In this document: one piece after another, positions 1 through 64,000 of the stretch
Numbering within the stretch: position 1 is the stretch's first letter
Layout: each line of letters starts with the position of its first letter
Assembly (NCBI GenBank): GCA_040755755.1
Contig: JBFLZW010000042.1
Span: forward strand, 1-64,000
From: a bacterium
GTDB taxonomy: Bacteria > SZUA-182 > DTGQ01
DNA: 64,000 nucleotides
Reading direction: 5' to 3'
Translations under genes and position numbers: made by a program
Notes under the pieces: model-generated
What the model was told of the DNA's origin: nothing
Databases searched by the model: none
The model's input: the letters and a program-made list of their open reading frames with translations, nothing else

Positions 1-543
1 CCATAAAGTATCTCGACCTTATCTCAATCTTGGCTTATGGTATAAATTTACCAAACATATCGTAGCTATAGCAAATTTTCATCTTCGGGGGCGGCCAAAT
101 CCTAACCCTGGCCATGAATGTTTAGTTTATCTACCATACAGATAGGTAAGAATAATTCTGTGCTCTTGCCCTTAACCTATAATTCTATTCCTTAGCTAAC
201 TTTATTTTTACCTCAACCTTTGGCTATTTTATTGTTTAGATCAGGTGTAAAAATATTTTTCAAGATTACAATATCTCCTGCTATTCTTGTATCCAATCTG
301 TTTCGGGGTTTTCATTTCGTAACTCCTTATCTGATAAGGGTTATTTTCTAAACTGCGAAATGAAAACCCTGATTTATCACAAAAATCCCTTCAATCAAAG
401 CAAAATAATCCGAAAAATTTCTTGAGAATGTTTTTCTATCTCCTCAATATTGCTATGTTTTTACCCCTATTTTTCCTCACTCTGAATTGCTGTCCGAATG
501 GCAGGTAATTTAAACTGCAAGGCCATTGTGCCTGCGCCAAGTA
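1..543. other. AT-rich non-coding stretch
   Basis: No open frame with a ribosome-binding site or family resemblance is visible on either strand. The stretch is clearly more AT-rich than the genes that follow. Its only distinct structure is the nested inverted repeat at 306-369, described separately. It could be the far upstream region of a gene outside the window or a decayed segment. Confidence 0.6.
306..369. repeat. Nested inverted repeat (14-bp perfect arms)
   Basis: The arms at 306-319 (GGGTTTTCATTTCG) and 356-369 are perfect reverse complements. Inside the 36-nt spacer lies a second small hairpin: CCTTAT at 325-330, CTG loop, ATAAGG at 334-339. No T-run follows, so a simple intrinsic terminator is unlikely. 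It may be a structured RNA element, a protein-binding site or a miniature repeat. The structure is seen directly; the function is unknown. Confidence 0.55.
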
Positions 544-822
544 TCAGTGCTTATACCGGCTGTGATCCAGCTCCAGCCCGCCCAGCCCCATATCCCTCAT
601 GGCCAGGTCAAGGTCTGACAGGATGCGCATGGTCATGTTTTCGATTGTGCTCACTGTTTCTTCATTGTGAGGCAGGTAACTGATTCTTTCAAACTCCGCT
701 TTTATGCTTTCCAATTCATCCAGAAAATCCTGATGGTGGATAATTTCCGCCCATATCTGGCAGCCGTAGAGGAAAAGCTCAAGAGCGCTCTGAATTCTTT
801 CGTTCAGGTGGTCCATATTCAT
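544..822 (-). CDS. Small hypothetical protein
   Basis: This is a 92-residue protein of unknown function, acidic and predicted mostly helical, with no signal peptide or membrane segment. An AAGGGAG Shine-Dalgarno lies a few bases upstream of the ATG at 822, which supports translation; a second ATG two codons in is also possible. It is divergent from the HD-domain gene across a roughly 300-bp gap. The overlapping plus-strand frame at 498-683 has low-complexity composition and no ribosome-binding site, so this strand is preferred. Confidence 0.5.
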   Translation of the reverse strand: MNMDHLNERIQSALELFLYGCQIWAEIIHHQDFLDELESIKAEFERISYLPHNEETVSTIENMTMRILSDLDLAMRDMGLGGLELDHSRYKH

Positions 823-1120
823 CAGTCTCCCTTTTCAGAATGAGATGCTGCTGTGGCCGCTTCCAATTGAAATCTGCTCGATCTTCCCGCGTGTATAATC
901 TGCACGATATCTCCTGCCCGCTACCTTATAACTTTCCTCCTTACGATAAAGATATCGGTTTATGCCTTTCTCAGAGCCGGAAACCTGAAGGGGAAAAGTG
1001 CCTGACGAAATGAGAAAATGTTTGTCAGACAGGCCGGGTTTTAGTATGATATGAGCACAAAGAGCAGCTTTGTCCGTAAGATAGATACATGATGAGAGGA
1101 GTAAAAGAAACCAGAGGAAT

Positions 1121-1702
1121 ATGATGAAAACGATTATTCACTTCCTGTTCGAAGCAGGAATGCTCAAAAAAACCCCCAGGACCGGCTATCAGTTTCTCGG
1201 CTCAGGGGAAGAGTCCGTGGCCGAGCACACTTTCCGGGTAACCTGCATAGGGTATGTGCTGGCCAGGCTGGCTCAACAGCCGGTCGATGAGATGCGCCTG
1301 CTCAAGATGTGCCTTTTCCACGATCTTCCCGAAGCCCGGACCGGAGATCATAACTACGTCAATAAAAAGTATGTGTCCATTGACGAGGAAAAGGCCATTC
1401 GTGACATGACCGACCCGCTCCCCTTCGGGGATGAGATGGCTGACCTGATCCGGGAATTTAACGGCCAGGAAACCCTGGAGGCAAAGTATGCCTCCGATGC
1501 GGACCAGCTCGATTTTCTGCTTCAGCTCAAGGAATCGGGCGATCTGGGAAACAGGTATGCCGAAGACTGGATCCGGGCGGTTTTCAAGCGGCTGCAAACC
1601 GAGGAGGCCAAAGGCCTGGCCAAGGAGATCGTGGTAACCGATTCAAATGCCTGGTGGTTCCAGGACAAGGAAGATCCCTGGTGGGTCAGAGGAGGGAAAT
1701 AG
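1121..1702 (+). CDS. HD-domain phosphohydrolase (YfbR/HDDC2-like)
   Basis: This 193-residue protein has the HD metal-dependent phosphohydrolase layout: His36 in AEHTF, the paired His67-Asp68 in FHDLPEA, and a later acidic group in SDADQLD near residue 128. Related proteins (E. coli YfbR, human HDDC2) are 5'-deoxynucleotidases acting on deoxynucleoside monophosphates; that substrate is inferred here. Either of two adjacent ATGs (1121, 1124) could be the start, and AGAGGA at 1113-1118 favours the second. The gene ends 5 bp before the UbiD-type gene, whose ribosome-binding site lies inside this gene's last codons, so the two are probably co-transcribed. Confidence 0.8.
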   Translation: MMKTIIHFLFEAGMLKKTPRTGYQFLGSGEESVAEHTFRVTCIGYVLARLAQQPVDEMRLLKMCLFHDLPEARTGDHNYVNKKYVSIDEEKAIRDMTDPLPFGDEMADLIREFNGQETLEAKYASDADQLDFLLQLKESGDLGNRYAEDWIRAVFKRLQTEEAKGLAKEIVVTDSNAWWFQDKEDPWWVRGGK

Positions 1703-1707
1703 CTGCT

Positions 1708-3156
1708 GTGACCTTTTCGAATCTGAAAGAATTTATCGCTGATCTTGAACACCGGGGTGAACTTATCCGGATCAGGGAAGAGGTAAGCGCGGATCTTGAG
1801 ATTACCGAGATCACCGACCGGGTGTCCAAACGCTCTGGCCCGGCACTGCTCTTTGAGCGGGTCACCGGGCATACGGTGCCGGTACTCATGAACGCTTTTG
1901 GCTCCATGAGCCGGGTGGCCAGGGCACTTGGCCTGAAAGGTGAGGAAGAGTTCGGGCAGGTGTTCAGGGAACTGACGGATATCCAGGTGCCCGCAGGCTG
2001 GCTGGACAGATTGAGGCTTTTGCCCAAACTGAAGCGGTTTCTTTCCATCGCCCCGAAAATCGTCAAAAATCCTGCCTGCCAGCAGGTCATCTACCGGCAG
2101 GAGGAAGCATCGCTTGCCCGCCTGCCGGTTTTGCTGTGCTGGCCCGCAGATGGAGGCCGGTTCATCACCCTGCCCACGGTTTTTACCCGGCATCCGGTCA
2201 CCGGCAAGCGAAATGTGGGCATGTACCGGATGCACGTTTACGACGAGCGCACCACCGGCATGCACTGGCACACCCATAAGGGAGGGGCGGAGCACTACCG
2301 ACAGGCAGAAAGCTTGAACCGGCGGCTTGAAGTGGCGGTGGCCATCGGTCCGGACCCGGCAGTCACCTATGCGGCTACGGCCCCGGTTCCTCCCGATATC
2401 GATGAAATCCAGTTTGCCTCTTTCCTGCAAAATGCACCCGTTGAAATGGCCAGGTGCCTGACGATCGATCAGGAGGTTCCGGCCAATGCCCAGTTCGTTC
2501 TGGAAGGATACGTGGATCCGGGGGAGCGGCGCATTGAAGGCCCCTTTGGCGATCACACCGGCTACTACTCACCGGCGGATTCCTATCCGGTCTTCCATGT
2601 GACCTGCCTCACCCATCAGAAAGACCCGGTCTATCCGGCTACCATCGTGGGCAAGCCTCCGATGGAAGACTGCTTTCTGGCCAAGGCCACCGAGCGGATA
2701 TTTTTGCCCCTGATTCAGGCACAGCTCCCGGAGGTCGTTGAGTTTAACCTGCCCATCGAGGGAGTGTTTCACAACCTGGCCCTGGTTTCCATCCGCAAGA
2801 CCTATCCGGGGCAGGCCAAAAAAGTGATGTCCGCTCTCTGGGGAATGGGCCAGATGATGTTCACCAAAATCATTATCGTGTTTGAAAGCGATGTGGATGT
2901 TCATAACCTTTCCGATGTGCTCTGGAGGCTCGGTAACGATATCGATCCCCGGCGGGATGTGGTCTTTTTCGAGGGGCCGGTGGATGCCCTGGATCATGCC
3001 GCCTCAAACCCGCATCTTGGGTCCAAAATGGGCATCGATGCCACCCGCAAAATGCCGGAAGAAGGATACTCCCGCACCTGGCCCGATGTGATCCGGATGG
3101 ATCCCAAGGTTGTGGAGAAAATAAACCAGTTGTGGCCAATGCTGGGAATTGATTAA
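1708..3156 (+). CDS. ubiD: UbiD-family decarboxylase (menaquinone pathway)
   Basis: This is a prenylated-FMN-dependent UbiD decarboxylase of about 482 residues. Diagnostic segments are the RMHVYDERTTGMHWH block and the active-site signature EGPFGDHTGYY, which contains the catalytic Glu region. UbiD enzymes decarboxylate aromatic acids using the cofactor made by UbiX, encoded two genes downstream. With the UbiA and UbiE relatives here, the likely substrate is a prenylated naphthoate in the futalosine menaquinone route (MqnL-like role); no mqnA-D genes are in the window, so this is inference. The start is taken as GTG 1708, placed behind GGAGGG (1691-1696), rather than an in-frame ATG at 1654 inside the previous gene. 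Confidence 0.88.
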   Translation: MTFSNLKEFIADLEHRGELIRIREEVSADLEITEITDRVSKRSGPALLFERVTGHTVPVLMNAFGSMSRVARALGLKGEEEFGQVFRELTDIQVPAGWLDRLRLLPKLKRFLSIAPKIVKNPACQQVIYRQEEASLARLPVLLCWPADGGRFITLPTVFTRHPVTGKRNVGMYRMHVYDERTTGMHWHTHKGGAEHYRQAESLNRRLEVAVAIGPDPAVTYAATAPVPPDIDEIQFASFLQNAPVEMARCLTIDQEVPANAQFVLEGYVDPGERRIEGPFGDHTGYYSPADSYPVFHVTCLTHQKDPVYPATIVGKPPMEDCFLAKATERIFLPLIQAQLPEVVEFNLPIEGVFHNLALVSIRKTYPGQAKKVMSALWGMGQMMFTKIIIVFESDVDVHNLSDVLWRLGNDIDPRRDVVFFEGPVDALDHAASNPHLGSKMGIDATRKMPEEGYSRTWPDVIRMDPKVVEKINQLWPMLGID

Positions 3157-3178
3157 TCTTCAAGGAAAAAACAAATCA

Positions 3179-3898
3179 ATGGCAACTAAAGACCAAGTAC
3201 ACGACATGTTTCAGACGATTTCGCCCACCTACGACCTTTTAAATTCCCTTCTGAGCTTTAATATCGACAAGTACTGGAGAAAAAAAACCATAGCCGCTCT
3301 CAGAGCCCAGTGTCAGCGGCAGGAAAAGCAGGTCATTCTGGATCTGTGCAGCGGCACGCTCGATCTGGCTCTTCAGCTCCTGAAGGAGAGCGGGCCGAAG
3401 ACCAAAGTGCTCGCTCTGGATTTCAGCTCAAAGATGCTCACCGAAGGAAAGAAAAAGATCCCGCCGGAATATCGGGACAGGATCAGCCTGGTCTGTGCCG
3501 ATATCGAGCATCTGCCGCTGCGGGATACTGCGGCGGAAGGTGCGGTCATGGGCTTTGGCCTGCGAAACCTGATTGACCGCCGCCAGGGCCTGCGGGAAAT
3601 CAACCGGGTGCTGAAGCCTTCGGCCAGACTGGCCATTCTGGAATTCTCTCATCCCAGGTCCAGATTTTTCCGGGCCATCTATTATTTTTACTCCCTGCAT
3701 GTCCTGCCGCTCATTGGCGGGCTGATTTCCGGCAATATCCATGCCTACCGCTACCTGCCCGACTCGGTGCTGAAATTCTATACCCCGGCACAGCTCCAGG
3801 AGATCATGCAGGAAGTCGGCTACCGGAAGGTCCGGTTTTCCCTTTTGACCGCCGGTATTGTAGCCCTTCACGTAGGAGAAAAGGACTATGCCCGCTGA
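3179..3898 (+). CDS. ubiE: Demethylmenaquinone methyltransferase (UbiE/MenG)
   Basis: This is a class I SAM methyltransferase of about 239 residues. It carries the UbiE/MenG signatures MGFGLRNLIDR and INRVLKPSARLAILEFS. The SAM-binding motif I reads LDLCSGTLDLA, where most relatives have GTGD, so the second glycine is replaced by Leu. It would catalyse the final C-methylation of the quinone ring at the cytoplasmic membrane. ATG 3179 is chosen because AAGGA (3162-3166) precedes it; an in-frame ATG at 3149 overlaps the ubiD stop and lacks a good site. It overlaps ubiX by 11 bp. Confidence 0.9.
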   Translation: MATKDQVHDMFQTISPTYDLLNSLLSFNIDKYWRKKTIAALRAQCQRQEKQVILDLCSGTLDLALQLLKESGPKTKVLALDFSSKMLTEGKKKIPPEYRDRISLVCADIEHLPLRDTAAEGAVMGFGLRNLIDRRQGLREINRVLKPSARLAILEFSHPRSRFFRAIYYFYSLHVLPLIGGLISGNIHAYRYLPDSVLKFYTPAQLQEIMQEVGYRKVRFSLLTAGIVALHVGEKDYAR

Positions 3899-4529
3899 CC
3901 ACCCTGCCCCTGTGCCCGCTCCACATCCTGCCGAGCGCATCGTTCTGGCCATGACCGGCGCAAGCGGCATGGTGTATGCCCAAAGGCTTCTGACCCGGCT
4001 GCTGGCGTCGGGAGTCGATGTCCATCTGATTATTTCCCGGCAGGGGGCTGCGGTCGCACACGAGGAGCTTGGCCTTGGGCCGGAGTATTTTCGGCAGCTT
4101 CCGGTGACCTGCCCGGTCACCTGCCATGATTATCAGGATTTTTCCTCCCCTCTGGCCAGCGGCTCGTTCCACACTCAAGGCATGGTAATTATCCCCTGCT
4201 CCATGAACAGCCTGGCAGCCATAGCCCGGGGGCTTTCGATCGATCTCATCCACCGGGCCGCTTCCGTTCACCTCAAGGAGCGGCGAAAGCTCATTGTGGT
4301 CCCCCGGGAAAGCCCGGTGAGCAGTGTTCATCTTGAGAATATGCTGATCCTCTCCCGCGAAGGGGCGGTCATTATGCCTGCCATGCCAGCCTTTTACCAT
4401 CACCCGCAAAACCTCGATGACCTGGTGGAGCATTTCGTCAGCAGAATTCTGGACCAGATCGGCCAGGTATCCCCCCGTGTCGAAGCCTGCGCCAGGGAAA
4501 GGAGGAAGGAATATGGCCAGGGTGATTGA
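3888..4529 (+). CDS. ubiX: Flavin prenyltransferase UbiX
   Basis: This 213-residue protein has the UbiX flavoprotein fold signatures: TGASGMVYA near the N-terminus, the CSMNSLAAIARG loop, and the PRESPVSSVHLENM segment. UbiX attaches dimethylallyl to FMN to make the prenylated FMN used by UbiD, which is encoded in the same operon. It starts inside the end of ubiE and its end overlaps the start of the UbiA-type gene, so translation is probably coupled. The proline-rich first 16 residues are an extension before the Rossmann strand. Confidence 0.92.
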   Translation: MPADHPAPVPAPHPAERIVLAMTGASGMVYAQRLLTRLLASGVDVHLIISRQGAAVAHEELGLGPEYFRQLPVTCPVTCHDYQDFSSPLASGSFHTQGMVIIPCSMNSLAAIARGLSIDLIHRAASVHLKERRKLIVVPRESPVSSVHLENMLILSREGAVIMPAMPAFYHHPQNLDDLVEHFVSRILDQIGQVSPRVEACARERRKEYGQGD

Positions 4530-5382
4530 CCGGACAAAGACTATCCTGGAGATGATCAAGTTCGAGCATACTATCTTTGCCCTCCCCTTTGCCCTCCTGG
4601 CCGCTTTTCTGGCTGCCCGCGGGTGGCCAGCACCCCGGCAGATATTCTGGATCCTGGTGGCCATGGTGGGGGCACGCAGCGCTGCCATGAGCTTCAACCG
4701 GCTGGTGGATGCTCCCATTGATGCCCAAAATCCCCGCACCCGCGACCGGGCCATCCCTGCGGGGAAAATCAGGCGGGGGGAGGTAATTCTTTTCCTTCTG
4801 ATCTCCTCGGTTCTCTTCTTTTTTGCTGCCTATAGCCTCAACAGGCTCTGTCTGCTGCTTTCTCCTCTGATATTAGCCATTTTGCTCCTGTATTCGTACA
4901 CCAAGCGGTTCACCGCCGGTGCCCATCTGGTCCTGGGGCTCTGCCTTGGGCTGTCTCCTCTGGGAGGCTGGATAGCTGTGGCCGGTCGGGCCGACTGGCT
5001 GCCGGTAGTGCTTGGGGCCGGCGTGCTGCTGTGGGTAAGCGGGTTTGATATCATTTACGCCTGCCTGGATCATGACTTTGACCGGAAGGCAAAGCTTCAC
5101 TCCATTCCCTGCACATTCGGCATCCGCGCAGGATTATGGATTTCCATACTCTTTCACCTCGGTGCGGCTGTCTGCTTCCTGGTGCTTTTTCGGATGGCCG
5201 GATTAGGTCCTGCCTATTTGACCGGCTATGCGATAACGGTCTTTTTTCTCTTCTACCAGCACTGGATCGTCCGCCCCGATGACCTGTCCAGAGCCAATTT
5301 CTCCTTTTTTATCGCCAATGGGATAATCAGTATGGTGCTCTGTGGTTCGGCAATTATCGATATTCTGATTATGGGAAAATAA
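4513..5382 (+). CDS. ubiA: UbiA-family prenyltransferase (MqnP-like)
   Basis: This is a polytopic membrane prenyltransferase of about 289 residues. Both Asp-rich motifs are visible: NRLVDAPIDAQNPRTR and YACLDHDFDRK; they bind Mg-polyprenyl diphosphate. The N-terminal FEHTIFALPFALLAA helix is typical of the MqnP/UbiA group. It would attach the isoprenoid tail to the aromatic head group of menaquinone. ATG 4513 is chosen because GGAGGAAGGA (4501-4510) sits just upstream; the frame extends back to 4417, but that part encodes no UbiA-like sequence. It ends the cluster. GC-rich hairpin-forming sequence follows the stop, without a clear T-tract. Confidence 0.9.
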   Translation: MARVIDRTKTILEMIKFEHTIFALPFALLAAFLAARGWPAPRQIFWILVAMVGARSAAMSFNRLVDAPIDAQNPRTRDRAIPAGKIRRGEVILFLLISSVLFFFAAYSLNRLCLLLSPLILAILLLYSYTKRFTAGAHLVLGLCLGLSPLGGWIAVAGRADWLPVVLGAGVLLWVSGFDIIYACLDHDFDRKAKLHSIPCTFGIRAGLWISILFHLGAAVCFLVLFRMAGLGPAYLTGYAITVFFLFYQHWIVRPDDLSRANFSFFIANGIISMVLCGSAIIDILIMGK

Positions 5383-5485
5383 AGCAACCGCGCCCTGCGG
5401 TAAAGTTGCCCTTCGGCCAAAAGTTCAACCCTCTCCCTTCCGAAGAGATAGAAAAGGACTACTGAACCATAATAAAGGAGATATC

Positions 5486-6904
5486 ATGTTTTGGGAAGGG
5501 CCAGAGAACAGGAAATCTACCCGTATTCGCTCTAAGATCTTTGTCCGCTATCATCGAGTAATCGACAGTCCGATGCCCCCCGAATTCCGGAAATCCTTTA
5601 CCAGGGATATCAGCACTTGCGGTCTTTCACTGGAAACCGATGAGCTTCTTCCCGTCGGGTCGGAGGTGAAACTGCATTTTACCCTTCCCGGCCTGAACAA
5701 AGAGATTACTGCCTGGGGAAGAGTAGCCCACATTGAAGAGCTGGATTTCAATTCCCGATACCGGATCGGCCTTTCCTTCCAAAAACTGGAAGGGGTCGAT
5801 CAGGAAGAGATCCACAAGCGAATCGAGATGATGGATATCCTGCGACTGCTGCATCTGGCTCATGAAAACAAGGCTTCGGATCTCCATCTGACCTACGGAC
5901 GCCCCCCGATCCTGCGGGTATTCGGACGGCTTCAGCCCCTGGAGATGGAGGAACTTGGATCAGAAGACCTGCAGACGCTGATTTACAGCATCCTCAGTGA
6001 GGAACAGATCCGGCGCTTTGAAAAGTGGAAAGAGCTGGATTTCGCCTTCTCGCCCAATCCTCATGTCCGCTTCCGGGTCAATGTCCACTTTCAGCGGGGG
6101 AACGTCGAAGCGGTCTTTCGGACCATCAGGCCCGATATCAGGTCCATCAATGAGCTTGGCCTGCCCGGCGTTGTGGCTGACCTGGCTGAAAAGCGAAAAG
6201 GCATCGTTATTATCGCCGGTCCGACCGGATCAGGGAAAACCACCACCCTGGCCGCTATGGTTGACAAGATCAACCGGGAACGGGAAGCGGTGATCATCTG
6301 CCTGGAAAACCCGATCGAATGCCTCCACAAGAATGTCAAATCCATCGTCAAGCAAAGGGAAATCGGCACCGATACCATTTCCTTCTCCATGGCCCTTCGC
6401 TGCGCCCTGCGTCAGGACCCGGATGTTATCCTGATCGGTGAGCTTCAGGATGCGGAATCAGCCAGTGTGGCTATTACCGCTGCCGAAACCGGCCACCTGG
6501 TGTTGACTTCCATGCATGCTCCGGATTGTGTTCAGGTGCTGGACCGGCTGGTGGGCATGTTCCCCTCCCATCAGCGCACGCAAATCTCCATGCAGTTGTC
6601 AAACTGCCTGCTGGGAATTGTCGCCCAGGCCCTTTTGCCCCGAAAGCACGGAGATGAACAGGTGGTGGCCACCGAAGCCCTGATTATTACCGAGGCAGCC
6701 AGAAGCATTATCCGGGAAAATAACACCGTCCAACTGCGCTCGATCATCGAGACCGGCGGCAGATACAAGATGCATACCATGCAGGATTCTGTCCGCAAGT
6801 TGTACAGCCGGGGCATTATCTCGCTGGAAGCAGCCAGAGAATTTTGCAGCGATCTGGATCTCATGCCTGAATATGCTGATGCGGTCGCTTCCCGAAGAGC
6901 CTAG
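5486..6904 (+). CDS. PilZ-PilT fusion: c-di-GMP-type domain plus pilus retraction ATPase
   Basis: This 472-residue protein joins two domains. Residues about 9-110 form a PilZ domain with the c-di-GMP signature R9xxxR13 and D41xSxxG46. Residues about 115-460 are a PilT/PilU-type secretion ATPase with SDLHL (131), Walker A GPTGSGKTT (245-253), Walker B DVILIGE (313-319) and His box TGHLVLTSMHA (335-345). PilT normally drives pilus retraction as a cytoplasmic hexamer. The usual GEMRD Asp box is GELQD here. AAAGGAG precedes the ATG. It stands alone, about 4 kb from the pilus operon, which lacks a PilT. The fusion suggests that c-di-GMP acts directly on the motor; this is inference. Confidence 0.88.
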   Translation: MFWEGPENRKSTRIRSKIFVRYHRVIDSPMPPEFRKSFTRDISTCGLSLETDELLPVGSEVKLHFTLPGLNKEITAWGRVAHIEELDFNSRYRIGLSFQKLEGVDQEEIHKRIEMMDILRLLHLAHENKASDLHLTYGRPPILRVFGRLQPLEMEELGSEDLQTLIYSILSEEQIRRFEKWKELDFAFSPNPHVRFRVNVHFQRGNVEAVFRTIRPDIRSINELGLPGVVADLAEKRKGIVIIAGPTGSGKTTTLAAMVDKINREREAVIICLENPIECLHKNVKSIVKQREIGTDTISFSMALRCALRQDPDVILIGELQDAESASVAITAAETGHLVLTSMHAPDCVQVLDRLVGMFPSHQRTQISMQLSNCLLGIVAQALLPRKHGDEQVVATEALIITEAARSIIRENNTVQLRSIIETGGRYKMHTMQDSVRKLYSRGIISLEAAREFCSDLDLMPEYADAVASRRA

Positions 6905-6913
6905 TGATAAGAA

Positions 6914-6962
6914 GGCAGGAGGCAGGAGGCAGGAGACAGGAGACAGGAGACAGGAGTCAGAA
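6914..6962. repeat. Heptamer tandem repeat tract
   Basis: There are six full 7-bp units, three GGCAGGA (6914-6934) then three GACAGGA (6935-6955), followed by a degenerate GTCAGAA. The tract lies between the convergent ends of the PilZ-PilT gene and the radical SAM gene. It resembles short tandemly repeated heptamers known from some bacterial intergenic regions. Copy number is likely variable. Confidence 0.8.
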
Positions 6963-7001
6963 TAAAGAATGGTCAATGGCCGGAAAAGCACTGGCCACTG
7001 A

Positions 7002-8633
7002 TCACTGACCACTGGTTCGCATCACGTCCCAGGGGAGAATTTCCCGCTCATCGCGCGGCCTTGTGGCATAGAATTCCGGATTGAGATTGACGGCCTGGAA
7101 CGCTTGTTTCCAGTTCCCTCCGTTTGCATGAGCATGGTTGAGGATTTCTCCAACCCTGCGGTCTGCACGGGCCAGCATTCCCTGAATAAAGGCCCACTTG
7201 GGTACATCGGTCAGGACCTGGACATTAGGCATGCTCTTCAGGCGGCCAGCCAGAAACTTCAGCTTGGACTGTAAAACCGAAACCGGCTCCATCGCGCAGC
7301 GTTCGAACCGGCTGAGCGGCTTGGGTACAAAGCAGTTCACGTTGACGGTAATCCTGCCCGACAAAACTTTCTGGCCGGCGGTTTGCAGCTCAACATGTCT
7401 GATTCTTTTGACCAGTGACAGAATGGCTTCCACATCAGCTTCGGTCTCCGAAGGCAGGCCGATCATGAAATAGAGCTTCAGGTTCGGGATGCCGCGGGCA
7501 ACGATCTTGTGAACCCGGTCAAAGATAAGCTCATCCGGCATGGCCTTGCCAAGATGCCTGCGCAGCCTTTCGCTGCCAGCCTCCGGGGCCAGGGTGATGG
7601 TCTTGTGTCCACTGGCCACCAGGCAATCGAGCATTTCCGGCGTGATCGACTCGGCTCTCAGGGAGCTGACCGAAACCTTCCCTCCTTCAGCCATAACCTG
7701 AGAGCAGATTTCCAGAATCCGGGGATGGTCCGTGGTTGAGGCACTGACCAGGCCGATGCGGTCGCGGAAAGAGAGCCCGCGCCGGATGGACGGCAGCAGC
7801 GCCTCCGGGCTTCGGGTGCGGTACGGCTTATAAAGGTTGGTCATGAGACAGAAGCTGCAACTGCGTCGACACCCCCGGCTGATTTCGACAAGAAACATGT
7901 CACCGAATTCGGTATTCGGGGTCACGATGCGCGTTGTGGTTTCATAGGCGTCAAGATCGGGAACGAGTGCCTGGGAAACCCGGGGCAAAGCGCCTTCGGC
8001 AGCCGAAATCCCGGCTATGGTGCCATCGTCATGATAATCCACCCGGTAAGACCGGGGGACATAAAATCCCGCCCGGCCAGCCAGAACCTTGAGCAACTCC
8101 TCCCGGCAGCTCCTGCTCCCCTTCCAGGACAGATAAAGGTCGATGAATTCGGGGACAATTATCTCTCCCTCGCCGACCACAAAAAAATCGGCAAAGCGGG
8201 CCAGCGGCTCGGCATTGAACCCGGCGCAGGCACCGCCGATCATTACCAGAGGGTCCTGCGGTGTTCTCTCGTTCGCCTCCAGGGGAATCCTGGCCATCTC
8301 AAGGACTTTCAGGATGTTCAGATAGTCGTTCTCATACGAGACTGAAAAAGCAACGATGTCGAATTCGTGCAGCATGCGCTGAGTCTCCAGCGAAACCAGA
8401 GACTCCTGGGGAGGCAAGGGCTTATCCGGAATAAATACCCGCTCACAGACCGTATCTTCCCGGTCGTTGAGCAGGGCGTAAATGGTCTGGAATCCGAGGT
8501 TGGACATGCCGACGTGATAGAGGTTCGGATAGACCAGGGCCACCGAGACCTTACCGCCGGGATCTTTGATAATACTGCCCTGCTCCTGAGAAATCAGGGC
8601 CTTGGCCTGCTCTTTCTGCCGCCAGGAAACCAA
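7002..8633 (-). CDS. B12-binding/radical SAM protein
   Basis: This 543-residue protein has a cobalamin-binding-like N-terminal half (about 30-190: VALVYPNLYHVGMSNLGF, IGGACAGFNAEPL, VGEGE). A radical SAM core follows, with its cluster motif at Cys255, Cys259 and Cys262 (CRRSCSFC). It resembles a widespread uncharacterised radical SAM family often found near ribonuclease or ribosome-related genes; here it stands alone. The substrate is unknown. The start is TTG at 8633, with AAAGGAG about 13 bases upstream, slightly far but the only clear site. It is convergent with the PilZ-PilT gene and downstream of the BrnT/BrnA-like pair on the same strand. Confidence 0.8.
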   Translation of the reverse strand: MVSWRQKEQAKALISQEQGSIIKDPGGKVSVALVYPNLYHVGMSNLGFQTIYALLNDREDTVCERVFIPDKPLPPQESLVSLETQRMLHEFDIVAFSVSYENDYLNILKVLEMARIPLEANERTPQDPLVMIGGACAGFNAEPLARFADFFVVGEGEIIVPEFIDLYLSWKGSRSCREELLKVLAGRAGFYVPRSYRVDYHDDGTIAGISAAEGALPRVSQALVPDLDAYETTTRIVTPNTEFGDMFLVEISRGCRRSCSFCLMTNLYKPYRTRSPEALLPSIRRGLSFRDRIGLVSASTTDHPRILEICSQVMAEGGKVSVSSLRAESITPEMLDCLVASGHKTITLAPEAGSERLRRHLGKAMPDELIFDRVHKIVARGIPNLKLYFMIGLPSETEADVEAILSLVKRIRHVELQTAGQKVLSGRITVNVNCFVPKPLSRFERCAMEPVSVLQSKLKFLAGRLKSMPNVQVLTDVPKWAFIQGMLARADRRVGEILNHAHANGGNWKQAFQAVNLNPEFYATRPRDEREILPWDVMRTSGQ

Positions 8634-8688
8634 GATGCTTCAACCGCTCCTTTCAGTCAAGTACTGATATTATGCAAAAATATAAGTT

Positions 8689-8964
8689 TTACTTGGCATG
8701 TAACTCCTGATTAATCCTTTCTGCCAGGAATATCTTCAGAAGGGATTGATAGGGGACATCTCTCTTGTTGGCCAGCATCTTGAGTTCTTCAAGCAGATAT
8801 TCAGGCAGTCTGATGGATATGGTCTTGGTAGAGGGTTTTAATTTTGGGAAAATTGCTCTCTTTGCCTCTGAATAGTCTAAATATTCAGTAAAATCGTGAG
8901 TTGACCAAAATTCAAACTCTTCTTCTTCAGTGTTAAACTTTGGTATTTCTTTCGACTTTCGCAT
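8689..8964 (-). CDS. BrnA/CopG-type antitoxin
   Basis: This 91-residue protein has an N-terminal segment FEFWSTHDFTEYLDY, typical of CopG antitoxins paired with BrnT toxins. The C-terminal ribbon-helix-helix, KTISIRLPEYLLEELKMLA, should bind operator DNA. It overlaps the upstream toxin gene by 32 bp on the same strand, the expected toxin-first order for BrnT/BrnA. It would neutralise the toxin by direct binding and autoregulate the pair. Confidence 0.8.
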   Translation of the reverse strand: MRKSKEIPKFNTEEEEFEFWSTHDFTEYLDYSEAKRAIFPKLKPSTKTISIRLPEYLLEELKMLANKRDVPYQSLLKIFLAERINQELHAK

Positions 8965-9247
8965 ATGTCTGGCTCTCTTTCCGGGTCATATCTCTTGCCA
9001 TGATAACCCTTATCTTGTTATTTCTTATGGTGAATGCTAAGGATAACAACCGATTATTATTGGTTTTACCTGAAACAAAGTAACGGGTTTCCATCTGTGA
9101 GTGCTTCTCGTCTTTCCTGATTATCAATGGCTCATTTAAAAATATCTCCTCGCATTCAAAGTGACTGACCCTATGCTTTTCCCAATTCTTTGTTATATTC
9201 CATTCATCCCATTCAAACCCTTCAACCTGAAATACTATATCCATCAT
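8933..9247 (-). CDS. brnT: BrnT-family toxin
   Basis: This 104-residue protein carries the BrnT signature FEWDEWNITKNWEKHRVSH near the start, followed by the beta-rich body including RYFVSGKTNNNRLLSLAF and IRVIMARDMTRKE. BrnT toxins are RelE-fold ribonucleases that arrest translation. An ATGATG start at 9247 follows an AAGGGTG ribosome site. A near-consensus promoter with operator-like half-sites precedes it (9280-9308). The BrnA-like antitoxin gene overlaps its end. Confidence 0.85.
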   Translation of the reverse strand: MMDIVFQVEGFEWDEWNITKNWEKHRVSHFECEEIFLNEPLIIRKDEKHSQMETRYFVSGKTNNNRLLSLAFTIRNNKIRVIMARDMTRKESQTYAKVERNTKV

Positions 9248-9279
9248 TTCTTCACCCTTATATTATCCCGTATATGTCA

Positions 9280-9308
9280 AATATATACATATTGACTGTT
9301 CATGTCAA
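9280..9308 (-). promoter_or_regulatory. brnT promoter with TTGAC/GTCAA operator half-sites
   Basis: On the minus strand TTGACA (9308-9303), a 17-bp spacer and TATATT (9285-9280) form a sigma-70-like promoter about 35 bp ahead of the brnT ATG. TTGAC at 9292-9296 and GTCAA at 9304-9308 make an inverted repeat across the -35 element. Another GTCAA lies at 9276-9280. The arrangement suits repression by a ribbon-helix-helix antitoxin; binding is inferred. Confidence 0.55.
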
Positions 9309-9411
9309 TACGGTAAAGATGATATCTTTATATCATAGACTGGGAATCGCCGATATGATAATCTCATGTCCTGGGGGATACAGAAGATAACTATGAGAAA
9401 GGGTTGAGAAT

Positions 9412-10203
9412 ATGAAACTTCCTATCTATCAGATCGATGCTTTTACCAGCAAAGTTTTTTCCGGCAATCCGGCAGCGGTATGTCCGCTTGAGCAATGGAT
9501 TGACGACACCCTGATGCAGGCCATTGCGGAGGAGAACAACTTGTCTGAAACAGCCTTCTTTGTTCCGGCAGAAGGAGGATATCACATCCGCTGGTTTACT
9601 CCGGTGGCCGAGATCGGCCTGTGCGGTCATGCGACTTTGGCGGCGGCCTTCGTTATTTTCACCTTTTTTGACCTGCCGGGTCAGGGTAATGAAATTGTCT
9701 TTTTCTCCCGAAGTGGCGAGCTTAAGGTCACGCAGCAGAGCCAGGGGATGCTGGCGATGGATTTTCCTTCCCTGGTACCCGCACTGTGCAGCGCCATACC
9801 GCAGGATTTGCTGGAAGGGCTTGGCAAAGAGCCCCGGGAAGTGCTCTGCACAGAAGACTTTATGGCCGTCTTTCCCTGTGAAAGTGATATCGGGGAACTC
9901 AAGCCTGATATGGAAAAGCTCCGCAAACTTGGCCTGCGGGGGGTTATCATAACCGCACAAGGAGACGAGGCTGATTTTGTATCACGGTTTTTTGCCCCCA
10001 GATTCGGTATCGATGAAGATGCCGTCACCGGCTCTGCTCATTGCTCACTTATTCCTTTTTGGGCCAGGAGGTTGAATAAGAAAAGTCTGTATGCCCGGCA
10101 GTTGTCACGCCGGGGCGGAGAACTGTACTGCATGGACCGGGGAGACAGGGTCATCATATCGGGACGGGCCGTGAAGTATATGGAAGGAACAATTACGATT
10201 TGA
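9412..10203 (+). CDS. PhzF-family isomerase
   Basis: This 263-residue protein has the diaminopimelate-epimerase-like fold of PhzF. Residues 1-30 contain the family start (QIDAFTSKVFSGNPAAV), the catalytic Glu is in NLSETAF (about residue 46), and the second-domain block FGIDEDAVTGSAHCSL is present. PhzF itself isomerises a phenazine precursor, but most family members have unknown substrates, and no phenazine genes occur here. It lies between two toxin-antitoxin loci and is convergent with the antitoxin gene ending at 10300. Confidence 0.87.
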   Translation: MKLPIYQIDAFTSKVFSGNPAAVCPLEQWIDDTLMQAIAEENNLSETAFFVPAEGGYHIRWFTPVAEIGLCGHATLAAAFVIFTFFDLPGQGNEIVFFSRSGELKVTQQSQGMLAMDFPSLVPALCSAIPQDLLEGLGKEPREVLCTEDFMAVFPCESDIGELKPDMEKLRKLGLRGVIITAQGDEADFVSRFFAPRFGIDEDAVTGSAHCSLIPFWARRLNKKSLYARQLSRRGGELYCMDRGDRVIISGRAVKYMEGTITI

Positions 10204-10299
10204 AAGAGCCGTGGGCATCCATAAACGAAGCACACTCTCTGCTCTGCCCCACACATCTTGCTGCGGGTTTAGATTGCGGGAGGTGTGATTATAGTTTGA

Positions 10300-10593
10300 C
10301 TAATCCAATGGATAGAATGTCTTAAGGCTTGCCAGGACATCATGCGCCCGGATATTTCCCGCTATCCCCATTTCCGCTAAAAGGTCTATGGTCTCGGACA
10401 GTGTCAATTTCAGCAAGTTCGAGGCGTCTCTGAGAGTAATCTTCCCTTCCCGGTATGATTGAGCAACATAATATTCAAATCCCATCCGGGCCAATTTCCT
10501 CAGCGATTGGGTTTTTTCGATTTTCTCTATTTTAGACACATATTCTATCGCCTGGTCGAGGTCTTCCGGTATTCGCATAGATTTGACTTTCAT
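10300..10593 (-). CDS. UPF0175/VapB-like antitoxin
   Basis: This 97-residue protein has an N-terminal ribbon-helix-helix-like segment (VKSMRIPEDLDQAIEYV) and a UPF0175-like helix-turn-helix (YREGKITLRDASNLLKL, then IDLLAEMGI). It is predicted to neutralise the PIN-domain toxin encoded just upstream. Its ATG at 10593 forms an ATGA overlap with the stop that the toxin frame would reach if its premature TGA at 10655 were absent. This indicates an ancestral translationally coupled pair. The antitoxin itself looks intact. Confidence 0.7.
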   Translation of the reverse strand: MKVKSMRIPEDLDQAIEYVSKIEKIEKTQSLRKLARMGFEYYVAQSYREGKITLRDASNLLKLTLSETIDLLAEMGIAGNIRAHDVLASLKTFYPLD

Positions 10594-11063
10594 GGCATCT
10601 TCTCCATCAGCAATCTTACTGTGCTGTATTCGTCCTCACTGACAAACTCGGCTCATTGCTCTAATGCCCAAAGAGCAATTTTTTTTTCGATTATCTCATC
10701 CCGCAGGAGATGATAGATAATAAGACCAGGCAAAACATATGGGACGCTGTTTATCCTCAGCAGGCGTATGAGCTTTGCATCATCAGTTGGCGACCGCATC
10801 GTACTTTCCCTTTCGGAAAAAGGGCAATAAGAGCATCGTCTCCCTTTGTGTATCTTGAGGAATTTTTCAACTACCGTGATCATGTCAGCCGTAATGTTTT
10901 TTTCCACGATGAATGCATCGGGGCATTCTTTCTCTTTACCAGCATCAACAACCTCCCTTTGAACTACTTCAGGTATAAATATACTCTCCCTCCTCCCGAC
11001 AAAATCCTTCAATCCGGCTTTTGTCAGTTTGACGAGACAATCGGCATCCATCAAGAGTTTCAT
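10590..11063 (-). pseudogene. PIN-domain toxin gene, decayed by frameshifts and a stop
   Basis: The open frame runs 11063-10653 (136 residues) and begins like a PIN ribonuclease (MKLLMDADCLVKL, with the first acidic residues). Around 10790-10850 the frame reads nonsense, while the other two frames supply family-like text in order: GDDALIALFPKGK, then YDAVA, then back to TDDAKLIRLLR. Three single-base insertions, in GGG, AAAG and CCAA contexts, explain this and sum to one codon. A TGA at 10655-10653 then cuts off AEFVSEDEYSTVRLLMEKM, which continues in frame to a stop at 10590 overlapping the antitoxin ATG. The shifted part should include active-site acidic residues, so the product is probably inactive. 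Assembly error is the alternative. Confidence 0.65.
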
Positions 11064-11069
11064 AAAGTT

Positions 11070-11098
11070 ATTGTAGCCAACAGCCTTGGCTGTGTCAA
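11070..11098 (-). promoter_or_regulatory. Toxin promoter with palindromic operator in the spacer
   Basis: TTGACA (11098-11093), a 17-bp spacer and TACAAT (11075-11070) form a strong sigma-70-like promoter on the minus strand. The spacer is almost filled by ACAGCC-AA-GGCTGT (11093-11080), and an overlapping AGCCAA/TTGGCT repeat spans 11075-11091. Only 6 bp separate the -10 box from the toxin ATG (11063), so transcription should start at or beside the ATG, giving a leaderless message. Confidence 0.6.
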
Positions 11099-11117
11099 TG
11101 CAAAACCAGTAATAGAT

Positions 11118-12698
11118 TCATACCCCTGAGTGGTTTTTCGGAGTTTGTTCCAATAGGTACCTGCTCATCTCTCCCAGCCAGGGCTCGATTTCGCCGGGTA
11201 ATTTTTGCGGATTGGGGTCTTCTATTTTGTCAGGAGTGGTTTTTTCAGGACCGGTCTCTTCTGTCTCATCACCAATATTTTCTCTTCCCTCATGGATGTT
11301 TTTTATGGATTCCTGGGCATTGGTGACAAGGCGCGGGGTGAGCAGGACGACCAGTTCTTTCCTCTGATTTTGCGTGGATGCCCTGGAGAAAAGGAGGGTT
11401 CCCAGGAGGGGAATACGCCCCAGGACAGGCAGGCGCTCTCTCGCTTTTATTTCCGAGCTCCGGATCAGTCCGCCGATAAAAACGGTTTCTCCCGCCTTGA
11501 CCATGATTGATGTAGTGACCGAGGTGGTTGTCTTTGTCGGCAGCCCGCTGCTGAGAGAACCGTCACTTACTTCCGGATGGATATCCATGAGGATATTGCC
11601 GTCTTCCGTAATATGAGGAGTCAACTGGAGTTGTATGCCGATATCCAGGAATTCGACACTTTGCAGGGTGCTGGTTTCTGTCGATGTCGTCAGGTAATAG
11701 CCCAGTTTGCCGCCGATGAGAATCTGAGCGGACTTGCCATCCAGAACCATGATGCGCGGTTTGGCAAGGGTTTTTACATCGTCCTTTTTTTCCAGGGCAC
11801 TCAGTTTGAGGTAAAAATGGGGCCTGGCAATGCCGAAGAGAAACTGTGAAGAGGTATCTCCGGCCTTGGGGGCTGCAGAGCCCCATGAGCCCGGTGAATT
11901 GAATCGGCCATCGGTATTTTGCCCCTGAGAAAAAGTACCGCCCCAGTCGATCCCATAGCTCTGATCCTTGCCGAGGTTGATTTCCAGAATCTGGGCTTCG
12001 ATCAGGGCCTGTTTGGGGGGAACATCCAGCGAGTGAATCAGGTGCTCCACTGCAGGCAGTTCCTTCTCGGTGCTCTCGACCAGAAGCATCCCTTCCTGGG
12101 GATAGGCGGTGATTCTGGCCTTTTCAAAAGACCATTGAACCACTTTGGTTATTTCTTTAAGGTCAGCATAATTGATCCGAAAAACCTTGACCGATTTGGG
12201 AGGCTCTTCTTTTTTCTGTGCATCTTCCTTTCCCTGTGCATCTTGCTGGCTGCCCTGCTGATTGCTCTGGCCGCTTTTTTCCTGGCTTGCCTGTACGCTC
12301 TTATCCGGACTGAGAATGTAAATCGTGCCTTCTTTGGTCCATACCAGTCCCATAATTCTGGCAATGGCAGTCAGGGTATCCTCCAGGCTGGCCCGCTTAA
12401 GATTCAGGCTGATGCGGCCGCTCACTTCAGGGGTGTTCACGATATTGACGTTATACTTGATTGCCAGTGCCTTGAGCAGGGTATTGATATCCATGTCTCG
12501 AATAGAGAGGGCAGAATCTTCCCCCTCACCTGCCCCTCTCCCCTGGGGAGGGTGGGTCGGAGCGACTGGGGTGATTTCTCCCTCTTCCGCAGCCCTGCCC
12601 GACTCAGGCCCCGTGGTGCACAGAATGATCATGGGCAGGATGATCGTGGGCAGTAGAAGACTGAATCCTTTTTTTATACTCCGCACTCCAATGCTCAT
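11118..12698 (-). CDS. pilQ: Type IV pilus secretin (PilQ/MshL-like)
   Basis: This 526-residue outer-membrane secretin is the last gene of the pilus operon. It has a signal peptide, a short N0-like domain (MDINTLLKALAIKYNVNIV), a Gln/Lys-rich linker (about 130-165), a secretin N domain (VKVFRINYADLKEITKVV) and the C-terminal secretin core with AGETVFIGGLI and RIPLLGTLLF. It is shorter than classical PilQ and lacks AMIN domains, closer to MshL/GspD-type proteins. Residues 43-61 (about 12516-12572) are encoded by a GC-rich palindromic, REP-like stretch that reads through in frame. The start overlaps the PilP-like gene by 4 bp. Confidence 0.87.
   Translation of the reverse strand: MSIGVRSIKKGFSLLLPTIILPMIILCTTGPESGRAAEEGEITPVAPTHPPQGRGAGEGEDSALSIRDMDINTLLKALAIKYNVNIVNTPEVSGRISLNLKRASLEDTLTAIARIMGLVWTKEGTIYILSPDKSVQASQEKSGQSNQQGSQQDAQGKEDAQKKEEPPKSVKVFRINYADLKEITKVVQWSFEKARITAYPQEGMLLVESTEKELPAVEHLIHSLDVPPKQALIEAQILEINLGKDQSYGIDWGGTFSQGQNTDGRFNSPGSWGSAAPKAGDTSSQFLFGIARPHFYLKLSALEKKDDVKTLAKPRIMVLDGKSAQILIGGKLGYYLTTSTETSTLQSVEFLDIGIQLQLTPHITEDGNILMDIHPEVSDGSLSSGLPTKTTTSVTTSIMVKAGETVFIGGLIRSSEIKARERLPVLGRIPLLGTLLFSRASTQNQRKELVVLLTPRLVTNAQESIKNIHEGRENIGDETEETGPEKTTPDKIEDPNPQKLPGEIEPWLGEMSRYLLEQTPKNHSGV
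12516..12572. repeat. REP-like palindromic insertion within the secretin gene
   Basis: The sequence centred on CTCCCCTGGGGAG (12538-12550), flanked by CCCCTCACCTGCCCC and GGGTGGG, resembles intergenic REP-like elements of proteobacteria. Those commonly yield peptides such as THPPQGRG when read through. Here it encodes the low-complexity stretch APTHPPQGRGAGEGE right after the signal peptide of the secretin. Confidence 0.5.
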
Positions 12699-13270
12699 CG
12701 TTCCTCCTGATCGAGGGTCAGGATGATATCCTGTCCATTCCTCGATAGCAGTGCCTGTTTATCCCGTACCTCCCGCAAGTAGTAGCCCATGATGCTCTGG
12801 CCGGGCTTCAGGGGCTGATTGTTGATCACTGCCAGGGGTGAGCCGCCGGTCAAGGTGGCCTCAAGCTTAAGGCCGGGAGGATTTTCACGCGATGCGGCCG
12901 ATTCCGATTCCGGTTTCCTGGGCGGTCCTTCAGCCGCGGCATTAGTGGCTGTCTGCCGGAGGTTGCCGGCTGGCTGAAACCTGAAGATGTCCCGCTCAAC
13001 GGTAGCCGGCAACTCCTGATTCGCCTTGAGAATTTTTTCCAGGGGGGGGATGTTGAGCTTTTCACTGAGTATCCGGCTGATCTCGCTCATCGGGGAACCG
13101 TTCTCCTCCCGCCCGGCACTGGAAGTATTTTGCACCTTCGTTCCCTGAAGCCGCATTCGCCAGGCGGAAATCCTGTTTTTGATCCTGCCGTTCAATATCA
13201 GGACCACGAGCAAGACAGCTCCAAGGACAGCGACCTTGATTCCCTGTGATTTTGAAATTCCTGTTTCCAT
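12695..13270 (-). CDS. pilP: PilP/GspC-like pilus assembly protein
   Basis: This 191-residue protein has one N-terminal membrane anchor (IKVAVLGAVLLVVLILNG), a long flexible periplasmic linker, and a small C-terminal beta domain (about 130-190: LKLEATLTGGSPLAVINNQPLKPGQSI in part). The beta domain resembles the HR/PilP domain that contacts the secretin. The position directly before the secretin gene and after the PilO-like gene supports the PilP role. It overlaps pilQ by 4 bp. Sequence similarity alone does not separate PilP from GspC or MshK types. Confidence 0.65.
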   Translation of the reverse strand: METGISKSQGIKVAVLGAVLLVVLILNGRIKNRISAWRMRLQGTKVQNTSSAGREENGSPMSEISRILSEKLNIPPLEKILKANQELPATVERDIFRFQPAGNLRQTATNAAAEGPPRKPESESAASRENPPGLKLEATLTGGSPLAVINNQPLKPGQSIMGYYLREVRDKQALLSRNGQDIILTLDQEER

Positions 13271-13290
13271 GATGATCCTGTGGCTCTCCT

Positions 13291-13917
13291 TTATGAAGGT
13301 GGCATGGTAATAAGATCGAACTGGACTTCTTCCAGGTACTGGCTATCGCCAGGCTGGGCTTCGCCAGCCCGCATTTCACCCGGACAGCCTTCGGCCTGCT
13401 GAGCCTCCATCGCCAGCGCTTCAGCAGGCTGGGGGGCGGCGGGCCGGGCTTCGATTTTCAGGGAACTGGTTCTGATGCCGGGAACGGACTTTTCAAACAT
13501 GGCCAGAAATCGATAGAAGGAAAGAAAATCGCCGCTGAGCCTGACCAGGAGTGCGCCCTGCTGGTATTGGTCGGTTTCCGATTTCGTCTGGGGATGCACC
13601 AGAATGACCGTGAGCCCGGCTTCCTCAGCCATTCTGCTCAGGCTTTGCATCAGGTCCCAGAGGGGATCGGCCTGAAAATAGCGGACCCTTAAGGCATCGA
13701 TCTCCTGACTGAGTCTGGCTTTTTCCTCATTGAGCAGGTTCAGCTTCGATTTCAGGGCTTCTGCGGAAAGGTCGCTCACCGAAATGGTTCTGATTTCGGA
13801 GCGCAGGGCTTTGAGCCTTCTATTAACCGGCCTCTGAAACAGGAGAACATAGCCGATAATAATCACCGTCCCTGCGGCCGCAAAGACAATATCTATCTGG
13901 TGCTGGTTCAGTCGCAT
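13291..13917 (-). CDS. pilO: PilO-like inner-membrane alignment protein
   Basis: This 208-residue protein has a single transmembrane helix at about 9-27, a coiled coil (about 30-80, containing LKSKLNLLNEEKARLSQEI), and a ferredoxin-like periplasmic domain with the family pattern VRLSGDFLSFYRFLAMFEK. PilO pairs with PilN to connect the PilM ring to the secretin. An Ala/Glu/Gln-rich insertion (about 158-190) precedes the last strand and is unusual. The gene lies between the PilN-like and PilP-like genes, in canonical order. Confidence 0.78.
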   Translation of the reverse strand: MRLNQHQIDIVFAAAGTVIIIGYVLLFQRPVNRRLKALRSEIRTISVSDLSAEALKSKLNLLNEEKARLSQEIDALRVRYFQADPLWDLMQSLSRMAEEAGLTVILVHPQTKSETDQYQQGALLVRLSGDFLSFYRFLAMFEKSVPGIRTSSLKIEARPAAPQPAEALAMEAQQAEGCPGEMRAGEAQPGDSQYLEEVQFDLITMPPS

Positions 13918-13946
13918 ACAAGGCCTTCCGAGTAGTTACCTCAGTC

Positions 13947-14552
13947 TCATGTTTGCTCTATCTCACGATAGGTTAATGCTATTTCAAAGCCGACGAGGGA
14001 GCGGTCCTTCTCATCCATATCCGATTTAATCAGCCTGATCTGCTGAAAGGATTTATTCTGTTGAAGGTGGAGGAGGAAATTGCTCAGGCTCTGGTAGGAG
14101 CGGCTTATGCCCGATAATTTCAGGATATAGTAATTATGGGTTACTCCACCACCCCCGGTGCTTTCTCTATCGATGGCCTTTCCTCTCTCGACCCAGAGCC
14201 CGACAAGTCTGGTTTTCGGGTCCATAGCCTCGGCCAGACTCAGCAGAACCGGAGTCAGGCGCTGGTTATGCACCATACCCAGCAGCGATTCCCTTTTCTG
14301 CGCGAGATCCCTGACGTTCTCATAGGCCAGGACCAGTCTGCTCTCTCCCTCTTTTATTTCACGGCTGCTGCGGCGAAGCATGTTTGCCCGGCTTTCCAGC
14401 CTCCTGAGATAGCCATAAAAAAAGATGCCCAGAAGGCAAAAGCAGATGACCTGGCAGGTGATAAGAATTGACCATTTCCTGATTCTCAGCCGGTTCATCC
14501 GCTCTTCGAGGATTTCGGGTGGAATCAGGTTGATTTGGTGAATATCTGCCAT
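13947..14552 (-). CDS. pilN: PilN-like pilus assembly protein
   Basis: This 201-residue protein begins with HQINLIPPEILEER, which matches the conserved PilN N-terminal INLLP motif that docks into PilM. A transmembrane helix (about 29-49), a coiled coil and a periplasmic ferredoxin-like domain (about 100-200, including LSGISRSYQSLSNFLLHL) follow. It starts one base after the pilM stop and precedes the pilO-type gene. Confidence 0.8.
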   Translation of the reverse strand: MADIHQINLIPPEILEERMNRLRIRKWSILITCQVICFCLLGIFFYGYLRRLESRANMLRRSSREIKEGESRLVLAYENVRDLAQKRESLLGMVHNQRLTPVLLSLAEAMDPKTRLVGLWVERGKAIDRESTGGGGVTHNYYILKLSGISRSYQSLSNFLLHLQQNKSFQQIRLIKSDMDEKDRSLVGFEIALTYREIEQT

Positions 14553-14553
14553 C

Positions 14554-15657
14554 TTAAGCTCCTCCAGGGCATGCCGCCGGCCGGCCGGGCAGACGATTTT
14601 TCATGCCGCGCAGGGTGAGCCCCAGCGCAACTTCAAAAAATGCGGGTACTTCAGCTAATTCATTCAGGATCGATACCCCCGGCCAGGTCGAAACCTGAAT
14701 TCCGGTTCTCTGCTGAACGAAGCGGTCCAGAAATCGGATCCTTGCTCCCTCACCGAGCAGAAGCGCCCGGTCAATCACCCGCTGCTGGACCAGGGAAACA
14801 CAATAGGAGAGAACTTTCTGGATTTCCTGGCACAGGTCTTCGAGAATCGGGCTGAGTACCTCGGAGATTACCTGGCGAAGCTCCCGGTCATCGAGAAGAA
14901 AGGATGCGGCTTTCTCCTGGCTGAAATCCTGCGGATTTCCAGGATCCACTCCATACTGCTGGAGAATTCTGTCAACCTTTTTTCCTGACAGTCCCAGTGC
15001 CTTTCCCACCTTTTCCCGAATGGTATTTACTCCCCAGGCCACCTCCCGTACCACCAGGATCTGCTCATCCACGATAACCATGAGCATGGTAAGATTTTCT
15101 TCCATCGAGAAGATAAACTGATCTTTCAGGGGTTCTCCCTGCCGGGCCCATTGGATTGTCCGAAACAGTGAGCAGTAGCGAGGCTCGATGACTGAAGCAT
15201 CGAGGCCCGCCTGTTTGAAAAGATCGAGGCAATTTACGATATCTTCTCTTTTGCTGGCTATCAGGAGGGCGGCTTTTGATGACCTTTGGTCCGATAAGGG
15301 AAGATTGAGGTAGTCTATTACGCCCTTCTCAAGGGGAAAGGAAAGGTAGTTATGGGCCTCCCGAAGGATGGCCTGCTCTATTCCTTCTCCTTCCTTGAGC
15401 GAAAATCGAATCGGGATCGTAGTAACCATATGACCCGGCAAGGCAGCCATAACATGGTTTCCCTTCAGTTTTCTCCCGGATAAAACCTTTCGCAGGGCAT
15501 CGAGAAGCCCCATCCCTTCCTTTCCTTTCCCCTTGACTTCAGCCTGAGCCGCCTCATGGATCGAGAGAAGTTCTCCCTGACATTTCAGTTGCAGGAGCCG
15601 TACCCTGTCCGGGAGCATATCGAGGCCGATGGCTGAAAAAACCGTTCTTGTGATCAT
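14554..15657 (-). CDS. pilM: PilM-like actin-fold pilus assembly ATPase
   Basis: This 367-residue cytoplasmic protein of the PilM/GspL family has actin-like fold features: an N-terminal IGLDMLPDRVRLLQL strand pair, the MAALPGHMV block, and a C-terminal ALLLGEGARIRFLD motif equivalent to the second phosphate loop. PilM forms a cytoplasmic ring that binds the PilN tail and communicates with the PilB and PilT motors. The start codon abuts the stop of the PilX-like minor pilin. The final 20 residues are Pro/Arg/Gly-rich and may be dispensable. Confidence 0.8.
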   Translation of the reverse strand: MITRTVFSAIGLDMLPDRVRLLQLKCQGELLSIHEAAQAEVKGKGKEGMGLLDALRKVLSGRKLKGNHVMAALPGHMVTTIPIRFSLKEGEGIEQAILREAHNYLSFPLEKGVIDYLNLPLSDQRSSKAALLIASKREDIVNCLDLFKQAGLDASVIEPRYCSLFRTIQWARQGEPLKDQFIFSMEENLTMLMVIVDEQILVVREVAWGVNTIREKVGKALGLSGKKVDRILQQYGVDPGNPQDFSQEKAASFLLDDRELRQVISEVLSPILEDLCQEIQKVLSYCVSLVQQRVIDRALLLGEGARIRFLDRFVQQRTGIQVSTWPGVSILNELAEVPAFFEVALGLTLRGMKNRLPGRPAACPGGA

Positions 15658-16619
15658 CAGGGCCTCCTTGAATCCAGATAGTAGACGGTCAATTTGGGGC
15701 GAAGGGTGGGATTGTCTGAATAACTGCTGCTGCGGAATGTATATTCATTATTTCCTTCCCGGATGTCCGTCTCCAAAATAAAGCCATAATTTTGGGCCGG
15801 ATACTTCATCCAGTAGCGGGTCAGGCCGGTAGTCCGCCACTTTTGCCAGCCAAGAGCGGTAAAGATTTTACTGTCTTCATAGCCAGGATCAAAGGCACCT
15901 CCAGGGGTTGACCATACAAGGTGTGTATTTTTATTTCGCTCCTTCCAGGTTGTTTCATGGGGCACCCAATCCTGGGTAACCCGGTGAATGCGATAGACAT
16001 CGGGGATAAAACCACCATCCGGCGGGTCATACAGATACATTGAGAAGAAGCTGGATACAATACGGGCATCCGGAGGTATTGAGCGCTTGCTGAAATTAAA
16101 TCGAACCAGTGTCCGACATCTTTTTCCCCCCGCTGCCTCGCTGTCCAGGAGAAGTTCAGCTTTGTCGTCATATACACTATCCGGGCTCCCCTCTTTAAGG
16201 TAAGTATCGGCCTCTTGGGTATCGCTGGTATATGGCGGCTGGATCGTCAGCCAGTAAACAGTTCTTTGGGCAGATGACCTGGTCTCGCTGATTGCGGCCT
16301 GGCTGGTGACAAGTATCTTCTGATGAGGAGCATCCTCGCTCAGGGAAACCGTGTAAGTGCCACCACCCAATGGGATGTTCGTCATTTGCGTTCTCCAGTC
16401 CGGATCTTTCTGTAATTGCCACAATCCGTGGGCAAGACCTGCTTGGGCAAGATACAACGACTTCAGCTTTTGGGTCCGGTTAAAGGCAATTGTCGTCTGC
16501 ACGCCCCGGACCTGGGCCAGAAAAAAACAAATAAGCTCCAGAATAAGCACCGTAACCATGACCATGACCAGGGCAAAGCCGGACTTGTTTCTTACAAGAT
16601 AACTTTTTTTCTTTTTCAA
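15657..16619 (-). CDS. PilX-type minor pilin carrying a DNRLRE domain
   Basis: This 320-residue protein has an N-terminal PilX-like segment with a hydrophobic helix (SGFALVMVMVTVLILELICFFLAQ) and an N-terminal pilin-like region to about residue 125. Residues about 135-318 form a DNRLRE domain: EADTYLKEG, TLVRFNFSKRSIPPDARI, QDWVPHETTWKERN, and the NYGFILET and LRPKLTVYYL strands. DNRLRE domains occur in secreted bacterial proteins and in some carbohydrate-binding modules. This suggests a pilus-tip adhesin or substrate-binding subunit, which is inference. It overlaps the PilW-type gene by 4 bp. Confidence 0.78.
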   Translation of the reverse strand: MKKKKSYLVRNKSGFALVMVMVTVLILELICFFLAQVRGVQTTIAFNRTQKLKSLYLAQAGLAHGLWQLQKDPDWRTQMTNIPLGGGTYTVSLSEDAPHQKILVTSQAAISETRSSAQRTVYWLTIQPPYTSDTQEADTYLKEGSPDSVYDDKAELLLDSEAAGGKRCRTLVRFNFSKRSIPPDARIVSSFFSMYLYDPPDGGFIPDVYRIHRVTQDWVPHETTWKERNKNTHLVWSTPGGAFDPGYEDSKIFTALGWQKWRTTGLTRYWMKYPAQNYGFILETDIREGNNEYTFRSSSYSDNPTLRPKLTVYYLDSRRP

Positions 16620-17470
16620 TGGGTAATGCCCTTTAAATAGACCATGGTCCTGAGCCGGACATCCTCTCCATCGGGAGTGGATACACCCAGAACCAGACTG
16701 AAACCAGACCTGCCGCTGCCTGATTCCGTTCGGCTGACCTCAAAAGCGGTTACCCGCTCAAGAAGAACCACGGGCTGCCCGCCCCCTCCATATCTTTCCA
16801 CCAGGCTGCTATTGGGATCAAGGTAATAAACCCAGTACTCGACGGGGTCCTCGTTTATCTGGCCATCTTCATCATCATCCCGGTAATCTCCCTCATCAAT
16901 CGACCCATCACCGTCATCGTCCTTGCCGGCTATGCCTGGATAGCCGTCATCGTTGATATCTGAAGGGGGATCCTCATCGATAAAGCCATCTCCATTATTG
17001 TCCACTCCATCCATACAATCCTCATTCACCTGCCACCACCAGAAAAAGTAAAACCCGTCCTCATCATCGTCATTGGCAGTGCTCTCGTCAACGCTGCCGT
17101 CGGCATCGTCATCAACGCCCAAAATCCCCGCTGCCCCGTCGGCAGTGATATCCGCACCCTGATCCTCGTCGACCAGCCCATCTCCATCAGTGTCAATCAT
17201 GGCCGAGAAAGCCAATACCTCCGGAGGATGGTTGGGGTCCGCACCCCGGAAAGGAAGCAGGAGCCGGTTTGAGGCTCTGGCCCGGCTTGTGATGTGATCC
17301 AGAGCCCAGCATGCACTGTGTATCGCTTCACTCTGGTGCCGGCTGTAATCCCATGCCTCCAGGGCTGTCATCAGAACGCGGGAAGTTACTCCGGCCAGAA
17401 TCGAGATAATGCTCATGGCCATGAGCAATTCCAGCAAGGTCAACCCTGAGTTATCCTTTCCCCTGTGCAT
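16616..17470 (-). CDS. PilW-type minor pilin with Asp-rich calcium-binding repeats
   Basis: This 284-residue protein has a type IV prepilin N-terminus (SGLTLLELLMAMSIISILAG, with Glu at position +5 of the mature helix). Residues about 95-210 carry repeated DxDxDG-type loops: DTDGDGLVDED, DDDADGSVDES, DNNGDGFIDED, DDDGDGSIDEG and DDDEDGQINED. These resemble thrombospondin type 3, dockerin or EF-hand-like Ca2+ sites. The C-terminus returns to pilin-like beta strands. It is probably a minor pilin in the tip complex, with calcium-dependent folding inferred from the repeats. Confidence 0.8.
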   Translation of the reverse strand: MHRGKDNSGLTLLELLMAMSIISILAGVTSRVLMTALEAWDYSRHQSEAIHSACWALDHITSRARASNRLLLPFRGADPNHPPEVLAFSAMIDTDGDGLVDEDQGADITADGAAGILGVDDDADGSVDESTANDDDEDGFYFFWWWQVNEDCMDGVDNNGDGFIDEDPPSDINDDGYPGIAGKDDDGDGSIDEGDYRDDDEDGQINEDPVEYWVYYLDPNSSLVERYGGGGQPVVLLERVTAFEVSRTESGSGRSGFSLVLGVSTPDGEDVRLRTMVYLKGITH

Positions 17471-17489
17471 GGTCCTTAGTATCCAGCCC

Positions 17490-17864
17490 CTAGAGCATCC
17501 TGAACCGCAAGGTCTCCAGCCTTACGTCTCCAACCTGGAGGGAGATATACTTCAAATCCGGATCCGGATTGGAGTCCCCGTCTCCATCGTGGAGAGAGAC
17601 CGTCACCTGCCAGGTAATACTCACTCCCAGAATCTGGGTACCACTGGCACTGGCCATGAGATCGAAGTCCTGGGCCAGAATCTCCTCCATCTTGGCCTGA
17701 GCAAGGCAGCAATTCTGAGCTGCCGACTTGCCATCGAAACCGATTTTCAGGCTCCCGGAAAGGTTCTGGGCTATGGGGACCATAGCCAGAGACACAATGG
17801 CCATGGCCAGAACCACCTCCAGGAGTGAAAAACCCTGTTCCCGACAGGGACATTGGCTGCTCAT
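17490..17864 (-). CDS. PilV/GspI-type minor pilin
   Basis: This 124-residue prepilin has the class III leader and helix QGFSLLEVVLAMAIVSLAMV. Cleavage before Phe and the conserved Glu at +5 are expected. The two Cys in AQNCCLAQAKMEEIL are unusual for the helix end. The short C-terminal beta domain resembles GspI/PilV. It sits between the FimT/GspH-type and PilW-type genes, the usual minor pilin order. The ribosome-binding site is weak. Confidence 0.75.
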   Translation of the reverse strand: MSSQCPCREQGFSLLEVVLAMAIVSLAMVPIAQNLSGSLKIGFDGKSAAQNCCLAQAKMEEILAQDFDLMASASGTQILGVSITWQVTVSLHDGDGDSNPDPDLKYISLQVGDVRLETLRFRML

Positions 17865-17881
17865 ATACTCATAATGCCTGG

Positions 17882-18403
17882 CTATTCAAAAGTTAACCTG
17901 CCAATCTGGCTGACGGTAATGGCATGGGAGGAACCGGCTCCGGCCAGGGTGATTCGTCCCTGGCTGTTTGGCTCTCCCAGAGAGTTAAACTCTACCCAAT
18001 GGTTTCCACCAAAGTCAGCCTCTGTCAGCCGCATATCGCCCGAAGGCTCTCCCTGATCTACCGCGATCAGGTAGAATTTTTTCGTTACCGGGTTTCTGAG
18101 CACGTTATTCGGATCAAGAATGGGCTGCCCGTAAGCATCATAACCAATGTTCCGGTAGCAGGTAACTTCCTGATGTCCCGCAGTCAGATCGAACGAGAGG
18201 CCAAAGGTGGCATTCCGGTTTACCGCCTGCTGCTGTACATACGCCAGGGCCATATATATCTCACGGGCTTTATTTTCCAATCCCATCTGGGATAGGGCTC
18301 CTGAGAAATGCGGCACTATCGCCGATAACAGAATAGCCAGAATGGACAATACCCACAGCAGTTCCAAAAGGGTAAAGCCATATGGATCCGATTTATGCAT
18401 CAT
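17882..18403 (-). CDS. FimT/GspH-type minor pilin
   Basis: This minor prepilin has about 173 residues, with YGFTLLELLWVLSILAILLSAIV as leader and helix. The GspH-like pattern follows: a long helix with AREIYMALAYVQQQAVNRN, then strands. The start is taken at ATG 18403 behind GAAGGA. A TTG at 18433 overlapping the major pilin stop is possible and would add ten residues. It would prime pilus assembly with the other minor pilins. Confidence 0.78.
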   Translation of the reverse strand: MMHKSDPYGFTLLELLWVLSILAILLSAIVPHFSGALSQMGLENKAREIYMALAYVQQQAVNRNATFGLSFDLTAGHQEVTCYRNIGYDAYGQPILDPNNVLRNPVTKKFYLIAVDQGEPSGDMRLTEADFGGNHWVEFNSLGEPNSQGRITLAGAGSSHAITVSQIGRLTFE

Positions 18404-18429
18404 CAGATCGGTACATCCTTCAGGCACTC

Positions 18430-18945
18430 TCAATACTGGTCATAATCGGGATGATTGGCAATAAATTCACCGGTCTGGGCTACATACTTCCAGCCGGGAC
18501 CATCAGCGGCCGCAGTTGCCGTCACTGTGCCGATGGTTGCGGTATCCTTATCAATCAGAACCTGATCAGCCTTGGTCGGATCCTGGGGAAAGGGATTTTG
18601 GGGAAATCCCTGCTTGAGATAGGGGCCATATTTATAGGTGCTGTCCTTAGTCGCGCTTACGTTTCCATTTTGATCCGTGTACTGCGTCAGGGTGGTCACA
18701 AAGTTATTGGGATCAGGATACTTGCCGCTATGCTGGACCTGGTAGAGCTCCAATGCTCCCCGGATAGTGTTCAGGTTGGATTTTAAGGCGGATATCTTGG
18801 CGTCATCACTTGAAGATGAAAATTGAGGGATAACCACGGCTGCCAGAATACCCAGAATAATGACTACCATCAACAGCTCGATCAAAGTAAAGCCATCATC
18901 GCTTCGCCAGAATCTGTTCCCTGAAGGCTTATCCTTCCTCATCAT
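18430..18945 (-). CDS. pilA: Major pilin-like protein (PilA/GspG type)
   Basis: This 171-residue prepilin has DGFTLIELLMVVIILGILAAVVIPQF, a textbook class III signal: cleavage between Gly and Phe, Glu at +5. The C-terminal part resembles GspG, including a YPDPNNFVTTL segment after the helix and GPYLKQGFPQNPF with DPTKADQ. This makes it the likely major subunit of this pilus or pseudopilus. A strong AAGGAGGA precedes an ATGATG start. A weak sigma-54-like match lies upstream. Confidence 0.83.
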   Translation of the reverse strand: MMRKDKPSGNRFWRSDDGFTLIELLMVVIILGILAAVVIPQFSSSSDDAKISALKSNLNTIRGALELYQVQHSGKYPDPNNFVTTLTQYTDQNGNVSATKDSTYKYGPYLKQGFPQNPFPQDPTKADQVLIDKDTATIGTVTATAAADGPGWKYVAQTGEFIANHPDYDQY

Positions 18946-18993
18946 TATATTCCTCCTTAGGTATAATTAGGTTCACCTTACTGATTCTCTATT

Positions 18994-19007
18994 GCTCCAC
19001 GTGGGCC
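18994..19007 (-). promoter_or_regulatory. Weak sigma-54-like promoter upstream of the pilin gene
   Basis: The minus strand reads AGGCCCACGTGGAGCA, with GG at 19007-19006 and GC at 18995-18994, exactly the GG-N10-GC spacing of sigma-54 promoters. The flanking bases match the consensus only partly. The predicted start would leave a leader of about 40 nt before the pilin ATG. In several delta-type bacteria pilA depends on sigma-54, so the match is noted, but it may be chance. Confidence 0.22.
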
Positions 19008-19062
19008 TACAACATTGTGTGACTTCTTTCAGCAACCAAGCAGGTAATTGATGCTCACCTCC

Positions 19063-20190
19063 TCAATGTGCGCCGCTCGACAGGCGAAAGATAGGAATGA
19101 TAATTGATAAGACAATAATTCCGACAATAATTCCCATAAAGATGATAATAATCGGTTCCAGGATCGCACAAAATGCCTCCATCCCTTTCCGGAATTCACG
19201 GGCATAATGCTCTCCGAGGCGAATGATGACCTGGTTCAGGCTGCCGGTTTCCTCTGCTGTCTGAATCATTTCCCTGACTGTTATGGGTAAAAATGACTGC
19301 TTTCGAAAGGGGGCGGAAAAACCCTTGCCCTTCTCCACGCTTTCGATCAGTTCTCTGATAAACTTCTGGTACAGGGTAGTGCGGACCAGGGACCTGGTGA
19401 TCAAAAGTCCCTCCAGGAGCGGCACTCCGGCGTTCATGAGAAACCCGAGAGTTGACAGGAAATGGGAAGTATAGAACTCGATCAGCATCCGGTTGATAAT
19501 CGGTATCCTCAGCCGCAGGCTCTCAAGAGAGGCCACCGCCTTTTGATTCTTCCACAGGGCACTGATCGCCAAAACAATCGCTGCCAGCCCAAGGACCAGG
19601 AGATACCAGTGCTCTTTCAGTGCATGGCTCAACCCCATAAGGAAGCGGGTACTCCAGGGCAGAAGGGCCTCCTTCCCCTCCAGGAATATGGCCAGCTTAG
19701 GGAAAACATAGGCAATGACGAAAAAAACAACCAGAACTGAAAAGGCTATCAGAACCAGAGGATAAGTCAGGGCCTTGCGGATGGCACTGATATACTCCTC
19801 TCTCTGCTGATAATAATCAGCCAGTTGTTTCATCATCTGTTTTAAAAAACCGCCGCTTTCTCCAGCCCTGATCATGCTGACAAAGAGCGGGGAAAAGACA
19901 TGCGGATATTTCGACAGGGAATCGGAAAAAAGCTGGCCTGATTCGATCTGTTCCAGGATTTTTTCGATAACCTCCTTGAAGTAGGGGTTCTGAACCTGCG
20001 GTGCCATGACTCCCAGCGCGCGGTTCAAGGGATTGCCCGTTTCCAGCATGAGCGACATCTGAGAAGTAAAGAGCATCAGCTCCTTGCCTTTCACTTTCTT
20101 CCCCCAGGAAAAATACGCAAGAAGGTCTTTGGGCTTTTCCTGGTTCTTGTCCTTGATTTTGAGCTTTGGCTGGGTGATACTTACCGCCAT
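19063..20190 (-). CDS. pilC: Type IV pilus platform protein PilC/GspF
   Basis: This 375-residue inner-membrane platform protein has two repeated GspF domains (about 35-160 and 240-365). Each carries the family pattern, for example FTSQMSLMLETGNPLNRAL and LSTLGFLMNAGVPLLEGLL, with three transmembrane helices near 165-190, 210-230 and 345-370. It connects the pilin pool with the PilB motor. It starts 2 bp after the pilB stop. A 117-bp gap separates it from the pilin gene, the largest internal gap of the operon. Confidence 0.92.
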   Translation of the reverse strand: MAVSITQPKLKIKDKNQEKPKDLLAYFSWGKKVKGKELMLFTSQMSLMLETGNPLNRALGVMAPQVQNPYFKEVIEKILEQIESGQLFSDSLSKYPHVFSPLFVSMIRAGESGGFLKQMMKQLADYYQQREEYISAIRKALTYPLVLIAFSVLVVFFVIAYVFPKLAIFLEGKEALLPWSTRFLMGLSHALKEHWYLLVLGLAAIVLAISALWKNQKAVASLESLRLRIPIINRMLIEFYTSHFLSTLGFLMNAGVPLLEGLLITRSLVRTTLYQKFIRELIESVEKGKGFSAPFRKQSFLPITVREMIQTAEETGSLNQVIIRLGEHYAREFRKGMEAFCAILEPIIIIFMGIIVGIIVLSIIIPIFRLSSGAH

Positions 20191-20192
20191 GA

Positions 20193-21908
20193 TTAATCTC
20201 CGATCAATACCGCCCGGTTAACCTCTTCTATGGTGCTGACTCCCTCTTTAACTTTTTTTAATCCTTCATCCTTCAGGGTTCTTTCGTTCTTTTTGGCCAT
20301 CATATCCCTGAACTGGTTAATTCCTGCCCCTTCGAGGATGAGACGCTGATAATCGGCATCGATTTCAAGAAGCTCATAGATGCCTATCCGTCCCTTGTAG
20401 CCGGAATCGTAACAGGCCGGACATCCTTCTCCCCTGGCCAGTTGCAGGCCCTTCTCATCTCCCCAGCCAAGGGATTGGAGAATATTTTTATGAGGATAAT
20501 ACAGAGTCCGGCATTCAGGGCAAACCCTGCGGATTAACCTCTGGGCCAGAACAGCGGTGAGGGATGAGGAAATCAGACATGATTCAATGCCCATATTGAT
20601 CAGCCGGGTAATGGCACCGGGGCTGTCGTTGGTATGGAGGGTCGATAAAACCAGATGCCCGGTCAGCGATGCCTGGATGGCAATTTCTGCCGTTTCCCGG
20701 TCTCTGATTTCCCCTACCATGATGATATCGGGGTCCTGGCGCAGGGTGTGCTTCAGAATGCGGGCAAAGGTCAGGTTAATGGCCTCATTGGTCTGGTTCT
20801 GGTTGATAATCTCCATGTGATATTCAACGGGGTCTTCTATAGTGATGATATTTTTCTCCATGGTGTTGAGAAAGTTGAGCCCGGAATAGAGGGTTGTGGT
20901 CTTGCCGCTGCCTGTCGGGCCGGTAACCAGAATCAGGCCGAAGGTGTTTTTGAGTACTTTCTTGAACCGGCTGAGTTGATCGGGATCAAAACCGAGCTTA
21001 TTGATATCCAGGATAGCCCTCTTTCTGTCCAGGATGCGAAGGACGACCTTCTCGCCGAGAATGCCCGGCAGCGAGGAGAAGCGAAGGTCGATCATTCTTC
21101 CGTCGGCCTTGATCTGGATGCGGCCATCCTGCGGCTGCCTGCGCTCGGCAATGTCCAGGTTGGCCATGATTTTCAGCCGGGAGATGACCGCTGGGAAGAG
21201 GTCTGCCCGCGGGGTCATAACCTGATACAGCACGCCGTCGATGCGGTAGCGCACCCGGAACTTGTTTCGCTCCGGCTCAAGGTGAATGTCACTGGCTCCA
21301 TCCTGGACCGCCTTGAGGATAATCATGTTAACCAGGTTGATAATCGGGCTGTCCTCGGCCTGGGCTGATATACTCTGATAATCCCTGTCCAGGGGGTTTT
21401 CCACGAGCTGGAGGTCAGCCTCTTCGAGATCAGCCAGAAAGTCATCCACCTGGACATTTTCCCGTTCCTGATAATACTCCTCGATGGCTGACAGGATATC
21501 GTCGGCCCGGCAAACCACAGGATTGATTTCACATCCTGTCATTCTGGCCAGAGTATCGAAAATGAAAATGGCCTGAGGATCAGCCGTGGCAACGGTAAGC
21601 GTGTTCCTGACCTTGAACATGGGAATAATCTGGTAAAGCCTGGCTTTGTCCTGGGGAACGATATGGACAATTTTCGGGTCCACCAGCCCCTTGCGCAGCC
21701 ATACATGGGGTATGCCCAGTTGCTCGCTGAGAACCGTATCCAGAGCTTCCTCGGAAATAAGTTTTTTTTCAAGGAGTATCCGGCCAAGCCTTTTGCCGGT
21801 TTCCTTTTGGATCTTCAGGGCGTCATCCAACTGGTCCTTACTGATCAGGCCGGAATCGACCAGACATTCACCCAGTTTTTTCCTTCGCAGCCCGTTGATT
21901 ACGGTCAT
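20193..21908 (-). CDS. pilB: Pilus extension ATPase PilB/GspE
   Basis: This 571-residue assembly ATPase has an N-terminal MshEN/T2SSE-N domain (about 1-150), which in relatives can bind c-di-GMP. The motor domain has GPTGSGKTTTLYSGL, Walker B DIIMVGEIRD and the His box TGHLVLSTLHTND. The zinc tetracysteine motif is complete: CPECR, then CPACYDSG about 35 residues later. It powers pilin polymerisation. The start overlaps the STAS gene stop by 4 bp, so the regulatory genes upstream are translationally linked. Confidence 0.94.
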   Translation of the reverse strand: MTVINGLRRKKLGECLVDSGLISKDQLDDALKIQKETGKRLGRILLEKKLISEEALDTVLSEQLGIPHVWLRKGLVDPKIVHIVPQDKARLYQIIPMFKVRNTLTVATADPQAIFIFDTLARMTGCEINPVVCRADDILSAIEEYYQERENVQVDDFLADLEEADLQLVENPLDRDYQSISAQAEDSPIINLVNMIILKAVQDGASDIHLEPERNKFRVRYRIDGVLYQVMTPRADLFPAVISRLKIMANLDIAERRQPQDGRIQIKADGRMIDLRFSSLPGILGEKVVLRILDRKRAILDINKLGFDPDQLSRFKKVLKNTFGLILVTGPTGSGKTTTLYSGLNFLNTMEKNIITIEDPVEYHMEIINQNQTNEAINLTFARILKHTLRQDPDIIMVGEIRDRETAEIAIQASLTGHLVLSTLHTNDSPGAITRLINMGIESCLISSSLTAVLAQRLIRRVCPECRTLYYPHKNILQSLGWGDEKGLQLARGEGCPACYDSGYKGRIGIYELLEIDADYQRLILEGAGINQFRDMMAKKNERTLKDEGLKKVKEGVSTIEEVNRAVLIGD

Positions 21909-22240
21909 AGGAAACTCCGGTAAGCTTTTTCCTGGTCCGAAAAGATTTCAAAAGCATTGGTCATCCGGGTAGCCAGAAAAATATCCATAATCAGGGGATT
22001 GGCGTTAACCAGTTTTAAGCTGCCGTTCACTTTCCGAAATTTCATGAGGGCATCCCATAAGAGCTCCAAGCCTGCACTGTCAATGAGAGTGACCTCTTTA
22101 AGATCAACAAGGATGCGAAGATCGCCGGCATTGAGGCATTGCTCCAGCCTCTCCTTCAGGATGCCTGCATGCTCCTCGATTATCGGGCCGACCAGAGCCA
22201 GAATGGAAACCAGGCCCAATTTGGTTTCTTTAATCTTCAT
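21905..22240 (-). CDS. STAS-domain protein (anti-sigma factor antagonist-like)
   Basis: This 111-residue single STAS domain has the usual phosphorylatable-Ser loop: ILVDLKEVTLIDSAGLELLWDAL is seen in two parts, with Ser in LIDSAGLE. Such proteins act in partner-switching by binding anti-sigma-type kinases. No partner kinase of the RsbW type is in the window. The start is ATG 22240 behind GGAGGAG; the frame continues upstream to 22441, but that part lies inside the HD-GYP gene and lacks a STAS-like sequence. It overlaps HD-GYP by 11 bp and pilB by 4 bp. Confidence 0.8.
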   Translation of the reverse strand: MKIKETKLGLVSILALVGPIIEEHAGILKERLEQCLNAGDLRILVDLKEVTLIDSAGLELLWDALMKFRKVNGSLKLVNANPLIMDIFLATRMTNAFEIFSDQEKAYRSFL

Positions 22241-23786
22241 CCTGAATCTCCTCCGGCTTACTCTCCAGCTTGAGCAACTGCTCCTGCCTGGATTCAGCCA
22301 ATTCCAGAAATGCCTGAACAATATCAGGGTCCAATTGGGTTCCGGCGACTCTCCTGATTTCGTCCACAGCCTCCTGATGAGAGCGCCCATGCCGGTAGGC
22401 ACGATTGCTGGTGATGGCATCATAGGTGTCACCGACAGCAATAATGCGGGCGTTTAAGGGAATCTCCTTCCCCTTCAGACCCAGTGGATATCCCTTGCCA
22501 TCATACCGTTCCTGGTGAAACCGCACCCCGTCCAGTGATGACTGAAACCCCTGAATAGGCTTGAGGATAATATAGCCGCGTTCCGGGTGCTTCTTGATCT
22601 CCGCATACTCCTCATTGGTCAGACTGTCCGGCTTGGTCAGAATATTCTCCGGAATGCCGATCTTGCCGATATCGTGCAAGATCGAAGCCCAATCCAGGCT
22701 TTCCCTGGCACTGTGAGGCAGATTCATATGATCGGCAATCAGCATTGAAATCCGGTTGACACGTTCCGAGTGACCACGGGTATACATATCCTTGGCCTCT
22801 ATGGCCGAGACAAGGCACTTGACCACGGTAACCAGAAAGGTCTTCAGGTTGTGGTAAAGCTCGGTATTACTGAGCAGAATGGAAATAACCTCGGCCATGG
22901 ACTGGAGCAGACGGACATCACCGGCAGTAAACATCTTCCAGCGGGGCTCATACTGAAAAAAAGCCCCAAGAACCCCCTGACGCTGGCTGTTCATACTGAT
23001 CGGAACGGTAATGAGACTCACCGGCGAGGGAAAATGCAGCCGTAATACTTCATGGGTGTGAGCCTGATTGCAGATGAGAAAATCATCATTGGCCAGGATG
23101 TTCAGTAAATCATTTCCTAACTGCTTAAGATGATCGAGCTTGCCATAGTCATTGTCCCAGCTTTCGAAGGACCCGCTTATGGCAAAGATTTGTTTTGCTG
23201 GAAGCGTGATAAAGCTATGATCGACCTCCAGGGTTTCACTGATCTTGTCAATGATTAACTGAACGCTCTTATCCGCTTCCTGAACCCCCCTCAGCCACTC
23301 TCCCACGCCATAGAACAGGTTAAGCTCTTCATAGCGGCTGGCCAATTCCTCCGAGAGGCTCATGATTTCAAGTTGCGTGCTGCACTCTTTGACAATGAGA
23401 TCGGCCAGGTCCTGATAGAACTTCAGGTCATTATCTATCGTCCATTGACCGCAGGATTGTGAGCCGGCTTCCTGATGCTCACCGATGAGCAAAGCTGCGA
23501 AAAAGGAATCCTCTTTCATGATCGGTACCCCGACCAGATACCGGCTCTGATCAATCGCCGCCTGCTGTATTTCTCCTCTCATCAGTCCACTTTGAATAAG
23601 ACTCCGGTACTTTTGACCCGTGAGCAGAGGGACCCTGGATTTTGGGCAGGACAGCACAATCTCTCCCTTTGAATCCCGCAGCTCGAGGCTTCGGTTCGGT
23701 GATTTCTGCCCGCGCTTGAGCAGATTGGATAGAGGACCAAGATCCAGCCGTGAAAATGTCTCTTCAGATAATTTGAGTTTTTCCAT
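22230..23786 (-). CDS. HD-GYP phosphodiesterase with GAF-like sensor
   Basis: This 518-residue protein has an N-terminal sensory region (1-140), a GAF-like domain (about 150-310) and an HD-GYP domain (about 320-515). Key motifs are GHSERV (339-344), HDIGKIGIPE (371-380), KHPERG, and RFHQERYDGKGYP (422-434) containing the GYP triad, then VGDTYDAITS. HD-GYP enzymes hydrolyse cyclic di-GMP. Its place between the response regulator and the pilus motor suggests it lowers c-di-GMP in response to the upstream kinase; this is inference. Confidence 0.9.
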   Translation of the reverse strand: MEKLKLSEETFSRLDLGPLSNLLKRGQKSPNRSLELRDSKGEIVLSCPKSRVPLLTGQKYRSLIQSGLMRGEIQQAAIDQSRYLVGVPIMKEDSFFAALLIGEHQEAGSQSCGQWTIDNDLKFYQDLADLIVKECSTQLEIMSLSEELASRYEELNLFYGVGEWLRGVQEADKSVQLIIDKISETLEVDHSFITLPAKQIFAISGSFESWDNDYGKLDHLKQLGNDLLNILANDDFLICNQAHTHEVLRLHFPSPVSLITVPISMNSQRQGVLGAFFQYEPRWKMFTAGDVRLLQSMAEVISILLSNTELYHNLKTFLVTVVKCLVSAIEAKDMYTRGHSERVNRISMLIADHMNLPHSARESLDWASILHDIGKIGIPENILTKPDSLTNEEYAEIKKHPERGYIILKPIQGFQSSLDGVRFHQERYDGKGYPLGLKGKEIPLNARIIAVGDTYDAITSNRAYRHGRSHQEAVDEIRRVAGTQLDPDIVQAFLELAESRQEQLLKLESKPEEIQDED

Positions 23787-23790
23787 AGTA

Positions 23791-24165
23791 TCAGCTGCAG
23801 TATTGGCCGATGATTTTCAGCAATTCCTTCGGACTGAAGGGTTTTTCAAGGAATACGGTTTTATCCATTGATTGGACCCAGTCGCGATCAGCTTTATCAA
23901 TGCTTGAGGTAATGACAATGGTGAGAAAGTCCCGCTCCTGCTTGAAGGGAATAGCCCGCAGGCACAGTTCCCTGCCGCCCAGCTTGGGCATATTGACATC
24001 GCTGATCACCACGTCAGGCTTCAGGGATTCAATCTTCTCGAGGGCCTCCAGCCCATTGGAGGCAGTAAATACCTCATAGCCGGCATTGATCAACTTCAGC
24101 TTTACAACCCGAATAACGTACGGTTCATCGTCAACAATCAGCACCTTCTTCTTTTCTGCTTCCAT
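23791..24165 (-). CDS. Single-domain response regulator
   Basis: This 124-residue receiver domain has no output domain. The acidic pair Asp12-Asp13 (VDDE), the phospho-acceptor Asp56 (VVISDVNMP), Thr/Ser in VITSS and the Lys of EKPF are all present. It is encoded between the membrane kinase and the HD-GYP protein in one operon (gaps 14 bp and 4 bp). It probably relays phosphate to or allosterically controls the HD-GYP protein or the pilus machinery. Confidence 0.9.
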   Translation of the reverse strand: MEAEKKKVLIVDDEPYVIRVVKLKLINAGYEVFTASNGLEALEKIESLKPDVVISDVNMPKLGGRELCLRAIPFKQERDFLTIVITSSIDKADRDWVQSMDKTVFLEKPFSPKELLKIIGQYCS

Positions 24166-24179
24166 TGGAAACTCCTTGC

Positions 24180-26084
24180 TCAGATATACACTTCCTCCTT
24201 AGGCAGGATAATGGTAAAAGAGCTGCCGCTTCCCCATTTACTTTCCACTCTGATATCGCCTTTATGCAATTGAACAATATTCATGGCCAGGGACAGCCCT
24301 AAACCGGTTCCCGGCTCTTTTTTAACCTCCTCTTTGCTGGACCGGAAGAACTTATCAAAGATATGGTTGATCTCATCTTCGGGAATGCCATACCCGGAAT
24401 CGGTAACCCTGATCAGAACGCTCTCTTCTTCAACGATCCCCTGCAGGGTGACTTCCCCCATAGCAGGAGTATACTTGATGGCATTGGTGAGCAGATTCAG
24501 GATAGCTACCTCGATAAGGTCTTTATCTAACAGCAGGTTGGGCATTTTATCAGCCATATCCACCGTAAAGTTGATCCCTTTGCTCAATGCCTGGGCCCGC
24601 ACGGTCTGGAAACAATCCCGCAGCAGTTTATCCACCTTGATGAGAGTCCGGTTGATCTTCAGGCACCCCATTTCGATCTTCGATATATTGAGCAGGTTGT
24701 TGATGAGCCGCGAGAGCCGAATAGCTTCTTCATTAATGTTGTTGAAAAATTCGCGCTTGGTCTGCTCATCGTTGACTTCACCATCAAGGAGCATCTCACT
24801 ATACGACACAAGGGTATTGAGCGGAGTTTTTAACTCATGGGCTACATGATTTACAAACTCATACTTCGATAGTTCCGACTGCTTTTGCGAGGTGATATCA
24901 GTAATCATCCAGAGAAAACCGAGCGGTTTGTCCTCTGCATTCAGGAGATACGAGAAGGTGTGGTGAAATATTGCGGGATTGTCTCCCTCGGTTTTTTGTA
25001 TTTCCAGAGAGTCATGACCGTAGATATTTCCCTTGTCATAAAACTTGGTAAATAACTGGACCAGATCCGGCTCATGGTCCTGGAGAAAATCCTTCCAGGG
25101 TTTGCCCAGGTAATCCTGAAGCTCTCCTTTCAGGAAATGACCGGCAAGCTTATTGGCCATAATGCATCTTCCTGTGGAATCGATCACGATAATACCCGCT
25201 TTCAGGTTGTCGAGAATCGCCCTCATCCGGATCTTTTCATAGAGCAGGACCTTGTTCGATATTTCCAGCTCAGCGTTAATCTCTTCCTGCTTCTGGCTTT
25301 TCTTTTTCTGGGTGAGCAGAAGCTGATTCATTCGCCGGGCAAGCTGCCCGACCTCCCCGTGAAAAGAAACCTCGATTTTCGGAAATTCCTGCTCCTCTTT
25401 GATTATCTGCCTCAGGTGATAGTTCATCTGATACAGCGGGGAAAAAAGCCTCTTCAGCAGGTAATAAAAGAGAAATACCAGCCCGAAGATCGAAAGAGCA
25501 ATGCCCCCTGCCAGATAGTTGGTTTCCTGAGTAAGGTAAACATAATCGGACAAAGCCAGGCCGATTTTAACCAGGCCGGCTCTTTTCCCCTCAAGGTAAA
25601 TCGGCTTCGAGAACTCGTAGATAACCTCGCCATTTTGGCTTTCCAGCCGCTTTTGGGTTAACAGGTGTTCAATCTTCTCACTGTCCCCCGTGGGTTTGAA
25701 ACCTTCTTCAGGCGCCTGCCTCCCCAGGCGGACAAGAGGTACTCCGTCGTTGTTTATGGCCAGGCAATAAACTATGCCCTTCTCCCGGACAACATAGTCG
25801 AGCAGGTTGAGATCCCGGGGCTGGTTATCAACCAGAACCTCCTGCCGGACCAGATCGGCAATCAGGCTGCACAGGGTAAAGCCATCCCTGGCCAGTTGCT
25901 TCTCTCCGGTTCTTTTTTCATAGCGGTAGAAGAGAAACAGTATCAGCGAGACAGTAATGGCTGCAACGCCTATGATCAATAAACCGAACCGATTGACGAT
26001 TTTTGAATTATCCTGGCCTTTATTATCCTCTTCCGGTAACGTCCAGGAAATACCGGGATTGTGCTGCCTCTTCAGTATAGTCAT
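24180..26084 (-). CDS. Membrane sensor histidine kinase (HAMP-PAS-HisKA-HATPase)
   Basis: This 634-residue kinase has transmembrane helices at about 33-53 and 190-212 flanking a periplasmic sensor domain. A HAMP domain (about 212-265), a PAS domain (about 285-400), HisKA with the phospho-acceptor in VAHELKTPLN, and a HATPase with N box LLTNAIKYTP and G boxes DSGYGIP and GTGLGLS follow. It is the first gene of the pilus operon and probably senses an envelope or surface signal. The ligand is unknown. A 173-bp gap lies upstream. Confidence 0.9.
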   Translation of the reverse strand: MTILKRQHNPGISWTLPEEDNKGQDNSKIVNRFGLLIIGVAAITVSLILFLFYRYEKRTGEKQLARDGFTLCSLIADLVRQEVLVDNQPRDLNLLDYVVREKGIVYCLAINNDGVPLVRLGRQAPEEGFKPTGDSEKIEHLLTQKRLESQNGEVIYEFSKPIYLEGKRAGLVKIGLALSDYVYLTQETNYLAGGIALSIFGLVFLFYYLLKRLFSPLYQMNYHLRQIIKEEQEFPKIEVSFHGEVGQLARRMNQLLLTQKKKSQKQEEINAELEISNKVLLYEKIRMRAILDNLKAGIIVIDSTGRCIMANKLAGHFLKGELQDYLGKPWKDFLQDHEPDLVQLFTKFYDKGNIYGHDSLEIQKTEGDNPAIFHHTFSYLLNAEDKPLGFLWMITDITSQKQSELSKYEFVNHVAHELKTPLNTLVSYSEMLLDGEVNDEQTKREFFNNINEEAIRLSRLINNLLNISKIEMGCLKINRTLIKVDKLLRDCFQTVRAQALSKGINFTVDMADKMPNLLLDKDLIEVAILNLLTNAIKYTPAMGEVTLQGIVEEESVLIRVTDSGYGIPEDEINHIFDKFFRSSKEEVKKEPGTGLGLSLAMNIVQLHKGDIRVESKWGSGSSFTIILPKEEVYI

Positions 26085-26257
26085 TATATCTTACTACCAA
26101 ATCTTTCCTGGTCGAGCATGGTTATATAATTGCTGAGGCTCCACTGTATCATGTTGAAATTAATAGCTGTTAAGGCTATCCAATAAGCCTTTGCCTTCTG
26201 TTTTTTTATCGGTGAAATCAACTCAAACTATCGGGGCAGGCAGTTATGAGCGGCTGC

Positions 26258-26977
26258 TTATCTGAGAATACCCTTGATCCAGGCGGAATACGCAAGGGTG
26301 AAAAGGGTACAGTTGGCCAGAATATGGATGCTGATCGGAGTCAGAAGATTAGCGGAATATTCAAAGGCCAGAGTAAATAAGAGGCCGCCGATAAGTTGAG
26401 TAACCGGAATACCCCGAACGCTGTGGAGCAGGGCAAAAAGGATGGATATGCCGAGAATGGACCAGAGAGGGGAGAGTTTTCTCCGCAGGGAGTTATACAG
26501 GCAGCCGACGAAAAAAGAATCCTCGACGATGGGTGCAAAGATTCCTCCAATCGCCATGATTAACCAGAAGTGGGCCGGGGTGGAAGAGGAGATCAGGAAC
26601 TGAAGGAGATTGATGTGAAATGCAAAGAATACCACAGCCCAGGTTAATAAAACAATCAGGCCGAATCCAAAACTCCACTCCAGCCCCTTGATAATTCCCT
26701 TCAGCCACTCTGTCGGTCTGATGCCGATGGCAGATATCCCCTGACCGGATTGGCAGGCAAAGAACAGAATCAGGCAAAAATCCAGAAGCCGAAGGAGTGC
26801 CGTGACCCACAGCGCTTCTCTATCGCCCGCTTTTGGCAGGAAATGGGAAAAAAGGCAGCCTCCCCCGATCTCGATCAGGACGATCAGAATGAGCAGGCAC
26901 AGGGCAGAGCTCATGGGCAGGGCTGGCCGGCTGGGGGATTCTGCTGAACTCACTGGCACTGATACTTCCGGGCTCAT
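26258..26977 (-). CDS. CPBP-family intramembrane protease-like protein
   Basis: This 239-residue protein has about seven hydrophobic helices and the CPBP/Abi arrangement: VEDSFFVGCLYNSLRR (motif 1), ILFALLHSVRG (motif 2, His) and HILANC (motif 3). Motif 1 normally reads EExxFRG; here the second Glu is Asp and the Arg is Val, so catalytic competence is uncertain. It ends the ruv operon, with a 4-bp overlap with the HEAT-repeat gene. The substrate is unknown. Confidence 0.72.
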   Translation of the reverse strand: MSPEVSVPVSSAESPSRPALPMSSALCLLILIVLIEIGGGCLFSHFLPKAGDREALWVTALLRLLDFCLILFFACQSGQGISAIGIRPTEWLKGIIKGLEWSFGFGLIVLLTWAVVFFAFHINLLQFLISSSTPAHFWLIMAIGGIFAPIVEDSFFVGCLYNSLRRKLSPLWSILGISILFALLHSVRGIPVTQLIGGLLFTLAFEYSANLLTPISIHILANCTLFTLAYSAWIKGILR

Positions 26978-28572
26978 TGGTGCCAGCCAGCCTCTTTGAG
27001 GGCATGGTAGACCTTCATCTTGAGATACCAGGGCTGGTTTGTGCGCAGGATTTCATCCAGCTTTGCCCTGGCCCTCTGGCCGGGCAATTCGCAAAGGGAC
27101 TCGGCAGCCGTATAGACGACATTGATATTTGAATCCTCAAGTAACGAAAGCAGCAGCGGGAAAGCCATGGCTTCATCGGATGCGGCCATTTTACCGATGA
27201 GCCTGGCGGCAAACCTGCGCACCACCGGATTCGGATCCCTGGCCAGAAGGATAATATCTCCCTGATGGGCCATGCAAGTTTGCGGATCCAGGGTTTCATC
27301 AAGCCGCTTGAGAGCGCCGATCCGGTCTCCCGGCTCCTCTGTCTTGGCTATTTGCCATAATCCGAAACGGGACTCAGGCAGGCGGGTTTTCATCCAGAGA
27401 GGGCGGGTAATGAGCGCAAGGAACAAAATAAGGATGATTCCCAGAGTAATCACGGTCTCTTTCAGCCTTCCCAGGTTGCTCCGGTCAAGTGAAAGCCCTT
27501 TCCGGATTAACCAGACACATAGGGTAAACAGGAAAAAAGCCACGGCCAGAGGGAGGATGAAAAACAGGCAAATTCCGCATCCTGTACGCAGCAGCGTATA
27601 GGGATCAGCAGCCAGGCTGTATTCCTCAAGGTGTTTTGCGGGATCGTTCATGAATTCCTGACACAGGACGCGGTAGACAGGTGCAGCCTCCCGCATCCAG
27701 CCGTCTTTTCCGGGCTGCTGCCCATTGCGCCAGTAAAATAGAATCTCATCCGAAGCCCCGTTGCAGCCAAGAGCAGCCTGAAAATGACCGCCAGGATCAG
27801 CGGAAACCGCGAACCAGTCGTTGCGCCTCAAGCTATCCTGAATCGCTGTCAGCCGCTGTTGAGGAAAACTGTGTGCATCGATAACCACCACATTCTGAAG
27901 CCGGTAGCAGAGGGGCTGCACCAGACGCGCCGGATAGAGCGTGTAGCGATAGTAGAACTCATCGATCTGACGCCCCGCCTCGGTCGGTAAAAGAACACGG
28001 TCCCGGATTTCGATAAAATCCAGTTGCCGGAAGGTTATGACCAGAAGGACGGAAAAGCACACGAAAATAAATCCGTATGTCCCGACATCGGCCAGCGGGA
28101 CCCGTGCCTTTGAGAGCACAGGGAACGATACAGCATAGATGAGCAGCGGGAAAGACAGAAGGAAAAGAAGCACACTCCTGTCCGTGCCTCTTCCCTGCCA
28201 GATCAGAATGGCAGACAGGATGATAATGGGGAGAAGGCGGACATACGGGTACCATTTCCTGCGATAAAGAGAGAATATCCACAGGATGAGCCCCCAGAAA
28301 AATCCATAGCCAAGCCCGATGGACAGGGCAAAGAAAATCCCTCCGGCCAGATAGGTGGAGAAGGCTTTCATTTCGGAAGTCAGAAAATGGCCGGGAACAG
28401 CCAGAAACCCGAGCCGGGCAATGGCCTCCTGCTCGAACCAGAGCTGATGGTTGCTGGTGGCTACCAGAAATGTTCCCAGGAGTTGCCCTGCAAAAATGCC
28501 GAGCAGGGTGGAGAGGAAGAGGAAGAAAATCACTCTGGGTATGCCTTTTGGTTTTTCTTCGGCTATAGTCAT
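26974..28572 (-). CDS. Membrane protein with C-terminal HEAT-like repeats
   Basis: This 532-residue protein has about six N-terminal hydrophobic helices (residues 13-180), a soluble segment (about 190-325), two more helices (about 335-360 and 380-400), and C-terminal HEAT-like repeats (about 410-532). The repeats include [20 protein letters not shown] and [21 protein letters not shown] do not recognise the family as a whole. It overlaps ruvB and the CPBP gene by 4 bp each, so it is probably co-translated with them, although a link to DNA repair is not evident. Confidence 0.65.
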
Positions 28573-29591
28573 AGGCAGGTCTTCTTCTCAATGCCGAAAT
28601 GCTCATACGCCAGGGCAGTGGCTACTCTGCCGCGGGGGGTTTTCTGCAGGTATCCTTCCTGGAGAAGGTAGGGCTCATAGACATCCTCGATGGTATCCTT
28701 CTCTTCATTAATGATTGCCGACAGGGTCTCGACGCCCACCGGGCCGCCGGCGAATTTTTCAATAATGGCCAGGAGGAGCAGCCGGTCCATTTTATCAAAT
28801 CCGGCCTGATCGATTTCGAGCATCTGCAGGGCCTGATCTGCTATTTCTCGGGTGATCCGGCCATCCGCCTTGACTTGGGCATAGTCCCGCACCCGCTTGA
28901 GGATCCGGTTGGCAATCCGGGGGGTTCCCCGGGACCGTCTGGCGATTTCCATCGCCCCGTCAGGATCGATCTGAATGTTCAGTATCCTTGCTGACCGGAA
29001 CACGATGGCCTGCAGCTCGGAGGGAGAGTAAAACTCCAGGCGGCTGATGACCCCGAACCTGTCCCGGAGGGGAGAGGTAAGCAGTCCTGCCCGTGTAGTG
29101 GCAGCCACCAGGGTAAACCGGGGCAGGTCGATCTTGATCGACCGGGCGCTTGGCCCCTGCCCGATGATAATGTCCAGTTTATAGTCTTCCATGGCCGGGT
29201 ATAAAATTTCTTCAACCGCTGCCGGAAGCCGGTGTATCTCATCGATAAACAGGACATCGAGGTCCTTGAGATTGGTGAGAATTGCCGCCAGGTCTCCGGC
29301 CCGCTCGATGACCGGCCCTGCGGTTGTCCGCAGGCTGGTTCCCATTTCCCGCGAGATGATATAAGCCAGCGATGTCTTGCCCATGCCCGGCGGCCCGTAG
29401 AAAAGGCAATGATCCAGGGCCTCGGAGCGTTTTTTTGCGGCCTGGATGAAGATTTGCAGGTTCTCCTTGACCCTTTTTTGCCCCAGGTATTCCTGAAAGT
29501 TCTGGGGCCGCAGGCTCAGGTCAAGCGACAGGTCTTCACCGGTCGGTTGCGGGCTGATCAGACGTTTTTCAAATTGTTCTTTATTGTTCAT
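28569..29591 (-). CDS. ruvB: Holliday junction helicase motor RuvB
   Basis: This 340-residue AAA+ protein of normal RuvB length has Walker [13 protein letters not shown], Walker [11 protein letters not shown], sensor 1 [17 protein letters not shown] with its Arg, and a C-terminal winged helix ending with TPRGRVAT. It drives branch migration with RuvA. It follows ruvA by about 34 bp and overlaps the HEAT membrane protein gene. Confidence 0.97.
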
Positions 29592-29625
29592 AGTATTGAA
29601 TATAACCTGGTATTCCTTTGATTTT

Positions 29626-30264
29626 TTACCCCGCCAGCCGGTTAAGGGCTTTTTTGATAAGTTCTTCGATCGAAAGGTGTTCCTCTCTCAGGAGTATCTG
29701 GTTGACTGCCCGCTCGGCCTGGAGCCGGTTATATCCCAGGCTGAGCAGGGCATCGACCGCATCGCTCTCCATCCGGTCGCCACTGCTTTGCACCGCCTGT
29801 TCCTCAGCCTGAGTGGCTGCCGAAGGCGGCTCCCCTGCCCGCGCCGCCTCCCCCTTCCCTTTGGGGGATACTTTATCTTTCAATTCCAGGATGAGCCTTC
29901 GGGCGGTCTTGTCCCCGATTCCGGGGATAGCCTGCATCCGGCTTACATCCTGGGCACGAATGGCGGACCTGAACTCTTCGGGAGAGATATGGGAGAGGAT
30001 ACTCCTGGCCAGTTTGGGGCCGATCTTGGATACTCCCAGCATAATCTCGAACAGCTCCTTTTCTTCTATAGTCCAGAATCCGAATAACTGCCAGGAAGTC
30101 TCGCGGATGAAGGTGGTAATAAACAGCCTGACCTCTTCCCCTGCATCAGGCAGCTTGTAAAAAGTGGAGAGCGGGATGGAAACCAGATACCCGATGCCAT
30201 GAATATCGATGATAATCTGCTCGGCGTTCTTGGTCTGAAGTTTTCCGTGAAGATAGGCGATCAT
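29626..30264 (-). CDS. ruvA: Holliday junction DNA-binding protein RuvA
   Basis: This 212-residue protein has the OB-fold N-terminus MIAYLHGKL, tandem helix-hairpin-helix motifs ([13 protein letters not shown] and [17 protein letters not shown]), and a C-terminal RuvB-binding domain ([20 protein letters not shown]), separated by an Ala/Pro/Glu-rich linker. It binds four-way junctions and loads RuvB. It overlaps ruvC by 4 bp. Confidence 0.97.
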
Positions 30265-30800
30265 GAAATCAAGGGTCCTCCGGGCAGGCCAGCATTACCG
30301 TGGGAATCGCTGCCCGATAATAACCGGCTCAATCGTGAGGCATGAAAGTGGCAGACAGCTATGGCCAGAGCATCCGAGGCATCGTCGTGGACCTTCAGGT
30401 CCTTCAGGTTGAGCAGGGTCTGGACCATCTTTCTGACCTGGTCCTTGGTAGCCCTCCCGTAGCCGACAATGGCCTCTTTGACCTGTAAGGGAGAGTATTC
30501 ATAGACCGCTACCTTCGCTCTGCTGGCTACATAGACAGCCACCCCCCTGGCCTGCCCCAGTTTCAGGGCCAGTCGCGGGCTGGCGGCGATAAATATATCC
30601 TCAACCGCAGCTTCAGCAGGATGATGTTTTTCAATCAGCTCTTCCAGTGAAACACCGATTCTTTGTAATCGCTCGGCAAAATGAATGCCGGAAGGTGTCT
30701 TGATGATGCCGACATCACACAGAGCCACCTCCTGGCTTTGACCCTCAATCACCGCATAGCCGGTATGGGCAATGCCCGGGTCAATACCCATAATCCGCAT
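30261..30800 (-). CDS. ruvC: Holliday junction resolvase RuvC
   Basis: This protein of about 179 residues begins MRIMGIDPGIAHTGYAV, with the first catalytic Asp. The catalytic Glu is in AAVEDIFIA and the final acidic pair in HDDASDALAIA. The DNA-binding GYGRATKDQV segment is normal. ATG 30800 is preferred over 30818, since the family starts at MRI. It overlaps ruvA by 4 bp and follows yebC closely. Confidence 0.96.
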   Translation of the reverse strand: MRIMGIDPGIAHTGYAVIEGQSQEVALCDVGIIKTPSGIHFAERLQRIGVSLEELIEKHHPAEAAVEDIFIAASPRLALKLGQARGVAVYVASRAKVAVYEYSPLQVKEAIVGYGRATKDQVRKMVQTLLNLKDLKVHDDASDALAIAVCHFHASRLSRLLSGSDSHGNAGLPGGPLIS

Positions 30801-30836
30801 GCATGCCCTCCCTGCCACGGAAGTGTTTTCCAGAAG

Positions 30837-31586
30837 TTATTCCCCAAGCCGCTCCATGATTTCATCCGGGATGTCAAAATTGGCAAAGACATGCTGCACA
30901 TCATCATGGTCTTCCAGTTGTTCCATGAGCTTGATCATCTGCTCTGCTGATTTGCCCTCCAGTTTAACCGTGGTTTTGGGAATCCGGCTGACCGCAGCGC
31001 TCGAGATCTCGATCCCCTGCCTTTCAATCTCCTCCCGCACCGTTTGCAGATCCTCCGGCAGAGTAGTGATTTCAAACACGTCATCATTTCGCTGCATGTC
31101 TTCGGCCCCGGCATTCAAGGCGATTTCCATCAATTTGTCTTCATCGGCCTTGTCCGCATCGACGACAATCAGTCCCTTCTTGTCAAACATCCAGGCCACG
31201 CAGCCTGTCTCACCGAGGTTACCGTTATGCTTGGAGAGAATATGACGCATTTCCGCTACCGTCCGGTTTTTGTTATCGGTCATGATCTCGACCATCATAG
31301 CCACCCCGCCGGGTCCGTATCCCTCATAGGTTAATTCTTCATAGGATACACCGGGCAGTTCTCCGGTCCCCTTCTTGATGGCTCTGATAACATTCTCCTG
31401 GGGCATATTCACGGCTTTGGCGTTGGCAATGGCTGCCCGCAGCCGGGCATTGCCGGCGGGATCGCCGCCTCCCATTCTGGCTGCGACGGTAATTTCCTTG
31501 ATGACCGCAGTAAAGGCTTTGCCTCTTTTGGCATCAAGCGCAGCTTTTTTATGTTTGATCGAACTCCACTTTGAATGTCCTGACAT
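30837..31586 (-). CDS. yebC: YebC/PmpR-family protein
   Basis: This 249-residue protein has the canonical start [21 protein letters not shown]. The family blocks [22 protein letters not shown] and TDNKNRT and the acidic C-terminal domain are present. YebC proteins were described as DNA-binding regulators, and related proteins help ribosomes translate difficult proline stretches. It lies next to ruvC, as in many bacteria, and 25 bp after the EF-G-like gene. Confidence 0.95.
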
Positions 31587-31611
31587 CGACTATTTCTCCT
31601 CTTCGTTATCG

Positions 31612-33702
31612 TTATTCTGCCTCTTTTTCCTTTTTAGCTTCAGCAACAATCTTTTCTATGAGATGAGCAGGCACTTCATCATAATGAGAAAATTCCATGG
31701 TAAAGCTCCCTCGGCCACCAGTCATCGATATCAGGTCCGGTGCGTATTTCAGCATTTCGGACATGGGAACCTCCGCCCGGATAATTTGATATCTTCCTTT
31801 GGTATCAATGCCCTGTATCCGGCCCCTTCTCGAGTTGAGATCACCCATGATATCTCCCATGGACTCTTCCGGGACGACAACGGCAACCTTCATAACCGGC
31901 TCAAGAAGTGTAGGCTTGCATTCCATAAATCCCTTCTTGAATCCCATGGAGCCTGCAATCTTGAAAGCCATTTCCGAGGAGTCTACTGCATGAAAGGAGC
32001 CATCATAGAGCGTTACCTTGACGTCCGTAACCGGATAACCGGCCAGGATTCCTTCTTCCATGGCTCCCACGATCCCCTTTTCCACAGCCGGAATATATTG
32101 TCTGGGGATGACTCCCCCTACAATCTTATCGACAAATTCAAATCCGCCACCCTTGGGAAGCGGCTCGATTTCTATCCACGTGTCGCCATATTGCCCTCTT
32201 CCGCCTGACTGTCTCTTGTATTTTCCCTGTACTTTGGTCGAACCCTTGATGGTTTCCTTATAGGGGATGGTCGGAGTTTTCAGCAGGACCTCTGTTCCGA
32301 ATTTTCTCTTCATCCGGTCAACGATCACCTCGACATGGATCTGGCCCATGCCGGAAATGATAAACTCCTTGGTCTGGGAATCGCGGGAAATCTGGAGGGT
32401 TGGATCTTCTTCCTTAAGCCGTTGCAGTGCGTTGCTGACTTTGTCCTCATCACCCTTGGACTTGGGTTCGATGGCAAAAGAGATAATCGGAGTGGGAAAG
32501 ACCAGGGGCGGGAAAATGATCGGATTATGTTCATCACTCAAAGTATCGCCGGTGGTGGTTTCCTTCAGTTTGACAAAAGCGGCGATATCCCCCGCCTTGA
32601 CCCGGTCATGGTTCTGATGGTTCTTCCCCATCAGGGCAAATATCTGGCCGACCTTCTCTTTACAATCTCTGGTTGTATTGTAAACCGTCGAGTCTGAACT
32701 CAAGGACCCGGAAAAAACCCGGAAGATGGTCAACTTGCCCGAATACGGATCAGCAATGGTTTTAAAAACGAAGGCGGAGAAAGGCTGATCCTCCGCTGCC
32801 TTTCGGGTAATTTCCTCTCCGGCCTTATTTTTGCCGACAACATCGGGCCGGTCAACAGGTGAGGGGAGAAAGTCAACAATCATATCCATGAGCGGCTGAA
32901 CCCCGATATTTTTGCTGGCTGAGCCGCAGAGAACCGGGGTGAATTTCATGCTCTGAATTCCCTTGCGGAGGCCGGATTGGAGCTCCTCCTGGTTCAGTTC
33001 CCCGCCCTCCAGGTATTTTTCCAGCAGGCTGTCGTCCGCCTCGGCAATAGTCTCGATCATTTTCTGGCGAAACTCCGCTACCCGCTCCTGCTCACCGGCG
33101 GGGATACTTTCCTCCCGGTATTCACCGCTGTCATCTCCCTGATAAATATACGCTTTCTGGTTAAAAAGGTCAATAATGCCCTTGAAGTTCTGTTCGGTGC
33201 CGATCGGAAGCTGCAGAACCACAGGGTTGATATCGAGGGAATTGGGAAGGTCCTCCAGGGTGCGGTAAAAGTCAGCCCGCTCTCGGTCCAGCTTATTGAT
33301 GAACACCAGGGCCGGGATTTTTAATTCTCTGGCCTGAGACCAGAAATTTTCTGTCTGCACCTTCACCCCGGAAACAGCGCTGATAACCAGAACAGCCCCG
33401 TCAATGACCCGCAGGGCTCCGATGGCGTCGCCGGTAAAGTTGATATCGCCGGGGATATCGATCAGATTGATTTTATTTTTCTTCCATTCGGCAAAAGCTA
33501 TACTGGAGTTTATGGTTAATTTTCTGGAAATTTCATCAGGCTCATAGTCCAGGTTGGATGATCCATCGTCAACCTTTCCCAACCTGTTCACCATCCTGGC
33601 ATCAAAGAGCATAGCCTCGGCCAGCGAGGTCTTTCCCTCATCCCCGTGAGACAGTAATCCTATGTTCCTTATTTTATCGATCTGGTATTCCTTTACACTC
33701 AT
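31612..33702 (-). CDS. EF-G-like translational GTPase
   Basis: This 696-residue protein has the five-domain EF-G layout, with a P-loop at about 18-25 (SHGDEGKT), NKLD at the G4 position, and domain IV/V blocks such as SGGRGQYGDTWIEIEP and GRIQGIDTKGRYQIIRAEVP. It diverges from canonical EF-G: the G3 motif reads DIPGD (83-87) where EF-G has DTPGH, so the catalytic His is Asp, and switch I is degenerate (RKLTINSS). It is therefore assigned to the EF-G-like paralog group rather than the main EF-G. The function of this group is poorly known. Confidence 0.85.
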   Translation of the reverse strand: MSVKEYQIDKIRNIGLLSHGDEGKTSLAEAMLFDARMVNRLGKVDDGSSNLDYEPDEISRKLTINSSIAFAEWKKNKINLIDIPGDINFTGDAIGALRVIDGAVLVISAVSGVKVQTENFWSQARELKIPALVFINKLDRERADFYRTLEDLPNSLDINPVVLQLPIGTEQNFKGIIDLFNQKAYIYQGDDSGEYREESIPAGEQERVAEFRQKMIETIAEADDSLLEKYLEGGELNQEELQSGLRKGIQSMKFTPVLCGSASKNIGVQPLMDMIVDFLPSPVDRPDVVGKNKAGEEITRKAAEDQPFSAFVFKTIADPYSGKLTIFRVFSGSLSSDSTVYNTTRDCKEKVGQIFALMGKNHQNHDRVKAGDIAAFVKLKETTTGDTLSDEHNPIIFPPLVFPTPIISFAIEPKSKGDEDKVSNALQRLKEEDPTLQISRDSQTKEFIISGMGQIHVEVIVDRMKRKFGTEVLLKTPTIPYKETIKGSTKVQGKYKRQSGGRGQYGDTWIEIEPLPKGGGFEFVDKIVGGVIPRQYIPAVEKGIVGAMEEGILAGYPVTDVKVTLYDGSFHAVDSSEMAFKIAGSMGFKKGFMECKPTLLEPVMKVAVVVPEESMGDIMGDLNSRRGRIQGIDTKGRYQIIRAEVPMSEMLKYAPDLISMTGGRGSFTMEFSHYDEVPAHLIEKIVAEAKKEKEAE

Positions 33703-33833
33703 TGAACATCTCCTTTCAAGTGTGGATACTCACCAACCTAGGCTTCTTCGATCGTTTCCATAGGCCTGATTTTCATACGGTAACAAAAAAAATCCTTACT
33801 GTCAAGCAATACAACGCTCATGATAACAAATAA

Positions 33834-34580
33834 TTACCGGCAGAGCTCCTGTAACCTTCTTACCTCCTCAGCCGTAAGGAACCGGCAATCTCCCGGCTGT
33901 AACCCCCTGAGACTCAGGAAAGCGAACCTGATGCGTTTTAATTTTACAACAGGATGGCCGAGGGCCTCGAATATCCTTCTGACCTCTCTGTTTTTGCCTT
34001 CGTGAATGACGAGCGAAAGCCAGGAGTTTTTCGATGTGCTCTTGATCAGAAAGACCGAATCAACCGTCAGGTGATCCTGACCGTAGTGAATCCCTTCCTT
34101 TTTCAACTGGCTGACGATCTTTTTTTCCTCAAGGACCCCTCTCACCTTGACCAGATAACCTTTGGGAACCCGGTTCCGGGGATGTGTCAGTGCATGCGCC
34201 AATTCACCATCATTGGTCAAAAGGAGCAATCCTTCGGTGTTATAGTCCAGCCTGCCGACGGGAAAAACCCTCTGAGGCATGAGCGGCAGGAGATTCATGA
34301 CCGTAGGCCGATCTTCCTCATCGTGCAGGGAAGTGATGAACCCGCGGGGTTTGTAGAGCAGGATATAGACCTTCGGCACCTGCGATGGTGAAGGAAGCCG
34401 CCTGCCCTCATAGGTGACAACATCTTCCGGCGTGGTTACTTTGGTTCCAAGCTCAGTTACAACCTTACCGTTGACCCGCACCTTTCCTTCGAGGATTAAC
34501 TGCTCACATTTTCTCCGTGAGCCAAGGCCAGCCTGTGCCAATACTTTCTGTAATCGCATGGTATTGGAGGAGGGAATCAT
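33834..34580 (-). CDS. RsuA/RluB-family pseudouridine synthase
   Basis: This 248-residue protein has an N-terminal S4 RNA-binding domain (RLQKVLAQAGLGSRRKCEQLI) and a pseudouridine synthase domain. The catalytic Asp lies in GRLDYNTEGLLLLTNDG, and NREVRRIFEALGHPV completes the family pattern. It probably modifies 23S rRNA, as RluB does; the exact site is inferred. The first ATG overlaps the scpB stop by 4 bp; a second ATG seven codons in (34559) lacks a ribosome-binding site. Confidence 0.9.
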   Translation of the reverse strand: MIPSSNTMRLQKVLAQAGLGSRRKCEQLILEGKVRVNGKVVTELGTKVTTPEDVVTYEGRRLPSPSQVPKVYILLYKPRGFITSLHDEEDRPTVMNLLPLMPQRVFPVGRLDYNTEGLLLLTNDGELAHALTHPRNRVPKGYLVKVRGVLEEKKIVSQLKKEGIHYGQDHLTVDSVFLIKSTSKNSWLSLVIHEGKNREVRRIFEALGHPVVKLKRIRFAFLSLRGLQPGDCRFLTAEEVRRLQELCR

Positions 34581-35131
34581 CGTTCTTCCATAACTCGATT
34601 AACTTCGTGAAGCGGTGGCAATTCGGAAAGATCGCTGAGCCCGAAATAGGTCAGAAAATCTTCAGTGGTCCGATATAAGATAGGGCGGCCTGGTACATTT
34701 TTCCTCCCCCCCATTTTGATAAACCGGGATTCCAGGAGGCTCCGGATCACCCCGCCACTTTCAACTCCCCGCAGCGCTTCAATTTCCACTTTGGTGATCG
34801 GCTGCTTATAAGCGATAATTGAGAGGGTTTCCAGAGCGGGTTTTGACATTTTTTTACTTCTGGAACGGACCAGGAGCTTTTGAATATACTCTTCATACTG
34901 TTTCTTGGTACACATCTGGAAACCATTCGCAATTTCAATAACCTGTATCCCCCTATGGTCCGCCTGGTATTCCAGCATCAATTCGGACAGGATGGTTCGA
35001 ATTTCCCCTTTTTCCAGTTCCGGAATGACCTCCTCGATCTTTTCCACGGTCAGGGGCTTGTCCTGAGTAAATAACAGGGATTCGATAATGGGTTTTGTCT
35101 TCTCTCTGATGGTCATTGTCCCGCTCATCAT
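34577..35131 (-). CDS. scpB: Segregation and condensation protein ScpB
   Basis: This 184-residue protein is two winged helices, with the family blocks IESLLFTQDKPLT, ALETLSIIAYKQPITKVEIE and GRPILYRTTEDFLTYFGL. ScpB binds ScpA and the SMC ATPase in chromosome condensation. scpA is not in the window. It is translationally coupled to the pseudouridine synthase gene, a common arrangement. The gap to purD (105 bp) holds no gene. Confidence 0.93.
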   Translation of the reverse strand: MMSGTMTIREKTKPIIESLLFTQDKPLTVEKIEEVIPELEKGEIRTILSELMLEYQADHRGIQVIEIANGFQMCTKKQYEEYIQKLLVRSRSKKMSKPALETLSIIAYKQPITKVEIEALRGVESGGVIRSLLESRFIKMGGRKNVPGRPILYRTTEDFLTYFGLSDLSELPPLHEVNRVMEER

Positions 35132-35236
35132 AACTACAGAGTAATATTAGCATAAAATGCTAACTTGTTCAATCATATATCGTGGGAGAGCAGGCAGGAT
35201 ACCAGAGAGAAGATAATTTCATCAGGCCGATGCTGC

Positions 35237-36535
35237 TCAAGGTTCTATCGGCGCTGAGGTTTGAACGCGGTTAAGGGCGCGTTTTCCGATATCTGTGCGG
35301 TAGTGCATGCCTTCGAAGCTGATTCTGGCCGCAGCCTCGTAAGCCCGTGAGATGGATTCGGCAATGGTCTCACCCAGGGCGGTCACACCGAGGACCCTTC
35401 CTCCGCTGCTCAGCAGTTTACTCCCCTGTCTGGCAGTCCCGGCATGAAAGAGAACGACCTGCGGAACCTGGGCGGCCTCCTGCAATCCCCTGATCTCTTT
35501 CCCTTTTGGGTAGGAGTCAGGATAGCCTGCCGAGGCCAGAACCACACAGGTAGATGCATCCGGACGCCAGTGCAGGCTTACCTCGTGGAGCTTGTTGTGG
35601 ATTGCCTTCTGGATAACCGATAGCAGATCTGTGTCAAGCCGCCTGATAATGGCCTGGGTTTCAGGATCTCCGAATCGGGCGTTAAATTCCAGGAGCATGG
35701 GTTCGTTGTTCCGGATCATCAGGCCCGCATAGAGGACACCCCGGTAAGTAATCCCAAGCCGGGCAAGTCCCTCGATGGCCGGTACCATGATCCTGGACAT
35801 GATCTTCTGGTGCATCTCTTCGGTGATGACCGGTGCCGGAGAGTAGGCACCCATGCCCCCGGTGTTCGGCCCCCGGTCATTGTCGAAAACGGTTTTATGG
35901 TCCTGCGATGAGGCCAGGGGAAGAATCGTATGCCCATCGGTGAGAGCGAGAAAGGAAGCCTCTTCACCCTGCAGGAACTCTTCGATGATAATCCGCTGAC
36001 CTGCCTGACCGAATGTCTGGTTGACCAGGATAAGCTCAATGGCCCGGAGGGCGTCGCCGGGCTGCTGACAGACCATGACTCCCTTACCGGCTGCAAGACC
36101 ATCGGCCTTGATCACCACAGGACGGTCAAGGCTGCGGACATATTCTCCGGCTTTTTGGGGATCGGAAAATACCTCATAGGAGGCCGTAGGGATATTATTT
36201 TCTTTCATCAGCCGTTTGGCAAAAACCTTGCTTGATTCAACTGCCGCCGCCTCCCGCACCGGGCCGAAAGCCGTGAGCCCCTGCCGTTCGAATTCATCGA
36301 CTATGCCGAGTGAGAGCGGCAATTCCGGGCCTACAATGGTCAGATCGATCTCTTTTTCTCTGGACAGTCTGGCCAGTCCGGCGATATCGGACACATCGAG
36401 AGGAAAACACTCGGCGATGTCTGCTATACCTGCATTTCCCGGAACGGCATAGATTGCCGATACTTCGTTATTCTGGTGAATCTTCCAGGCCAGGGCATGT
36501 TCCCTGCCCCCGCCTCCGACTATTAATACCTTCAT
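35237..36535 (-). CDS. purD: Phosphoribosylamine-glycine ligase PurD
   Basis: This 432-residue ATP-grasp enzyme begins MKVLIVGGGGREHALAWKI, followed by KADGLAAGKGVMVCQ, SSQDHKTVFDNDRGPNTGGMG (seen in parts) and EFNARFGDPETQAI. It catalyses the second step of de novo purine synthesis. AAGGAGC lies 8 bp before the ATG. It follows the NtrC-type regulator on the same strand by 46 bp. Confidence 0.96.
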   Translation of the reverse strand: MKVLIVGGGGREHALAWKIHQNNEVSAIYAVPGNAGIADIAECFPLDVSDIAGLARLSREKEIDLTIVGPELPLSLGIVDEFERQGLTAFGPVREAAAVESSKVFAKRLMKENNIPTASYEVFSDPQKAGEYVRSLDRPVVIKADGLAAGKGVMVCQQPGDALRAIELILVNQTFGQAGQRIIIEEFLQGEEASFLALTDGHTILPLASSQDHKTVFDNDRGPNTGGMGAYSPAPVITEEMHQKIMSRIMVPAIEGLARLGITYRGVLYAGLMIRNNEPMLLEFNARFGDPETQAIIRRLDTDLLSVIQKAIHNKLHEVSLHWRPDASTCVVLASAGYPDSYPKGKEIRGLQEAAQVPQVVLFHAGTARQGSKLLSSGGRVLGVTALGETIAESISRAYEAAARISFEGMHYRTDIGKRALNRVQTSAPIEP

Positions 36536-36581
36536 GCGGTTTTGCTCCTTGTTATGGTTGTCTGTCTTTCTGCATTGTGCC

Positions 36582-38027
36582 CTATTGCGGTGGGGCGGGA
36601 GGATAATCCGTCAGGTTCCTGCGATTGAGGCCCTTGCGTTTTTGATCATGTTCCTGGAAGTACCTTTTGAGTTGGTACTTCTCGATTTTATCATAAAGAG
36701 TGCGCCGGCTGATACCCATGAATTTAGCTGCATGCGTACAATTGAAGTTTACCATCTTGAGGACCTGAAGGATAAACTCTCTTTCCGCTTTTTCAATGGC
36801 CTCGCTTAAGGTATTTTGCTTATCGGGCAGACTGGTATTGTCGATGAAGCTGTCGGTCAGGGATCGATGGTCAAGAATCAGATGCGGGATGTCGATTGGA
36901 CCATCTCCGGAGATAAGAAGAGCCCGCTCGATCGTATTCTCCAACTCCCGGACATTCCCCGGCCAGTTATACTGGCTGAGATAAAGCAGGGCCTGGCGGG
37001 TAATGCTTTTCGTCTGTTTTTGGTTGATCGTACTATGTTTCTCAATAAAGTGAGCCGCCAGGATGGGGATATCCTCCTTTCTCTCCCGAAGTGATGGAAT
37101 ACGCATGGGAATAACAGCGAGCCGATAGAAGAGGTCTTCGCGGAAATCTCCCTTTTTTACCATCTCGCGCAAGTTCTTGTTGGTGGCCGTGATAATCCGG
37201 ACATCGACCTTAATGGTTTTATCGCTGCCCAGAGGGCGTATTTCCCGTGTCTGAATCACCCGCAGAAGCTTTGATTGGACAGACAGGGGGATATCGCCTA
37301 CTTCATCAAGAAAAATCGTTCCTCCCGAAGCTGTAACAAAGAGGCCGCGCCGGTCCTTATCGGCACCGGTAAAAGCACCCTTGACGTGTCCGAACAATTG
37401 ACTTTCGAGAAATATTTCTGATAAGTTCGTGCAATCAACAGCTTCAAAGGGGAAATTCTTCCGCGAGCTGTGATAATGGATGGCCCGGGCGAGCAGATCT
37501 TTCCCGGTTCCGCTCTCTCCCTCGATCAACACGGTTGCCATACTGTCAGCAACCTGTTCGACCAGCCTGAATACATTCCACATGCATTTGCTTTTGGCGA
37601 TAATATTGTTGAAGGAATATTTGTTTTGGACCTCTTTTTCCAATCGATTCAGCCTTTGAAGGAGCTCGCCGTACTCCAGGGCTCTCTTTACCGCAGTGCG
37701 GATTGTATCCAATTCGAACGGTTTTTGAATGAAATCGTAGGCCCCTTTCTGTACAGCCTCAACAGCCAGCGGGATAGTCCCATGTCCGGTAATGAAAATA
37801 GTCGGTAAATTGGGATGCGACTTGTGGAACCATTCCATTAAGGCAATACCGTCGATCTCGGGCAGGGCCAGATCGACGATCAGAAGATCGAATTCCATAT
37901 CTTTTCCAATGGCAATGGCCTCCCGGCTGGTTAGGGAGGTGGTAACCTGATACTCTCCGCTCGTAAGGACGCTCTCTAGGGTAGTGAGGTAATTCGGTTC
38001 ATCGTCCACGATGAGGATATTTTTCAT
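36582..38027 (-). CDS. NtrC-type sigma-54 response regulator
   Basis: This 481-residue protein has a receiver (1-120, phospho-acceptor Asp52 in LLIVDLALPEIDG, Lys in IQKPF), a central AAA+ domain (about 145-380) with Walker A GESGTGKD, the sigma-54 contact loop GAFTGA and RLAVIPMRIPSLRERKEDIP, and a C-terminal Fis-type helix-turn-helix (THAAKFMGISRRTLYDKI). It activates sigma-54 promoters when phosphorylated. The kinase encoded just upstream is the probable partner. It lies divergent from the cytochrome locus, a possible target. Confidence 0.92.
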   Translation of the reverse strand: MKNILIVDDEPNYLTTLESVLTSGEYQVTTSLTSREAIAIGKDMEFDLLIVDLALPEIDGIALMEWFHKSHPNLPTIFITGHGTIPLAVEAVQKGAYDFIQKPFELDTIRTAVKRALEYGELLQRLNRLEKEVQNKYSFNNIIAKSKCMWNVFRLVEQVADSMATVLIEGESGTGKDLLARAIHYHSSRKNFPFEAVDCTNLSEIFLESQLFGHVKGAFTGADKDRRGLFVTASGGTIFLDEVGDIPLSVQSKLLRVIQTREIRPLGSDKTIKVDVRIITATNKNLREMVKKGDFREDLFYRLAVIPMRIPSLRERKEDIPILAAHFIEKHSTINQKQTKSITRQALLYLSQYNWPGNVRELENTIERALLISGDGPIDIPHLILDHRSLTDSFIDNTSLPDKQNTLSEAIEKAEREFILQVLKMVNFNCTHAAKFMGISRRTLYDKIEKYQLKRYFQEHDQKRKGLNRRNLTDYPPAPPQ

Positions 38028-38160
38028 AACCGCTCCTTCTCAAAAGGTAATTCAATAAATTACCAAAGATGCAAGGCATACTTTCTGGATGCATATCACT
38101 ATCGATGCCCCTGATCACGAAACGGATCAACCCATCGTCAACAACGAGAATCTTCTTCAT
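37999..38160 (-). pseudogene. Possible receiver-domain remnant
   Basis: A 53-codon frame starts at ATG 38160, overlapping the kinase stop in another frame. It reads MKKILVVDDGLIRFVIRG, like the first strand and acidic pair of a response regulator, then loses similarity and runs into the start of the real regulator (38027). It looks like a fragment of a duplicated receiver gene left between kinase and regulator. The short match could be coincidence. Confidence 0.35.
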
Positions 38161-39916
38161 AATTGTTCTCCTGTGGCAGAGGTACCTCCAGTATTACCCG
38201 GGTACCCTGTCCCACTTCGCTTTCTACATATATCGTCCCTTCGTTGGCTTCAATAATTCTTTTAGTTATGGGCAATCCCAAACCTGTTCCCTTTTCACCT
38301 TTTCCATCTTTTCCACCTTTTTTGGTGGTGAAAAACGGCTTAAAGATAAGGGGAAAATCCTCAGGGAGTATACCTCCACCGGTGTCCTCAATCACGAGCC
38401 GGGTCAACCCATCGGGATGCTGGGGGTGGTGAGTTTGAATCGATACCGATATGCGCAACTCTCCTCCCTTCGGCATAGCCTGAATGGCATTTAAAAAGAT
38501 ATTCAGTAAAACCTGCTTAAACTGATGGGGATCAATATCGATCCTTGACTCAGGATCCACATTCAATCTCACTTGAATCCCTTGTTTATCTATCTGGAAT
38601 TCAAGGAACTTGAAGCAGCTGCCAATGATCTCTTCCATCTTTTCACGGTTAAGAAGGCTTTTGCGGGGAATATCAGGACGGGCAAAGTCCATAAAATTCC
38701 TGATGATTTTCCGGCATCGAATACATTCCTCCTCGCAGATTTTCAGCGCCTTATAATTCATGTTGGTTTCAGTAATCTTCTCCAGCAATACCTGGGTGTT
38801 TATGAGAATAATACCGATAGGATTATTGATTTCATGGGCTACACAGGTAGCGAGCTCCCCTATCGTGGCCAATAGCTCGGCATGGCGTATTTGCTCCTCC
38901 AGGTTCCGCATTTCAGTGATATCCCGGAGAACCTCGATGACCTGTTCCACCTGACCCTCTTTATTCTTGATAGGTGCGTAAATAATATCCATGAAAATAT
39001 TCTCATTATTCCCCTTGGGGAAGGAATTTTCTTTCCTGTTCTTTTTCCCGGTAGTAAAGACGTTTTCGACCGTCTCCCTCCGGAAGGGAGATGCAATTTC
39101 CGAATACGGCCTGCCGATCAGGTCCTCCGGGGCATATCCTAGGGTGGTGGCCTGCTTGCGGTTGATGGCTGCAATCTTTTTGCCATGATCGACGACAATT
39201 ATCCCGTCATCCATACCATCGAAGATGGATTCGAGCTTGCGCTTGTTTTCCAGATTGGTTTCCTCCAGTTTTTTTCGCTCGTTGATATTGGTGATGCTGC
39301 CGATAATACTGGCTTTCCCCTCCATCTCCCAGTTGCGGCAACTGATAACTACATGGTTTTGAGCCCCCTCCGGCGTGTGCAGGGTGGTTTCCCTGGTCGC
39401 GATTTCCCCGCAAGAGCAGCATAACTTGCAGGTGCCTTCACCCATGCAGATGAGATCAAGGCACCGTCGTCCGATAACCTCATTGTGAGTCAGGCCGAGA
39501 AGATTCAGGGCGAAGGTGTTGATATCGGCAATCTCCAGTCCCTCGGTCACCCGGAACATCCCGGCAGGAACAATTTCGAAAAGAGTCCGGTATTTTTTTT
39601 CATTTTTCACCAGTTGTTCTGTTTTGCTTTCAATCAGCTTCTCCAGGTTTTTGTTGTAGTCTGTAATGATTTTCTCCCGGTCCCGGTATATCGTGCCGGT
39701 GGCGCCAAGAGTAGGGTAGAGGGCGGCGGCAGCGATTCCGAAGGCAAAATCAATTATCATCTGGAACTGGGGGATACTATGTATGGTTCCCAACAGCAGA
39801 AGCACCGTACACCACAGAAGTGCCCATCGGGCTGAAAGGTTGGATCTGGGATCGTAGGTAAAATTATCTTTGAAGGATTTTATGAATTCCTTCATCAGCT
39901 CTTTGTTTTTGGACAT
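38138..39916 (-). CDS. Membrane-anchored PAS sensor histidine kinase with Cys cluster
   Basis: This 592-residue kinase has two N-terminal hydrophobic helices (about 29-70), a coiled coil, PAS 1 (about 105-225), PAS 2 (about 226-350), HisKA with phospho-acceptor in VAHEINNPIG, and a HATPase (LNIFLNAIQAMPKGG, DTGGGI, GTGLGLPI). PAS 1 contains the clustered cysteines CLDLICMGEGTCKLCCSCGE, which may bind metal, an Fe-S cluster or redox-active thiols (inference). It is of the NtrB class and pairs with the downstream NtrC-type regulator. A promoter with a perfect -10 lies at 39995-40023. Confidence 0.9.
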   Translation of the reverse strand: MSKNKELMKEFIKSFKDNFTYDPRSNLSARWALLWCTVLLLLGTIHSIPQFQMIIDFAFGIAAAALYPTLGATGTIYRDREKIITDYNKNLEKLIESKTEQLVKNEKKYRTLFEIVPAGMFRVTEGLEIADINTFALNLLGLTHNEVIGRRCLDLICMGEGTCKLCCSCGEIATRETTLHTPEGAQNHVVISCRNWEMEGKASIIGSITNINERKKLEETNLENKRKLESIFDGMDDGIIVVDHGKKIAAINRKQATTLGYAPEDLIGRPYSEIASPFRRETVENVFTTGKKNRKENSFPKGNNENIFMDIIYAPIKNKEGQVEQVIEVLRDITEMRNLEEQIRHAELLATIGELATCVAHEINNPIGIILINTQVLLEKITETNMNYKALKICEEECIRCRKIIRNFMDFARPDIPRKSLLNREKMEEIIGSCFKFLEFQIDKQGIQVRLNVDPESRIDIDPHQFKQVLLNIFLNAIQAMPKGGELRISVSIQTHHPQHPDGLTRLVIEDTGGGILPEDFPLIFKPFFTTKKGGKDGKGEKGTGLGLPITKRIIEANEGTIYVESEVGQGTRVILEVPLPQENNYEEDSRC

Positions 39917-39994
39917 GCTTTTAACTCCGGTCGATCTTAAGTGCGTGGGAGAATAAATAATTAGGCCTATGGAATTATTTTACTGGTTATTAAT

Positions 39995-40023
39995 ATTATA
40001 ATTTATCATACATGGTTAAACAA
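39995..40023 (-). promoter_or_regulatory. Promoter of the kinase/NtrC operon
   Basis: On the minus strand TTGTTT (40023-40018), a 17-bp spacer and a perfect TATAAT (40000-39995) lie about 80 bp ahead of the kinase ATG. The surrounding intergenic region is strongly AT-rich and is shared with the divergent NHL/cytochrome locus. Confidence 0.45.
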
Positions 40024-40161
40024 TTCAATTTTACCTTTCCTTCAAACGAGAGATATGCTATTATTTTCATTATAACCCAACTACTCCTGGAAAAAACGGT
40101 AAGGTGAATTGTAAAGCTGTTGAGCTGTACGAACAGGAGCATAGGCCATAAGGATGGAGCA

Positions 40162-41124
40162 ATGAGGAAAGAGAGCATTTTGACTGTGGGGAGTATTTTG
40201 TGCCTGTGGCTGCTTCTTTTTTGTCTTCCCGCAGCGGAAGCGGCGGTTGCTGAATATCTGAAAGAGAGTATCAGTCCTGTCCTGGTCATCAATCAATTCA
40301 ATAATCAACTCCCCCTGGGACAGCCTGTTGATGTATATGTTGACGGGCCGGGCAACCTTTATGTGGTTGACTCCTCAAGCCGGGCTGTTCTTATTTTCGA
40401 TAACCACTATCAACCCGTGAGCAGGCTGGATATGGGGAACGGTTTGCAGTCACCGAATGCGGTAGCGGTTGGTCAGAAGGGGCATATCTATGTGGCCGAT
40501 GCGGAGCAGGGGATCCTGGTTTTTAACTCGATCGGCAAGATAATCAAAAAGATAGACCTGAATAAACTGGCCGAAGGCAGGGTTCGCTGTGCACAGGATA
40601 TGGTTATCGATCACCAGACGGATTGCCTTTATCTGGCTACCGGAACCGAGCAGGGAGTGCTGGTTATAGACCCCGAGGGCAAGCTCAGGGCAGCTATTAC
40701 TCCAAAGGAATCGCGCAAGGAGGGGATGCCTCCGACGCCGGTAGCCGTAAACCGGGTCACTCTGGATTCCCGCGGAAGAATTTATTGTGTCAGTGAAGAG
40801 ATGGGCAGAATCTATGTTTATGAGAATCCGGAGACTTTCCTGTTTCAGTTCGGACAGAAGGGAGGATCTTTCGGCAAATTAAGCCGTCCGGTGGGAATTG
40901 CGGCTGACTGCGCACAGGAATTAATCTTTGTCATAGACTATATGCGGCATACTTTATCCATGTATAATTTAAACGGCGTGTTCCTCCAGGAATATGGAGG
41001 CCAGGGGGAGAAAGTCGGCTGGTTCAGTCATCCCGACCATATCTGCCTGGACAGGGAAAATCGGCTGATCGTGGCAGACTCGTTCAATCACCGTCTGCAG
41101 GTCCTGGCCATTCATTCACCATAG
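40162..41124 (+). CDS. Secreted NHL-repeat beta-propeller protein
   Basis: This protein of about 320 residues has a signal peptide (ILTVGSILCLWLLLFCLPAAEA) followed by about six NHL repeats, for example PVDVYVDGPGNLYVVDSSSRAV, seen in parts, HIYVADAEQGILVF and NRLIVADSFNHRLQVL. The fold would be a six-bladed propeller in the periplasm or outside the cell. ATG 40162 is chosen, with GGAG just upstream; the frame extends to 40120 without a signal. It opens the cytochrome locus. NHL propellers often accompany secreted cytochromes and may help their export or assembly. Confidence 0.85.
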   Translation: MRKESILTVGSILCLWLLLFCLPAAEAAVAEYLKESISPVLVINQFNNQLPLGQPVDVYVDGPGNLYVVDSSSRAVLIFDNHYQPVSRLDMGNGLQSPNAVAVGQKGHIYVADAEQGILVFNSIGKIIKKIDLNKLAEGRVRCAQDMVIDHQTDCLYLATGTEQGVLVIDPEGKLRAAITPKESRKEGMPPTPVAVNRVTLDSRGRIYCVSEEMGRIYVYENPETFLFQFGQKGGSFGKLSRPVGIAADCAQELIFVIDYMRHTLSMYNLNGVFLQEYGGQGEKVGWFSHPDHICLDRENRLIVADSFNHRLQVLAIHSP

Positions 41125-41264
41125 AGAAGCTGAAAAAAGCCTTCGATGGGTAGTATATTTTTTATAAAAATACCGAAATACTAAATAGAGGCATAACAAT
41201 TGGAGCAGCGAATTGCTCAAGAACAGCAAGAGGAATTAAGAATAACCTCGGTTAGGAGTGAATC

Positions 41265-42551
41265 TTGGAAAGGGGGCGCTTAAACGTGAAAAGAAGAGAA
41301 TTTTTCCGGAATCTCTGTGTAGTGGCACTTATCAGCGGGTTGGTTTTTATCCAGAGTCTATCCAGTGAGGCAGGGGTAAAGGGGCCCTGTTCCGAGTGTC
41401 ATACCATGCACAACAGCCAGGATGGAGCGGTGGTTAATGAGGTTAACGGCCAGGAATTGGAGGCTCAGTCGTTTTTGATCAAGGGAGCCAATCTGAATCT
41501 GGGAAATCCCTGCCTTGGCTGCCATAAAAGAAATGCGAGCGGCCAATATTTTAAGGATCCGGCGAAGGAGAATCCGGAGACGAAGGAAAATACCGATGCC
41601 CCTCAGGTCAATGTCAATCTCGAATCGACCGATGGTAAAATGTCGGCTGCGGGGACCTATTACTATGTAGCGAAAGACAAAACCGAGAGGGATGGGAAAT
41701 CCTGCCGCAAGGGGCATAATGTCGCGGGCATGGAGGACGATAACAGCGGCAATGAAGATGAGCTGCTGGGAGTCATTCCTCCCGGCGGAACGGAAGATTG
41801 CATCAGGAGCGATGTCAGTAATCAGTTGACCTGCGCGGGAGCGTCCGGCTGTCACGGGAACAGGAATATATCGGATCCGCTGGCTTCGATCAAGGGCGGG
41901 CATCACAGTCCGGCCACTAATAGCTATGAGGGCCGGTATCGGGATGGAAACACGGTAGCCAGCAGTTATCGCATGCTCTATCATGTCAGGGGAAGAGTTG
42001 CCAGTAACTGGGAATATGGGGACCATGCTGATAAATTCCTCGAGCAGATCGATCTGAGTGGCGAAGATGTAAATATTTATCAGGGAACTGATAAGGGGGT
42101 CCAGGGTGATAAAAGAGACCCCGGCCCGGACCGCTCGATTAACGGCTTTTGTGGTGAGTGTCATGGATGTGCCAGCGATACGACCGGAAATGGTTTTCAC
42201 AGCCTTGAAGGTTTGAAGGGATCCAGCCAAAGCGAAATGAGCTCTCCCTGGAAACGGCATCCGACCGATATCGTCATGAAGCAAAATACTGCCTATTGGA
42301 ACTATCCGGGTGTCGATGGCAAGGACTATTCACAGGAAGTGCCGGTTGGTTTTGCCAAGATCACTAAGACCGGCTCGGTGAATGAACTCCAGAAATCAGA
42401 ACGGGTTGTCCTCTGCGTATCCTGTCATAGGGCACACGGATCACAGTATGATGATTCTCTGCGATGGGACTACAATGAGATGCGAACCACTTCAACCAAG
42501 GGGGATGGCTGTTTCCGGTGTCATACGGATAAGTATAACAGGCAGGATTAA
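41265..42551 (+). CDS. Secreted multiheme c-type cytochrome
   Basis: This protein of about 428 residues has a signal peptide (RNLCVVALISGLVFIQSLSSEAG) and five CXXCH heme-binding motifs: CSECH, CLGCH, CGECH, CVSCH and CFRCH. Two degenerate sites also occur: CRKGH (41703-41717), where the second Cys is Gly, and a CX5CH (41832-41855). The start is TTG 41265 behind AGGAG, or GTG 41286 behind AAGGGGG; the latter gives a cleaner signal peptide. The N-terminal CHTMHNSQDGA matches CHTLHFSQDGA of the giant cytochrome downstream, so the two are related. It probably carries electrons in the periplasm or outside the cell. Confidence 0.88.
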   Translation: MERGRLNVKRREFFRNLCVVALISGLVFIQSLSSEAGVKGPCSECHTMHNSQDGAVVNEVNGQELEAQSFLIKGANLNLGNPCLGCHKRNASGQYFKDPAKENPETKENTDAPQVNVNLESTDGKMSAAGTYYYVAKDKTERDGKSCRKGHNVAGMEDDNSGNEDELLGVIPPGGTEDCIRSDVSNQLTCAGASGCHGNRNISDPLASIKGGHHSPATNSYEGRYRDGNTVASSYRMLYHVRGRVASNWEYGDHADKFLEQIDLSGEDVNIYQGTDKGVQGDKRDPGPDRSINGFCGECHGCASDTTGNGFHSLEGLKGSSQSEMSSPWKRHPTDIVMKQNTAYWNYPGVDGKDYSQEVPVGFAKITKTGSVNELQKSERVVLCVSCHRAHGSQYDDSLRWDYNEMRTTSTKGDGCFRCHTDKYNRQD

Positions 42552-42615
42552 TACATTTCCTTCGGCAGGATTTTTCGGATACTATTTTATACTTAGTAGT
42601 GCTCAAGAAGTAGAG

Positions 42616-43620
42616 ATGGATGAGAAATTTGTACCTAAGAAGGCAGTATGTAAGAGTATTATTTACATTCTTATGTGCTGTGTGGGATTTCCCTCCTTTG
42701 CTGTCGCCGGGGGGGGGGCAGGTATCAGGACGGAGTGGCTTTTCGATGTGCGGGGAATCCAGAAAGGTCACTCCTTCAATCATCCTCTGGGAATATTCCT
42801 GGATAACTCTCAAAAGAAGATTTATATTGCAGATACAGATAACCGGGAGGTGGCCGTATTCTCCCTTTCGGGAGAACCATTAGGCATACTCCGGACTGAG
42901 CGTCCGCTTTCCCGCCCGCTGGGGGTGTTGAGCGATGCGGAGGGGAAAATTTATATCAGCTATCGGGATAAAGAATGCCTGGAGATTTTCGATGCCGGGG
43001 GAAAATTTCTCTCCTCCCTTCCCTCCCCTGAATTGCTGAAGGATCATGGATTTTCAGCAGGAAAGTTCGTGCTGGGTCCGGGAGGCAGGATATATGCAGT
43101 CAATCGAAAAACCGGCGAAATCTGGGTGTTTGAGCGGAATGGATCTTTAGCCTTCCGCTTTGGCGGCAGAGGATCGGGGAAAGGCAAATTTCAGCTTATC
43201 ACCGACATCTTCTTTCGGGAAGGAAAGATTTACCTGAGCGATTCTCAGGGGATTCCCGTGCAGGTATTCAGTCTGGAAGGCAAGTATCTCGGCTCCTTCG
43301 GAAGGCATGGTCAGCACGAGGAAGACTTTTCTTTTCCCCAGAGCATTTGTGTAGACCGACATCAGAGGATATGGGTAGTGGATGCTTTCCGCCACCGGAT
43401 CAAGGTATATGATCAGGAGGGTAACTATTTATCCGGCTTTGGCACTTATGGAACGGAAGCGGGGAAATTTTGTTTTCCCGTCGATCTTGACTTTGATGAT
43501 CAGGACAGGATATATATATTAGAAAAAAGCAGCAATAGATTTCAGGTATTTCAGATTGAGGGAAAACAGGGATTAGAGACAGGGCAAGGAGAGAAGACGA
43601 AACATGTAGATAAAAGATAA
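42616..43620 (+). CDS. Secreted NHL-repeat beta-propeller protein
   Basis: This 334-residue protein has a signal peptide (SIIYILMCCVGFPSFAVAGG) and about six NHL-type blades, such as PLGIFLDNSQKKIYIADTDN, GRIYAVNRKTGEIWVF and QRIWVVDAFRHRIKVYDQEG. ATG 42616 is chosen since upstream in-frame codons from 42382 overlap the cytochrome gene and carry no signal. It is paralogous in design to the propeller at 40162 and lies between the two cytochromes. Confidence 0.83.
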   Translation: MDEKFVPKKAVCKSIIYILMCCVGFPSFAVAGGGAGIRTEWLFDVRGIQKGHSFNHPLGIFLDNSQKKIYIADTDNREVAVFSLSGEPLGILRTERPLSRPLGVLSDAEGKIYISYRDKECLEIFDAGGKFLSSLPSPELLKDHGFSAGKFVLGPGGRIYAVNRKTGEIWVFERNGSLAFRFGGRGSGKGKFQLITDIFFREGKIYLSDSQGIPVQVFSLEGKYLGSFGRHGQHEEDFSFPQSICVDRHQRIWVVDAFRHRIKVYDQEGNYLSGFGTYGTEAGKFCFPVDLDFDDQDRIYILEKSSNRFQVFQIEGKQGLETGQGEKTKHVDKR

Positions 43621-43731
43621 GAGAAAACATGGCGTGCTGTTGGAAGAAGTAGTAGGTGATGGATAATTAGCAAGTTAGGTAAGAGTGCTCCCCCTAAATT
43701 AATGGCATATATTGCTCTTTTGGAATTAGAC

Positions 43732-46700
43732 GTGAAGAAAGCGGTCTCTATCATTGTATTCTGCGGTATTTGTATAATTTTCCCTCTTTCTCTTGCTCGC
43801 GCAGGGAACTACCATATCAAAGGCCAGAACCTGAACTGTTATGACTGTCATACTCTCCATTTCAGTCAGGATGGCGCTACTCCACAGGTTCCTGACGGAG
43901 CGCGGCCCTGGGGAGAAGGACCGCAGGATTACCTTTTAAAAAATACCACTTCCGAAATGTGTCTCATGTGCCACGATGGTTATAACCTCGAGGCACCGAA
44001 TGTCATGTATTCCACCTCCCGCGATTACCAAAGCTCAGCCGGTTATCTCGGTGAAGAGAAAAACGCCGACAGCGGAGTCTTCGGCCACACCCTGAACAGT
44101 CCCAACCCTCCCCCCGGGTATCAGGGAACATGGAACAGGACCCTGTCCTGTACTTCCTGTCACGATCCTCATGGCAATTCATATTATCGGAATCTTCGGC
44201 CAAAACCTTTAGCTGATTCTGCAAATTCTCCAGTGACGTATTTTATCGGCACGTCGGTGAGTGGAAATGAAGACAAGGGTATTCAGATCGCGGTTGATAG
44301 TGCCGATGCTTCCTCCTCACCCTATGATTTGACAAAAATCATTTACCGGCAGGAAGGAGAGGCAGGAGAGGATACGGTGGGGCTTTCCTTCTGGTGTGCC
44401 GGATGCCATCCGGCTTTCAATCAGCGGGGTGATGTCCAGGGGACAAGAACACTCCATCCGACCTATGGTATCACCATGTCCCAGGCCAAGCCCTCCATCA
44501 GCCAGTGGTGGTCAGCTACTGCCTCCGGGCCCCCGACCCGGCCTCCGACCGTAACGTCATCATCAGATACGGACCGGGGATCGGACCGCCCCTTTTGCGG
44601 GAGCTGTCATAAGGCTCATGGATCAACCCACCGCTACGGGCTGCTGTGGGAAAACCCTGCCAGTCCCGATCGAGAGGGGGGGCAGTATATGCGGGATACC
44701 TGTCAGGCCTGCCACCATATCGGGAACGGGCACTATGAATCCAGTCCGCACGCTGATCCAAATTTCGGGGTCTATCGGGTACCGGAATTCGGCAGGGGTG
44801 AGTGCGAGCAATGCCACCGGCAGCATGGCACCGCGAACAACCCTCAGGGCAATGCTCATAACCTGTTCGCCGAGAGCAATAAATCTTTTTGCCTGACTCC
44901 CGGATGTCACTGGGAAGTCCCGGCATCCTATCCGCTTTCGGAAGAAAAACTGCCGCAGGGGGCCAAAGCCCGGATCAGCCTGACGGTAGATGCCGGCAAT
45001 GATCGGGCCTTTCTCGGCTACTTTGAGCTGAATTCTGAAATCAACAATACAGCGGTACGGCTCGGCGGCCTCCAATACCGGGGTAGGTGGCCGGGAGCTT
45101 TGGCCTACAATAACGAGCAATATTCTCCTCACGGCAGGGAAAACGGGGCCATGCCCAACGAGGGTTCCTGCATGAACTGCCACAGCCCTCATGGTACCGA
45201 GAGCCGGTTTGATATGCTCCAGTTGCCCTATGAAGGAACCTCAGGATCAGGCATTGCAGGGGCGGACAATTATGAGCTGTGCCTGAGCTGCCATAGTGAG
45301 AATGGGCCGAGCGGCATGAGGCCGGAAACGAAAAGAATCGCTGACTACTACAGCCAGGATGACCTGTACTCAGGCCATAAGATCAAAAGTGACGGCGGTT
45401 TCGCCAGACCAGGGGATAAACTGGCCTGCTCAAACTGCCATAACCCGCATGGTTCAATGGGCAATAACCAAAGCGGACCAAACCTCCATCTTCTTTCCGA
45501 CGAGCGGCCGGGCTGGCGGGAGCTCGACACCCTGAATGATCCGAATTCTTCCCGCAGGTTCTGCTTTGGCTGCCATGTTCCCTCGAATAAGCCTGAAGTC
45601 AAGTCCGTCGTGGAAGGGATTACCATGAAGCCGATTCCCGACTTCGCTGAGCACCGGGATGGAGAGGGATCGACAGAGAGTTGTCACAGTTGTCATGGCA
45701 GCAGCTACGATGCCCCTGATTCGGAAAACGTTCATCATCTCTCACCAGGCAGTTGTGATAAATGCCATGCGGATCAGGGAGCCTGGCAGGCCAAAAAGTA
45801 CAGCGGCCCCCATGCCTATCATACGGATAAATACGCCTTTGCCTGTGAGGTTTGCCATGCACGAATGAACCATACAGCCGGCAAGGCCATTCATGGCAAT
45901 GGCAAAGCGCCCGGATCGAATTGCCAATATGCGCAAGTTTGCTTCCACGACGGGTCTGATTCAATCGAGTGGAAAAATCAGATTCTCCACCAAAAAACCT
46001 ACCGATACCGATCGTTGTATCACAATCCATATCTCGACAATGCCGGGATTACGCCAGGTTATGATGCCTCAACCTATGACCTGCCCGATACCTGCAAGGA
46101 GGATCCCATTGATCCCAATCGGGTTTTCTGGACCGATCAGAGCACCTTCAGCGGGCATAATTCGTGCAGTACTGTCTGGTGCCACAGTAATGCCAATCCG
46201 CTCAGTCTGCCGAACCATCCGCGGGAGAACAGCTATCAGGCTAACCCGTCTTTCGCCCTGACCTGGGACGATCACAACGCAAATCGGTGCAATAATTGTC
46301 ATGGCTTTATTGATCTCGATCAGCCAGCTGACACCTGGCAGCTTTCCTCGTACCATCGAAAGCATATCGTAGTCACTACCCCGAATAAAGACACAACCGG
46401 CATGGCCAAGATCCTGTGCACCAAGTGTCATGCCGGAACCTGCACGGATAACGAAAACACCATCCGGGAAGATATCGGGTATGCGAACCACGTCAATGGG
46501 AAAAAAGACATAATTTTTGCCGATCCCAATGGAAAATATGCCGCTGATCGCACCTGTAGTGTAAATTGCCACAGCCGTGACGGGAGGCTCCTTTCCGTTT
46601 CCTGGGAAGAGCAGAATCCCGAATCGGTCTGCGGCACCTGTCACGATGTTTTCGGTCCCGGCAGGACGATTTCCAAGGACGGGCATGCTGTTCACCTGAT

Positions 46701-49700
46701 TTCCGACCGGGGACCCGGTCCCCATTCACCGGAGCAGTGCAATGACTGTCATACCTCGCACGACGATCCGGCCCATTGCAACGGGGTGCCAGACTTCAAG
46801 GATGGCCAGACCCTGGCTCAGACCTCGGTGTGCGATAAGTGCCATAGCCCTGGAGGCGACTATGATGGAGTGAACGATCCTTCCATCGGGGCCAAAGCCA
46901 ATTGGAAATCCGGCGGTGTATATGTCCAGGCTCCTGACGGGAAACTGGAGCTTAGGGGGGGCAGGGAGAAATGGTGTGTCGGCTGCCATGATAAGGAGCC
47001 TGCCGCCAGCCGCAGCGACGGTTCCGGCGTGAGTGCACCGAACGTGGCCGGAGATGAAACCGCTCTTACTCAATACGGGAGAGGGTATGGCTATTTCGTA
47101 ACCGGTCATGGTCTGGAAGAAGGCAAGTCCTATCCGGGCTCGGAGGAAAGAGGTGCCGGGGCTTCCTGCACGGATTGTCATGATGCCCGCCTTGGCCATA
47201 TCGACCATGCTCACCGGACATATTCAGCCAGCAGGAACAATTACCAGGCCGGCTACCGCCTTAAAGCCTCTGCCCTGGCGAATGATCCGGCCCGGCCGAT
47301 GGATATCCCCAGAACAGCGAGCACCGGCCCGAACAATAATCCTCAGCAATACTGGCAGGACTTTGCTCTCTGCTTCCAGTGCCACGACCGCTTTGCACTT
47401 TTGGGGAATGGAGTGAGCTCTGATCAAAGATACCTGAAAGATCCTCTGCAAACGAATTTTTATAACAGCAGCTATCTCTATGAAAACAGCGATAAGAGTG
47501 TCAATCTGCACCTTTCCCACTTGTCCGGAAGAGGCGGCGGGGGCAACAATCCCGATTGGACATCCAGTTGGAACAGCACGGGGGATTCTGCCATGAGCTG
47601 TCCTGCCTGCCATAATGTCCACGGCTCCCCAACTCCCCGGATGATGCGTCATGGTGAGCTTATCAGCACTCCGGGTACTTCGGATAAGGTTCCGGGCCTG
47701 AATTTCCGGTATCAGCCATCGGGTTCGACTCTGCCCGGAAGCACGGGAGGGGAGATTTTCAGCCAGTTCAGCGCGGGAAGAGGTACAATTTCACAGAACA
47801 GGATTTGTGAGACCTGCCATCCAGCCTATGTGAAATATACCCGGACACCGTATATCAACCCTGACAATATCAATCCTCAAATCGAGAGTGTTGTGGCCTG
47901 GAATGGTCCCACCGGCGGCAGGGGAATCGACGATGGAGATCAATTGGTTATTACCTTTACCACGGCCACCAATGGCCCGCAAGTGATCAAGCTGCCGGAA
48001 GATGTGAAATTCGGCATCAAGATTTATGGAGACAGTAACTGCACCCTGGAAAAAGCATGGAGCACCCCCGCCAATATTGAATGGTCGTCAGCAGGCGGCC
48101 GTTCCAATGATACTTTGCGCCTGATCCTGCGGAAGGAGGGTACGGACATTGCCATTGGCGATTATCTGAGAGTGCTTCCGGGAAATCTCGAGGGAATTGT
48201 CGGCGGCATTAGCCGTCAGATTGACTCGTCGAGGGAGATGACGGGGACATTCGATTGTGCCCTGGTCAGGGTCTGTGCAGAAAATCAATCTCAGAGTGAG
48301 GAGCCGGGAATTCAGGAGGGAGATCAGGTAACTGTTTACTTTTCAGGGTCCATCGATGTCGGCAGTGGAGGCACTTCGCTGACTGCGGCCAATATTGATC
48401 AGGCCCTGCGGCTGAGCAGCGGCCATACCTGGGGGCAGGTAAAGGAGATCAGGTGGAATGCTCCTGCCAATGATACTCTGACCATAATCCTTGGCAATGA
48501 ACAGCCTGCGGCCACAATTGCAGTTGGAGACAGTATCACCCTGGGGGATATCATCCGCGATCAATCTGCAAATATCTTAAGCGGCTCAGCCATACTTGAA
48601 GGATCGTTTGATTCTTATCCCCTGCTCAGCCCGCTGGCTGTATACAGCTCTAATATTCCGGGTCCGCCCTGGGGTAATACTATGAAATCGATCGATGGAG
48701 ACCCCAATACCCTCTGGTTCCTTGGCCCTTCGGCGGAAGGAAAGATCAGTTACGATCTGGGAACAATGTACCGAGTTTCCAGGGTTTGGATTTCCAGCGG
48801 TGGCAGTGGAGGAAATGCTTCGGCAAAAGTCTGGGTTACCGCCGGTCCGGAGTATGACGAAACAGCTCCGACTCTTGACTCCTGGCAGATACCGGTAACT
48901 CAAGGGTGGCATTCCAGTCCCCAATTCGATGCCGTAGGCCGGTATTTACGGATCGAGGCCAGGAAAATCGGGAACGGTCCTCTCGGTGAGTTGTTTCATG
49001 AAGTGGCATTCCAGGGAACGACCGCGCTTCCCCATGTCAATCCCCGAATCCTTGGTGTAGAGGCTCGGAACAATGCCTCAGGCGGTGCGGGAGTTGATGA
49101 CGGGGATCAGGTGGTTATTACCTTCAATGTATCCACCAACGGCCCTGAGGTGATCAGGGGGCCGGCTGACGTGGAATCGGTCCTGAGTGTGTATGGAGAT
49201 GCCAACCACAAGGTTGAAACCCGCAAGAGCTGGGGTACCCCCGGCAGTATCGAGTGGTCCGCTGCGGGCGGGCAGGCCAATGATACCCTCACCATAATCC
49301 TGAAAAAGGAAGGGGCTACCCTCGCTGCCGGAGATCATGTTGAGGTATCCTCCCTCAAGCTGAAGGCACGGGCAGGAGGGTTTGAACTTCCGATTATCTC
49401 ATCCCGGGTGATTACCGGAACCTTCGACTGCTCTCTGGCCAGGGCCGTTGCCGGAAATCAGTCACAGAGCCCGGAGCCGGGAATCCAGGAGGGCGATCAG
49501 GTGATCATCTCCTTTGCCGGGAAGACCTTTGGCAATGCGATAACCGCAGAGACGATCAACACGGCCTTGCAGGTAAATAACGGTCATTCCTGGGGTCAGG
49601 TCAAGGCCATCGAATGGAACGCCCCTGCCAATGATACCCTGAAGATAACCTTTGGCTCCGGCGCTCCGGTTCCCACAATCGCTGTTGGCGATACTATTAC

Positions 49701-51387
49701 CCTGGGCGATATTATCTGCGATCAATCCCAGCACCCGATCATAGGGTCGGTTACTCTCACAGGATCATTTGATCCGCCGGTGGCCACCTGGCGGACACCA
49801 GAGGCCATCCACAGCTTCAGCCCGACCTGGGGCGGGAATACCAATGCCGCAAGATCGATCGACAGCGATCCGAACACCATGTGGACTGTTCTGGACGGGA
49901 CAGCGCGTATTACCTATGATCTGAAAACGCAGCATCAGGTCTCCAGCATCCGGTTCTTCAGCACTAGTGGTGGGGTAAAAGTTTCGGTCAAGACCTGGGT
50001 CACCGATGAGCCGGTTTATGATCCCAACAATCCAACAACCGGCCCCTTCGAGATATCAGGAGTTTCAGGGTGGGCTGCAAGTCCGTATCAATTTTATTCC
50101 AAAGGCCGCTATCTCACCCTGGAGGTCAAAAAGCTGACTCCCGGACCTCTCAGCAGTTACATCGCCGAAGTGCAATACCAGGATGGTGAGATTCCGTTAC
50201 CTGATATCAGTCCGCAGATTCTCAAGGCTGAAGCCTTGAACAGCATCTCCGGCGGCACGGGAGTTGATGACGGGGACCAGATGGTCATTACCTTCAATGT
50301 ATCCACCAACGGCCCTGAGGTGATCAGGGGGCCGGCTGACGTGGAATCGGTCCTGAGTGTGTATGGAGATGCCAACCACAAGGTTGAAACCCGCAAGAGC
50401 TGGGGTACCCCCGGCAGTATCGAGTGGTCCGCTGCGGGCGGGCAGGCCAATGATACCCTCACCATAATCCTGAAAAAGGAAGGGGCTACCCTCGCTGCCG
50501 GAGATCATGTTGAGGTATCCTCCCTCAAGCTGAAGGCACGGGCAGGAGGGTTTGAACTTCCGATTATCTCATCCCGGGTGATTACCGGAACCTTCGACTG
50601 CTCTCTGGCCAGGGCCGTTGCCGGAAATCAGTCACAGAGCCCGGAGCCGGGAATCCAGGAGGGCGATCAGGTGATCATCTCCTTTGCCGGGAAGACCTTT
50701 GGCAATGCGATAACCGCAGAGACGATCAACACGGCCTTGCAGGTAAATAACGGTCATTCCTGGGGTCAGGTCAAGGCCATCGAATGGAACGCCCCTGCCA
50801 ATGATACCCTGAAGATAACCTTTGGCTCCGGCGCTCCGGTTCCCACAATCGCTGTTGGCGATACTATTACCCTGGGCGATATTATCTGCGATCAATCCCA
50901 GCACCCGATCATAGGGTCGGTTACTCTCACAGGATCATTTGATCCGCCGGTGGCCACCTGGCGGACACCAGAGGCCATCCACAGCTTCAGCCCGACCTGG
51001 GGCGGGAATACCAATGCCGCAAGATCAATCGACAGCGATCCGAATACCCCCTGGTCCGTCCTGGACGGGACAGCACGAATTACCTATGATCTTGAACCGG
51101 AATATCAGACACAATATCAGGTTTCCCGCATTCGGCTCTTCAGCCGTGACAGCAGGGGGAAAGCTTCGGTAAAGGTCTGGGTTACCCCTGACCCGGTATA
51201 CGATCCGGAAGCTCCAACATATGGCCCTTATGAGATATCACAGGTTGCGGGGTGGGCCATAAGCCCTGAGTTTGACGCCAGAGGCCGGTATCTCACCCTG
51301 GATGTCAGGAAGCTGCTTCCCGGGCCTCTTGGCAACTGGATTGGCGAAATACAATTTTTCGGTATGGCTCCTCCTGCTTCTCCCTGA
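43732..51387 (+). CDS. Giant multiheme cytochrome with repeated adhesin-like domains
   Basis: This secreted protein of about 2551 residues starts at GTG 43732, which gives the clean signal VKKAVSIIVFCGICIIFPLSLARA; an ATG at 43702 is the alternative. Between 43839 and 47823 lie 24 CXXCH heme sites, many followed by PHG or HxHG as in doubled-CXXCH proteins. Three more candidates have CX4CH (44890, 46165) or CX3CH (46555) spacing. From about 47870 to the end come three copies of a module of about 390 residues: two Ig-like GDQxxITF domains plus a discoidin (F5/8 C)-like domain. Copies 2 and 3 share a 740-bp perfect DNA repeat. It is probably a surface electron-transfer protein that also binds a polymer, cell or mineral surface. 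Confidence 0.88.
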   Translation: MKKAVSIIVFCGICIIFPLSLARAGNYHIKGQNLNCYDCHTLHFSQDGATPQVPDGARPWGEGPQDYLLKNTTSEMCLMCHDGYNLEAPNVMYSTSRDYQSSAGYLGEEKNADSGVFGHTLNSPNPPPGYQGTWNRTLSCTSCHDPHGNSYYRNLRPKPLADSANSPVTYFIGTSVSGNEDKGIQIAVDSADASSSPYDLTKIIYRQEGEAGEDTVGLSFWCAGCHPAFNQRGDVQGTRTLHPTYGITMSQAKPSISQWWSATASGPPTRPPTVTSSSDTDRGSDRPFCGSCHKAHGSTHRYGLLWENPASPDREGGQYMRDTCQACHHIGNGHYESSPHADPNFGVYRVPEFGRGECEQCHRQHGTANNPQGNAHNLFAESNKSFCLTPGCHWEVPASYPLSEEKLPQGAKARISLTVDAGNDRAFLGYFELNSEINNTAVRLGGLQYRGRWPGALAYNNEQYSPHGRENGAMPNEGSCMNCHSPHGTESRFDMLQLPYEGTSGSGIAGADNYELCLSCHSENGPSGMRPETKRIADYYSQDDLYSGHKIKSDGGFARPGDKLACSNCHNPHGSMGNNQSGPNLHLLSDERPGWRELDTLNDPNSSRRFCFGCHVPSNKPEVKSVVEGITMKPIPDFAEHRDGEGSTESCHSCHGSSYDAPDSENVHHLSPGSCDKCHADQGAWQAKKYSGPHAYHTDKYAFACEVCHARMNHTAGKAIHGNGKAPGSNCQYAQVCFHDGSDSIEWKNQILHQKTYRYRSLYHNPYLDNAGITPGYDASTYDLPDTCKEDPIDPNRVFWTDQSTFSGHNSCSTVWCHSNANPLSLPNHPRENSYQANPSFALTWDDHNANRCNNCHGFIDLDQPADTWQLSSYHRKHIVVTTPNKDTTGMAKILCTKCHAGTCTDNENTIREDIGYANHVNGKKDIIFADPNGKYAADRTCSVNCHSRDGRLLSVSWEEQNPESVCGTCHDVFGPGRTISKDGHAVHLISDRGPGPHSPEQCNDCHTSHDDPAHCNGVPDFKDGQTLAQTSVCDKCHSPGGDYDGVNDPSIGAKANWKSGGVYVQAPDGKLELRGGREKWCVGCHDKEPAASRSDGSGVSAPNVAGDETALTQYGRGYGYFVTGHGLEEGKSYPGSEERGAGASCTDCHDARLGHIDHAHRTYSASRNNYQAGYRLKASALANDPARPMDIPRTASTGPNNNPQQYWQDFALCFQCHDRFALLGNGVSSDQRYLKDPLQTNFYNSSYLYENSDKSVNLHLSHLSGRGGGGNNPDWTSSWNSTGDSAMSCPACHNVHGSPTPRMMRHGELISTPGTSDKVPGLNFRYQPSGSTLPGSTGGEIFSQFSAGRGTISQNRICETCHPAYVKYTRTPYINPDNINPQIESVVAWNGPTGGRGIDDGDQLVITFTTATNGPQVIKLPEDVKFGIKIYGDSNCTLEKAWSTPANIEWSSAGGRSNDTLRLILRKEGTDIAIGDYLRVLPGNLEGIVGGISRQIDSSREMTGTFDCALVRVCAENQSQSEEPGIQEGDQVTVYFSGSIDVGSGGTSLTAANIDQALRLSSGHTWGQVKEIRWNAPANDTLTIILGNEQPAATIAVGDSITLGDIIRDQSANILSGSAILEGSFDSYPLLSPLAVYSSNIPGPPWGNTMKSIDGDPNTLWFLGPSAEGKISYDLGTMYRVSRVWISSGGSGGNASAKVWVTAGPEYDETAPTLDSWQIPVTQGWHSSPQFDAVGRYLRIEARKIGNGPLGELFHEVAFQGTTALPHVNPRILGVEARNNASGGAGVDDGDQVVITFNVSTNGPEVIRGPADVESVLSVYGDANHKVETRKSWGTPGSIEWSAAGGQANDTLTIILKKEGATLAAGDHVEVSSLKLKARAGGFELPIISSRVITGTFDCSLARAVAGNQSQSPEPGIQEGDQVIISFAGKTFGNAITAETINTALQVNNGHSWGQVKAIEWNAPANDTLKITFGSGAPVPTIAVGDTITLGDIICDQSQHPIIGSVTLTGSFDPPVATWRTPEAIHSFSPTWGGNTNAARSIDSDPNTMWTVLDGTARITYDLKTQHQVSSIRFFSTSGGVKVSVKTWVTDEPVYDPNNPTTGPFEISGVSGWAASPYQFYSKGRYLTLEVKKLTPGPLSSYIAEVQYQDGEIPLPDISPQILKAEALNSISGGTGVDDGDQMVITFNVSTNGPEVIRGPADVESVLSVYGDANHKVETRKSWGTPGSIEWSAAGGQANDTLTIILKKEGATLAAGDHVEVSSLKLKARAGGFELPIISSRVITGTFDCSLARAVAGNQSQSPEPGIQEGDQVIISFAGKTFGNAITAETINTALQVNNGHSWGQVKAIEWNAPANDTLKITFGSGAPVPTIAVGDTITLGDIICDQSQHPIIGSVTLTGSFDPPVATWRTPEAIHSFSPTWGGNTNAARSIDSDPNTPWSVLDGTARITYDLEPEYQTQYQVSRIRLFSRDSRGKASVKVWVTPDPVYDPEAPTYGPYEISQVAGWAISPEFDARGRYLTLDVRKLLPGPLGNWIGEIQFFGMAPPASP
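49117..49856 (+). repeat. 740-bp direct repeat, copy 1
   Basis: This segment is identical base for base to 50287-51026 in my line-by-line comparison (offset 1170 bp). The first mismatches lie at 49116/50286 and 49857/51027. It encodes two Ig-like domains and the start of a discoidin-like domain of the giant cytochrome. Flanking sequence is still homologous but diverged. Confidence 0.93.
50287..51026 (+). repeat. 740-bp direct repeat, copy 2
   Basis: This is the second copy of the perfect repeat, in frame, 390 codons after copy 1. Total identity inside diverged flanks suggests recent gene conversion or unequal crossing-over rather than a fresh tandem duplication of the whole module. Short-read assemblies could collapse or misplace it. 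Confidence 0.93.
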
Positions 51388-51526
51388 AAAAAACAAAAGA
51401 CAGAGGGAAGTCCAGAGAAAAGCAGAGGAGTGGGAGTGAGTGAAAACCGGTATAAGGTTAAAGAGAAAAATATCAGATTATGGCAGGTTATTCTCTCCGG
51501 TTAACGGGCGAGCAGGTGGAATGGAT

Positions 51527-54500
51527 ATGAGCAGGAATCTTCTGGTAACTATCATAAGTATGGTGATCGTGAGCGGAATAGTATTGGCAGATCAGGGAAT
51601 TGGTCTTGCCAAAATCATGGTGGATTATCAAAAGGGCGGTGTGGAGCTTTCCTGGACTGAGCCTACTCAGCGAATCACCGAGGAGCGGCTGTTGTCTTCA
51701 GAAATCGCCGGCTATAATATCTTCCGGAGTCTGATCGGTGAGAATGACTATCGGAAAATCAACCAGGAATTGATCAGGCAGACCAGATATCTTGATCGGC
51801 ACATCGAGTGGGGGAAGTGCTATTCCTATGCCCTGACCACAGTTGATTACCGGGGACTCGAAAGTCCCCGTTCCCCAATTGTGCAGGCAGTTGCACCGCT
51901 TGCTCCTCCGGCGAAGGTCGAGGCATTCGGCCAGAAGCGAAGCGTCAGGCTGAGCTGGGAGAAGAGTAATAATCCACAGATCCGGGGCTATAATATCTAC
52001 CGGTCGGAGATATCCGGGCAGAATTACCAGGTGATCGCCTCTGTGCTCGATACAGATGATGAATACCTCGATCAGAAGGTAGAGGTTGGGAAAAACTATT
52101 ACTATCTGCTGAGTACAGTCGATCTTTCCTGGCAGGAGAGTGCTTTTTCCCCGGAGGTTGGAGCTACACCCCTGGTGATCAGCCAGGAAGAGCTGTCCAC
52201 TCTGGAAAAGATCGATGGTTTCAGGGCTGACATCGATCATGAAGGGGAGAGCCTGGCGGTCATTCTCCACTGGGAGCCGGTCACTCTGGAAAATCTGGCT
52301 GGTTATAGCGTTTACCGCCGGTTAAACACGGACATGGGAAAGGGGCCGGCCTCATATCAGCGGCTCAATAAAGAGCTTATCCGGGTGACGAATTTCCGTG
52401 ACGAAGAGGTCGTCCCTCAGCAAAGCTATTTCTACCTTATCGCCGCTGTGGATAAAGATAACAATGAGGCCCGGTTTCCCAGGGAAATCTCAATAACCGT
52501 AGCTGAGCTTGCCATCAATTCTCTGACTGACGATTCCTCCGGGCGTCCATTGAAAGGGGGAAAGCTGCTGACCATTACCCTGACCGGCACGCCGGGAAAG
52601 AAAGCCTCTGCCTCTCTTGAGGGGCTGGCTCAGGATATCCCGTTGCAGGAAACCGATCAGGAAGGTGTTTACTATGGCCAGTATAGTATACCGGAAGGTA
52701 TCAGCAAGGCAAATATCGCCTTGACCGGCACCATCGAGGACGATCGCGGGGAGAAAATCGGCTTTGTGTCTTCCGGCACGGTTACGATCGATAACACTCC
52801 CCCGGCCGGCATTCTTGCAGCGACGGCGGAATTGGTCAGCGATGCTGTTCACCTGAGCTGGGAGCTTCCTGATGGAAGTGACGACGTTGTGGCAGTAAGG
52901 GTTTTTCGCTCCCTGGCGGACAATGAGGGGAATGATAGCTTTGGAAAGGCGGAGGATTGTGCCCGGAAGCGGCCCGGAGAGGCGGTCAGCGGAGAAATCA
53001 GCCCCCGCATCCGGTCGTTTGATGACCGCTCGTTTCGCCCTCATCAGGGATATTATTATTACCTGATCACCTATGATCAGGCAGGGAACGAATCCTGGTC
53101 GCAAGATTGTCTTGCGGTTATCACCCCGGTAGACTCCACTCCCCCGAAAATACATTCGGTCGAAGAGCTCAGCGCACCCGGCACCAAACGACTTGGGGAT
53201 GTTATTCGGATCCAGATGCTTGGCGAACCCCGGGCAGAGGGCCGATTTTCCATCGGTCCACGGATCCGGCAGCCGTTTCAGGAAGTCAGTCCGGGAAAAT
53301 ATCAGGGAGAGTATACTGTCCAGGCGGGTGATGATCTGGAAAATGAACCGGTCATGGCAGAGTTGACCGATGCTTCGGAAAACCGGAGCACGATGACCGG
53401 AAACTTCAAAATTTCGATCGATACCAGAACAGAAGCTGGCAAACCGCCTCAAATCGCGGTCGTAGAGCATAATGCTTTTTCCGTGGCAGGCATGGATCCT
53501 CTGGTGGCTGGAGACTCGTTCCGTATTTCGGTCCAGGGTGATCCAGGCTGCACTGCCTATGTGGACATAGGAGCACTGGTTACCCGGTCCGGTCCGGAGG
53601 CTGATGTTGAGCTCAGTTGGGAACACGATAACAGCTCATCCGCACGAGGGGAAGGTTTTGTAACTTCGTACCGGATTTACAGCCAACCGGAATTTTCATC
53701 TTCACTCATCTTTCTGCCGGGCTCGCAGCCATCCTCAGCCCGGCTGGTAAAAGAGCTGCCTCCGGGGGCCACCTGCTGCCGGATCGAGGATTATCATGGA
53801 GGATATCTATCCGTTACCGCCAGGAAAAATACGGGTGATGAGCAGATAATTCTTACCCCGAAAATGCATATTCCCTTAACGGAGGTACAGCCCGGCCTGT
53901 ACGAAGGCACATACAAAATCCAGCCGGGAGACCGTGTCCGGGAGGGAAAACTGACTGCCTATCTTGTCAATCGGCAGGGAGAAGTTTCTCTTCCCCATGA
54001 AGCCGAAGACGCGGTTAGCATCGATACCTCGGTGGCCGTAACCGTAACTCCACGGGAAAAGTGCCTGAAGGCTGACGGCAAATCCAAAACCGAGGTTCGG
54101 ATTGAAGTCAGCAATGCCAGACAGGTTGGTGTTGCAGATCGGGAAATTGTCATCGAATTATTCACTACTGACGAATACACCGGAATTGCCGGTGTCGGCC
54201 GGTTTGATGAGGATAAATACGGGTATGTGGATAATTCCTACCAACTGGTCACCGATCCTGGAGGGATGGCCGATATCCCCTATGTTTCGGGGCTGGCAGC
54301 CAAGACCGTGATCATTCGGGCCAAAGATGTGGCTACCGGCTGTGTGGGCCTGAGCTATATCACTTCCTACATCGAAGGTCTGATCAATATTCAGCTTATC
54401 GATCCGCCTGCCCGTCAGCGCCTGCGCGCTCTTCAGAGCGGGCCAAGTCTGACCGTATGGGCGGATAATGAATGGCTGACAGCGGATGGCGGGCACAGCA

Positions 54501-55063
54501 GGACGATCGTTCATGCCAGGGTTTTGGATGCGGAGGGAAATCCTCTGGGAGGGCACCGGCTGAGCTTCGCCATTACTTCGGGAGAGGGCCGGATCGAGGA
54601 GATACAGCCCATCACCACCGGCTCCGGTGAAGCCCTGGCCAGATATTTTGCCGGTAAGCATGTCGGCACGGTGGAAATCACGGCGGTTGATACCGTCACC
54701 GGAATGAGCAGGAAGGTTTATATTATCCTGAAAAGTGATGCACCGGCCAAAATAGTGTTCGAGGGAACTCCGTTGTCAATTTACGCCGATGGGGCCAGCA
54801 CCTCAGACCTGACCATTCAGGTCGCGGATATGAATGACAATCCCAGCAGGGGTATCCCATTGGAAGTTGATATTATCCAGGGAAAGGGGAGATTGATCGC
54901 TCTGGATAAAGAACTGGTTACCGATTTCCAGGGCGAATGCCGGTTAAAATATCTGGCCGGAACCAAACCGGAAACTGTAACTATTCGGGCAAGGGCTCTA
55001 TCGGCAGTCCCTGACCCGCAAACCATGCAAAAAGCCAGGATTGCAGAAAAAGGGATGAATTGA
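51527..55063 (+). CDS. Secreted fibronectin III / invasin Ig-like protein
   Basis: This protein of about 1178 residues has a signal peptide (LLVTIISMVIVSGIVLADQG). Fibronectin III-like repeats follow (GVELSWTEP with GYNIFRS, SVRLSWEKS with GYNIYRS, VILHWEPV with GYSVYRR, VHLSWELP). A long middle region and three C-terminal Big_1/invasin-like Ig domains complete it, for example SRTIVHARVLDAEGNPLGGH and TSDLTIQVADMNDNPSRGIP. ATG 51527 follows AGGTGG by 7 bp; GTG 51440 is an alternative. It may be a surface scaffold. The following barrel gene starts at its stop, so the two are probably coupled. Confidence 0.8.
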   Translation: MSRNLLVTIISMVIVSGIVLADQGIGLAKIMVDYQKGGVELSWTEPTQRITEERLLSSEIAGYNIFRSLIGENDYRKINQELIRQTRYLDRHIEWGKCYSYALTTVDYRGLESPRSPIVQAVAPLAPPAKVEAFGQKRSVRLSWEKSNNPQIRGYNIYRSEISGQNYQVIASVLDTDDEYLDQKVEVGKNYYYLLSTVDLSWQESAFSPEVGATPLVISQEELSTLEKIDGFRADIDHEGESLAVILHWEPVTLENLAGYSVYRRLNTDMGKGPASYQRLNKELIRVTNFRDEEVVPQQSYFYLIAAVDKDNNEARFPREISITVAELAINSLTDDSSGRPLKGGKLLTITLTGTPGKKASASLEGLAQDIPLQETDQEGVYYGQYSIPEGISKANIALTGTIEDDRGEKIGFVSSGTVTIDNTPPAGILAATAELVSDAVHLSWELPDGSDDVVAVRVFRSLADNEGNDSFGKAEDCARKRPGEAVSGEISPRIRSFDDRSFRPHQGYYYYLITYDQAGNESWSQDCLAVITPVDSTPPKIHSVEELSAPGTKRLGDVIRIQMLGEPRAEGRFSIGPRIRQPFQEVSPGKYQGEYTVQAGDDLENEPVMAELTDASENRSTMTGNFKISIDTRTEAGKPPQIAVVEHNAFSVAGMDPLVAGDSFRISVQGDPGCTAYVDIGALVTRSGPEADVELSWEHDNSSSARGEGFVTSYRIYSQPEFSSSLIFLPGSQPSSARLVKELPPGATCCRIEDYHGGYLSVTARKNTGDEQIILTPKMHIPLTEVQPGLYEGTYKIQPGDRVREGKLTAYLVNRQGEVSLPHEAEDAVSIDTSVAVTVTPREKCLKADGKSKTEVRIEVSNARQVGVADREIVIELFTTDEYTGIAGVGRFDEDKYGYVDNSYQLVTDPGGMADIPYVSGLAAKTVIIRAKDVATGCVGLSYITSYIEGLINIQLIDPPARQRLRALQSGPSLTVWADNEWLTADGGHSRTIVHARVLDAEGNPLGGHRLSFAITSGEGRIEEIQPITTGSGEALARYFAGKHVGTVEITAVDTVTGMSRKVYIILKSDAPAKIVFEGTPLSIYADGASTSDLTIQVADMNDNPSRGIPLEVDIIQGKGRLIALDKELVTDFQGECRLKYLAGTKPETVTIRARALSAVPDPQTMQKARIAEKGMN

Positions 55064-55083
55064 GTTGCTTATCGGGGAGATGT

Positions 55084-56763
55084 GTGACTAGAAGAGGACA
55101 GGTATTACTCGCGGTACTCATCATCGTTTCACTTTCTTTCGCCAGTTCCGGCTATAGCCAGCAGATCAGGCTGGGGGCAGACTACCTTTTCGAGAAAGTG
55201 CAGGAACCCGATAACAAGGATGAATATAATTTTATTCAGACCTATGATCTCATTCTGGAAAAGCCCCTGCGTCCGCTGTATGATCTCAAGTTTAAACTTC
55301 AATTGCGATCCGAGTCGGCAGACCGGGATACCGCTGAGGCGGAAAATAAAAACCGGGGCTGGGAGAGTAAGTATCTGCCATCCTTTTCCCTCCATCTGGG
55401 AAACGATGTCATGGGGCTGGATTCAGGGTTCAGTAAAGACAGTATTCATGAGCAGGATATGGATTATGATCTGACCAGGAAACACGCGACTTTTGTCTGG
55501 AGCCCTTTTCGCCTGCCGAGGTTCACTGTCCAATACCAGAAAGAGGATAGAGATCTGAGTGACGAAGAAGGCAGTGGCATGCAAAAAGGAGTGACCCTCC
55601 GAGAAGATTATGAATTGGTTCTGGGAATCTTCACCCTGAGCCATAGTTACGCAGTGGAGAGAGAAAGGGTTATAGAAGAGGGTGACGATGCAGGCAGTCT
55701 GCACAAGGAAGATGACAGCGGGCCGGATTACCATAACTATGATCTCCATAACCGGGGCCAGATAGGGTATCAGTTCTCTGCTTTCGATTCCCGGCTGCAA
55801 CTGAATTCCAATTATGAATTGTCTCATCATGATAAAAAGGATGAGGAGGCAAACAACAGCTACCGCCTGCTGGAGCAGAAGGCGAATTTCCGCTTTACCG
55901 GCCTGCCGGGCAAGAATACAGCCCTGCACTATAACCTGGTTTTGGGAGAGACCCGGAAATGGTCGGAGCAGGACCGGGAAAGAACCCTGGGGAACAATTT
56001 GAGGATCGATGTTCTCCCCCATGAGCATCTGCGAAGCATGCTGGAGGTCAGCCATGATAACCGCTGGGAAGCGAAAGAGGATGAGCGCAACAGCGAATTG
56101 ACCTACGGGCTGCGGATCGAACCGGAAATTCCGGGTTTATTGCTGGACCCCAATGTACCCATGCCGCCTTTGAAGACATCGCTGCTTTTGAGCAGCTCCT
56201 TAACCAAGGATAACGGAAGACTTGAATACCGGACAAATTCGGCCCTGCTGAAAGGCTCAACGGAAGTTTATCGGGGAGTCGAGATCCGTACCGATTTTGA
56301 GGTGATCAATACGAAAGATTTTCAGGATCAGGATAAAAAATGGGAAGAAAATATTAAAATTGACACCAGCTTCGCCCTGAGGGAGGATCTTAAGTATTAT
56401 CTTCGGAACGAAAACAGGTGGATCCGTCAGGACCAGGGGGAGGAATTATCTTCTGTCCGCACCTTTGAAGGTGAAGTCTGGCATATGATTACCTACCGTC
56501 CGGCGGATCAGCTTTTTCTGACACTTGATAATAATATCGAATACGGCGATATTGATGAGAGATTGTACGGCTTGCGGATCGGATGGCTTCCCGTGCCCAA
56601 GGTGCGCCTCGAAGCACGGTATCAGACTGCCGAGACAGAAGAAGACGAGTACTTTTCGAGCGAGATGAATATCAATATGACTAAGACGTTAAAGTTCAGG
56701 ATTAAATATACCTATCCGTCAGACGATCAGGTAATCTCTTTCCGATTTACCCTGAAAACTTAA
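55084..56763 (+). CDS. Outer-membrane beta-barrel protein (porin-like)
   Basis: This protein of about 559 residues has a signal peptide (RRGQVLLAVLIIVSLSFASSGYSQ) and then alternating amphipathic strands rich in aromatics and charged turns through to a final strand, ISFRFTLKT. That pattern fits a large outer-membrane barrel of roughly 20 or more strands. The start is GTG 55084 behind GGGG, or TTG 55060 overlapping the previous stop. In porin-cytochrome conduits a barrel holds a multiheme cytochrome that crosses the outer membrane; the neighbouring cytochromes suggest that role here. Homology to MtrB/PioB-type barrels is not evident by eye. Confidence 0.72.
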   Translation: MTRRGQVLLAVLIIVSLSFASSGYSQQIRLGADYLFEKVQEPDNKDEYNFIQTYDLILEKPLRPLYDLKFKLQLRSESADRDTAEAENKNRGWESKYLPSFSLHLGNDVMGLDSGFSKDSIHEQDMDYDLTRKHATFVWSPFRLPRFTVQYQKEDRDLSDEEGSGMQKGVTLREDYELVLGIFTLSHSYAVERERVIEEGDDAGSLHKEDDSGPDYHNYDLHNRGQIGYQFSAFDSRLQLNSNYELSHHDKKDEEANNSYRLLEQKANFRFTGLPGKNTALHYNLVLGETRKWSEQDRERTLGNNLRIDVLPHEHLRSMLEVSHDNRWEAKEDERNSELTYGLRIEPEIPGLLLDPNVPMPPLKTSLLLSSSLTKDNGRLEYRTNSALLKGSTEVYRGVEIRTDFEVINTKDFQDQDKKWEENIKIDTSFALREDLKYYLRNENRWIRQDQGEELSSVRTFEGEVWHMITYRPADQLFLTLDNNIEYGDIDERLYGLRIGWLPVPKVRLEARYQTAETEEDEYFSSEMNINMTKTLKFRIKYTYPSDDQVISFRFTLKT

Positions 56764-56783
56764 TACTAAGGAGGGCATTGTCA

Positions 56784-57377
56784 GTGTCTGTGAGAAAATT
56801 ATCAAGAGGCGGATCGATTGCCATCAGTATTATGACGTTCGTTTTATGTATTACCGGATGTTCCGGGGTTAAATCAAAGGTTTACGTGAACCCGAACACG
56901 AATTTCGGCTTTATCAAGCGGGTTGCCGTACTTCCTTTCGAGAATCTTACTTCCGATCGTTTTGCAGACAAGAAGGTGCGGGATGTTTTCGTCACCTCAC
57001 TGCTGTCTACAGAATTGATTGATGTACCGGAACTGGGAGAGGTTCTCAAGGCACTGGAGTCTCAGGGTATTGCCTCCCCGGAGGCGGTAACCGGAGATGT
57101 AGCCAAGTCCCTCGGTCAGATACTGGGAGTTCAGGGACTGGTGCTGGGGACAGTCGAAGAATACTCGGTCAACCGGACCATGGCCGGATCCTTCCCCGAA
57201 ATCGCTGTTTCCCTGCGGATGATCGATGCCAAGACCGGAAATATTATCTGGTCTATCAGCCATACGGAAAAAGGAGGACGGCTCCTTCCCACGGTGTTCG
57301 GTATCGGCGAGGATACGTTAAGTGAAGTCACCGTCAAGGCTTCCAAGAGAATCGTGGACACTCTTGTATACGAATAA
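56784..57377 (+). CDS. CsgG-like outer-membrane lipoprotein, paralog 1
   Basis: This protein of about 197 residues has a lipoprotein signal (FVLCITGCSG) and the CsgG/GNA1162-like body: KRVAVLPFENLTSDRFADKK, VLGTVEEYSVNR, and VSLRMIDAKTGNIIWS. GTG 56784 lies 8 bp after AAGGAGGG; TTG 56778 is too close to the site. Members of this superfamily form or accompany outer-membrane secretion channels or act as envelope assembly factors. It is the first of three tandem paralogs. Confidence 0.75.
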   Translation: MSVRKLSRGGSIAISIMTFVLCITGCSGVKSKVYVNPNTNFGFIKRVAVLPFENLTSDRFADKKVRDVFVTSLLSTELIDVPELGEVLKALESQGIASPEAVTGDVAKSLGQILGVQGLVLGTVEEYSVNRTMAGSFPEIAVSLRMIDAKTGNIIWSISHTEKGGRLLPTVFGIGEDTLSEVTVKASKRIVDTLVYE

Positions 57378-57389
57378 CCGGAAACGACG

Positions 57390-57968
57390 ATGAGTAATAA
57401 AAAGCTCAAGCTCTACCTCTGCCTTCTGGTCATTCTGCTTGCCGGGGGAATCCTTGTGGGGAATGGGGGGCAGCTTGTGGCTGCAACCGGATCCGAAACA
57501 AAGGCTGCTCTTCCCGCTATAGCCGTTCTGCCGTTTGAGAACCTGAGCGGTCAGTTCGGCGCGAGCGAAGAGGTTATGGCAGGGCTGAAAGGCTTATTGC
57601 AGAAAGAGTTTTCCCTGGTTTCCGACAAGCAGGTCGAGGCAGTTCTTGCCGAATTGCAGGTAAGGCATACAGGATTTCTCACCACTGGCCAGATCATCGA
57701 AATCGGCAAGCGTCTGAAGGTTGAAACCCTTTTACTGGGAATGATCGATACCTATCGGCAGAGGCCTGTTCCCCAGGTATCATTTTTCTGCTCTCTGGTT
57801 TCAGCCAGAGGGAGCGCACCCATGCTGTGGTCACAGTATTTCTGCGCTGGCGGACAAGAGCAGATTTATCTGCTGCAAAGGAACCGGCCTGTCACATGGT
57901 CAGCATTAATACACCAGGCAGCCGAAGATTTCATCCGGTCTTTACCGAAAAATAGAGAAAGACAATAA
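57390..57968 (+). CDS. CsgG-like envelope protein, paralog 2
   Basis: This 192-residue protein has an N-terminal hydrophobic signal (KLYLCLLVILLAGGILVG) without an obvious lipobox Cys. The shared pattern PAIAVLPFENLSGQFGAS, LKVETLLLGMIDTYRQRP and VSARGSAPMLWSQ follows. It is divergent from its neighbours but built the same way. It begins 12 bp after paralog 1. Confidence 0.7.
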   Translation: MSNKKLKLYLCLLVILLAGGILVGNGGQLVAATGSETKAALPAIAVLPFENLSGQFGASEEVMAGLKGLLQKEFSLVSDKQVEAVLAELQVRHTGFLTTGQIIEIGKRLKVETLLLGMIDTYRQRPVPQVSFFCSLVSARGSAPMLWSQYFCAGGQEQIYLLQRNRPVTWSALIHQAAEDFIRSLPKNRERQ

Positions 57969-57970
57969 GA

Positions 57971-58603
57971 TTGCATCGCATAACAATAGCATTCAATATT
58001 AACAGCAGAGGAAAGGGAACATGGAGGATCGCCATTGTCCCCCTCCTGGTGATCCTCATTGGCATCGCTGGCTGCACGGCTTTTTCGCCCAAGCAAGCTG
58101 CCGTGGCTGTACGAAAAGAAAAATTACGGCGGATCAAACGGATTGCGGTATTGCCATTTAATAACCTGAGTGACCGGCTCGATGCCGAGGTTATGGTAAC
58201 CAATCTCCTGATCAGTGAAATTTCCCGCGACGGGAAATTATCGGCAGTCAAGTATGGGGATGTGCATGAATTTTTATTGCAGCAAAAGATACAATCTACC
58301 GAAACAGTAACCAGAGAGATATTGAAAGGTCTGGTGGAGAAGTTTTCCGTTGATGGTGTCATGCTGGGAACTATCACTGCCTACCGGGAATGGAACCCTG
58401 ACAGGAGCGGGGATCCGCCGATGGTGGAGATATCCGCCAGGCTGGTGGATTGTGAAACCGGAAAGACTCTCTGGTTCAGCAGGGGAAAGAGAACGGGGCA
58501 GGATGAAAGACTGATATTTGATATCGGTGAGACCAGGTTTTGCTCTCAGCTTGCTCAGAAGGTGGTGAAGGACTTTGTAAAGGCTTTTCGGGCCGGCAGT
58601 TGA
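57971..58603 (+). CDS. CsgG-like outer-membrane lipoprotein, paralog 3
   Basis: This 210-residue protein has a lipoprotein signal (LLVILIGIAGCTAF) and the conserved pattern RIKRIAVLPFNNLSDRLDAE, VDGVMLGTITAYREW and ISARLVDCETGKTLWFS. The start is TTG 57971, two bases after paralog 2. The three paralogs in a row suggest a hetero-oligomeric envelope complex serving the cytochrome locus; this is inference. Confidence 0.75.
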   Translation: MHRITIAFNINSRGKGTWRIAIVPLLVILIGIAGCTAFSPKQAAVAVRKEKLRRIKRIAVLPFNNLSDRLDAEVMVTNLLISEISRDGKLSAVKYGDVHEFLLQQKIQSTETVTREILKGLVEKFSVDGVMLGTITAYREWNPDRSGDPPMVEISARLVDCETGKTLWFSRGKRTGQDERLIFDIGETRFCSQLAQKVVKDFVKAFRAGS

Positions 58604-58652
58604 GAGGGCGGCAGTTTGGTGAGAAGAGAGAAAAACAGGTCGGGTCGCTGTC

Positions 58653-59462
58653 GTGCCAAGCTACTTCAAAAGGCTAATATTACCCATTATGATCATGGTA
58701 GGGGCCATTATGCTGCCCCGGGTGCAAATTGCCTCCTCGGATGCCACCTTTGCGGATAACCGCTGTCTGCCCTGTCATGAAAATGTTTTCGATCAATTAC
58801 CAGCAAAAAGTGTACATAAGCCCTTCGAGGAAAGAAAATGTTACCAGTGCCACCAGTCCCAGTTTCCGGGGCTGTTAGAGCACTCATTCACTTTTCCGGA
58901 GCTTGCTCCTGACCATACCTTTGCTTTTGCATTGAAAGGGTTTGGGGCGGAAAATGCACTTCAGGTATCTTCGCTCTATTCTTTTTCTCCCAGAGATATT
59001 GATATCAACGGTGCAGCATTGAGCTTTCCCGGCTCGGACGGCTTTCCCCGGATCAGTATTGTCAGAGATGTCCGACAGACTGACATTCTCAAGCTCAGTT
59101 GGACGACAACCGGGCCAAAGAGCTGCATCCTCGAATGGGGTGAGCTGCAAGGCTCAATGGGTCAGACCCAATCGGTTCATGTTGAAAAATTGCCCCTTGG
59201 GGTGGAGATTGGCATTACAGCCTGCTATCAGTGTCATCCGAAAAATAAGCTGGGCATATCCCATCCGGTGAATGTTGTGCCTTCTCCGAATATACGGGAA
59301 AAAATGAAAACCTCCGGTCTGCCAACCGGGAAAAATGGATTATTGCTGTGTGTCACCTGCCACTTCCCCCATGCGAGCGGCAAGGAATCCCTTGGGCGGA
59401 AAGCGGTCAGTGAGGAACTTTGCGTGGCCTGCCATTCAAAAGAGATTTATAATCCAGAATGA
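58653..59462 (+). CDS. Pentaheme c-type cytochrome
   Basis: This 269-residue protein has a signal peptide (ILPIMIMVGAIMLPRVQIASS) and five CXXCH motifs: CLPCH and CYQCH near the N-terminus, then, after a beta-rich insert of about 130 residues, CYQCH, CVTCH and CVACH. The two heme clusters flanking a non-heme domain are unusual. It may be the periplasmic partner that passes electrons to the barrel or to the giant cytochrome. Confidence 0.87.
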   Translation: MPSYFKRLILPIMIMVGAIMLPRVQIASSDATFADNRCLPCHENVFDQLPAKSVHKPFEERKCYQCHQSQFPGLLEHSFTFPELAPDHTFAFALKGFGAENALQVSSLYSFSPRDIDINGAALSFPGSDGFPRISIVRDVRQTDILKLSWTTTGPKSCILEWGELQGSMGQTQSVHVEKLPLGVEIGITACYQCHPKNKLGISHPVNVVPSPNIREKMKTSGLPTGKNGLLLCVTCHFPHASGKESLGRKAVSEELCVACHSKEIYNPE

Positions 59463-59511
59463 GGGCCTGACAGTTTCAAAGCGTGCACAGGAGAGTAAAT
59501 AGGAGAGTAAA

Positions 59512-60081
59512 ATGGAGCATGTCCATCACAAGAGAAAATGGCTTAATCCCGGAATAAAAAGGGAGATGCAGCTTCGGATTTTCATCAGGATTTTGCTCAT
59601 CGTGGTTATCTCCTCAGTAATCAGCGGAAGCATTTTTTACCTTTACAGCAACCGGACAATCGAGTCAACGTACCGGCAGTTTCATGTTCAATTGCATAAT
59701 ATGCGGCAGGTCCTGATCCCCTGGACACTGGTGGCTCTTGGCCTTGGCGGATTTGCGGCTTTTGCGGCCGCACTCTTTTACCCCCAGAAAATAGCCGGTC
59801 CCATTTACCGGCTGGAACGGAAAATTCAGAGTATTGGCCGGGGAAACCTGAACGGGGAGATTCGACTGCGGCCAGGCGACGAGCTGCATGATCTGGCCAG
59901 AGAGATTAACCAGATGGGGGTCAGCTTACGAGAGCGGCTGCTGTCGGCCAGGAAGGCATCTGATCGGCTTGAGACCATGATCCGGGAAGACCTTTCCCGT
60001 CATTGTTCGCACGAAGTGGTTGACAAATTACACCATGAGAGCGTCGAGTTAAGAAGAATATTTGATGAATTTACCCTGTAG
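59512..60081 (+). CDS. HAMP-domain membrane protein
   Basis: This 189-residue protein has two transmembrane helices (about 23-45 and 69-92) and a HAMP domain starting at KIAGPIYRLERKIQSIGRG. The C-terminal helix (about 145-189) has no kinase, cyclase or methyl-accepting output. Such bare HAMP proteins recur beside secreted cytochrome genes in some metal reducers; the role is unknown. It overlaps the reading frame of the parvulin gene only if that gene starts at 60062. Confidence 0.72.
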   Translation: MEHVHHKRKWLNPGIKREMQLRIFIRILLIVVISSVISGSIFYLYSNRTIESTYRQFHVQLHNMRQVLIPWTLVALGLGGFAAFAAALFYPQKIAGPIYRLERKIQSIGRGNLNGEIRLRPGDELHDLAREINQMGVSLRERLLSARKASDRLETMIREDLSRHCSHEVVDKLHHESVELRRIFDEFTL

Positions 60082-60088
60082 GACCGGT

Positions 60089-61450
60089 ATGTCTTTATCG
60101 AAATCATACCACCGGATCGATTTTTTCTTTCTTGCCGTGGTAGTGCTTTTTATTCCCGTCACCAGTAGTTGTATTTCCTCCCTGCGACCGAAAAGTAAGG
60201 TCATCGCACGTATCGATAATTTTCTCATCACCGGCGATGATCTCATGGAGGAACTGCGGCGGTTCCATCTCCGGATGATGCGCTCCGGGCAGGCCACTAA
60301 TCTTGATATTTCCGGTTTTCTCAATGAGCTGATCGACCGCAGGCTTATCATCCAGGAAGCGCAGCGAATGGGGCTTGACCGCGATCCCGGTTTCAGGAGG
60401 GCATTGGCTGACGAAAAGGAGCGCATCTGCCTTGAATTGCTCCGCAGGGAAAAGATCGAAAAGCCTGCCGGATCACTGACCCAGGAGGATATCGATTCAT
60501 ACTTCCAGGCCACTGGCCAGCCTTCACCCCGATTGTCCAACCTGAGCCGCATTGAAGCGCATAAGGTGAAGATGTGGAAGGAGGAAAAGCACAGTCAGGC
60601 TTATGTGCAGGAATTGAGGCAGCGGGCAAAAATCGAGATTTTCGAATCGAGGATGGCTGATCCGACAGCCCTGCGGAAGAGTTCGGATCCGGTTGCCCTC
60701 GTCAATGGAGAGGATATCCGTGGTCAGGACCTCTTCGAGGGAATAACGGCCAGGGATGACGCCGGGCCTTCGGCCACGGGGACCCGAAAGGAGCTTGACC
60801 GTCTGATCGGCTATTGGCTGCTGCGGCAGGAGGCCAACCGGCTGGGATATCCGGCCAGAAAAGAAGTAAAAGACCATATGCGGCGGTATGAGGAGGATCT
60901 TCTCTACCGGACCTTGTGTCAAAAAGTGATCGCCTCGAAGGTGCAGGTTGAGCGTGAAGAGATAGAACGCTACTACCAGGACAACCGCTCCAATTTTACG
61001 ACTGATACGATGGTTTCTCTTGACGAGATCAGGGTCAGGGATCCGAATTCAGCCCGGGAAATTCATCGTGAATTGCTCCAGGGAGCTGACTTTGCCTTTC
61101 TGGCCAGCCAGAGGGCCTCGGAGTTGCCGGGTGGCCAGCCCGACAGCGGAAAGTGGGTATCGGTTCAAAAGATGCGGCCAGAGTTAAAGCTCCTGGTATC
61201 GGACCTGAAAGAAGGGGAGATAAGCGCCCCCGTACGATTGGGCGAAGAGTATTCCATTTTCAGGGTAAAGGGGAAAAAGGGCGGAGAACAGATCCCCCTG
61301 GAAAAAGCCAGGGTATGGATCGAACAGGAGATAGGCGGGATGAAAGCCCGCTCGGTGACTCAGGAACTGGTCCAGCGCCTGCGGGCGGATTCCAAAGTCG
61401 TTATTGATGAGCGTAACCTGCGCGAATTGACCTCAGCATATCAACCTTGA
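60089..61450 (+). CDS. PpiC-type peptidyl-prolyl isomerase lipoprotein
   Basis: This protein of about 453 residues has a signal and likely lipobox ending in a Cys (VVLFIPVTSSCISS), SurA-like chaperone helices (about 40-310) and a parvulin domain (about 320-420: SLDEIRVRDPNSAREIHREL, LPGGQPDSGKWVS, LKEGEISAPVRLGEEYSIFRV). It would fold exported proteins in the periplasm. Start 60089 follows AGGA; 60062 lies inside the previous gene. Parvulins are recurrent neighbours of extracellular cytochromes, which need help to fold around many hemes. Confidence 0.82.
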   Translation: MSLSKSYHRIDFFFLAVVVLFIPVTSSCISSLRPKSKVIARIDNFLITGDDLMEELRRFHLRMMRSGQATNLDISGFLNELIDRRLIIQEAQRMGLDRDPGFRRALADEKERICLELLRREKIEKPAGSLTQEDIDSYFQATGQPSPRLSNLSRIEAHKVKMWKEEKHSQAYVQELRQRAKIEIFESRMADPTALRKSSDPVALVNGEDIRGQDLFEGITARDDAGPSATGTRKELDRLIGYWLLRQEANRLGYPARKEVKDHMRRYEEDLLYRTLCQKVIASKVQVEREEIERYYQDNRSNFTTDTMVSLDEIRVRDPNSAREIHRELLQGADFAFLASQRASELPGGQPDSGKWVSVQKMRPELKLLVSDLKEGEISAPVRLGEEYSIFRVKGKKGGEQIPLEKARVWIEQEIGGMKARSVTQELVQRLRADSKVVIDERNLRELTSAYQP

Positions 61451-61472
61451 CAACCTTCTTTAAAATCTGTTA

Positions 61473-61521
61473 ATCCTTATGGTAAGGATCAAATTATTAA
61501 ATAATCTCAAATTTGTTTGAG
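61473..61521. other. Two hairpins at the boundary before the accessory module
   Basis: ATCCTTA-TGG-TAAGGAT (61473-61489) and CTCAAA-TTTG-TTTGAG (61506-61521) are perfect small hairpins in the 117-bp gap after the parvulin gene. Neither has a long T-run, but the first is followed by AT-rich sequence and could terminate the cytochrome transcript. Base composition becomes AT-richer from about here. Confidence 0.4.
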
Positions 61522-61567
61522 CCCCACTGGTTAGGCAAGAAATCCGTACTTTGAGAGCGGTCAATCA

Positions 61568-62362
61568 ATGATTCTACGGTTAGATAATAGTAATTTTTTT
61601 ACTGAGCCGATGTTTCAGTTCTTAAAACAATGTTACAAATTTGTAAATCAAGAATGGCAGCATGCTGTTCGTGAACAATTGCCTGACCAAGGCTTTGAGT
61701 TACGCTTCCGTGAAAGTTGTGTGAAACATCTTTCAGATTGGAATATCTCTCAAGGGCACGAAATGTGCCTCGGATGCGGGCTTGACACTGCGTCTGGTGT
61801 ATTACATGAAGTTGATATTGTTGCACAGCATCCAGATTTAACAGCCATTCTTGAGATAAAAAACCGCCAGACCTTTCCGCCTGATAAAAACGATGTAATC
61901 ATCTTTTTTGCAAAGATTTTCGATTACTTGGCTCTTAATCCAACTCTTTTGTTAAAAGAAATATGTCCTGCATTTATGTCTAACACTCACTTTGAGGAGA
62001 GTGCATTAGCTGCCTGTTTAGGATTAGGAATTCATCCAATTGGACCTGATTTGCGGCCTCTGCCGATTCTTTTTGATAACGCAGGGAGGATGGAAGTCGA
62101 GCGGCAAAAAGGTACTGTATTGCCTTCGGATGTGCTTGACCAGTTTGAAGATTTTTGTGCTCAACTCAACCGCTTTTGCTCTATTCTCAGTGAGACGTGG
62201 TTGAGTAGTCGATGTGGTTACCAGTCAGAGGACCGGATTGTGCTCAGAGCTGCAGGATATCTGCATACACGAGAATTAAGTCAGGAATTTAGGCAGCTTA
62301 ATAATGATTGCTCACGATTGGTAGGTGAGTTTAAAAAGGCAAAACATGGGGCTGCTGTATGA
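61568..62362 (+). CDS. PD-(D/E)XK nuclease-like protein of an accessory module
   Basis: This 264-residue protein is one I do not recognise as a whole. The segment HEVDIVAQHPDLTAILEIKN fits a PD-(D/E)XK nuclease core (Asp in EVD, then E-I-K), and a short Cys pair, CLGCG, precedes it. The rest is alpha/beta and then helical. No signal peptide. It starts an AT-richer cluster and overlaps the next gene by 4 bp. A nuclease beside a P-loop ATPase suggests a defence or mobile-element function; this is inference. Confidence 0.6.
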   Translation: MILRLDNSNFFTEPMFQFLKQCYKFVNQEWQHAVREQLPDQGFELRFRESCVKHLSDWNISQGHEMCLGCGLDTASGVLHEVDIVAQHPDLTAILEIKNRQTFPPDKNDVIIFFAKIFDYLALNPTLLLKEICPAFMSNTHFEESALAACLGLGIHPIGPDLRPLPILFDNAGRMEVERQKGTVLPSDVLDQFEDFCAQLNRFCSILSETWLSSRCGYQSEDRIVLRAAGYLHTRELSQEFRQLNNDCSRLVGEFKKAKHGAAV

Positions 62363-63447
62363 AAATTACAAGCTACAATATAACCGATGTTAGTTATCAT
62401 TATATAGGACTTCGGGTATTAGCGGGCCTATCCTCAACAGCGCGCAGAGAGGAACAAACAAGTGCTATCTCACGCAATGTTCTGAAATATGTCAGTGATA
62501 AGGCCCTGCGTCTGATGTTGCCGGAGCCAAAGGGAACTTTTGAGACAATTGGAGAAAAAGTCTGCCAGGAATTGGTACATTTTCAGTTTGCCCGATCTAT
62601 CAAGGGATCCTACCAACTGACTGATACTGGTAAGCACGTTCTCTCCTTGTTGAATGAGGGTAACTACGTTGAATTACGCCGTACGATGGTGACGGCTCAT
62701 CTCCAAGTGTATGATAATCTGCGATCTATTGTACAAAAGTATCTTGATATAGGGTGCATCTGGTTGCCAATTGTCGAAGCCGGGCATCTTAGCATGGATG
62801 GTTATATCCAGTGGTTGCTTGAACCAACATTTAACGGTGAAGCTTCTACTCTTGCATCTGCTGTTTTGAAAAATATTCAGGGTAAAAGTCCCAAAAAAGT
62901 GGAAGATGCTTTAAGAGAAATCATTTTGCGCAAGGTTTTCTCTGATATATCAATTAGCGTACCACTTTTCCATGCCCTTTGTGACCGTTTGGTCAGCCTG
63001 CGGCTATTGAATGTAATGCGAGCCAATATCCAAGGTAGAGAGTTTGCCAAGAGTTATTCACCCTGTGTAGCCGCTTCACCGCCGCATGAGTGGTATATAC
63101 CATTGAACGTTTCACTTGCTTCTGGTGGGACTTTCATGCTCTATTTTTGCGAGCCAAACATGGCAGATAAAGCTACTCAGGCCGAATTGGTAAGCGCACT
63201 GGACAAGGCGTTTTCTGAATTGCCTTCAAAGGCGGGATATTACGATTTACCCGAAGTGCGCGATTTTGTATGTGCGCATCTGAGAATCCCTGATGCAGCT
63301 TTTGATGAAGGAATCAATTATCTGCTTGACCAGAAGCCATCGGTTTTGACTGTTGGTTTGCACTATGAAGGCATCTCTGGCCGCCGTAAACCACTTTCAC
63401 GGAGCCGTGAGACAAGCCAGCTCTACAATCTTGTAAGGAGAGTATAA
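62359..63447 (+). CDS. Unknown protein of the accessory module
   Basis: This 362-residue cytoplasmic protein has no recognised domain. The segment FETIGEKVCQELVHFQFARS followed by YQLTDTGKHVLSLLNEG resembles a winged-helix pattern (about 72-100), and the C-terminal half is mixed alpha/beta. It may be a DNA-binding or adaptor subunit. ATGA coupling with the gene before and TAATG coupling with the ATPase after indicate one operon. Confidence 0.6.
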   Translation: MKITSYNITDVSYHYIGLRVLAGLSSTARREEQTSAISRNVLKYVSDKALRLMLPEPKGTFETIGEKVCQELVHFQFARSIKGSYQLTDTGKHVLSLLNEGNYVELRRTMVTAHLQVYDNLRSIVQKYLDIGCIWLPIVEAGHLSMDGYIQWLLEPTFNGEASTLASAVLKNIQGKSPKKVEDALREIILRKVFSDISISVPLFHALCDRLVSLRLLNVMRANIQGREFAKSYSPCVAASPPHEWYIPLNVSLASGGTFMLYFCEPNMADKATQAELVSALDKAFSELPSKAGYYDLPEVRDFVCAHLRIPDAAFDEGINYLLDQKPSVLTVGLHYEGISGRRKPLSRSRETSQLYNLVRRV

Positions 63448-64000
63448 TGGTAGTACTTCCTAAAAGGAGTATTGGTGTTAGCAAGTCACTTTATTCACCA
63501 CTTGGGCTTAAGGATCTGCCATTTCCAACTGAGCCTGTAGTCGATCCTTATAACAATGATCCCCGCCGAAATGGTGCTATCTATGCAGAGTCGCCTGTAA
63601 AGCGCGAAATTGAAAAATTTGAGCAATTGCTCATCCGTCCTAATGATTTTCCCAATCGTGTTCGTTTGTCGTATCTTTGGTCAAAGGGAGATAGAGAGAG
63701 CGGACGTGGTATGGGTAAGACTGCACTGCTACGCTATTTCAGGCAAAGGATAAATAGGGATTGGGGACAAACTGAATTTAACGGGCAATTTTCGGCTGTC
63801 GTTGTTTATGTTGCATTTCCATCTCAGGTAGACAGGCGGTATATGGAGCAGTTGGCATGGTCTGCCCTAGTCGATATTTGTAAGAACGGTGTACTCAACG
63901 ACTCACGAGCAGTTCTTCGGCTTGAAGCACTGACACCAGAACAAGGGGATTTGGTACTGCAATGTCCAGATGGCAGCCATAATCCAGATAATTTGCTCGA
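63447..64000 (+). CDS. P-loop ATPase of the accessory module (cut by window end)
   Basis: The frame starts at ATG 63447 (overlapping the previous TAA; AAGGAG at 63435) and stays open to the window edge, giving 184 codons. About residue 80 it shows GDRESGRGMGKTALLRYF, a Walker A motif (GRGMGKT). A strand AVVVYVAFPSQ follows. The C-terminal part lies outside the window, so the family cannot be fixed. It is likely an AAA/STAND-type ATPase acting with the nuclease-like protein upstream. Confidence 0.7.
   Translation, partial: MVVLPKRSIGVSKSLYSPLGLKDLPFPTEPVVDPYNNDPRRNGAIYAESPVKREIEKFEQLLIRPNDFPNRVRLSYLWSKGDRESGRGMGKTALLRYFRQRINRDWGQTEFNGQFSAVVVYVAFPSQVDRRYMEQLAWSALVDICKNGVLNDSRAVLRLEALTPEQGDLVLQCPDGSHNPDNLL

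Follow-up and report, generated by a model that had tools for sequence, protein, structure and literature searches.

The window analysed here is a stretch of 64,000 nucleotides of a bacterial contig (JBFLZW010000042.1, positions 1 to 64,000), in which a gene for a giant multiheme cytochrome (43732..51387, + strand) is surrounded by genes for further cytochromes, propellers and envelope proteins. A sigma-54 response regulator (36582-38027) and a PAS histidine kinase (38138-39916) are encoded upstream in the divergent orientation (36582..39916, − strand). They are followed on the + strand by an NHL beta-propeller protein conserved in relatives (40120..41124), an OmcS-like cytochrome (41265..42551) with five CXXCH motifs and a conserved CX5CH in place of heme 3, whose family profile (A5) matched OmcS 6EF8 with an E value of 4.2e-22, and a second NHL beta-propeller (42613..43620), the start of which is a predicted one within an open frame running from 42382. 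The CX5CH of the 41265 cytochrome (CAGASGCH, residue 190; window 41832-41855) is unusual as a heme motif, and its spacing is kept in several homologues.

The genes downstream of the giant, all on the + strand, encode an adhesin-like protein with fn3, Big_1 and Invasin_D3 matches (51440..55063), an outer-membrane beta-barrel with about 24 long predicted strands (55060..56763), a CsgG/GNA1162/LpoB-like lipoprotein (56778..57377), a second CsgG-like protein, assigned by homology to the adjoining genes (57390..57968), a GNA1162-like lipoprotein (57971..58603), a five-heme cytochrome with paired CXXCH motifs (58653..59462), a HAMP-domain membrane protein (59512..60081) and a SurA/PpiC-type prolyl isomerase lipoprotein (PPIase; 60062..61450) with a putative OscH-like role. 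The model of the barrel was of medium confidence (pLDDT 62) and its matches were to outer-membrane proteins, including MtrB; on this model, it could be any outer-membrane protein. Three genes lie between the PPIase gene and the next cytochrome gene (window 61568-64000, L041 2-805), the third with a P-loop-like GMGKTALL sequence; they are missing at the corresponding place in a genome of the same genus (G001, L149) and gave no PADLOC match. Rfam and tRNA scans found nothing.

The open reading frame of the giant (43702-51387) encodes 2561 aa when counted from the ATG at 43702, and residue numbers are given on this count throughout. However, the GTG at 43732 (VKKAVSIIVFCGICIIFPLSLARA) is the likelier start, because the orthologue from G001 (L033) retains this GTG and its context, and not the upstream ATG. 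The resulting protein of ~2551 aa begins with a signal peptide that ends in ...PLSLARA-GNYH and has no lipobox cysteine. There are 24 CXXCH motifs, together with two CX4CH (residues 397 and 822) and one CX3CH (residue 952), versus a mean of 0.15 and a maximum of 3 CXXCH in 2000 shuffles of the heme region; the other five frames of this region contain 0-1. It is reasonable to suppose that the giant holds about 27 hemes, because the irregular motifs recur in the orthologues and GSu_C4xC__C2xCH (Pfam/NCBIfam) matched around two of them, below its cut-off. A sequence-only reading of this DNA had described one frame with a signal peptide, 24 CXXCH and three CX3-4 motifs, and the frame, the motif counts, the shuffles and the other frames bear it out.

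The same reading had assigned the heme part and a repeat part to a single gene. The genome of the same genus (G001; L033 4051-10854 and L053, HOT.CON.50) shares this architecture at 66% identity as far as the end of its contig, which lies within a third tail unit, whereas in a second genus (G003) the hemes, one tail unit and a genuine stop are found on one contig (L034) and the N-terminal part on another (L035). As the heme-to-tail junction is contiguous in both the congener and the second genus, cytochrome and tail form a single protein in three species or more, and the single-gene claim stands. The alternative is that two genes were merged by misassembly in a metagenome bin, and the tail does contain an exact 740-nt repeat (49117..49856 and 50287-51026, + strand), a known cause of misassembly, common to units 2 and 3. 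Against this, the junction recurs in L033, an independent assembly at the identity given above, and in L034, with its genuine stop after one unit. An artefact is therefore extremely improbable and, to judge from these contigs, refuted for the fusion; it is only the number of tail units that stays provisional, because of the repeat, and the fusion is independent of that number.

The main point, absent from the sequence-only reading, is the OmcS-type identity of the N-terminus. Domain 1 (43792..44730, + strand; residues ~31-343), recognised by profile matches to OmcS and by its histidine columns, has six CXXCH in the same order as OmcS (hemes at residues 46, 87, 150, 232, 299 and 334). With a profile of domains 1-2 from five giant or fused proteins, the sole clear match in the PDB was OmcS 6EF8 (E=1.8e-8), inside domain 1; when stand-alone homologues were included, the domain 1 profile matched OmcS 6EF8 best by far (E=5.3e-25), with OmcE second (2.9e-5), and query residues 38-317 were colinear with OmcS 1-340. 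The alignments show OmcS histidines outside the heme motifs (H2, H16 and one each within GHN, CHDPHG, RHP and CHRAH), and these have counterparts in domain 1 at residues 38, 53, 129, 157, 252 and 306, and all six are present in each of the five giant or fused proteins and in nearly all the stand-alone homologues. Residue 53 corresponds to His16 of OmcS, presumably the residue that ligates the heme of the adjacent subunit. In OmcS, one heme ligand is known to come from the adjoining molecule (PMC6584659).

The domain 2 profile yielded weak, motif-driven PDB matches that did not include OmcS, the domain 3 profile yielded none, and neither did the whole giant when used as a single sequence. Because the profiles of domains 2 and 3 fail to match OmcS, the similarity of domain 1 is not a generic effect of CXXCH motifs. 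Both domain 1 and the 41265 cytochrome are colinear with OmcS (GSU2504, PDB 6EF8/6NEF) and share its heme order, and relatives of OmcS are widespread (PMC10954620). However, OmcS is a stand-alone, polymerising subunit of 407 residues, whereas in the giant an OmcS-type domain opens a chain of 2,551 residues, with about 21 more hemes and a putative adhesive tail. The domain is thus embedded and is not a stand-alone protein of ~400 residues; by its sequence, the giant is a protein with an OmcS-family domain rather than an OmcS.

Domain 2 (44731..45750, + strand; residues ~344-683) is a seven-heme cytochrome domain that includes the CX4CH at residue 397 and is a separate gene in other lineages, and domain 3 (45751..47856, + strand; residues ~684-1385) has 14 heme motifs (12 CXXCH, one CX4CH and one CX3CH). 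Homologues of domain 1 in six genomes (G017, G179, G180, G318, G328 and G203) are separate genes of 353-442 aa, mostly adjoining a domain 2-related gene for 7-9 hemes. In two further genomes (G002 and G004; L036 and L055), fused domains 1-2 run straight into a homologue of the downstream fn3/Big_1 adhesin, with 34-36% identity to the protein of the window over ~1,085 aa. In contrast, G000, G001 and G003 have a further heme block and the Ig-Ig-F5/8C part between domains 1-2 and the adhesin, which is a separate gene. In the tree, domain 1 of the giant and the fused domains grouped together (100/99), and the 41265-type cytochromes were found across a split supported at 92/90.

The heme block from residue ~970 is paralogous to cytochromes of 796-1302 aa encoded in the same genome. 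Three of these (C10, C11 and C6) have Ig (Big_5) and golvesin_C domains, together with clear or weak F5/8C domains. The simplest account of the origin of the giant would be a fusion or insertion involving an OmcS-type gene and such a paralogue. Paralogous cytochromes were also observed at L038, L039, L042 and L044, with golvesin_C within or after the heme part and, in some, also Big_5 and F5/8C; multiheme proteins with carbohydrate-type modules are a habit of this genome.

The tail (residues 1386-2561; 1,176 residues) consists of three units of ~390 aa, each formed by an Ig-like A, an Ig-like B and an F5/8C part. Unit 1 is encoded at 47857..49026, unit 2 at 49027..50196 and unit 3 at 50197..51384, all on the + strand. 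Units 2 and 3 are 90% identical overall and unit 1 is 64% identical to them. Unit 3 of G001 likewise begins identical to unit 2, and in both sequences this pair seems to reflect recent duplication or gene conversion. Pfam matches to F5_F8_type_C (5.6e-6; 26.9 bits versus a cut-off of 28.2) and F5_F8_type_C_2 (8.2e-6) were slightly below the curated cut-offs, and the F5/8C of the orthologue L033 scored 29.5 bits, over the cut-off. AlphaFold2 yielded a beta-rich model of the tail (pLDDT 80.6, pTM 0.51), and with Foldseek the F5/8C part matched CBM32 modules (probability 1.00; for single CBM32 chains, TM-score 0.56-0.69 by the length of the target), in agreement with the profiles. Both Ig-like parts are rich in beta structure and had no individual matches. 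The tail of about 1200 residues with Ig-like and discoidin-like repeats that had been read from the sequence holds up as a beta-rich tail with CBM32-like F5/8C domains. A mineral or a partner cell, as suggested in that reading, may be bound; the fold points first to carbohydrate as the putative ligand. F5/8C domains can, however, also bind protein or lipid rather than sugar.

The composite Ig-Ig-F5/8C unit was found on a cytochrome only in this family (3 of the 386 genomes searched), and Ig-B alone recurs in large heme-less proteins or frames of other lineages. A general family of cytochromes with this tail module was thus not found; a search for further genes combining CXXCH clusters with the module returned the present family as regards the composite unit, and heme-less frames as regards Ig-B. 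An open frame of 13,481 codons (L048-L050, G005:C32) has several Ig-B-like repeats, and the parts of it that were read lack heme motifs.

The tail might alternatively be a pro-region, a chaperone or anti-polymerisation segment removed after secretion and not an adhesin. There is a precedent in OmcZ, the precursor of which has, after its multiheme domain, tandem C-terminal Ig domains that are absent from the filament (PMC9473688). However, OmcZ belongs to an unrelated cytochrome family with a different heme fold and has no F5/8C, three units of carbohydrate type, multiplied by recent duplication, suit avidity better than a pro-peptide, and the scanned part of the locus has no recognisable protease gene. 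We consider a pro-region quite improbable.

The electron-transfer locus continues beyond the window for ~15 kb (L041 844-16092, corresponding to 64844-80092 of contig C42), with genes for proteins of 25, 16, 8, 14, 6, 3 and 28 hemes, a cytochrome b561 and propellers; the 25-heme protein (64844-66868 of the contig) has 674 aa and 25 CXXCH. Well over 100 hemes are encoded in the window and its continuation. About 40 kb of this locus are conserved: the barrel, lipoprotein, HAMP and PPIase genes are syntenic in three further genomes, as are the 25- and 16-heme genes where the contigs reach, and the gene order is kept in G001 and G003 as far as the contigs extend, and in G002 with one inverted block. 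In other lineages, OmcS-like genes, propellers, CsgG-like lipoproteins and genes for 16-42 hemes also cluster. The extracellular electron-transfer context hinted at in the sequence-only reading is supported by the conserved locus, with its outer-membrane barrel and numerous multiheme genes. A separate array in G004 (L151 3256-12178; G004:C175) contains six OmcS-like genes of 5-7 hemes in a row with two NHL propellers.

Linkage of barrel and cytochrome genes, seen wherever contigs reach, would also suit a porin-cytochrome conduit, in which the barrel encoded at 55060-56763 would have the giant as its outer partner, which would not polymerise but pass electrons from periplasmic cytochromes to an acceptor, like MtrC, OmcB or OetB-type proteins, the OmcS-type domain being mere ancestry. 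Several periplasmic-type cytochromes accompany the barrel in the locus, and Oet and OmcKL are established analogues (PMC10553843). However, cytochromes of the MtrC/OmcB type are lipoproteins and the giant has no lipoprotein signal; CsgG-like lipoproteins, propellers and a PPIase are closer to a secretion or assembly system than to a simple conduit, and the equivalent of His16 is fully conserved. A conduit is a real possibility, if not a likely one.

The locus resembles the osc nanowire-assembly operon of Geobacter sulfurreducens in its gene types. As in an osc-type locus, genes for an OmcS-like hexaheme protein, a beta-propeller and a prolyl isomerase occur together. In the primary study of osc, OscH is reportedly a prolyl isomerase, OscD a beta-propeller and OscEFG channel-like proteins. 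The two also share a ~26-heme cytochrome and an adjoining sigma-54 regulator and kinase, and the latter pair adjoins omcS (PMC10599522). By its heme count and size, the 25-heme protein of 674 aa fits the description of an OscI-like cytochrome of ~26 hemes and ~70 kDa and is a candidate counterpart of GSU2495, and the barrel and CsgG-like lipoproteins are candidate counterparts of OscEFG. Unlike osc, the locus of the window has the giant fusion, the fn3/Big_1 adhesin and three CsgG-like lipoproteins, and its cytochromes are far more numerous. The osc operon has been proposed to encode proteins for the folding, secretion and morphology of OmcS (PMC13194489), and includes an eight-gene block, with a ~70-kDa 26-heme member, after an OmcS-like hexaheme gene, GSU2501 (PMC12977616).

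A further alternative is that domains 1-2 act as OscC, an OmcS-like osc protein, and help the OmcS-like neighbour to begin or direct its filaments at the outer membrane, with a tail that binds peptidoglycan or matrix and thereby fixes the machine. In several lineages, homologues of domain 1 are located upstream of barrel and lipoprotein genes, comparable to GSU2501 before its eight-gene block (PMC12977616), and the split described above separates domain 1 from the 41265 cytochrome. However, what is known of the role of OscC gives no support for an adhesive tail, and about 27 hemes exceed the need of a scaffold. We regard such an assembly component as unlikely.

The giant is probably a secreted electron conductor of the OmcS family, with an adhesive tail of carbohydrate-binding type, in a large osc-like locus for extracellular electron transfer; the above alternatives are not all exclusive of this general reading. 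Once the giant had been exported by Sec and loaded with hemes, it would be carried outside the cell by the PPIase, the barrel and the CsgG-like lipoproteins, where its hemes would form a long conducting chain, fed by the 16-25-heme cytochromes of the locus, from which electrons would presumably flow to the giant. By the exchange of a histidine with a neighbouring heme, which holds OmcS filaments together, domain 1 may be joined to its OmcS-like partner (41265-42551) or to a second giant, and the tail and the fn3/Big_1 protein would fasten this end to a polysaccharide matrix or to the surface of a partner. Against the conductor reading, the giant lacks both a lipoprotein signal and any known surface anchor, a tail of this size may prevent packing in an OmcS-like filament, and OscC is listed as periplasmic (PMC13194489). 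A more specific version, which we consider doubtful, is that of a concatenated nanowire protein capping a heteropolymer, in which gene fusion replaces separate subunits, His53 is swapped with heme 5 of an OmcS-like filament subunit, and the CBM32/Ig tail anchors the end of the wire to polysaccharide or a partner cell. The cytochrome wires known in 2025 were homopolymeric only (PMC11936953).

Cytochromes with fn3 or Ig parts have been described in other systems. The Oet proteins of syntrophic sulfate reducers (OetABI and OetF) are also large multiheme cytochromes, but the domains of OetF are fibronectin domains rather than Ig-F5/8C units, and no fusion with OmcS has been described for it (PMC10553843). 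The MtoA-like cytochromes of Dethiobacter alkaliphilus combine many hemes with a C-terminal Ig tail (PMC10376724), but belong to the MtoA-like family and not to that of OmcS. The open-access literature searched gave no account of a protein that joins an OmcS-type domain to additional heme domains and F5/8C/Ig units, and it is this combination that appears to be new. The view that multiheme cytochromes with a large adhesive tail are rare holds for the composite three-domain unit, but not for such proteins in general, as this genome has several paralogues with Ig, F5/8C or golvesin modules and fn3 or Ig parts are present in published cytochromes.

A second cluster of this genome (L043 and L056, contig C54) encodes a PPIase, 26-heme, 21-heme and 8-heme proteins and an fn3/Big_1 protein, and resembles the 26h/16h/PPIase operon of seep-SRB (PMC12246660). 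G002 has the cluster too (L058) and G004 a part of it (L059), with a frame of 2593 aa in the latter that is cut at the region edge and has 49 CXXCH. A sulfate-reducing syntrophy was not supported, as a DsrA search of the genome gave no match above the cut-off.

The locus bears on how cytochrome wires attach to cells and targets, and the physiological relevance of OmcS filaments is itself disputed (PMC11077965). Because an OmcS-type domain is here covalently tied to further hemes and binding modules, while in relatives these domains continue into an invasin-like adhesin, our findings suggest that conduction and attachment are coupled functions. The giant is a natural construct for testing how wires are anchored, and its function may be to attach such a biological wire to a surface or a second cell.

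Follow-up and report, generated by a model that had tools for sequence, protein, structure and literature searches.

Operons centred on mobile Orc/Cdc6 ATPases, in which the ATPase gene is accompanied by genes for an REase and a multi-wHTH protein, have been predicted to function in defence (PMC10853773). One subtype of these operons encodes the REase as a fusion with an ASCH domain, and HerA/FtsK together with an inactive REase is found in other versions (PMC10853773). In the same work, SspB and SspC were proposed to act as an Orc/Cdc6 ring on DNA that moves with a multi-wHTH subunit, and transposon ATPases such as that of Tn7 were said to be included in the ORC/Cdc6 family (PMC10853773). BrxD has been described as a stand-alone ORC-Cdc6 ATPase (PMC12839542).

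In this study, we analyzed a three-gene cassette at the right edge of a 64,000-base stretch of bacterial DNA (the window). The window opens contig C42 (85,549 bp), one of the 88 contigs in the assembly of genome G000. The features discussed below are as follows:

60062..61450, plus strand: SurA/PPIase-like gene in the left flank, outside the module (Pfam Rotamase_2)
61568..62362, plus strand: gene 1, predicted PD-(D/E)XK nuclease, 264 aa
61697-61699 (E44), 61814-61816 (D83) and 61853-61861 (E96-x-K98), plus strand: catalytic set of gene 1, invariant in relatives
62359..63447, plus strand: gene 2, probable two-wHTH DNA-binding protein, 362 aa
about 62473-62673 and 63157-63363, plus strand: putative winged-helix regions of gene 2, from a low-confidence model
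63447..64805, plus strand: gene 3, predicted AAA+ ATPase, 452 aa in full, with only 63447..64000 inside the window
63702-63722, plus strand: Walker A motif of gene 3, GRGMGKT

The SurA/PPIase-like gene is a member of a host cytochrome cluster and marks the left side of the cassette. The frame of gene 3 is still open at position 64000, and its end, 805 bases past the window, was found on contig C42; past 64805 the host cluster resumes with multihaem cytochrome genes, which lie outside the module. Consecutive genes overlap, as an earlier sequence-only reading of this DNA had claimed, with 4 bases shared by genes 1 and 2 and one base shared by the stop of gene 2 and the start of gene 3. That reading had also described the three genes as AT-richer than the rest of the window, which agrees with their GC contents (0.414, 0.443 and 0.437 for genes 1, 2 and 3, respectively) when compared with the 38 window ORFs of at least 200 aa (mean 0.519, sd 0.037), the lowest values among these 38 being those of genes 1 and 2. 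The difference was also visible at third codon positions (GC3 0.34-0.41 in the cassette vs 0.56-0.63 in flanking genes). A scan of the cassette for promoters and terminators revealed sites no more numerous than in shuffled sequences. The three ORFs are real rather than chance frames, since all of them are kept at 48-71% identity and in the same order at three unrelated loci.

First, gene 1 could be assigned to the PD-(D/E)XK nuclease superfamily, which the conserved motif together with the structure matches of its predicted fold settles. E44, D83, E96 and K98 were invariant across the six related nucleases that were aligned, whose identities go down to 20%. The AlphaFold2 model (pLDDT 73.5, pTM 0.76), which was built on a four-sequence alignment and was the one good model out of five, contains a helix (43-54), two strands (83-88 and 91-98), a second helix (107-123) and a further strand (131-138). 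The EIK motif pointed out earlier thus corresponds to E96-x-K98 of the PD-(D/E)XK site and lies inside the predicted nuclease fold. The best Foldseek and VIA-align matches of residues 39-164 were mostly PD-(D/E)XK enzymes; AF1548 was the best VIA-align match (Z 9.0, rmsd 3.1, 109 residues), EndoMS also matched (Z 8.8, rmsd 3.0, 103 residues), and Cdn1, LmuA, N.BspD6I, FokI, McrC, BglII and Avs3 were found at lower levels. These Z values are moderate, Foldseek gave nothing at E < 0.001, and the weight is carried by the motif and the consistency of the match list. Neither fold nor motif indicates the substrate. A Pfam search found no ASCH domain in gene 1, a stand-alone nuclease of 264 aa.

Second, gene 3 is an AAA+ ATPase by its Walker A and Walker B motifs. 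The Walker A motif that the sequence-only reading had named is present (GRGMGKT), and a Walker B motif (LFIDDIE) sits beyond the window edge. Both motifs (the former as GRG-M/V-GKT) are kept in all four orthologues of the close relatives described below (type A cassettes), and G-R-G-x-G-K, D278, E281 and H323 are retained in the aligned distant ATPase relatives. Pfam matches to AAA_16 (E 0.0035) and to the ORC-CDC6-like family PF24389 (E 0.016) were both below the cut-off. A distant link to the PF10923 BrxC/BrxD-type ATPases was obtained with a profile of the more diverged type B sets, through an ATPase of genome G584; gene 3 itself matched neither PF10923 nor the PADLOC BrxD model, and an hhalign comparison with the neighbouring BrxD-like protein of genome G634 was not significant. 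Gene 3 probably belongs to the ORC/Cdc6-BrxD group.

Finally, the nuclease and Walker ATPase calls of the sequence-only reading stood, and gene 2, to which it had given an unknown fold, could be narrowed to a probable DNA-binding protein. Its model was poor (pLDDT 51). Residues 267-335 matched wHTH/HTH structures (MntR, IdeR, LrpC and sigma factors), residues 39-105 weakly matched YodB, and the pattern YxLTxxGxxxLxLL at residues 85-98 reads as winged-helix type. These weak model-based matches suggest that gene 2 probably contains two wHTH regions. DndG-, Tn7- and BREX-type proteins were absent from its structure list, which is uninformative because the model is poor.

No family of Pfam, NCBIfam, PHROG or PADLOC covered any of the three proteins above cut-off, which is consistent with the earlier failure to match the module to a known system, and sequence searches of the PDB gave nothing meaningful. 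With regard to the neighbourhoods predicted in PMC10853773, which combine Orc/Cdc6, an REase and a DndG-like multi-wHTH protein, the cassette shares an AAA+ ATPase (ORC/Cdc6 being probable here), a PD-(D/E)XK-type nuclease, a separate multi-wHTH protein (wHTH being probable here), a mobile distribution and the occurrence of TIR among the partners. In contrast, it lacks the ASCH domain of one subtype (the subtypes being compared by description only), no HerA/FtsK partner, as used by another subtype, was recognised in the ORFs flanking the cassettes, part of which were searched with profiles, and gene 2 gave no match to DndG models. Our best reading from this comparison is that the cassette may represent a variant of this already predicted kind and would work as an ATP-dependent, restriction-type defence module. 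SspBCD is similar in pairing a multi-wHTH protein (the triple-wHTH SspB) with an Orc/Cdc6 ATPase (SspC), whereas the cassette has no sulfur-modification genes and no PADLOC match and carries a PD-(D/E)XK nuclease instead; PADLOC gave no match to DndG, SspB or SspC at E up to 1, within the sensitivity of HMMER. The likeness to type 2 BREX lies in gene 3, which resembles BrxD/PF10923 as a stand-alone ORC/Cdc6-type ATPase with the distant profile link via G584; however, PglZ, BrxC and a BREX methyltransferase are missing from the cassette, PADLOC gave no BREX match for the three proteins, and no BREX genes were recognised in the flanks. By membership tests on the sequences, the cassette is not BREX, Dnd/Ssp or Tn7.

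The cassette is flanked on both sides by genes of the multihaem cytochrome cluster, with the PPIase-like gene upstream and, downstream, proteins that carry 25, 16, 8, 14, 6, 3 and 28 CxxCH motifs. Genome G001, from the same genus, has no cassette at this place: only 226 bases separate its PPIase gene (56% identical to that of G000 over 462 aligned positions) from the downstream cytochrome gene (61% identical), and the outer flanking genes are also syntenic. Since the same flanking genes occur without the cassette in G001, the cassette appears to be an insertion, and its foreign composition favors a gain of the three genes in the G000 lineage over a loss in G001. The module does look foreign, as its AT-rich composition shows. 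The exact ends of the insertion could not be fixed by alignment with the empty site in G001, owing to the high divergence of the intergenic sequence. Within the cassette we recognised neither a transposase nor an integrase.

Among about a thousand genomes searched, only four close members were found. In addition to that of G000, complete type A cassettes with the same gene order and tight spacing were present in a Planctomycetaceae genome (locus L003), G634 (L017) and G677 (L018), with identities to the window proteins of 48-64% for gene 1, 51-62% for gene 2 and 64-71% for gene 3. As far as group searches tell, the four carriers belong to four different phyla. Each cassette occupies an unrelated genomic place, and none was found in the same-genus and same-family genomes searched. 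In both G000 and the Planctomycetaceae genome the cassette is located outside a defence island. In the latter it is bordered on one side by the start of a DUF7133 protein (about 130 N-terminal residues; L003 5586-5984) and on the other by a cytochrome-c C-terminus (9407-9926) in the same orientation, and these two pieces probably represent one gene whose middle was lost. A 9-base direct repeat, CTTCTACGA, is found close to both ends of this cassette; we rejected it as a target-site duplication, as its right copy probably falls in a coding region and repeats of about this length may plausibly arise by chance (shuffles give inverted matches of up to 10 bases). In G677, a Fic-family gene stops 30 bases upstream of gene 1. 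In G634, a DDE transposase gene that is probably a remnant comes after gene 3, and an SNF2-type helicase gene and a pair of BrxD-like genes lie about 2-7 kb from the cassette. This neighbouring run (L017 12510-17920) comprises two PF10923 BrxD-like ATPase genes, unknown genes and the SNF2-type helicase gene, and resembles Shango/BREX-related systems (SngB match). A further nuclease match, in G649, covered 45 residues with an internal stop among ribosomal-protein and RNA-polymerase genes and was rejected as chance.

More distant sets were also observed. On a plasmid of Azospirillum brasilense, genes for an ATPase, a middle protein and a nuclease (36% identity over 103 residues, E 7e-5) are followed by one for a 925-aa UvrD-type helicase, and the set sits among transposase-like genes. 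This plasmid was the only source of a relative in tblastn searches of phage and plasmid collections and in scans of viral contigs. Contig C22 of G000 itself bears another, diverged set (about 203252-206548; L039 9253-12549) in the order middle protein, ATPase, nuclease, whose proteins are 36% (ATPase), 34% (nuclease) and 30% (middle protein) identical to those of Azospirillum; these two sets are referred to as type B. A third arrangement was found in the planctomycete G952:

L033 9920-14849: gene run of TIR, middle protein and ATPase, then PIN (VapC-like) and DUF4365

The G952 ATPase belongs to the gene 3 family (E 1.4e-34), and no nuclease is visible on its contig as far as the contig end, which falls upstream. 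Profile searches connect the middle proteins: the G952 protein was found by type A at E 6e-5 and by type B at E 3e-8 in a database of 328 sequences in which no reversed decoy scored as well. A direct hhalign comparison of type A gene 2 with the type B middle protein was not significant, and the link between the two types for this protein holds only via G952.

The ATPase of G584 was found by the type B profile at E 3e-6 and matches PF10923 (BrxC/BrxD) at E 1.6e-14. It is encoded in an apparent operon (L044 4748-9100) together with a DNA methyltransferase, a Cas4/Csa1-type nuclease and a small protein of unknown family, directly before what look like genes for the modification and restriction subunits of a type III system. 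This operon may be a separate defence system. We claim relatedness to the cassette for the distantly related ATPase and not for the small protein, which was compared with gene 2. An overlapping trio in G021 (L045 5342-8725), encoding a wHTH-like protein, a 656-aa AAA/KAP-like ATPase and a Cas4-type nuclease, is similar in content only (ATPase E 2e-4) and is not claimed as a relative.

On balance, we lean towards the view that the cassette serves as an immune module of three genes, acquired horizontally and directed against invading DNA. An antiviral or anti-plasmid role would be the best interpretation drawn from context and analogy. The two-wHTH protein would recognise foreign DNA by some feature, the product of gene 3, an ORC/Cdc6-like ATPase, would assemble with it on DNA and spend ATP on loading, moving or licensing the complex, and the PD-(D/E)XK nuclease would then cleave the DNA. 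We infer that the three proteins may act in one complex in which ATP gates cleavage and whose target is phage or plasmid DNA. From their positions, the TIR protein of G952 and the UvrD-type helicase of Azospirillum could be alternative or extra effectors. A module is suggested by the shared gene content and order of the cassettes at unrelated places in four bacteria, each from a different phylum, by the diverged set of all three genes that G000 carries at another place, and by changes on the effector side, with UvrD added in Azospirillum and TIR replacing the visible nuclease in G952. Indirect support for defence comes from the sporadic transfer across phyla and insertion into an unrelated operon, from the Fic, BrxD-like pair, SNF2-type helicase, TIR, PIN and UvrD neighbours at various loci, from the distantly related G584 ATPase, whose apparent operon also holds DNA methyltransferase and Cas4/Csa1-type nuclease genes and adjoins a putative type III restriction-modification system, and from the prediction made for a very similar gene combination (PMC10853773). 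On the other hand, the location outside defence islands in two genomes, the poor gene 2 model, the sub-threshold ORC/Cdc6 matches of gene 3, the rarity of the family and a possible repair role of a nuclease-ATPase pair all count against this view. A broader proposal, which we put forward tentatively as possible rather than probable, is that these sets form an undescribed immune family with a core of a two-wHTH reader and an ORC/BrxD-like ATPase, spread horizontally across phyla as a compact cassette, in which the effectors (PD-(D/E)XK nuclease, nuclease plus UvrD helicase, or TIR enzyme) would be swapped.

Several other explanations were considered. Tn7 encodes the TnsA nuclease, the HTH protein TniQ and the AAA+ ATPase TnsC, and the triad of nuclease, HTH protein and ATPase in the cassette parallels it. 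The cassette might accordingly be read as a degenerate or minimal Tn7-like element that has lost TnsB or needs it from elsewhere, a reading that fits the unrelated places of the cassettes, one of them within a probable single gene (L003), and the placement of Tn7-type transposon ATPases in the ORC/Cdc6 family (PMC10853773). However, the cassette has no TnsB and no other transposase that we recognised, and Pfam searches at E up to 1 did not find TnsA, TniQ, TniB or TnsC in it. Comparison of the two 200-bp flanks in each of five cassettes gave no inverted repeats beyond shuffled levels, and the interrupted Planctomycetaceae gene seems to miss its middle, unlike a clean transposition. We regard this explanation as unlikely. 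We consider it quite unlikely that the cassette is an accessory module for DNA repair or recombination, with a nuclease, an AAA+ loader and a DNA-binding protein serving host DNA metabolism. The repair nucleases EndoMS and Bax1 among the fold neighbours of gene 1 and the UvrD-type helicase of the Azospirillum version would agree with such a role, whereas the very sporadic occurrence, the absence from same-genus and same-family genomes and the AT-rich foreign composition do not follow a core-repair pattern. A toxin-antitoxin-like or selfish addiction module appears improbable: the cassette is compact, mobile and at times next to Fic or PIN genes, but its three proteins are large and conserved, none is antitoxin-like, and the partnership of a nuclease with an AAA+ ATPase is that of restriction-type systems. 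That the genes belong to the surrounding cytochrome/electron-transfer operon, with which they share strand and tight spacing, is hardly credible, given the syntenic G001 cluster without the cassette and the orthologous cassettes elsewhere that are not in such clusters.

Thus, the cassette offers an uncharacterised, testable module that crosses phyla, though of a type already predicted, and a concrete, experimentally approachable member of the Orc/Cdc6-centred conflict systems known from computational prediction (PMC10853773). It shows that such modules may sit outside defence islands, and it is small enough for direct testing in E. coli. If the immune reading is correct, a module of about 3.2 kb with no methyltransferase inside the cassette would make one ask how it distinguishes the DNA of its host from foreign DNA.

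The multihaem cytochrome cluster extends over 43702-51387 and 58653-59462 of the window and 64844-80000 of contig C42, with up to 28 CxxCH motifs per open frame. The part around the cassette is syntenic in G001, and the cluster resembles an extracellular electron-transfer locus.
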